Made by a program: the position numbers and the translations under genes
Notes under the pieces: model-generated
The model's input: only the letters and a program-made list of their open reading frames with translations
Told to the model about the DNA's origin: nothing
Databases searched by the model: none
NCBI GenBank assembly: GCA_030141605.1
Contig: JAQGDQ010000319.1
Location: forward strand, 124,001-188,000
From: Tubiluchus corallicola
Lineage: Eukaryota; Priapulida; Priapulimorpha; Priapulimorphida; Tubiluchidae
Length of the DNA stretch: 64,000 bases
Direction: 5' to 3'
In this document: piece by piece, positions 1 to 64,000 of the stretch
Layout: each line of letters opens with the position of its first letter
How positions within the stretch are numbered: position 1 is the first letter of the stretch

Positions 1-94
1 GTCAAAATCACTAACTACCTGTCTAGTACCATATCTTTGTACCATTCTAGTAAAAAATTAATTGCGCTAAGAATTAACGATGCGTGTTGCCTAG

Positions 95-324
95 GTACCC
101 GTACAGTACTGGCAAACGAAAATCACCAACGATCTGCTTCGTACTTGGATAAGTCCGCACACTTCGGTTCCGTATGCGTTCGACGAGCCCACTCTCCGAT
201 CCAACATCACGTGTTCCGTCAAAGGTGGAACGACGGAAACGTACAGTATGGCTACGTTTGGCGATGGCCGTCGCTTGTGTTATGAGAACTTCATCTACAT
301 AGGTGTGAAAGGAACGTTCAAACA
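95..324 (+). CDS. VPS13D: VPS13D exon 1 of window (VAB/SHR-BD end)
   Basis: Residues 1-76 read VPVQYWQ, then TWISPHTSVPYAFDEPTL and YENFIYIGVKGTFK. W-x-x-P and YA[FW]DEPTLP-like blocks are typical of the repeated VPS13 adaptor-binding modules. The acceptor is TAG at 92-94, with a weak pyrimidine tract; an in-frame CAG at 104-106 is an alternative. In-frame stops at 68 and 92 exclude an upstream extension. The donor is CA|GTAAGT. Confidence 0.9.
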
Positions 325-3300
325 GTAAGTACTGATCATTATAATAAACATGATGTGCCGTTTGCATGTTATAAAGAGTGTCACGAAATGATGACTTCTG
401 TGCGATAGAAAAAATCAACGTCACAAATTTGTTTTTCATTTTAAATAAGGACCCCATCTTAATGTCTGGCATTGTCACCATTTGCAGGCCTGACAACTAC
501 TAATTGATTAACCCTTTCATTACGGAAGGCGGCATACAGGCACCTATGTTTTTCATGCAAGGGACGGAAGGCGGTAGACTGCCGTCCCAGCTCAGCATTA
601 AGCGCAGTCACCCAGGTCTGTTTATTTCACTGCTACGGCCATGTAAAAACATTGTAGAAATTGGGGTTGCTTCGTAACAAGTAAAGCTAATCAGCCAATC
701 AGCATCTGAAGCCAGGTGCATTCCACAATACTGTACTGTATAGTATGTTCCCACGCAAAATCACTTGTAGATCGTTGATGAAATGCATGTTTAGTTGATT
801 GTTCTGCATTGTTATAAAATGATTGCATATTATGGATTAGTATTGTGTCTTTTGTGAAAACTGGTTTCTAAATATAAGTACATGATTATTTATGAGGGTG
901 TGCACGTGTGTATGTGTACATGAGTGCATGTATGTGTGTGTATGTGTAGAAATAAAACTTAATATTGGTACTCAATAACGAACAGCTGTTTGTTTGTTTA
1001 CAAGATTCTGTTTTAGTAATTGGCCAAAATCAATGTGGCCCAGTTAAAAAGCCACAACGTAGTGAAAGGGTTAATGGCATTGTTTGATAATGTCTATCAT
1101 TGAGGACTCAAGTCTTCAAGAACTGTCCAATCAGCTCAGCTGTTTTCAGGCTCAGTAATATGAAATTCCTTCTCAACAGATCTTTGTGGACAGGTGAATT
1201 ATAAAAAATTTAAACGAGACACCAAAAATTCTTTTACTGTAATTATTTTGACGGACTACAAAATGTAAACAAAATTTTTTAATTAGATGTATATTTTATG
1301 CGCTTTTGCCTTTATAATTATTGTATTTTGTAAGTAAAACTTCAAATTTGGTGTCGCAAGGTCTCATCGTAAACGAGCTGATCGCACATTGAGCTCATCC
1401 TGTAAAAATATTTTTAGTGAATAAATAAAAATGCATAACTTTGTTAATCTTTAATTTCTAGAGATAAAAAATGATGCGAATTAGCGAAAAACAGATTTAA
1501 TATGGAATTATTTTGTAATTAAATTAAGACAACTATATTTACTTGTGATCACTTTTAAATCCGACGGGTGTGGTTTTTTTATGCACATAAACCAGGGGTG
1601 TGCAAATTATCTGACTAGCCGGGCCACATTAAACTTTGCCGCAATTCCTGCGGGCCACAGGCAGTTTGATCAAGGAGCCAAGTACAGAAAGGCCTAATAA
1701 TGATTTTCTTTGCATCCGACCTGCGTACATCATTACTACTACACTCAAGAAACTATTTTAGAACTTATTAAAATTTATATTACAAACCATATATTTCTAC
1801 TTTCAGGACAGATAGTGGTAATTTCATTACAATGCATATTAGTAATATGTATCACACAGTCTGTGTAATACAGTGACAGAAGGATGCCAACAACAACATT
1901 CTATAAAAGTCCTTTGTCTCACCCAGAGGGCCATATTGTTAGAGTCCTCTATGAAATTAATAATCCGTCAGTATGGAATAAGACACCACTGAACTTGTTT
2001 TGTATTTATATAAAACGTAGAAAATGAATAGTTTAAAGACCTAAATACCAGAAACCTTCTATGAAATAACATACTTGTATATATTGTAATTTATCTTAGT
2101 TGTGAATTTGATTTTACTGTATAATTTTTAAGATGTACTGTACCTTTGATACGAAATAAAGAGTTTTAGTTGTATTATATAATCTATGATCTATCGTATT
2201 GTTTATTCTAGGTTTTTAGGCGAGTATGTTCCAGCGAGTGAACTGGCTGCTATGGAGTTGGTACTTGATGTACCTCAAGGTTACGGTGTCATTTTAGCTA
2301 AGAAGGTATGATGTTCTATTAGTAACAGATGAGTGATTTTTTTACTGATTTACAACGTTATTTTGTGCTTCTGTGGTTTCTACAACTTTCCATGATATCC
2401 TTGTCTTCTTACTTTTCGCAATGTTCGAGTTGTTTTGCTATTTTTGTGATTGGTTAATTTAGTTTTTGCTCTGCTGATGTCAGACGTTTTCTGTTTAAAT
2501 CTTGTTGTTCAACTTTTTACTGTTCTTACCTCTAGATCACTTTTAATGTTGCTACTATTAAGAAATTAAAAGCGGTCTACTATTTTGCATTGACGAAGTT
2601 TTGTGCTTACCATAGGGGGCACCACAGTATCTAGAATATTTGCCGAAAATGGCTGTAATCATTTTAAAGTCATTTTATGTAAAAATACTTCAGCCTTCAT
2701 CAGCGAGTTTTAAATTCAAGCAATGAAGCCATTTCAATTCAAGCAATGAAGCCATTTCAATTCAAGCAATGAAGCCATATGAAGTTTTATTCTTAATACT
2801 GATGTCATTTTAACTTCGGATATATTCCGAGTAATAAGTCAAAAGCCTACTGAATATATATATAGTCTAATTTGTTGTTTTTACATAAAAAGATGCATAA
2901 CGCTTCCGTCTACGAGTTGTTAACTAAAATGTTTTGCTGTTATTGAAATATATAATTTAGATTTACTCTTGACTTTCAAGAAAAACCGCACAACTATTTG
3001 ATTAAAAGAGTGGCCACCCAAAATATAATTTATTGGAACTTACATGATTTGGTGCATTTACATTATTACTTTCCATCACAACAGGACAACCAATTATAGA
3101 TAATTATTCACTTTATCACACAGGTAATGCAATATGCACAGAGTACCAATGCTAGATATATGACGCACAAATCAGCACATAACTATAAAAAACTATTGAA
3201 AATAGTCGGATCGTATGACGTTTGCTTATAGGATTAGCAAGCGTCAAATGGTCACCTGTACAAAGGTGACGATGGAATTTATAACTTTAGAATGAAGCCC

Positions 3301-6300
3301 ATATAAATAATTCAAGGTTAACCTAATCTAAAATTACAGCCTGAACGACTCTATATAGATTTGCAAAAGTTGTAGGAACCGGAATAAACTAGTTTGCAAT
3401 ACTGTAAATGAAAAGTCTAGCAGCAGAGTAGAACTCAATCACGGGAATCCGCGACATCCTTTAACCCTAGGATATCGCAGTCAGGATCCGTTGTAACATT
3501 TCAGTCGCTGATTTCTCACATACATTAAAATACATTACAGTAACATTTGTTAATTTTGTGAAGTAATGTCAAGATGCGAACATTCTCTGATGTGAAGTAT
3601 CACGGTACCAGTGTTCATACATTCCAGCGTATAATGAAGGATTATTTCTTTACATATTCGTATTGTAGACGACTCTTTAGCGACATCTCCCAAAAACATA
3701 TCGTAAGTATAGGTCCACCCTAAAAATTTCATCTTAAAATCGCTTCCTAAAAATTCGTCTTGTACATAAGTATATACGATAATTTTTAACATTTGATAGA
3801 AGAAACCCTTTTTCCATTACACAGGTATTATTTGGGATTAAGCCGTCAACCAACACTGCTACTTGTCGGGTTGCTAGGCCCTATGAGCATGTCTAGGTAG
3901 AAATCTATGCCAAATTAGTTACTTTGAACTGATCTTTGAGACTATCATTTGGGAAAGTCCTTTACACGTGTTTTTTATCAAGCTGTTTTAGAGGCAACAG
4001 TTACATGCTGATTCATTTTACGTGCGTAAACCGATTGTTACATTTGTACAGGAGTCTGGTAAGCGTTCTCAGCTATGGCGCATGACTAGCACGGGCATGT
4101 TGGAACACGAAGGTACGAGTACGCCACACGATCCCGGTAAAAAGAACGACGCTAACAGCAAACTAGTGCTGGATATTGACAATTCCGCACCGCAGCCGGA
4201 CCGCTACTCCAAGTTGATACTTCGCATGAAGGACAAGCGACGAACGCTAACGCAGACGTGGCATTTTACCGAGGTGTGTGTCTAACTAATGTTAACTATA
4301 GTGATAAAGTATGCGTAGAAATATGTAAAAAGTATAAAATAGAAGTGCAGTTGTATGTAAGTAAACCGTCGTACCTCAAATCTCAATAACTTCTTAATCC
4401 CTTTTCGAAATGCGGCATCATCTAAGAATTGTGACATCGCAGTGAATGCCTGTTTCTGTCAGCCGAGTTAGACACCATTTCAGTACCTTTCCTGTAAAAT
4501 ATTGTTTAAAGAGACATTTGACTTTTGTCAAACAAGTTATAACATAAGAGTTTGTGGTGTTTAGAGATTCTGTAATGAGACACAACAAACGTAGTTTTGT
4601 TAGGATGTAGTATTTTTAGGATTAATGTATGTTGGCTTAAACGTAGCTTGTTTTTCTAGAATTGTTAGTTTTGCAATGTATGCATTGCAGCCAACAATTA
4701 TATTAATAAACGACATTTTAAACAATCACTGATTTAGATCTTTATTTATCTCAAAGATAATTTCTCTTGTTGTGAAGCCAACTTGTTTTTCACCTGTTCA
4801 GACTTTAGTATGAAAGAACTGATGTTACTGGCTTTCAGTTAAAAAATTAAGCCAGAGATCATTTAAAATGTCTTTTTCTTCTGCAATTTTTCTGATGAAA
4901 TCTCTGTCGAAGCTGTGACCAGAAGGGGAAGCCCTTACAAACAGCCCAAGTGATTTGTTCTAATGCTTTACATTTTGCCAAATGCCACTTCACACTTTAC
5001 GTTCCCATTTCCTAAACTGAGAAACTTATCTGTAAGAGCAGGGATGGCTCAGACAATTAATTGTTAACCTGTTTTTGCTCTGTGAACTGTATGCTTGGTA
5101 GACACGTGGAGAATAACTTACATTATTTTTTTGATTTATAGTATTCTAGTGCTGGAATTGAACCCACAACTTTCTGCATAGAAAGCAAACAAATTATATA
5201 GTATTATTACAATGGCGTAGAGATTGATACCTTTCAGACGTCGTTTAGCAAATTTTAGTTGACTGAGATTATATTATTGCAGCTGTAAACTTTCTTACTT
5301 AACTCCAGTCTAATCATATTTACAGGATGGAAGGCTTTGTTGTCCCCAGGTTCGTGGTTTGTTCGTTCAAATTCAGTCTGGATACTTGCGCAAAGGTAAG
5401 CGTCTTTATTCTTTCTTATGCCACCGTAAAATGTAATTATGAGAAGATATTTTTTGTTGGCATCCTTCTGTCTTGGAAGACACTGGAGTGTGCGCTAAGA
5501 GAGTCAGTTATTGATCACATTGATGGAGGTGCAGCGTCGACTGTGGCTGAGCAGTGCTATCCTTAAACGTCTCCAGGGCGCACGCCTGGGCAAGGTGTAT
5601 GGATATCCTGAATTGCCCAGACAACAGGACCCCCTCTCTTCCTCCCTGGTGTAGTCCAAAGGAAAGCGGAGCGATACGTTTGGCACCAGGTTGGCTGCAG
5701 GAGCTGCCGGAGCTGCCGGAGTTAGTGAGCATGCTGCACTGGTCCGTCTTTGGGGCTCCACTCCTGATTTGAAAGGTTTACTCCTCTACACATGGCTGTT
5801 GGGTCACTTGACCCATTGAATCATTTTGATCGCTTGAGCAACATTGATTCGTCTTGATCACTTGAGCAACATTGAATCATCTTGATCACTTGAGCAACAT
5901 TGAATCGCCTTGATCACTTGAGCAACATTGAATCGCCTTGATCACTTGAGCAACATTGAATCATCTTGATCACTTGACTGTTTTCTCTCTAGGTGCAGAT
6001 GTTTTGTTTGGACCTTCACAATCTGTAACCCACGGTTACATTGATGGCGTACCTATTGAACAAGGAATCGTACGTCAGAAGTTGAGACCGGGATCTGGCA
6101 TGTTGGCAGTCAAGGTCGTTCCGGATGGACCGACTCGAGTCTTGCAGATCATTGATCAATTGCAAAAGGTGAAAAATTTAAAAAAACTTCGTGTTAAAAG
6201 CAAAACAATAACAAACTATCAGCTACTTAGTATAAATCAATTTTTTCCGTGAAGTTTCTTCTTTGTGAAACTTTTTGTCACCTACCTGAAAACTACATTC

Positions 6301-9300
6301 ACACTCAATTAAAAAACAATGTCAACGGATACCTTCCTTCAGTTTGTACAAAGTGCTTCAAAAAAGGCCAGTCAAGGTAAAGAACTTCAGTAAAAAGGTG
6401 AAGCGATGGACAGAAACAGCATGAAATATTGCCAATGTTAATTTTATTTTATAATTTGCACAGACTTTGCACCTTCAGCACAAAGCGGACTGGATTCTTG
6501 TTGAAGAATCAAAATTGGGAGCTTTGCAGCCAGTGGATCAGAGTGGGCAAGTGCAAGAACCTCCAAAGAAAGATTTACAGGTGACGAAATCTGGTTACTC
6601 TCTCATAGGCAGCAGAGTTTTATGTTTACATGGGAGGGAAGTGTGTTAAAATTTCAGAGTTTTTAATAATTCTGGCTTAGCATAAACACGTTTGACAATT
6701 CTTTGAGATACGGTTTCTCTTGCTGATGCTGTTGTAGCGTTGTGATCAATATCGTTCAACTTTTCATAGATTTACATCAAACTCTCCGGAGGTCTGGGCA
6801 TCTCTTTGGTCAATCATTTATCTGAGGAACTTTGTTACACGTCTCTCTCGGACATCTTACTGGAGTACACGGTCAGCAGTAAAGGTACTACGGTTGACGG
6901 AAGCATTCGAGACATTCAGGTTCGTTCTTACATTAATTTTATCTACACCTGTGAAAGTCATGTTTGAAGTTGTAGATCACTCACTTTGTAAAACAAGAAT
7001 AAACAACGATACTACATATTTCCACAAAACTGAAAAGTGTTTATTAGACTACACAGACATATGTAGAATGACTGCTACACTGAACACTGAGATCAAGAGT
7101 GTCCTGCACTGATCACTGAGAGTTAGATATTAAGTGACATGGGTGTCACGACTGCTGCACTGCACTGAGAGTGTGAGTTAGACAGTAACACGACTGCTGC
7201 ACTGCACTGAGAGTGAGACAGTTAGACAGTGACTAGAAAGTAAATCCAGTCAGTATATATACGTAGAGGTGATTATGCAAACTTGGCTTCACAAAAACCA
7301 TTACTGTAAAATAGGGAGAGATCCAGTGTATATGCATTCACTGGACCGTACAATTATACTGGGGGTGAGTTTAGCTAGTGAAATGTAAAAGGATTAGTTC
7401 ATAGATGGCAGCACCTAAAAAATATACAATTACAATTTCCACAACACTCTTGCATTATATGCATTCAGTTCTTGTGTAATTTCTTGAATGAATTTGAAAC
7501 AATATTTGATGTAAATTATTAATGTGTTTTTATCATTGCTGTCCCTAGTAGTATGGATATCATGCAATTTTGATCACGGGAGGTTATTTCCAGGTTATAG
7601 TCTTGTCGTGAATTACTTCGCGTTTGATTAACTTGACTTGTGAATATTGCATCGTTTGTCTTCTTGCTCGTCTCTCTTTCATAAATTCTTCATCTCATTC
7701 CCTCCCTTTTTTAGGCTTGTTATAACAGTGAAATAGCTTAAATATCCCTCTAATCTTACTGTACTTATTTGCTTCTGAATGACCTTTTACATTAATAGTG
7801 TTCTAGTTTTCTGTATTTAAGCTGTGTAAGTCAGGTCTACCTTGAACATTTAGACCTGTGGGCTAGTCAGCTTAATGTTCCGCTGTGTTTTAGTATAGTA
7901 GTATTTTAGTATTGATAATAATTGATTCTGTGATTATACCTGCTAGTATAGTTATTATAATATGATTCTTCGTGGCGTGTTAATGATTGTGTTGTTTGAT
8001 TCCTTGATTGTAAAAGCTAACAGGCTTAATGATTGTGGGCAAACTTTAATTCAGTATCAGCTCTCCCCCCTATTTTCTTGCCACAAGTCTGTTATTTAGA
8101 CACTGTATAACTCTGCTTAAAGTTTGTTCAATTACACTTCCAAGTTACTATTTAAAAGCAAATTGAATGTTTTTGTAAAAAATTTGTGTGTTTATTTAGA
8201 GGATTGTTCAGCTGAAGTTTGAAAACTTTTGCATAAAACTGTTCTATAGTAATACTTCAAACTTCTAACATGGTTTTTCACCCAACAAATAACAAATACA
8301 AATTTACAACATAGTTGAAGAAAAAACAACACGAAAAATTAGTACATTTAAACTATGAATAGTAAACCTGTGTGGCTGAGGAGACCTAAAAACAGCAAAA
8401 CAGCCACATAAATTAAAGGCCACCTCAGGAAGAAATGGAAAAGGAGAAAGAGAGGAATGGATGAAAACAACAACAGAGAAACAGACAGGCGGATGTCAAT
8501 GTGAAAATCTGTGTTGTACCAAACAACGACAACAATAATAAAATAATAATAAAGTCATTCTCACCATTAATAAATTTTAAAGCTGAATTGACATGAAATT
8601 TGTGTCAACTCACACATAGTGCCATAAAGAGAATTGACATGAAATTTGTGTCAACTCACATATAGTGCCATAAAGAGAATTGACACGAAATTTGTGTCAA
8701 CTCACACATAGTGCCATAAAGAGAATTGACACGAAATTTGTGTCAACTCACACATAGTGCCATAAAGAGAATTGACATGAAATTTGTGTCAACTCACACA
8801 TAGTGCCATAAAGAGAATTGACATGAAATTTGTGTCAACGCACACATAGTGCCATAAAGAGAATTGACACGAAATTTGTGTCAACTCACACATAGTGCCA
8901 TAAAGAGAATTGACACGAAATTTGTGTCAACTCACACATAGTGCCATAAAGAGAATTGACACGAAATTTGTGTCAACTCACACATAGTGCCACAAAGAGA
9001 ATTGACACGAAATTTGTGTCAACTCACACATAGTGCCATAAAGAGAATCGACACGAAATTTGTGTCAACTCACACATAGTGCCATAAAGAGAATCGACAC
9101 GAAATTTGTGTCAACTCACACATAGTGCCACAAAGAGAATCGACACGAAATTTGTGTCAACTCACACATAGTGCCACAAAGAGAATTGACACGAAATTTG
9201 TGTCAACTCACACATAGTGCCATAAAGAGAATTGACATGAAATTTGTGTCAACTCACACATAGTGCCATAAAGAGAATTGACACGAAATTTGTGTCAACT

Positions 9301-12300
9301 CACACATAGTGCCATAAAGAGAATTGACACGAAATTTGTGTCAACTCACACATAGTGCCATAAAGAGAATTGACATGAAATTTGTGTCAACTCACATATA
9401 GTGCCATAAAGAGAATTGACATGAAATTTGTGTCAACTCACACATAGTGCCATAAAGAGAATTGACATGAAATTTGTGTCAACTCACACATAGTGCCATA
9501 AAGAGAATTGACATGAAATTTGTGTCAACTCACACATAGTGTCATAAAGACAGCATATGTAACAATTACGTATGTGACAAAAATCATTGTTGATATTGAT
9601 GAAAAACAGAAGTGACTAGACACAGAACAGAAGTGAGTAGACACAGAACAGAAGTGAGTAGACACAGAACAGAAGTGAGTAGACACAGAACAGAAGTGAG
9701 TAGACACAGAACAGAAGTAAGTAGACACAGAACAGAAGTGTGTAGACACAGAACAGAAGTGAGTAGACACAGAACAGAAGTGAGTAGACACAGAACAGAA
9801 GTGACTAGACACAGAACAGAAGTGAGTAGACACAGAACAGAAGTGAGGGGACACAGAACAGAAGTGAGTAGACACAGAACAGAAGTGAGTAGACACAGAA
9901 CAGAAGTGTGAAGACACAGAACAGAAGTGAGTAGACACAGAACAGAAGTGAGTAGACACAGAACAGAAGTGAGTAGACACAGAACAGAAGTTTTTCTGAA
10001 CAGACGTTTGAGTGTACGTATTATAAACACTGATATCTTCTCTAGGTTGATAATCAACTTCTTGGCGTACAAGAACCTGTCATGTTGCATCTCACGCCTC
10101 CCCCGGACAAGACAGACATGATACAGGGGCTACCGGCACTACGGCTCATTACTCATATGATTCCTAGTCAGCCGAAACTGAATGCTAGCATATATCAGGT
10201 ATTAGCTGTACATGTACATCTGATCTTGCTAATGTAAAATATTCTTGTCCTAAGATGTCTTTAGTGTTTTTTTAATCGTCGGCTACCGGGAATACTTCAC
10301 GATCACGTGAATACTAGCAATGTGGTGTAGTCGCACTGATGCATACTTGCGGAAGAAATGCTACTCACTAAACCTATACCATGTCTTTGCCTACTTTGCA
10401 TTGGAGAAAGCTGTATTAAGTTTACGTAATGAAAAATTGTAAGATGAAAAATCATCATGTAACTTCTAACAATGGTGCAGACCCTGGGTGTTGCCATGGT
10501 GACTGAGTGACTTTTTGTCAGCCATGCAAGTATAATTGTGTCGTTTGCAGTCGTATGTAGTTCAGAATTTTTTTACTACAAGTACCTAAAAACTGATTAG
10601 TTCTGCTGCAGTACCATTAAATTCAAAGTTTAGTGCTCTTTCTGTTTTTGTGCTTAACATGGCTGATTTTCAGTACTTCATCATGCAAGTTCGACCGATG
10701 ACCTTAAAGCTGGAAGAGAGAATTCTCTGGAAACTGTTTCAGTTCTTTGGAATTTATCAGTCTGATGCTGATTCAGAAAATTTGGATGAGACAGACTTTG
10801 ATACACAAAGGTATTGATAAACAACGTGAATGTTAACACGTAAATTTCGTGCATTGGTAAACAACTTGAATGTTAACATGTAAATTTCACGCATTGGTAA
10901 ACAGCATGAATGTTAACACAAACTTTTCTTGTATTGGTAAACAACATGAACGTTCACACATAAGTTCATACACAAAGGTATTGATAAACAACGTGAATGT
11001 TAACACGTAATTTTCATGCATTGGTAAACAGCGTGAATATTAACACATAATTTTCATGCATTGATAAACAGCATGAATGTTAACACGTAATTTTCATGCA
11101 TTGGTAAACGGCATGAACGTTAACACGTAATTTTCATGCATTGGTAAACGGCATGAATGTTAACACGTAATTTTCATGCATTGGTAAACGACATGAATGT
11201 TAACACGTAATTTTCATGCATTGGTAAACGGCATGAATGTTAACACGTAATTTTCATGCATTGGTAAGCAGCATGAATGTTAACACGTAAATTTCGTGCA
11301 TTGGTAAACAACGTGAATGTTAACATGTAAATTTCACGCATTGGTAAACAGCATGAATGTTAACACAAACTTTTCTTGTATTGGTAAACAGCATGAATGT
11401 TAACACGTAAATTTCACGCATTGGTAAACAGCATGAATGTTAACACGAACTTTTCTTGTCTTGGTAAACGGCATGAATGTTAGCAGGTAATTTTCATGCA
11501 TTGGTAAACGGCATGAATGTTAACACGTAATTTTCATGCATTTGTAAACGGCATGAATGTTAACACGTAATTTTCATGCATTGGTAAACGGCATGAATGT
11601 TAACACGTAATTTTCATGCATTGGTAAACGGCATGAATGTTAACACGTAATTTTCATGCATTGGTAAGCAGCATGAATGTTAACACGTAAATTTCGTGCA
11701 TTGGTAAACAACGTGAATGTTAACATGTAAATTTCACGCATTGGTAAACAGCATGAATGTTAACACAAACTTTTCTTGTATTGGTAAACAGCATGAATGT
11801 TAACACGTAAATTTCACGCATTGGTAAACAGCATGAATGTTAACACGAACTTTTCTTGTCTTGGTAAACAGCATGAACGTTCACACATAAGTTCATACAC
11901 AAAGGTATTGATAAACAACGTGAATGTTAACACGTAATTTTCATGCATTGGTAAACAGCGTGAATGTTAACACATAATTTTCATGCATTGATAAACAGCA
12001 TGAATGTTAACACGTAATTTTCATGCATTGGTAAACGGCATGAATGTTAGCAGGTAATTTTCATGCATTGGTAAACGGCATGAATGTTAACACGTAATTT
12101 TCATGCATTGGTAAACGGCATGAATGTTAACACGTAATTTTCATGCATTGGTAAACGGCATGAATGTTAACACGTAATTTTCATGCATTGGTAAACAGCA
12201 TGAATGTTAACACGTAATTTTCGTGCATTGGTAAACAGCGTGAATGTTAACACGTAAATTTCGTGCATTGGTAAACAACGTGAATGTTAACACGTAATTT

Positions 12301-15300
12301 TAATGCATTGGTAAACAGCATGAATGTTAGCACGTAAATTTCATGCATTGGTAAACAGCATGAATGTTAACACGTAAATTTCATGCATTGGTAAACAGCA
12401 TGAATGTTAACACGTAAATTTCACGCATTGGTAAACAGCATGAATGTTAACACCTAAATTTCACGGATTGGTAAACAGCATGAATGTTAACACGTAATTT
12501 TAATGCATTGGTAAACAGCATGAATGTTAACACGTAATTTTCATGCATTGGTAAACAGCATGAATGTTAACACGTAATTTTCATGCATTGGTAAACAGCA
12601 TGAATGTTAACATGTAATTTTCATGCATTGGTAAACAGCATGAATGTTAACACATAATTTTCATGCATTGATAAACAGCATGAATGTTAACACGTAAATT
12701 TCACGCATTGATAAACAGCATGAATGTTAACACATAATTTTCATGCATTGATAAACAGCATGAATGTTAACACGCAATTTTCATGCATTGATAAACAGCA
12801 TGAATGTTAACATTTGAAATTCACATATAAAGGCATTGAATGTTTTGTGTGTTCATGCTTAGCATATTTAACATTCATAAGTTCATTACAAAGTGTCTCG
12901 ATCCATTCTTGATCTGCGCTTCATTATTCTGTAGTGTGAACAAGCCTTAAATTTATTCTTTTATATCATTTCAGAGCCGTAACGGCTGCAACGTCTGTTC
13001 AAAATAAGCGCTATTATTTCGGCAATCTGGAACTGCGCATGCAACATCTCAAACTGAGCATTATGACGGCTAGTAAGCTACCGATCGACCTCAAAGCAAT
13101 AAAACATCGTGCTGGAATTCCATTGGTCAGATTCGAAGAGGTTGATGTTAATTTGGATCCGTTTGTTTGTGGACATCAGTTTGAGACGAGTGCATTCTTG
13201 TGGGATGCGATACTGAAGCATTACGTACAGGTCCGCAATTGATTTAAATTTCTACTGGAAGTCAGTTTAACTTCATTGTGTTGGGGTCATAGGGAGGGGG
13301 GGCATATTTTAACTTAATTCAAATGAAGTTTCTTTTGGAATGTAAGTGCCATCACCTTTTCAAGAAAGAGATTTCTGCGAAAGTCATGTTTGAAGTTGTA
13401 GATAACTCACTTTGTAGAACCAGAATAAACAACTATACTACATATTTGCACAAAACTGAAAAGTATTTATTAGACTACACACACATATGTAGAATGACTG
13501 CTACACTGAACACTGAGAACAAGAGTGTCATGCACTGATCACTGAGAGTTAGACAGTAAGTAACATGAGTGTCACGACTGCTGCACTACACTGCACTGAG
13601 AGTGTGAGTTAGACAGGTGTGTAGCACGACTGCTGCACTGCACTGAAAGTGTGAGTTAGACAGTAACATGAGTAGAACGACTTCTGCACTGCATTGAGAG
13701 TTAGACAGTGACTAGAAAGTAAATCCAGTCAGTATATATAGGTAGAGGTAACTATGCAAACTAGGCTTCACAAAAACCATTACTGTAAAATAGGGAGAGA
13801 TCCAGTGAATATGCATTCACTGGACCGTACAATTATACTGGGGGTGAGTTTAGCTAGTAAAATGTAAAAGGATTAGTTCATAGATGGCAGCACCTAAAAA
13901 AATATACAATTACAATTTCCACAACTTTGTTGTTTGTCCCCAACAAATGTTATAGAATGGCCAATGGTGTTTTAATGCTTGCATTTTGTAACCCAGTTCT
14001 GTAATTTTTGTGATTTAATAAGTGAGAAGCTGAACAGGACGTGGTCAAATCTGATTATTGATTATTTATTGATTGTTTTAGGAACTGAAAAGTCAAGCTG
14101 CTAAGATTCTGGTGTCCGTGGATTTCCTGGGAAATCCACTCGGTTTTTTCAACGATGTTACAGAGGGTCTGACTGGATTAATTAGTGAAGGCGACGTCGG
14201 TGGACTGCTGAAAAATTTCACGCATGGAGTTTCCAACTCCGCTGCAAAGGTATCCCATGTTTGTAACTCCGCTGCAAAGGTATCCCATGTTTCCAACTCC
14301 TCTGCACAGTTATCCCACGTTTGTAACTCTGCTGCAAAGGTATCCCATGTTTCCAACTCGGTTGCAAAGTTATCCCATGTTTGTAACTCCGGTGCAAAGG
14401 TATATCATGTTTCCAACTCTGCGGCAAAGGTATCCCATGTTTGTAACTCCACTGCAAAGGTATCCCATGTTTCCAACTCTGCTGCAATGGTATCCCATGT
14501 TTGTAACTCCACTGCAAAGGTATCCCAATGTTTCGAACTCTGCTGCAAAGGTATCCCATGTTTGTAACTCTACTGCAAAGGTATCCCATGTTTCCACCTC
14601 CGCTGCAAAGGTATCCCATGTTTGTAACTCTGCTGCGAAGGTATCCCATGTTTCCAACTCCGCTGCAGAGGTATCCCATGTTTCCAACTCTGCTGTTCAT
14701 AAGTAACGAGTCATATTCGGTCACTCGTTGATGTGATGTGATGTGATATTTAATTCCACTTCAAACAACATAAATAAGCTTCCTGAGCTGTGCAGTCTTC
14801 TGCAGTGGTAGGTGACCTCTTCAAAACTCCACTGAGCTCAATTTCTGATGAGAAGGCTGTCATTCCGGGGGGATTTGTCCAGCTGGAGCAAGGTACAAGA
14901 GCAAAGGTTCTTGCACAGTCACTTTCACTGTCATTCAGCTGCAGCAAGGTACAAGAGCGAAGGTTCTTGCACAGTCACTTTCACTGTCATTCAGCTGCAG
15001 CAAGGTACAAGAGCGAAGGTTCTTGCACAGTCACTTTCACTGTCATTCAGCTGCAGCAAGGTACAAGAGCGAAGGTTCTTGCACAGTCACTTTCACTGTC
15101 ATTCAGCTGCAATAAGGTACAAGAGCGAAGGTTCTTGCACAGTCACTTTCACTGTCATTCAGCTGCAATAAGGTACAAGAGGGAAGGTTCTTGCACAGTC
15201 ACTTTCACTCTCATTCAGCTGCACAAGGTACAAGAGCGAAGGTTCTTGCACAGTCACTTTCACTTCTTCAGCTGCAGCAAGGTACAAGAGCGAAGGTTCT

Positions 15301-18300
15301 TGCACAGTCACTTTCACTGTCATTCAGCTGCAGCAAGGTACAAGAGCGAAGGTTCTTGCACAGTCACTTTCACTGTCATTCAGCTGCAGCAAGGTACAAG
15401 AGCGAAGGTTCTTGCACAGTCACTTTCACTCTCATTCAGCTGCAGCAAGGTACAAGAGCAAAGGTTCTTGCACAGTCACTTTCACTCTCATTCAGCTGCA
15501 GCAAGGTACAAGAGCGAAGGTTCTTGCACAGTCACTTTCACTCTCATTCAGCTGCAGCAAGGTACAAGAGGGAAGGTTCTTGCACAGTCACTTTCATTGT
15601 CATTCAGCTGCAGCAAGGTACAAGAGCGAAGGTTCTTGCACAGTCACTTTCATTGTCATTCAGCTGCAGCAAGGTACAAGAGCAAAGGTTCTTGCACAGT
15701 CACTTTCACTGTCATTCAGCTGCAGCAAGGTACAAGAGGGAAGGTTCTTGCACAGTCACTTTCACTCTCATTCAGCTGCAGCAAGGTACAAGAGCGAAGG
15801 TTCTTGCACAGTCACTTTCATTGTCATTCAGCTGCAGCAAGGTACAAGAGGGAAGGTTCTTGCACAGTCACTTTCACTCTCATTCAGCTGCAACAAGGTA
15901 CAAGAGCGAAGGTTCTTGCACAGTCACTTTCATTGTCATTCAGCTGCAGCAAGGTACAAGAGCGAAGGTTCTTGCACAGTCACTTTCACTGTCATTCAGC
16001 TGCAGCAAGGTACAAGAGCGAAGGTTCTTGCACAGTCACTTTCACTGTCATTCAGCTGCAGCAAGGTACAAGAGCAAAGGTTCTTGCACAGTCACTTTCA
16101 CTCTCATTCAGCTGCAACAAGGTACAAGAGCGAAGGTTCTTGCACAGTCACTTTCACTCTCATTCAGCTGCAGCAAGGTACAAGAGCGAAGGTTCTTGCA
16201 CAGTCACTTTCACTGTCATTCAGCTGCAGCAAGGTACAAGAGCAAAGGTTCTTGCACAGTCACTTTCATTGTCATTCAGCTGCAGCAAGGTACAAGAGCG
16301 AAGGTTCTTGCACAGTCACTTTCACTGTCATTCAGCTGCAGCAAGGTACAAGATTTTCATTCATTCAGCTGACAATAAGAGCGAAGGTTCTTGCACAGTC
16401 ACTTTCACTGTCATTCAGCTGCAAAGGTACAAGAGCGAAGGTTCTGCACAGTCACTTTCCTTCATTCAGCTGCAGCAAGGTACAAGAGCGAAGGTTCTTG
16501 CACAGTCACTTTCACTGTCATTCAGCTGCAGAAGGTACAAGAGCGAAGGTTCTTGCAGTCACTTTCACTGTCATTCAGCTGCAGCAAGGTACAAGAGCGA
16601 AGGTTCTTGCACAGTCACTTTCACTGTCATTCAGCTGCAGCAAGGTACAAGAGCGAAGGTTCTTGCACAGTCACTTTCACTGTCATTCAGCTGCAGCAAG
16701 GTACAAGAGCGAAGGTTCTTGCACAGTCACTTTCACTGTCATTCAGCTGCAGCAAGGTACAAGAGCGAAGGTTCTTGCACAGTCACTTTCACTGTCATTC
16801 AGCTGCAGCAAGGTACAAGAGCGAAGGTTCTTGCACAGTCACTTTCACTGTCATTCAGCTGCAGCAAGGTACAAGAGCGAAGGTTCTTGCACAGTCACTT
16901 TCACTGTCATTCAGCTGCAGCAAGGTACAAGAGCGAAGGTTCTTGCACAGTCACTTTCACTGTCATTCAGCTGCAGCAAGGTACAAGAGCGAAGGTTCTT
17001 GCACAGTCACTTTCACTGTCATTCAGCTGCAGCAAGGTACAAGAGCGAAGGTTCTTGCACAGTCACTTTCACTGTCATTCAGCTGCAATAAGGTACAAGA
17101 GCGAAGGTTCTTGCACAGTCACTTTCATTGTCATTCAGCTGCAGCAAGGTAAAGGCAAAGGTTCTTGCACAGTCACTTTCATTGTCATTCAGCTGCAGCA
17201 AGGTACAAGAGCGAAGGTTCTTGCACAGTCACTTTCACTGTCATTCAGCTGCAGCAAGGTACAAGAGCGAAGGTTCTTGCACAGTCACTTTCACTGTCAT
17301 TCAGCTGCAGCAAGGTACAAGAGCAAAGGTTCTTGCACAGTCACTTTCACTCTCATTCAGCTGCAACAAGGTACAAGAGCGAAGGTTCTTGCACAGTCAC
17401 TTTCACTCTCATTCAGCTGCAGCAAGGTACAAGAGCGAAGGTTCTTGCACAGTCACTTTCACTGTCATTCAGCTGCAGCAAGGTACAAGAGCGAAGGTTC
17501 TTGCACAGTCACTTTCACTGTCATTCAGCTGCAGCAAGGTACAAGAGCAAAGGTTCTTGCACAGTCACTTTCATTGTCATTCAGCTGCAGCAAGGTACAA
17601 GAGCGAAGGTTCTTGCACAGTCACTTTCACTGTCATTCAGCTGCAGCAAGGTACAAGAGCGAAGGTTCTTGCACAGTCACTTTCACTGTCATTCAGCTGC
17701 AATAAGGTACAAGAGCGAAGGTTCTTGCACAGTCACTTTCACTGTCATTCAGCTGCAATAAGGTACAAGAGGGAAGGTTCTTGCACAGTCACTTTCACTC
17801 TCATTCAGCTGCAGCAAGTTACAAGAGCGAAGGTTCTTGCACAGTCACTTTCACTGTCATTCAGCTGCAGCAAGGTACAAGAGCGAAGGTTCTTGCACAG
17901 TCACTTTCACTCTCATTCAGCTGCAGCAAGGTACAAGAGCGAAGGTTCTTGCACAGTCACTTTCATTGTCATTCAGCTGCAGCAAGGTACAAGAGCGAAG
18001 GTTCTTGCACAGTCACTTTCACTGTCATTCAGCTGCAGCAAGGTACAAGAGGGAAGGTTCTTGCACAGTCACTTTCACTGTCAGCTGCAGTAAGGTACAA
18101 GAGGGAAGGTTCTTGCACAGTCACTTTCACTCTCATTCAGCTGCAGCAAGGTACAAGAGCGAAGGTTTTTGCACATGTCCTATGTTAAACTTTCCATTAT
18201 TTGTGCTGGCATTTTTAACAATAAGTTTGTTGACTTTAGTTCACAGGTTCTCTAGGCGACATAATCGGTAAAGTGGCTATGGATGACAAGCATGCGGAAT

Positions 18301-21300
18301 TACGGGAAAACATACGTGCTCACAGCGGATCAGGTCGGGAACATTTACAGGCTGGCTTTAAAGGTAAATTCACATTTAAAACTCAGAGTATATCTATGAG
18401 CTTAGACCATAGAGAAAATTTATCTTGTAATTTGTGTATTTTACAATGCTTTGCTTTTTTAGCCATGCAGAAACTATTGAAGCATTTTGTCATAATTCGC
18501 TATCAACTGGTATTTTTTTGTAACGTTGCCTAAACTTGGTTGCTTATGGATTGCGTTATTTGAAGAAATTTGTTGAAAATTGTTTGTTTCATTTAGGTTT
18601 AGGTTACGGAATTCTTGGCGGTATCACCAGCGTGTTTACGCAACCTTACGAGGGAGCGTCTCGTGACGGAGTCGAGGTTTTTACACATTTTCATTTTTCT
18701 TTGAATATTTTTCTTTCAAGTATTTTATTAGGATTACCATTTTTTAAGATGTCCATGAATATTTCTTTATATCTATTAAAATTTCTTGAGGGAATTAAGA
18801 CATATTTTACATACACCTTTCCATCTGTTTATTTTTTGTGAAGTTCACGTATAAAATGGGCAGCTTTTTACCAGCCATATTACCAGCTGTAATCTAACAC
18901 GTTTTCCGGCCTTTCAGAATATTTTTAGCACCATTACATGCATTATATGAATTTTTATGGAACATTTTTATGAAACACACAAGTCATTATTTCATATTTA
19001 ATATTTGCAGTTGGGGAACACATGTTGAATGTCAATAGTCGATAATGTGTCACTACAGCTGAAAACCTTAAATTGTAGACAATTTCATTTGATTGGCATT
19101 TAAGTGGGTGATTGGATGCCGGCAAATTGGTTCTTGGCTGTTTCATCTGTCGTACTGCCTCGTTCACCGGTTCTTGGTTGTTTCATATGTCTTGCTGCCT
19201 CCCTCGCCGGTTCTTGGCTGTTTCATATATCTTTCTGCCTCGCTCGCCAGTTCTTGGCTGTTTCATATGTCTTTCTGCCTCGCTCGCCGGTTCTTGGCTG
19301 TTTCATATGTCTTGCTGCCTCCCTCACCGGTTCTTGGCTGTTTCATATGTCTTTCTGCCTCGCTCGCCGGTTCTTGACTGTTTTATGTGTGATATCTGTG
19401 ATTCCACTCACCTCGTCTCTCATTGAGGAAATATATGCATGTACTAGGTGCTAGTTCTGCCACAACCATCAAGAATATTAGACCTTTTGATGTGCACTGT
19501 ATATCAGCTTAATAAATGTAATATTTCCAAGTTTATATCTTTACTTTTAGGGATTAGTCAGTGGCATGGCAAAAGGTATTATTGGTGTCGTTGCTAAGCC
19601 TACCGCGGGTTTGTTAGACCTCGCTTCCGGTGCAACACATGCTGTCAGCAGAACTAGTCAGAAATCTGGCAAGCACAACTTTAAGGTACGTCTGTTCTTA
19701 GATATAATGTAATTATCTATCGTTTGTCGAGAACTACTTTTTTTGTTCGTTTCACACTTTCGGCGGGCAAAGAAATTATAAACGTAAAACTAAAAACGAA
19801 TCCGTCTTTCAATGTCAGTTGCCGTAAAAGCACTAGGAGTGTTTGCTTCCTGTACAAGGTGTAGGATCAACCTAGATGACATGTGGATATTTGACCGCAT
19901 TTAGACCATCTACGTCTTGTGTCACATCAAGTTGGCAGTGTTTTATATCTATCGTAACAGAATCATGTGCATACACTGTCACGTTAAGTTATTTTTTATT
20001 TAATTTGCATAAAGACAACGATTAGTTACCATCATGTTTTTGGTTTTGTCCCTGTTTACCCCATTTTGTAGCATATATATAAAGTAGAGTCGTAATTTTG
20101 TCATTTTAGAGAGTTCGACTACCCCGATGTTGTGCTACTCCTGGTGGACTACTGGAGAGTTACTCAAGAATTAGAGCAACAGATCAGCAATTTCTTCATG
20201 CTCTGAACAACAATAACTACAGTGAATTGTATGTATTGTGACTATGGTACTTATAACTAGATACAATAACTTCAGTGAATTGTATGTATTGTGACTATGG
20301 TACTTATAACTAGATACAATAACTTCAGTGAATTGTATGTATTGTGACTATGGTACTTTTAACTAGATACAATAACTTCAGTGAATTGTATGTATTGTGA
20401 CTATGGTACTTATAACTAGATACAATAACTTCAGTGAATTGTATGTATTGTGACTACGGTACTTATAACTAGATACAATAACTTCAGTGAATTGTATGTA
20501 TTGTGACTATGGTACTTATAACTAGATACAATAACTTCAGTGAATTGTATGTATTGTGACTATGGTACTTTTAACTAGATACAATAACTTCAGTGAATTG
20601 TATGTATTGTGACTACGGTACTTATAACTAGATGCAATAACTACAGTGAATTGTATGTATTGTGACTACGGTACTTATAACTAGATACAATAACTTCAGT
20701 GAATTGTATGTATTGTGACTACGGTACTTATAACTAGATACAATAACTACAGTGAATTGTATGTATTGTGACTACGGTACTTATAACTAGATACAATAAC
20801 TTCAGTGAATTGTATGTATTGTGACTACGGTACTTATAACTAGATACAATAACTACAGTGAATTGTATGTATTGTGACTACGGTACTTATAACTAGACAA
20901 CTTCAGTGAATTGTATGTATTGTGACTACGGTACTTATAACTAGATACAATAACTTCAGTGAATTGTATGTATTGTGACTACGGTACTTATAACTAGATA
21001 CAATAACTTCAGTGAATTGTATGTATTGTGACTACGGTACTTATAACTAGATACAATAACTTCAGTGAATTGTATGTATTGTGACTACGGTACTTATAAC
21101 TAGATACAATAACTTCAGTGAATTGTATGTATTGTGACTACGGTACTTATAACTAGATACAATAACTTCAGTGAATTGTATGTATTGTGACTACGGTACT
21201 TATAACTAGATACAATAACTTCAGTGAATTGTATGTATTGTGACTACGGTACTTATAACTAGATACAATAACTTCAGTGAATTGTATGTATTGTGACTAC

Positions 21301-24300
21301 GGTACTTATAACTAGATACAATAACTTCAGTGAATTGTATGTATTGTGACTACGGTACTTATAACTAGATACAATAACTTCAGTGAATTGTATGTATTGT
21401 GACTACGGTACTTATAACTAGATACAATAACTTCAGTGAATTGTATGTATTGTGACTACGGTACTTATAACTAGATACAATAACTTCAGTGAATTGTATG
21501 TATTGTGACTACGGTACTTATAACTAGATACAATAACTTCAGTGAATTGTATGTATTGTGACTACGGTACTTATAACTAGATACAGTAACTACAGTGAAT
21601 TGTATGTATTGTGACTACGGTACTTATAACTAGATACAATAACTACAGTGAATTGTATGTATTGTGACTACGGTACTTATAACTAGATACAATAACTACA
21701 GTGAATTGTATGTATTGTGACTACGGTACTTATAACTAGATACAATAACTTCAGTGAATTGTATGTATTGTGACTATGGTACTTTTAACTAGATACAATA
21801 ACTTCAGTGAATTGTATGTATTGTGACTACGGTACTTATAACTAGATGCAATAACTACAGTGAATTGTATGTATTGTGACTACGGTACTTATAACTAGAT
21901 ACAATAACTTCAGTGAATTGTATGTATTGTGACTATGGTACTTTTAACTAGATACAATAACTACACAAGTAGTTTAGTTCCCAGTGTGACGCATGAAGTA
22001 TCACTTTTGAAAGTACTTTTGGAAATATAATGTCATATACGGAAAATTTGGCTTCAATCTGTAGTATTTTCTACTATCAGCCTGTAAAATTTCAGTCTTT
22101 TAAACTGATGTTACCTCTTTGCTGAAATTTAACCTCATTTGCTGCCATTTTGTAATGTCACATGTTTGACAATCGTCCTCTGTCAACGAATCGGGAGTTG
22201 CCCTTCCAAGAAACTTTTCCACTTGCTGCCATTTTGTAATGTCACATGTTTGACAATCTTCCTCTGTCAATGAATCGGGAGTTGCCCTTCCAAGAAACTT
22301 CTCCGTTTGCTGCCATTTTGTAATGTCACATGTTTGACAATCTTCCTCTGTCAATGAATCGGGAGTTGCCCTTCCAAGAAACTTCTCCGTTTGCTGCCAT
22401 TTTGTAATGTCACATGTTTGACAATCTTCCTCTGTCAATGAATCGGGAGTTGCCCTTCCAAGAAACTTCTCCGTTTGCTGCCATTTTGTAATGTCACATG
22501 TTTGACAATCTTCCTCTGTCAATGAATCGGGAGTTGCCCTTCCAAGAAACTTTTCCACTTGCTGCCATTTTGTAATGTCACATGTTTGACAATCTTCCTC
22601 TGTCAATGAATCGGGAGTTGCCCTTCCAAGAAACTTTTCCACTTGCTGCCATTTTGTAATGTCACATGTTTGACAATCTTCCTCTGTCAATGAATCGGGA
22701 GTTGCCCTTCCAAGAAACTTTTCCACTTGCTGCCATTTTATAATGTCACATGTTTGACAATCTTCCTCTATCAACGAATCGGGAGTTGCCCTTCCAAGAA
22801 ACTTCTCCGTTAGCTGGCATTTTATAATGTCACATGTTTGACAATCTTCCTCTATCAATGAATCGGGAGTTGCCCTTCCAAGAAACTTCTCCCTTTGCTG
22901 CCATTTTGTAATGTCACATGTTTGACAATCTTCCTCTATCAACGAATCGGGAGTTGCTCTCCCAAGAAACTTCTCCATTTGCTGCCATTTTGTAATGTCA
23001 CATGTTTGACAATCTACCTCTGTCAATGAATCGGGAGTTGCCCTTCCAAGAAACTTCTCCGTTTGCTGCCATTTTGTAATGTCACATGTTAGACAATCTT
23101 CCTCTATCAATGAATCGGGAGTTGCTCTACCAAGAAACTTCTTTTTGATACGGTTCCAGATGACAAGACCGGACACTTTTTCTGAAACATGTCATCATTG
23201 GTGCTGTTCCTGGATATTTTAGAAAACTCGCTTACTGTCGGTTTTAAAATGACAAGATCTGGTTTGGTGTTTTTTCAAAATTATCTCAAGAACAACGACA
23301 GAATGGTGAGCTCATAGGTGCAGCCAGGGTCAGACCTGGGTAAAAATAGTTGTTGTTTTTTTGCATCACTCTCTTTAACTGTCTTTTAGCTTTGATTATT
23401 TTTGAGTCTTGTTACATCATTGCTTATTTATTGTTTTTTACAATAATCAATTAGTCTTAATTTGGGTCCTCTGTTAACGTAGATAATTCTCATGATTTCT
23501 AATTCACTCCTTAGGTTGATAGCTTATGAGGAATTTGGTGGACAGTCGAGGCAAGTTCACTGTCTTGTGTCCAGTGAAATGGTTTACTTCATACACGGCA
23601 ATCAGCAGGTGCCCGATGTGTTCTTAAAAGTGCCGTTATCGCAGTTGAAACATTGTAATCCCGTGTCGGTGAAACAGCGCGGCGGCTCTTACAAATACTA
23701 CATCAGTAAGTTTATTACTTTGTGTTCATTTTCGTTAATTGGCACACTGGTTGTTTGAGCATTCGACGTTACCTTGGTGACAATTGTAAAACGTTTTGCT
23801 ATCTGTTAACTAGAAACAGTAAAACGGTGTCCGAGCTGATACGTGTAGTTACTGTATGTTTGTCATTTGGTCTTGGTGGTCAGTGTTGCCTTAGATGAAG
23901 ATTGTAAGAGGCTTTATAGTTTATAATTGGAACCGGCAAGTTTTGGACAGGTCACCTCATCAGATTTAAAGTTTACAGCATTAGACATGTACTGTGGATG
24001 CGCCCAGTCCTGGCAAAGAAGCATGAAAAGATTACCATTGAATTGTGGGATAGACCTGAAATTTATTGAAATAACAGCCCAGTCCTAGCAAAGGAACATC
24101 AAAAGATTGCCATTGAATTGTGGGATAGACCTGAAATTTATTGAAATAACAGCCCAGTCCTGGCAAAGAAACATCAAAAGATTGCCATTGAATTGTGAGA
24201 TAGACCTGAAATTTATTGAAATAACAGCCCAGTCCTGGCAAAGAAACATGAAAAGATTGCCATTGAATTGTGGGATAGACCTGAAATTTATTGAAATAAC

Positions 24301-26379
24301 AGCCCAGTCCTGGCAAAGAAACATGAAAAGATTGCCATTGAATTGTGGGATAGACCTGAAATTTATTGAAATAACAGCCCAGTCCTGGCAAAGAAACATC
24401 AAAAGATTGCCATTGAATTGTGGGATAGACCTGAAATTTATTGAAATAACAGCCCAGTCCTGGCAAAGAAACATCAAAAGATTGCCATTGAATTGTGGGA
24501 TAGACCTGAAATTTATTGAAATAACAGCCCAGTCCTGGCAAAAACATGAAAAGATTGCCATTGAATTGTGGGATAGACCTGAAATTTATTGAAATAACAG
24601 CCCAGTCCTGGCAAAGAAACATGAAAAGATTGCCATTGAATTGTGGGATAGACCTGAAATTTATTGAAATAACAGCCCAGTCCTGGCAAAAACATCAAAA
24701 GATTGCCATTGAATTGTGGGATAGACCTGAAATTTATTGAAATAACAGCCCAGTCCTGGCAAAGAAACATCAAAAGATTGCCATTGAATTGTGGGATAGA
24801 CCTGAAATTTATTGAAATAACAGCCCAGTCCTGGCAAAGAAACATCAAAAGATTGCCATTGAATTGTGGGATAGACCTGAAATTTATTGAAATAACAGCC
24901 CAGTCCTAGCAAAGAAACATCAAAAGATTGCCATTGAATTGTGGGATAGACCTGAAATTTATTGAAATAACAGCCCAGTCCTAGCAAAGAAACATCAAAA
25001 GATTGCCATTGAATTGTGGGATAGACCTGAAATTTATTGAAATAAAGCGTGCTTCAACACATCCTGCAAATTAGTTACTGTTTAACCAAAATTAGACTTA
25101 CACTGGCTTCATCTAGGTCTCATGAACTTACACTGGCTTCATCTAGGTCACATGAACTCACACTGGCTTCATCTAGGTCACATGAACTTACACTGGCTTC
25201 ATCTAGGTCACATGAACTTACACTGGCTTCATCTAGGTCACATGAACTTACACTGGCTTCATCTAGGTCATATGGTCTTACACTGGCTTCATCTAGGTCA
25301 CATGATCTTACACTGGCTTCATCTAGGTCACGTGAAGTTGCACTGGCTTCATCTCAAACACCCAGATTAAAGTCTACAAATGCAAAAACACAAAATGTGT
25401 GTTTGCATAAGAAAATTGTCCGTAAGTTGACAATTAAGCTTTTCTAGTTATTTCATGGTATCTTCATTTCATGAGGATCATTTTGATGCCAAGTTAATCA
25501 CACAACGTTATTTCTAAGATGAGATAATCCACGTTGAAGTTGAGGTGCAGGCTATGCAGTGAAAAACATAACCTTGAGAAAATCACTGTTAAAGTCAGCC
25601 ATTGTTTTTATCGCGTTTCTAGGAAAACACTTAGCAACCAAACAAAAGTTGGTTGCTACGGACTTTACAAGAACACATTAAAGTTATATTTAAATCCAGT
25701 AGACGGCGCTTTCTGGCGAACATCTGGGCTTGGCAACGGGGAAAAACCCGAACTGCCAACTTATGGATGGTTTTAGTTTGCAAGTACAGAAATAGTTTTA
25801 TAAACTAAATTTAAGTTTTAACTTTAGTTTAAATTTAAATTACCGTGACCTATATTTTGTAGAATTAAACAAGAAACCCGATCCTCAGTTGGTTGGAATA
25901 AGATCAAGTCAGAACCTACACCAGAGCCCTCAAGTGGAGTGCACACAAGAACAGACTGCTCTACTGGTATGGTTACATTGTCTTATGCTTGTCTTCATCA
26001 AAACTCATTATTATGAACTGTTACATGTTATTTTACTACCCCGGATTTTTCCGGGAGGCAACATTTTCAGGATTATAACACCAGGAACAGAAACTTCATT
26101 TGGCCGCCGGTTTTACATTCTGTTTTGCAGAGTGTTCGTTAAAATATGTAATTTATAGCATCGTTAATGATTTACCACGGTGTGTTGCTGACAAGGCTAT
26201 TACTCGGGAATTTTTTAGGACTTCATTTTGCTAATTAGCGTCTGGCTACAAGATATTTTAATAGATATCTGAGAACTTATTTTATTTTATATTAGGTGGC
26301 CCATGAAATTAACTACGCAAAGAATCTTTATGATGAATGGATGCAGACGCTTGTTGTCGATGACAATGAACAACGGTAG
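95..26379 (+). CDS. VPS13D: VPS13D, C-terminal part (gene span, 18 exons, 5' partial)
   Basis: VPS13 proteins are rod-like lipid-transfer bridges at membrane contacts; VPS13D serves mitochondria and peroxisomes. I joined 18 exons by GT/AG sites and unbroken phase: 95-324, 2212-2305, 4052-4273, 5326-5395, 5993-6168, 6464-6580, 6770-6919, 10046-10198, 10674-10810, 12975-13230, 14082-14249, 18240-18363, 18597-18676, 19551-19685, 20110-20228, 23515-23705, 25863-25966, 26296-26379. The 2610 nt give 869 residues plus TAG. Order: end of the adaptor-binding (VAB/SHR-BD) region with YAFDEPTL and YENFIYIG (residues 1-108), ricin-B-like insert with SQLW and TQTWHF (109-264), linker, ATG2-C-like region with VDFLGNPLG and GVSNSAAK (about 536-710), PH-like tail (about 744-869). 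The ricin-B-like insert and the block ESGKRSQLWRMT identify the D paralogue rather than A/C. The N-terminal chorein part lies left of the window. Introns carry most of the minisatellites. Confidence 0.95.
512..1070. mobile_element. piggyBac-type MITE with TTAA target site duplication
   Basis: TTAA at 508-511 and at 1071-1074 flanks a 559-bp segment. Its ends are inverted: CCCTTTCATTACG on the left, and CGTAGTGAAAGGG on the right, which is CCCTTTCACTACG when read inward (12 of 13 match). CCC termini with a TTAA duplication are the signature of piggyBac. There is no transposase frame, so it is non-autonomous. It lies in the VPS13D intron after the first exon. A GT-rich stretch (about 896-950) sits inside. 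Confidence 0.87.
1593..1690 (+). mobile_element. Possible hAT-type element end
   Basis: The sequence starts CAGGGGTGTGCAAATT and continues with two GGGCCACA-containing stretches. This resembles the ends of non-autonomous hAT elements. I found no matching right end or 8-bp duplication, so only one terminus is suggested. The rest of the intron to 2211 shows nothing recognisable. Confidence 0.35.
2212..2305 (+). CDS. VPS13D: VPS13D exon 2 of window
   Basis: The first base completes the Gln codon split by the previous intron. It then reads FLGEYVPASELAAMELVLD and VPQGYGVILAKK, the end of the adaptor-binding module before the ricin-B-like insert. Acceptor TTCTAG, donor AAG|GTATGA, ending in phase 0. 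Confidence 0.9.
2306..4051 (+). other. VPS13D intron, no element recognised
   Basis: AT-rich sequence. The only structure I see is three copies of a 22-bp unit (ATTCAAGCAATGAAGCCATT) at about 2714-2780. No coding similarity was recognised on either strand. Confidence 0.7.
4052..4273 (+). CDS. VPS13D: VPS13D exon 3 of window (ricin-B-like insert, first half)
   Basis: 74 in-frame codons: ESGKRSQLWRMTSTGMLEHE, later LVLDID, then DKRRTLTQTWHFTE. The Q-x-W-type motifs SQLW and TQTW are those of beta-trefoil ricin-B repeats, and this insert separates VPS13D from the other paralogues. Acceptor TACAG, donor GAG|GTGTGT. Confidence 0.95.
4274..5325 (+). other. VPS13D intron, no clear element
   Basis: About 1 kb of AT-rich intron. 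A tRNA B-box-like stretch on the minus strand near 5150-5175 (GGGTTCAATTCC) may be the head of an old tRNA-derived SINE, but no A box or tail is convincing. Confidence 0.5.
5326..5395 (+). CDS. VPS13D: VPS13D exon 4 of window (ricin-B-like insert)
   Basis: A 70-nt exon reading DGRLCCPQVRGLFVQIQSGY then LRK, directly continuous with HFTE of the previous exon. It ends one base into a Gly codon. Acceptor TTTACAG, donor AAAG|GTAAGC. Confidence 0.93.
5450..5813 (-). mobile_element. 5S-rRNA-derived SINE (SINE3-like), 5'-truncated copy
   Basis: On the minus strand this matches the body of the full-length element at 46258-46702. It shares the TGATCAATAACTGACTCTCT block, the GGAAGACA...GGATGCCAAC tail and the AAGTGACCCAAC junction region. 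It retains about 110 bp of body (around 5655-5765) that the 46-kb copy has lost, but lacks the 5S head. The tail is short and shows no clear AAC repeat. Confidence 0.8.
5814..5978 (+). repeat. 28-bp minisatellite, about 6 copies
   Basis: Unit CATTGAATCATCTTGATCAC + TTGAGCAA. The array starts at the edge of the SINE and stops 14 bp before the acceptor of the next VPS13D exon, so it lies over the branch-point region. Confidence 0.95.
5993..6168 (+). CDS. VPS13D: VPS13D exon 5 of window (end of ricin-B-like insert)
   Basis: Completes Gly, then ADVLFGPSQSVTHGYIDGVP, and later RQKLRPGSGMLAVKVVPDGP followed by TRVLQI. The motif RPGSG...V.PDGPTRVL is strongly conserved in VPS13D. Acceptor CTCTAG, donor AAG|GTGAAA, phase 0. 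Confidence 0.95.
6464..6580 (+). CDS. VPS13D: VPS13D exon 6 of window (linker)
   Basis: 39 codons, TLHLQHKADWILVEESKLGA through PPKKDLQ. It is poorly conserved and polar, as expected for the linker after the ricin-B-like insert. Support comes from phase (0 to 0), CACAG acceptor and CAG|GTGACG donor. Confidence 0.8.
6770..6919 (+). CDS. VPS13D: VPS13D exon 7 of window
   Basis: 50 codons including SGGLGISLVNHLSEELCYTS. The G-[IL]-G-[IL]-S-L-[IV]-N pattern opens the conserved C-terminal half of VPS13 proteins. Acceptor CATAG, donor CAG|GTTCGT. Confidence 0.93.
6950..7443 (-). mobile_element. Solo LTR, copy 1
   Basis: A 494-bp TG...CA segment (TGTGAAAGTCATG to TTTCCACA on the plus strand), nearly the same as 13376-13923 and as the reverse complement of 50240-50658. 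Flanks ACACC and ACACT agree at 4 of 5 bases, as expected of an aged 5-bp target duplication. It holds extra tandem copies of a CACGACTGCTGCACTGCACT module. Sense is judged by the TATA-like box and AATAAA seen in the 50-kb copy. Confidence 0.8.
7444..8583 (+). other. VPS13D intron, nothing recognised
   Basis: AT-rich intron between the solo LTR and the 46-bp array. No exon, RNA gene or element end was recognised. Confidence 0.65.
8584..9548 (+). repeat. 46-bp minisatellite, about 21 copies, each with a near-perfect 21-bp palindrome
   Basis: Unit AGAGAATTGACACGAAATTT + GTGTCAACTCACACATAGTG + CCATAA. Within it TTGACAC and GTGTCAA are perfect inverted arms around GAAATTT, so every unit could form a hairpin. 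Most variation is C/T in GACA[CT]G, [AT]TGA or CGA, and CA[CT]AAAG. Confidence 0.97.
9605..9990 (+). repeat. 21-bp minisatellite, about 18 copies
   Basis: Unit AGACACAGAACAGAAGTGAG + T. Because 21 is a multiple of 3, it leaves long open frames on both strands (for example seven-residue RHRTEVS repeats). They are arithmetic by-products inside an intron. Confidence 0.97.
10046..10198 (+). CDS. VPS13D: VPS13D exon 8 of window
   Basis: 51 codons: VDNQLLGVQEPVMLHLTPPP, then LPALRLITHMIPSQ and LNASIYQ. VDNQL.G...P..L..TP is the conserved VPS13 signature after the G-L-G-I-S-L block. Acceptor CTCTAG, donor CAG|GTATTA. Confidence 0.95.
10674..10810 (+). CDS. VPS13D: VPS13D exon 9 of window
   Basis: 45 codons plus 2 nt: YFIMQVRPMTLKLEERILWK, LFQFFGIYQ, then an acidic stretch ending DTQ. 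It matches the VPS13 segment where a helix with the pattern [LI]EE..L..L..FFG precedes a variable acidic loop. Acceptor TTTCAG, donor CAAAG|GTATTG. The sequence around this donor recurs inside the downstream array. Confidence 0.94.
10811..12812 (+). repeat. 40-bp minisatellite, about 50 copies, with higher-order structure
   Basis: Unit GGTAAACGGCATGAATGTTA + ACACGTAATTTTCATGCATT. A run of variant units (GTGCATT..CAACGTG.., CACGCATT.., ACAAACTTTTCTTG..) recurs near 10851, 11290 and 11700, so multi-unit blocks of about 400 bp have been copied. Two places (about 10968-10990 and 11895-11918) contain CATACACAAAGGTATTGATA, a copy of the exon-9 end with its donor. Confidence 0.96.
12975..13230 (+). 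CDS. VPS13D: VPS13D exon 10 of window
   Basis: One base completing Arg, then 85 codons. They include KRYYFGNLELRMQHLKLSIM, LPIDLKAIKHRAGIPLVRFE and VNLDPF. R-Y-Y-F-x-x-L-x(6)-[IL]-x-L-S and G-[FIL]-P-L-[IV]-[RK]-F-E are invariant-type blocks in VPS13 C-termini. Acceptor TTTCAG, donor CAG|GTCCGC. Confidence 0.96.
13376..13923 (-). mobile_element. Solo LTR, copy 2
   Basis: A 548-bp relative of 6950-7443, starting TGCGAAAGTCATG and ending TTTCCACA. Flanking ATTTC and ACTTT do not form a clear duplication, so it is older or altered. It carries more internal copies of the GACTGCTGCACTGCACTGA module than copy 1. Confidence 0.75.
14082..14249 (+). CDS. VPS13D: VPS13D exon 11 of window (ATG2-C-like region)
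   Basis: 56 codons: ELKSQAAKILVSVDFLGNPL, then GFFNDVTEGLTGLI, GDVGGLL and FTHGVSNSAAK. The blocks DFLGNP.G, ND[VL]..G...L and HG.SNS..K are the hallmark of the VPS13/ATG2 C-terminal amphipathic region that contacts membranes. Acceptor TTTTAG, donor GCAAAG|GTATCC. Exon 12 resumes exactly where the family continues, which favours this first donor. Confidence 0.96.
14222..14700 (+). repeat. 30-bp array made from the exon-11 end plus its donor site, about 15 copies
   Basis: Unit TTTGTAACTCCGCTGCAAAG + GTATCCCATG. Each unit repeats the coding end (AAC TCC GCT GCA AAG, NSAAK) and the donor GTATCC. Units alternate between GTTTCC and GTTTGT, a 60-bp dimer. Units 3 and 5 have lost the donor GT at that position. 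The frame stays open until a 1-bp insertion near 14527, so nine further 10-residue repeats (VSHVCNSAAK/VSHVSNSAAK) could be read. Confidence 0.95.
14887..18170 (+). repeat. 56-bp minisatellite, about 58 copies
   Basis: Unit GCAAGGTACAAGAGCGAAGG + TTCTTGCACAGTCACTTTCA + CTGTCATTCAGCTGCA. The unit has no stop in any plus-strand frame, which yields a 971-codon frame (14790-17705) and several others. Each unit also contains an acceptor-like tract (TTTCACTGTCATTCAG) 10 nt before a donor-like CAAG|GTACAAG. Short indels disturb it near 16350-16550. It lies in the VPS13D intron before exon 12. Confidence 0.97.
18240..18363 (+). CDS. VPS13D: VPS13D exon 12 of window (ATG2-C-like region)
   Basis: FTGSLGDIIGKVAMDDKHAE, then LRENIRAHSG and EHLQAGFK, ending one base into Gly. 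S-L-x-D-x-[IL]-G-K follows HG.SNSAAK in VPS13D. Acceptor TTTAG, donor AAAG|GTAAAT. Confidence 0.94.
18597..18676 (+). CDS. VPS13D: VPS13D exon 13 of window
   Basis: Completes Gly, then LGYGILGGITSVFTQPYEGA and SRDGVE. The glycine-rich block G-[IL]-x-G-[GL]-T-S-[IV] and the E-G-A...G.. pattern are conserved. Acceptor TTTAG, donor GAG|GTTTTT (weak consensus), phase 0. Confidence 0.93.
19120..19385 (+). repeat. 40-bp minisatellite, about 6.5 copies
   Basis: Unit CCGGTTCTTGGCTGTTTCAT + ATGTCTTTCTGCCTCGCTCG. Mutations are scattered. It lies in the VPS13D intron between 18677 and 19550. The remainder of that intron shows no recognisable feature. Confidence 0.93.
19551..19685 (+). CDS. VPS13D: VPS13D exon 14 of window
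   Basis: 45 codons: GLVSGMAKGIIGVVAKPTAG, LLDLASGATHAVS, then RTSQKSGKHNFK. G...G..KG..G.V.KP..G.LDL.S is the diagnostic VPS13 C-terminal motif. Acceptor TTTTAG, donor AAG|GTACGT. Confidence 0.96.
20110..20228 (+). CDS. VPS13D: VPS13D exon 15 of window (start of PH-like tail)
   Basis: 39 codons plus 2 nt: RVRLPRCCATPGGLLESYSR, then QFLHALNNNNYSE and the first two bases of Leu. R.R.PR......L..Y. opens the PH-like tail of VPS13 proteins. Acceptor TTTTAG, donor TT|GTATGT. The last 20 bases and this donor are copied throughout the next array; using any later donor would read into TGA at 20238-20240. Confidence 0.95.
20205..21966 (+). repeat. 53-bp array made from the exon-15 end plus its donor, about 33 copies
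   Basis: Unit ACAATAACTTCAGTGAATTG + TATGTATTGTGACTACGGTA + CTTATAACTAGAT. It carries exon bases (AATAACTACAGTGAATT) and the GTATGT donor in every copy. Units are almost identical; recurrent variants are TTCAG/TACAG, CTATGG/CTACGG, and TTATAAC/TTTTAAC. One unit near 20897 lacks six bases. Confidence 0.97.
22125..23145 (-). repeat. 84-bp minisatellite, about 12 copies, with an antisense open frame
   Basis: The period of 84 bp is a multiple of 3, leaving a 358-codon minus-strand frame (22100-23176). It is made of a 28-residue unit, KFLGRATPDSLTEEDCQTCD + ITKWQQ.E. Substitutions between units include both silent and amino-acid changes (T/I, E/V/D, W/C). It lies in the intron after exon 15, and the frame has no recognisable domain, so I treat it as a repeat. 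Confidence 0.93.
23515..23705 (+). CDS. VPS13D: VPS13D exon 16 of window (PH-like tail)
   Basis: One base completing Leu, then 63 codons: LIAYEEFGGQSRQVHCLVSS, EMVYFIHGNQ, VFLKVPLSQLKHC and YKYYI, ending one base into Lys. It matches the beta-strand pattern of the VPS13 PH-like domain (...V.C.V.S..V.F......). Acceptor CCTTAG, donor A|GTAAGT. Confidence 0.93.
24008..25045 (+). repeat. 75-bp minisatellite, about 14 copies
   Basis: Unit CATTGAATTGTGGGATAGAC + CTGAAATTTATTGAAATAAC + AGCCCAGTCCTGGCAAAGAA + ACATCAAAAGATTGC. Three-base deletions in two units (GGCAAAAACAT) do not disturb the open frames. Intronic. Confidence 0.97.
25096..25353 (+). repeat. 30-bp minisatellite, about 8.5 copies
   Basis: Unit ACTTACACTGGCTTCATCTA + GGTCACATGA, in the same VPS13D intron as the preceding 75-bp array. 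The remaining intron to 25862 shows nothing recognisable. Confidence 0.96.
25863..25966 (+). CDS. VPS13D: VPS13D exon 17 of window
   Basis: Completes Lys, then LNKKPDPQLVGIRSSQNLHQ and SPQVECTQEQTALL. It is a low-conservation loop of the PH-like domain, placed by phase and splice sites (TTGTAG acceptor, CTG|GTATGG donor). Its identity rests mainly on continuity. Confidence 0.8.
26296..26379 (+). CDS. VPS13D: VPS13D terminal exon
   Basis: VAHEINYAKNLYDEWMQTLV then VDDNEQR and TAG at 26377-26379. [LV]..EINYA..LY.E is the conserved last helix of VPS13D, so the C-terminus is natural. Acceptor ATTAG. Confidence 0.95.
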   Translation: MAHEINYAKNLYDEWMQTLVVDDNEQR

Positions 26380-26653
26380 CAGCTTCATGATAACATACCA
26401 AAGTAATAATTGTTATTATCATTCAAGTTAATGAGTGATTGTTTGTCGTACTTGTTACTCAAATGCCAATAGCTACACAAAATTTTGCAATGTGTAGATT
26501 TTGCTATCGTTGAAAAATGATGTGTGCCTAGCTAACTTGTGAAATTAGAACTTATTTAAACGACGACTTTGTCCGACTAATCTGTTTAGTGCATTAGTCA
26601 TGATTTTGCTGTTTTTTAATCTTGTGTATAGTTTATGGTGAAATCATTACTTG

Positions 26654-26659
26654 AATAAA
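26654..26659 (+). promoter_or_regulatory. Candidate poly(A) signal of VPS13D
   Basis: AATAAA lies 275 bp after the VPS13D stop and just before the 72-bp array. No other canonical hexamer was noticed closer to the stop. Confidence 0.55.
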
Positions 26660-26691
26660 CAAGCTGTGAAACTTGTAAAATATGAAATGTA

Positions 26692-27350
26692 TTTTGTGAA
26701 CATTAACACCTTAGCTTATATAAATCACAAGGATAATTCCACTCATGTGATTCATATGTAAAGTTTTGTGAGCATTAACACCTTAGCTTATATAAATCAC
26801 AAGGATAATTCGACTCATGTGATTCATATGTAGAGTTTTGTGAACATTAACACCTTAGCTTATATAAATCACAAGGATAATTCCACTCATGTGATTCATA
26901 TGTAAAGTTTTGTGAACATCAACACCTTAGCTTATATAAATCACAAGGATAATTCGACTCATGTGATTCGTATGTAGAGTTTTGTGAACATTAACACCTT
27001 AGCTTATATAAATCACAAGGATAATTCGACTCATGTGATTCATATGTAGAGTTTTGTGAACATTAACACCTTAGCTTATATAAATCACAAGGATAATTCG
27101 ACTCATGTGATTCATATGTAGAGTTTTGTGAACATTAACACCTTAGCTTATATAAATCACAAGGATAATTCAACTCGTGTGATTCATATGTAGAGTTTTG
27201 TGAACATTAACACCTTAGCTTATATAAATCACAAGAATAATTCGACTCATGTGATTCATATGTAGAGTTTTGTGAACATCAACACCTTAGCTTATATAAA
27301 TCACAAGGATAATTCGACTCGTGTGATTCATATGTAGAGTTTTGTGAACA
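26692..27350 (+). repeat. 72-bp minisatellite, about 9 copies
   Basis: Unit GTTTTGTGAACATTAACACC + TTAGCTTATATAAATCACAA + GGATAATTCGACTCATGTGA + TTCATATGTAGA. It begins some 30 bp after the candidate poly(A) signal, so it lies at or past the transcript end. Confidence 0.96.
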
Positions 27351-29110
27351 ACTATTCACACTTGCAAAAATAGGAGAATATTTTCCTGCAATGATATTTT
27401 TTTATTTTGTTGCCCGTTGGCTACTTACTGCCGTGTGATTTTGCCTAGTAAGATAAATTACCTCAAGTGTTTTAAGCTATTAATCTTATAGCTTTGTTAT
27501 TTTTGTGTAGCGGAGAAGAACTGTGATTAGCTTTGTAAAGGTAATTGTTACATGGAATTAGACACAACCTATTTTTATTGCTGTATAAACAATTTGGTTA
27601 CTAAACTATAACTTTAACTTTTTCGTAAATATAAATGGACTAAAAGAATACTTATGACTTTTAGGTGGCTACGTTACTCACAGCAAAATTTGGGAAATGC
27701 TCAACTGAAATCACACACTGCATTGAAACTCATTGTGTTAATATATCCAGATCATTTATAATTCATAAGCTTAATGAATAATGGCTTGTACTTGCATTTA
27801 GATCTAGATAATATGTAAAGGGCTGTGTGTGTATTATATACACTTGTAGAGCAATAGAACTGATGCTGCACGCGTTATTCATTACGCAAAGTGGCACATT
27901 TGTCTCGGGCATTGTGGGATAGAAAGTGTTAAAAAACGTCTCACAATTCAGAGGCCGAATTCACTAACACGTTCGTCAAAAACTTTGTAGGAATTTTTTT
28001 GTTTTTGTAAAGTTACGATTGCATTTGATTAACTTTTTAGGTTGCAAAACCTTTGAGAATTCGTCGGAAGTCTAAGAATGCTCTTTCGAATGATCTTACA
28101 AGTAAAACAGTTCGTAAGAAGCTTTGTGAATCCTTGCCCTGGTGCTTAAAATCAGCTTACCAGCTAGAGCTATGCAGAGAACATCAATATTTCACGTTGA
28201 GTTATTAGCGACAGTGAATGGATTATGAATTTTCAAAACGCTTGTGAAATTTTTGTTTCATAAAACAGTAATAGAAAAATGCTAAATGTTAAAGTAGAAT
28301 GATTCAACACAAAAATTTCTCTAAAATAAAAAATACGATGATTACAGAAATGATTTCACCTTGAAAACTCTAGCATTGTATAGTCAAAAGCTCCTGGTTC
28401 GAATCTTAACTGAGGTACAAATCTTTTGTCGCTTGCAAAACATTTTTTCATAGCTTCTCAAAATAAATCATTTATTAAGAATTAAACAAAATATTTAGAT
28501 ATCGGTATTATTCGTGAAGTGTAATACGTGAAAAATAAATACGCTAAAACAGTAATTTTAGCAGATAGTTAAGCAAGTGGACAGTTTCGTGAAACTTTAT
28601 TCTGTGAGTTCAGTTGTATATTTGGCAGTGACATAGTTGCTACTGTAACTGTATTGTATAGAGAAACATTTACTGCCTTTATAGTTTGGTGTTTGATGAT
28701 GATGGTCAAATATTGTTATCTGTAAATTTAGTCGATGTAAATAGAGATTATTGTTGATTTCTTGAATAAAAGTCAATAACAAATCAACTAGTTTGTTTGT
28801 TATCTTTTATTGATGTATCAATAAGTTCTTTGATTTTAAATTGTTTTGGATTAAATACAAGATGAAGGAGAAAAACACACAAACTGTCATATTATCGTCA
28901 TTGCGTGTGAGAATGGTATGCTTAGCAACTAAAGTTAAGCAACACTGAGCTTCAATGAATGGATGGGTGACTGTTAACTTTAATACTGTACTTGTTAATA
29001 CTGCTCGTGCATTCCGTGACATTGAGGAAGACTGTACAGTGTAACCTCAAAACGTTTTACCTTGATATTCAGCTAGATTCTGGTCCTGGTTCACCATATT
29101 TGTTAAGTGG
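27351..29110. other. Intergenic, no gene recognised
   Basis: AT-rich DNA between the convergent genes. A B-box-like GGTTCGAATCTT near 28398 and a 5S-like stretch at about 28925-28975 (AGTTAAGCAAC, then GGATGGGTGAC) suggest decayed SINE heads. No convincing frame is present. Confidence 0.6.
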
Positions 29111-29125
29111 GTCTTTGGTTCGAAT

Positions 29126-29175
29126 GTACTACTACTACTACTACTACTACTACCACTACCACCACTACTACCACT

Positions 29176-29212
<37 letters not shown>

Positions 29213-29306
29213 CTACTACTGCCGCCGTCGCCACCGCCACCACCACCACCACCACCACTACTACTACCACTACCACCACTACCACCACTGCTACTACTAC
29301 TACGCA
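29126..29306 (+). repeat. Trinucleotide tract (CTA/CCA)n
   Basis: Mixed CTA and CCA repeats, with a short GCCGCCGTCGCCACCGCCAC segment near 29220. Open frames of single-residue runs on both strands come from the triplet period. Confidence 0.95.
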
Positions 29307-29990
29307 GCAAGTTAAAATTAACCCAGTCATTTTGACTCTCAAATCAGAAATAAGTATTGTCATGAAATGAAGACAGCTTTTTACTACAAGAGAAGTAAGA
29401 TTTTCTCTATTTTCCAGCCTTCCAAGTTTATTTGATAAAGAACATCTCACATCTGATAAAGACAAAACAAAGATCGATTATAACAAGGTTTAGTAACATA
29501 CAAATAACTGTACAAACATTTTTTATTGGAAACCAGAGCACTGGCACAATAAAAATAATAAATTAACAAATTTAATGATAATAATTAACGTTGTTATTAA
29601 GCCAGATAGATTACCAGAATTTTTTTGAATAGTAAATGAATATCTGTGGTACAACGTTGCTTGAAAAAAACTAAACTTTTACATAGAAAGATTATACAAC
29701 TGTTCTGTTGAGTTTCACAATTGCCAAGTTACTGTAATAATGATGAAGAAAGGTATGATGTGGTCTCCTGAGACTGTTAAAATGGAGACAAGTTTCATTT
29801 TGGTCATTCTGTCACAAACTGGTAATTTTATGATGAAACAACAGCAGAAAATTGAGTATTCCACAGTTTTCTTGTAATTATTTTAAAGTGCACCACATAA
29901 ACTGTATGCATGTGTTGCATGTGTGTAGTTATGACAACTCTGTATTTTGAAACAAAGTGATATTATCAGAGCACAAGTCTTACAATTGCT

Positions 29991-30726
29991 TTTATACAAA
30001 GCACAACAATACAGCACAAAGTGCCAGTAATGCGTGACTTTGTTTTATACAAAGCACAACAATACAGCACAAAGTGCCAGTAATGCGTGACTTTGTTTTA
30101 TACAAAGCGCAACAATACAGCACAAAGTGCCAGTAATGCATGACTTTGTTTTATACAAAGCACAACAATACAGTACAAAGTGCCGGTAATGCGTGACTTT
30201 GTTTTATACAAAGCACAACAATACAACACAAAGTGCCGGTAATGCATGACTTTGTTTTATACAAAGCACAACAATACAGCACAAAGTGCCAGTAATGCGT
30301 GACTTTGTTTTATACAAAGCACAACAATACAGCACAAAGTGCCAGTAATGCGTGACTTTGTTTTATACAAAGCCCAACAATACAGCACAAAGTGCCGGTA
30401 ATGCGTGACTTTGTTTTATACAAAGCACAACAATACAGCACAAAGTGCCGGTAATGCGTGACTTTGTTTTATACAAAGCACAACAATACAGCACAAAGTG
30501 CCGGTAATGCGTGACTTTGTTTTATACAAAGCACAACAATACAGCACAAAGTGCCAGTAATGAGTGACTTTGTTTTATACAAAGCACAACAATACAGCAC
30601 AAAGTGCCAGTAATGCGTGACTTTGTTTTATACAAAGCCCAACAATACAGCACAAAGTGCCAGTAATGCGTGACTTTGTTTTACACAAAGCACAACAATA
30701 CAGCACAAAGTGCCAGTAATGCATGA
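29991..30726 (+). repeat. 53-bp minisatellite, about 14 copies
   Basis: Unit TTTATACAAAGCACAACAAT + ACAGCACAAAGTGCCAGTAA + TGCGTGACTTTGT. Intergenic. The unit has the same length as the arrays at 20205 and 60464 but unrelated sequence. Confidence 0.97.
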
Positions 30727-31439
30727 CGTTGTAAGTGTAGTTTTTACGGTTTGTTGGGTGGATTGTTACTTAGCAATAGGTGGTTATCAATGGAATTTGG
30801 GGTCTACAGACATTTTTTCTGCAAAGTATGTTTGAGTATACTGTGTTGGGAGAAGTATTCGGCTTTCGCTTCATTTCCACTCAAACAAAAAAAGCGGAGC
30901 AGCCAATAGCCGACTCCTAGACAGATTTTTCTTCCTGATGACTCCCGGTGTGGATAGTTGTATATGGTCTTAATGAGTCTGTAGTCGTTCTGATGGCATT
31001 ACATGATTTGACAAGTGGCTGTATTACATTAAAAGAAAATTAACAATAAAAATGGAAGTGACTGATTACAAAAATGTCATGGAAGTAAACAGAGATAAGA
31101 GGATTTTCGTCTACAGCAACAACAATGTACAGTACGTTATTACAGAGAAATAAGACAATGGACGGGTAGCTATGCTGAGTTGCTAACAATGACAAGCAGT
31201 GCCAGGTATTGACAACAAAAGCAAACATTTAATAAGCTATTTCACATGTTTCAGTTATTACAGTAAGTAAGAGTTGATGAAATGTACTAGGACATAGTAT
31301 TGTAGTTCTAAATTTCAGCCCAGCTATAATATGGATAAACAAGCAAAAAACTATCTGGTTCTAGTATAAGCTATACTTAAGCATATATATAAGTATATTT
31401 AAGCATTTGAACTAATCTGGCATAAATGGAAGAAATAGT

Positions 31440-32740
31440 TATAAGGCTTCAATGAGAGGATATTTTAATGAGATTGCCAGAAACAACAACTGTAAGATTA
31501 GCATTAATCATTGGAGCATCAGAATCAGAAGATTAAGATGGGTAGGACATTTAATGGGACTGCCAGAAACAACAACTGTAAGATTAGCATTAATCATTGG
31601 AGCATCAGAATCAGAAGATTAAGATGGGTAGGACATTTAATGGGACTGCCGGAAACAACACCTGTAAGATTAGCATTAAACATTGGAGCATCAGAATCAG
31701 AAGATTAAGATGGGTAGGACATTTAATGGGACTGCCAGAAACAACAACTGTAAGATTAGCATTAAACATTGGAGCATCAGAATCAGAAGATTAAGATGGG
31801 TAGGACATTTAATGGGACTGCCAGAAACAACAACTGTAAGATTAGCATTAAACATTGGAGCATCAGAATCAGAAGATTAAGATGGGTAGGACATTTAATG
31901 GGACTGCCAGAAACAACAACTGTAAGATTAGCATTGAACATTGGAGCATCAGAATCAGAAGATTAAGACGGGCAGGACATTTAATGGGACTGCCAGAAAC
32001 AACAACTGTAAGATTAGCATTAAACATTGGAGCATCAGAATCAGAAGATTAAGATGGGTAGGACATTTAATGGGACTGCCAGAAACAACAACTGTAAGAT
32101 TAGCATTGAACATTGGAGCATCAGAATCAGAAGATTAAGGTGGGTAGGACATTTAATGGGACTGCCAGAAACAACAACTGTAAGATTAGCATTGAACATT
32201 GGAGCATCAGAATCAGAAGATTAAGACGGGCAGAACATTTAATGGGACTGCCAGAAACAACAACTGTAAGATTAGCATTAAACATTGGAGCATCAGAATC
32301 AGAAGATTAAGATGGGCAGGACATTTAATGAGACTGCCAGAAACAACAACTGTAAGATTAGCATTAAACATTGGAGCATCAGAATCAGAAGACTAAGATG
32401 GGTAGGACATTTAATGGGACTGCCAGAAACAACACGTGTAAGATTAGCATTAAACATTGGAGCATCAGAATCAGAAGATTAAGATGGGTAGGACATTTAA
32501 TGGAACTGCCAGAAACAACACCTGTAAGATTAGCATTAATCGAGGCACTGAAACCTGCTAAACGACCTGCAGGTAAAACCAAAAACAACTTGGATGTCAA
32601 GAATTAACAAAGATTTACAACAGCTGAAGCCAAACCTAACAAAAACATCACAGGAATTGAAAATTTTAGCTGCAGACAGGAAACAGTGGAGTGCTCTAAC
32701 AAAGGACAGATGCTCTAGAACAGCAAGAGAAGAAGGATGA
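31440..32740 (+). pseudogene. LINE reverse-transcriptase C-terminus, broken, with an internal 86-bp expansion
   Basis: The segment reads HWSIRIRRLRWVGHLMGLPE and, after the array, ALIEALKPAKRPAGK. A shift to another frame follows: TWMSRINKDLQQLKPNL, then LAADRKQWSALTKDRC, ending at a stop. RRLRW.GH...[ML]P....R......GK.K.TW...I..DL......A.DR..W is the standard C-terminus of non-LTR retrotransposon ORF2 proteins. It is broken near 32580 by a frame change. Within it an 86-bp piece is repeated about 12 times. Confidence 0.87.
31455..32520 (+). repeat. 86-bp tandem array inside the LINE remnant, about 12 copies
   Basis: Unit GGGACTGCCAGAAACAACAA + CTGTAAGATTAGCATTAAAC + ATTGGAGCATCAGAATCAGA + AGATTAAGATGGGTAGGACA + TTTAAT. 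AAGATTA occurs twice per unit, a short homology that could have seeded the duplication. A 65-codon frame restarts every 86 bp. Confidence 0.96.
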
Positions 32741-33880
32741 CTAATCCACCCTGAAGCTCACAATACAAACTTGCAAGAAGCAATGAAATACATCTCTAAC
32801 AGAAAAATCACCACTCACACTTCTACAACACAACATAATTACTATATAATTTTTCAAAGTACGATATGTCCAAAATAGTACAGTACACATTTCTCTGTTA
32901 AAAAACAACGTTAGGCACAGAAAATGTCCATGGCTCATATAGCAAAATAAAAATTTCAATGTAGACAAACCTGAGCATGCGCATACACGAGCTTCAAATA
33001 TCTTCTGCAATGGCACAAGATGAGAAATATAAAATTATTTTAATTGAAACTTCATTAAAATTCATAATTTAGACTCAAAATATGAACCATCTACACACAC
33101 ACACACTGCGACTGCAGACATTCAACTAAAGCTTAGCAAGCAACAAACATTTTTACATGCAACATACGAACAACATTCTAACAAAGTCCGCGGAACTGCC
33201 AGATTTCGTGTGACGATTTGATTACAGTGATACTTATGACCCACACTTGATTGAAATCTCAGTAATTAATTGCTGAACTTTAATCAGTGATTTGAGTTGG
33301 TGGGTATGAAGCTTTGTCCTAAAGGTTTGACAACATAATACATGAACATTAAGCAAACTGCAGCCTAGTCACTAAACATGTTCAAACACGCACACTTATA
33401 ATTATTATCCACGACTTATATTTAAAAATAAACTGTCCATAATCGTAGTCACAAATATATATGCTTAACAACCTATTATACTAAACGGATAAAACTATAT
33501 ATATAATGCTCATTTATCTAGAAAATTATGATAAAATCAATATTATTTCTAATAACTAGCATTTAACAAAATCATTATAAACTCTGCGGAGGCACAACAA
33601 CTGCATTAACGACGAATGAAGCTCCGACTAATTAGAGTATTTGGCACGACTATACAACGAAACTCAACAACACTAACTAAATTCATCCGAGTTGCCTAAC
33701 AACAACTACACAACAATTAATAGATCATAATAAACAATGATATGTATGTTTTATAACACAGATATGCCAAATATCTATGATACTGTACGATCATATGTGA
33801 TGTAAGTCACAAATATGATAGGTTTGGGTCTGCATAAGAATTTGCAGATGTTAGAATCACTTTACACTGGAATCTTATGT
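32741..33880. other. Intergenic, no gene recognised
   Basis: AT-rich sequence with a short (AC)n tract near 33096. No conserved coding or RNA feature was seen. Confidence 0.6.
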
Positions 33881-33959
33881 TACAGTGCCTACTTACCTTT
33901 AACTAATAGTTTCCTTAATTCTAAAAAAAGATTCTCGAGAAAAGTTATGTACGTCTTAC

Positions 33960-34366
33960 TAAGCGAGGCCATGGTTGGCGCGCAGAAAATTTTTGAACTA
34001 CTAGAACGCCGGGGAAACATTTTCGAAGAGAAAACATGGAAAGAACAATTGAAAGAAAAACTGCTTTATTCTCAAGACCAGTCCTTAATACTTGTCAAAT
34101 AGTCAAATCAAAACAACATCTTTGCAATATGTAATACCGTACTCTCACTTTCGTACAAGCCGGTGTTAGAAATTCCGAAATTGAAAACAGCTGAACATCG
34201 GCACCGAGCCGCACAAGGCAAACGGCGCTCGTGCGGCAAGAGAGAGAGAGGGAGAGAGGAGGCAGTATGTTTGCATAAAGCAAAAATATGTTACCTCGGC
34301 GCGAGGCCCCCCTGGAGGGTGAGGCCCCGGGGAACTATCCCCACTTCCCCCTTGAAATACGGCCTG
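33960..34366 (+). mobile_element. Diverged hAT MITE, related to 59379-59822
   Basis: It is the opposite-strand relative of the 59-kb element. Shared blocks are TTTTTGAACTACTAGAACGC, AAGACCAGTCCTTAATACTT, GTGAGGCCCCGGGGAACTAT and a right end CTTGAAATACGGCCTG. The central AG tract is short here. The left end is uncertain (a CAGTGCCTACTTA at 33883 may be it) and no target duplication is visible. Confidence 0.72.
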
Positions 34367-34769
34367 CGCCTTAACTAAAGAAAAAGCTTTTCAGAATTTA
34401 CTGTTGTTGCGCATCGTACATAGATGGGCTGCAAAATCAGAGTGGGTTCAATCCCTGATGAGAGGGAAAATATTACCACAACTAGACAAATGATACAAAT
34501 GGATGTGCGCTATTGCCTCGAATCTTCTCTTAACTTGAAGAAATTATCGTTTCGTTTAAGCACAGAGAAAGCACCGTAGCTAACTTCGCTAAAACGAAGC
34601 AACTTTGAATCAGAAATGGCGACGAATTTGCCCAAAGTGTAATGTAACATTTCCTTGTTATGCAACCCTGTAAATCAGAATTAGTAATTTGACAGTTGCC
34701 AGCCAGAGTAATTAATTAAGAGATAACATTAATGCACACCATTGTCTAAAAATCATTTTATCTATATTC

Positions 34770-34950
34770 GGTAAAGGATAGCAGACTAGGTGACGTTATA
34801 GTCTTTTCGCTATCCTTTCTCTAGTTCTAAATCTATCTATTCACTTTAACCATTCTTCAAAACTTATTAGCGATTTTTTTTATTAATCATGTTTTATTGT
34901 ACTACTATAAAGAGATAAATAAATTAAAATTGAATTGAATTGAGTAATCT
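34770..34950 (+). mobile_element. LINE 3' end with terminal hairpin and TTGAA tail
   Basis: GGATAGC at 34776 pairs with GCTATCC ending at 34815 around GACTAGGTGACGTTATAGTC. An AT-rich stretch then ends in AAAATTGAATTGAATTGAG. A 3' hairpin of this kind followed by a short tandem tail is typical of CR1/L2-like LINEs. A similar hairpin occurs at 47778-47818. Confidence 0.6.
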
Positions 34951-35533
34951 ATCAAGTTTACAAAATTGCATCCTACTATTAAGCAAGATGCCTACTAGGT
35001 AGTTTGCAGATATTATGCAGAAAATACGGCAAAGCTTGTTGCTAAGCAACGCAAGCAGAGACATTACAAAAGATATACTACATTTGAAAAGAGACAATGA
35101 CCGGGACTTATCTAAAACAACCCTTCCTCACTTCACATATGAAATACTGTTTATTATTAAACTTATAACAAACATTTCATGTGTAACGAAATTAATTACG
35201 TTATTTATAAATTAGTCTTATATGATTAAATTAGATGATTAAAAAAACAGTTTGTCAACAATTGTTATAACTAGCATACACAAGAAAACAGCTACTGCTG
35301 AAAACAGCAGTTACTGTGCAAAATGTAGTCGGAAATAGACTGCTGATTTTGATACTGAAAATCTGCTGAGTAGTAACCTTATTAAGTGTGAACACACTGT
35401 GCACATTTAAAGCAAGCAGTTGTTTCTCTGTGTGGTACTGTAACAACATAAAAATAGCATCACTGTTGTAAAAATAATCTGAAGCATTAAAAACTTCAAT
35501 AACTCATGGAAGTCCTGAAGTGGGAAGCATCCT
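34951..35533 (-). other. Region after the ABAT stop, with a candidate poly(A) signal
   Basis: TTTATT at 35150-35155 (AATAAA on the minus strand) lies about 380 bp beyond the ABAT stop and could end its transcript. No other feature was recognised. Confidence 0.4.
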
Positions 35534-63227
<27,694 letters not shown>

Positions 63228-63399
63228 CTAGAAAAGCCAGCAGAAATCAAGTCATACTAACATGTCGCTATCAGCTTATGTAGCGCATGCAGAAATTCAG
63301 GTATCAGCTATAACTAAGCTTCTGTAGCTATAATTACGTGTGCAAACAGACTATCTTGATTCTAATAATCACGCAATGCCACAAAAACAATATTTGGTA

Positions 63400-64000
63400 A
63401 TCAAATACATATACGAATCAAAGTGTGGCACTGGGGCTGTTTATAGTTTTATGTATTCTTTATACAAATCGCTCCAAGCAACATTCAAGGTATGCACTTG
63501 TCTATTCAGGAGTACTCCAGAGATCAGTCCTGGGATATCTGTTGCCCCTAATTTATGTTAATGCAGTTGGCGAGTGCATAGTACTTATAGAATTATGTAA
63601 ATTAGCAGATAACTGCAAAATGAGCACATATACTGACATTCTGTCCCCGAGAAACTCCTTGCAGATGCTTTATAACTAGCTGTTAGAATGGAATATGTTA
63701 CTTATATGAAATGCATGGATATCAAATGCCCACCAGGAGGAAATTATGATGTATTTCACTAAACATAGTGCAAAAGAAAACTAATTTAAACGTATTTCCG
63801 CAAATGTTAAAAGAAGCAAAGAAAATACAATCTAGATGCATCCTAGGCAGAATTTTTATCAATAAAAATGACATGTAAGTCTAAAATCCGTCCTTAATGG
63901 AACATGCTAGCCGTCTTTGGAATTCATACTAGACATGCTTAACTGCTCAAGGTTGTTCAGAGAAGGACTACAAAGATAGTTGAGTGTCTAATATTGGTAA
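63400..64000 (+). pseudogene. Decayed LINE reverse transcriptase
   Basis: The frame at 63425-63679 includes YSGVLQRSVLGYLLPLIYVN, then [31 protein letters not shown] followed by [FA]ADD is the reverse-transcriptase core of CR1/Jockey-like LINEs. The catalytic ADD has decayed to ADN, and stops follow at 63677 and later. Near 63950 another frame gives VVQRRTTKIVE, like the [VL]QRRATK motif further down such proteins. It runs off the window. Confidence 0.72.

Follow-up and report, generated by a model that had tools for sequence, protein, structure and literature searches.

Minisatellite arrays, probably of the mirage kind, at splice junctions of VPS13D and ABAT in a probable ecdysozoan

Introduction

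In amphioxus, minisatellite-like duplications extending over an exon–intron boundary, at either donors or acceptors, have been described in Adh3, the globin genes BflGb6 and BflGb9, troponin C and PGBD5. Such structures in the globin genes were named mirages, a term adopted from an earlier study of Adh3 (Canestro et al. 2002, cited in PMC3087553), and PGBD5 and troponin C were added as mirage genes (PMC3902484). Unit lengths range from 10–72 bp (Adh3) up to about 160 bp, AG or GT is kept in many of the copies, and the Adh3 data together with RT-PCR of globin transcripts suggest that regular splicing is undisturbed (PMC3087553, PMC3902484).

Tandem repeats at splice sites are also known beyond lancelets, since 792 human introns have been found embedded in tandem repeats, with AGGT-containing units in UBC (PMC10809524). 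In UBC whole coding monomers are skipped, whereas the copies described below lie past the exon end, within the intron. In an intron gain of a potato RdRp gene, a duplication over an intron–exon boundary likewise copied the splice signals (PMC4974935), although here no new intron is present and the array lies inside an existing one. A literature search, which had most subscription journals outside its coverage, turned up no account, outside lancelets, of structures called mirages.

The original prediction for a 64-kb stretch of one contig (the window) held that a VPS13D donor site had been tandemly copied together with its exon end. This array (mirage 1) probably belongs to the kind known from amphioxus, in a lineage from which no earlier report was found. 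Two further examples lie nearby, one with more intact donors (mirage 2) and one at an acceptor (mirage 3). In contrast to the amphioxus cases, the genes affected are VPS13D and ABAT, the animal is one whose VPS13D groups with that of Priapulus, the copies number up to 33, and one array stays in frame across ten units.

Gene models and host

The exons were modelled by hand from splice signals and from VPS13D and ABAT motifs and were then checked. The 3' part of VPS13D occupies the plus strand with 13 modelled exons, from 95–324 to a stop at 26379, while ABAT (4-aminobutyrate aminotransferase) is encoded on the minus strand in 12 exons, from 63227 down to 35534. A 465-residue VPS13D piece, which leaves out the first three of the 13 exons, can be aligned to homologues over its length, the closest match being a partial model from Priapulus caudatus (58 % identity over 99 %). 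The sole Pfam match was VPS13_C, below the cut-off, and a sequence search of the PDB matched VPS13A and VPS13C. The ABAT matches reach at most 57 % identity among the 120 listed of 5400. The listed ABAT protein of Adineta steineri (P0001) carries its middle segment in duplicate, and its score in this search is probably too high for that reason.

A VPS13D tree of 10 rows joins the window sequence to that of Priapulus caudatus at 100/100. For ABAT, a tree of 35 rows, drawn with a midpoint root, puts it beside a set with arthropods as its named members, at 84/80, which is under the program's mark for firm support. The VPS13D sampling was thin, as proteins were admitted by length, with full-length VPS13D left out, and no lancelet protein was compared. 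On this thin sampling, the host is probably an ecdysozoan near priapulids. An amphioxus origin of the window, considered because mirages are known from there, gained no support from the VPS13D and ABAT matches and trees compared.

Three arrays across splice junctions

Tandem repeats occupy 23.9 kb of the window, and the 29 intronic arrays with a period greater than 9 take up 20.4 kb of its 50.5 kb of intron. Repeat units (TRF, period greater than 9) were scored against the 46 modelled junctions in both orientations, giving 5060 comparisons. Six rows, representing three arrays, scored 62–82 against junctions, while the highest score among the remaining comparisons was 24; these are the three junction-crossing arrays of the window (Table 1).

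Table 1. Coordinates of the exons, arrays and predicted donor discussed in the text
Feature	Position in window	Strand	Basis or remark
40-bp x 50 array, beginning at position +3 of the intron behind the VPS13D exon with its end at 10810	10813..12812	+	Adjoins the junction; unit without recognised exon sequence
VPS13D exon with copied last 21 bp	14082..14249	+	In-frame joining; ungapped SNSAAK/FTGSL in 9 of 9 homologues aligned
Mirage 1, 30-bp units	14229..14695	+	GT in 13 of 15 full units
Predicted working donor GTATCC, exon-proximal	14250..14255	+	Gene model, protein alignment
56-bp x 58.7 minisatellite, most of the remaining mirage 1 intron	14880..18175	+	Likeness to exon end at background level
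Next VPS13D exon (FTGSLGDIIG...)	18240..18363	+	Gene model, alignment; phase 0 junction
VPS13D exon RVRLPRCC...NNNNYSEL with copied last 19 bp	20110..20228	+	Gene model
Mirage 2, 33 units of 53 bp, all carrying the exon end and a GTATGT donor	20210..21962	+	TRF, unit and frame counts
ABAT exon with copied first 23 bp	40529..40677	-	Gene model
Mirage 3, 13 units of 32/33 bp, all carrying a TTTAG acceptor and the exon start	40655..41075	-	TRF, unit and frame counts

Mirage 1 is made up of 15 full units and one broken unit. The unit consists of GTTTCCAACTCCGCTGCAAAG (21 exon bases) followed by GTATCCCAT (nine intron bases, including the donor), and its source is the final 21 bp of the VPS13D exon and the initial 9 bp of its intron. 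C units and S units take turns along the array. TRF reported it both with a period of 30 (15.5 copies, score 645) and with a period of 60 (7.8 copies, 90 % matches, score 729), and these scores establish that the repetition is far above chance and that the C/S dimer, proposed from the alternation in the original prediction, is real. The gene, the donor at 14249/14250, the acceptor at 18240 and the frame had also been read correctly, as judged by the gene model with its phase 0 junction. The first unit is identical to the S-type consensus, and its exon part falls in a stretch, GVSNSAAK, that is conserved in the homologue alignment, which together indicate that copying proceeded from the exon into the array.

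As in a mirage, the unit of the array itself crosses the exon–intron boundary, and the copies carry splice signals: the site is intact in 13 of the 15 full units of mirage 1 (GT), in all 33 units of mirage 2 (GT) and in all 13 of mirage 3 (TTTAG). The description of mirage 1 as 30-bp units of exon end plus a GTATCC donor thus stands for the array but not for every unit, since GTATCC is carried by 12 of the 15; the units at 14289 and 14349 have TT, and that at 14379 has GTATAT. The mirage 3 units were located through the TTTAG motif, and their regular spacing of 32–33 bp, without a gap, indicates that none was missed.

Exon sequence was also sought in two neighbouring arrays of the VPS13D introns. 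For the 40-bp array starting at 10813 it was rejected, as the score of 21 is at background level and the array only adjoins the donor. An origin of the 56-bp array from the exon end was rejected as well, since the match with the highest score, GCTGCA(GC)AAGGTA, reached 18 against a background maximum of 24.

Several other repeats were noted in the course of the survey. Three arrays adjoin splice sites without crossing them (5814–5977, 10813–12812 and 43175–43344, with gaps of 15, 2 and 12 bp, respectively). A minus-strand open reading frame of 363 aa at 22100–23191 coincides with an 84-bp x 12 minisatellite within a VPS13D intron, and probably owes its open frame solely to 84 being a multiple of 3. 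Two short repeats in different introns, at 7147–7230 and 13589–13701, resemble each other in their units (CTGCTGCACTGCACTGAGAG) and may be fragments of a single dispersed element.

Assembly of tandem arrays is difficult, and the copy numbers may be in error. That the arrays or their copy numbers are assembly errors is nevertheless extremely improbable, as the units of mirage 1 have substitutions of their own within an ordered C/S dimer, and the pattern recurs at three separate loci beside exons that join in frame.

Reading frame and codon pattern

The original prediction stated that the frame of mirage 1 remains open for nine units beyond the first, until a 1-bp insertion near 14527. This was borne out: one additional A at 14527–14528 breaks the frame, and a stop comes after it. 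Donors of units 2–10 would therefore hold the frame, as had been claimed for the later donors, but only seven of these nine have GT, so that eight frame-keeping donors with GT are present, namely the original and seven copies. The donors of units 11–15 would not hold it.

These seven alternative donors are an argument for length-tunable alternative splicing, in which the later in-frame donors would sometimes be used, inserting multiples of ten residues into the C-terminal region of VPS13D. Five of the seven share the 9-mer of the first donor, and six of the seven equal it in predicted U1 pairing. The codon pattern does not favour this reading. Relative to their type consensus, units 2–10 carry 7 silent and 11 replacement changes, where the possible single changes are 24:66 and 22:68 (silent:replacement); the silent share is slightly over expectation, and four of the seven silent changes fall on the C of one CpG. 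The frame-broken units 11–15 have five silent and three replacement changes, and hence a silent share of 5 in 8 against 7 in 18 in units 2–10, both small numbers. There is no clear sign, in these small numbers, of coding constraint on the in-frame units.

The sister arrays show the same structure out of frame. Only the first donor holds the frame in mirage 2 (1 of 33) and only the exon-proximal acceptor in mirage 3 (1 of 13), so that the full reading frame would be lost with 32 of the 33 and 12 of the 13 site choices, respectively. Moreover, the best period is divisible by 3 in 9 of the 29 intronic arrays, as counted. Given the out-of-frame sister arrays and this proportion, the best account of the open frame in mirage 1 is that it arose by chance from the length of the unit. 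With no insert in the homologues aligned (see below), length-tunable splicing was left without support and is very unlikely.

Use of a copied site in mirages 2 and 3 would break the protein, yet their GT and TTTAG motifs are kept in every unit, an indication that the decoys are largely harmless. Homogenisation inside an array, whatever the site use, could alternatively keep the decoys intact.

Choice of splice site

The protein alignments at all three junctions agree with undisturbed regular splicing. No insert or gap across SNSAAK/FTGSL was present in any of the nine VPS13D homologues aligned (9 of 32 matches), and no insert was found at the mirage 2 junction in any of the seven that reach it (of the nine aligned), two of which vary in length a few residues upstream. 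Around the mirage 3 junction, none of the 40 ABAT homologues aligned (40 of the 120 listed) has a gap.

Published data on competing sites are available from human genes and minigenes (PMC9225289). Where the strength of human sites is near-equal and the flanking introns are long, preference goes to the pair of sites that lie nearest each other across the exon. In minigenes that had flanking introns of 365 nt and a strong donor present in two identical versions, splicing used the upstream donor only. This upstream preference is restricted to near-equal strength; in unfiltered human data the downstream donor is favoured in about 60 % of events. With weakened identical donors, smaller constructs kept the upstream donor and two larger ones skipped the exon, and the effect is weaker for acceptors. 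In the window, the introns flanking the exon of mirage 1 measure 851 and 3990 nt, those flanking the exon of mirage 2 measure 424 and 3286 nt, and those flanking the ABAT exon measure 2679 and 632 nt. The uninterrupted homologues aligned and the upstream preference of identical donors between long introns indicate that splicing at the window arrays probably takes place at the exon-proximal site.

Neither the predicted U1 pairing nor a rough matrix, by which the GTATAT copy outscores the first donor, gives the first donor a preference, so position and exon context, rather than strength, would have to select it, with weaker published support in the case of the acceptor array.

Most units of mirage 1 read AAG/GTATCC, and each AGGT might serve as a dual-specific site, with pieces of the array spliced together as in UBC, or the array might represent a step towards intron gain. 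For human UBC, AGGT sites of dual specificity have been reported within tandem repeats (PMC10809524), but the array lies inside an intron, so that such splicing would rarely be visible in mRNA, and, as judged by eye, no strong pyrimidine tract precedes AAAG. Both possibilities are highly improbable.

Mirage 1 is very probably a boundary minisatellite that is near-neutral and whose exon-proximal donor is used. This corresponds to the second of the two readings offered in the original prediction, a tolerated expansion with a single working donor, the first, and it is the better supported one in view of the uninterrupted homologues and the frame-breaking sister arrays. The array would have originated when a short segment that chanced to span the exon–intron junction was duplicated in tandem, in a stretch of the genome whose introns are dense in minisatellites. 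The duplication may have been nearly neutral because the original donor at 14249/14250 still borders a complete exon, while the later copies sit in the intron and would be removed with it. The units would then have expanded as a C/S dimer, drifting like intron sequence, and the spliceosome would recognise the real exon through the pairing of its own acceptor with the first donor. The anatomy of the array, the gene model, the copies with their intact sites, the frame consequences and the two sister arrays are observed; we infer that the array is neutral and that the first donor is used exclusively or almost exclusively.

Placement of arrays near junctions

Rather than being merely tolerated, minisatellites might be actively seeded at splice junctions. 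Of the 29 intronic arrays, seven cross a junction or come within 20 bp of one, against 2.9 expected (P 0.013) under a null that places each array at a random position within its intron, with 25 bp of exon allowed, and amphioxus has such arrays at several genes (PMC3087553, PMC3902484). On the other hand, the crossing arrays alone number three against 1.6 expected (P 0.21), and P varies with the settings, from 0.0004 to 0.12 for nearness and, where the null allows crossing, from 0.045 to 0.46 for crossing. Active seeding is, on balance, rather unlikely. A more elaborate possibility, in which an ecdysozoan lineage would seed junction minisatellites at a high rate and the chance in-frame ladder of donors at the exon of mirage 1 would leak low levels of longer proteins (by multiples of ten residues, with the length set by allele copy number), is very unlikely.

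Significance

The ecdysozoan placement of the host, if true, would extend mirages to ecdysozoans. Three boundary arrays in 64 kb provide natural competition tests, with 33 donor copies or 13 acceptor copies in a single pre-mRNA, and could show with what stringency the spliceosome selects the site next to the exon. Should the animal be related to priapulids, boundary arrays arise in genomes that are rich in minisatellites but far apart, and they may represent a general way in which introns grow and splice sites multiply.
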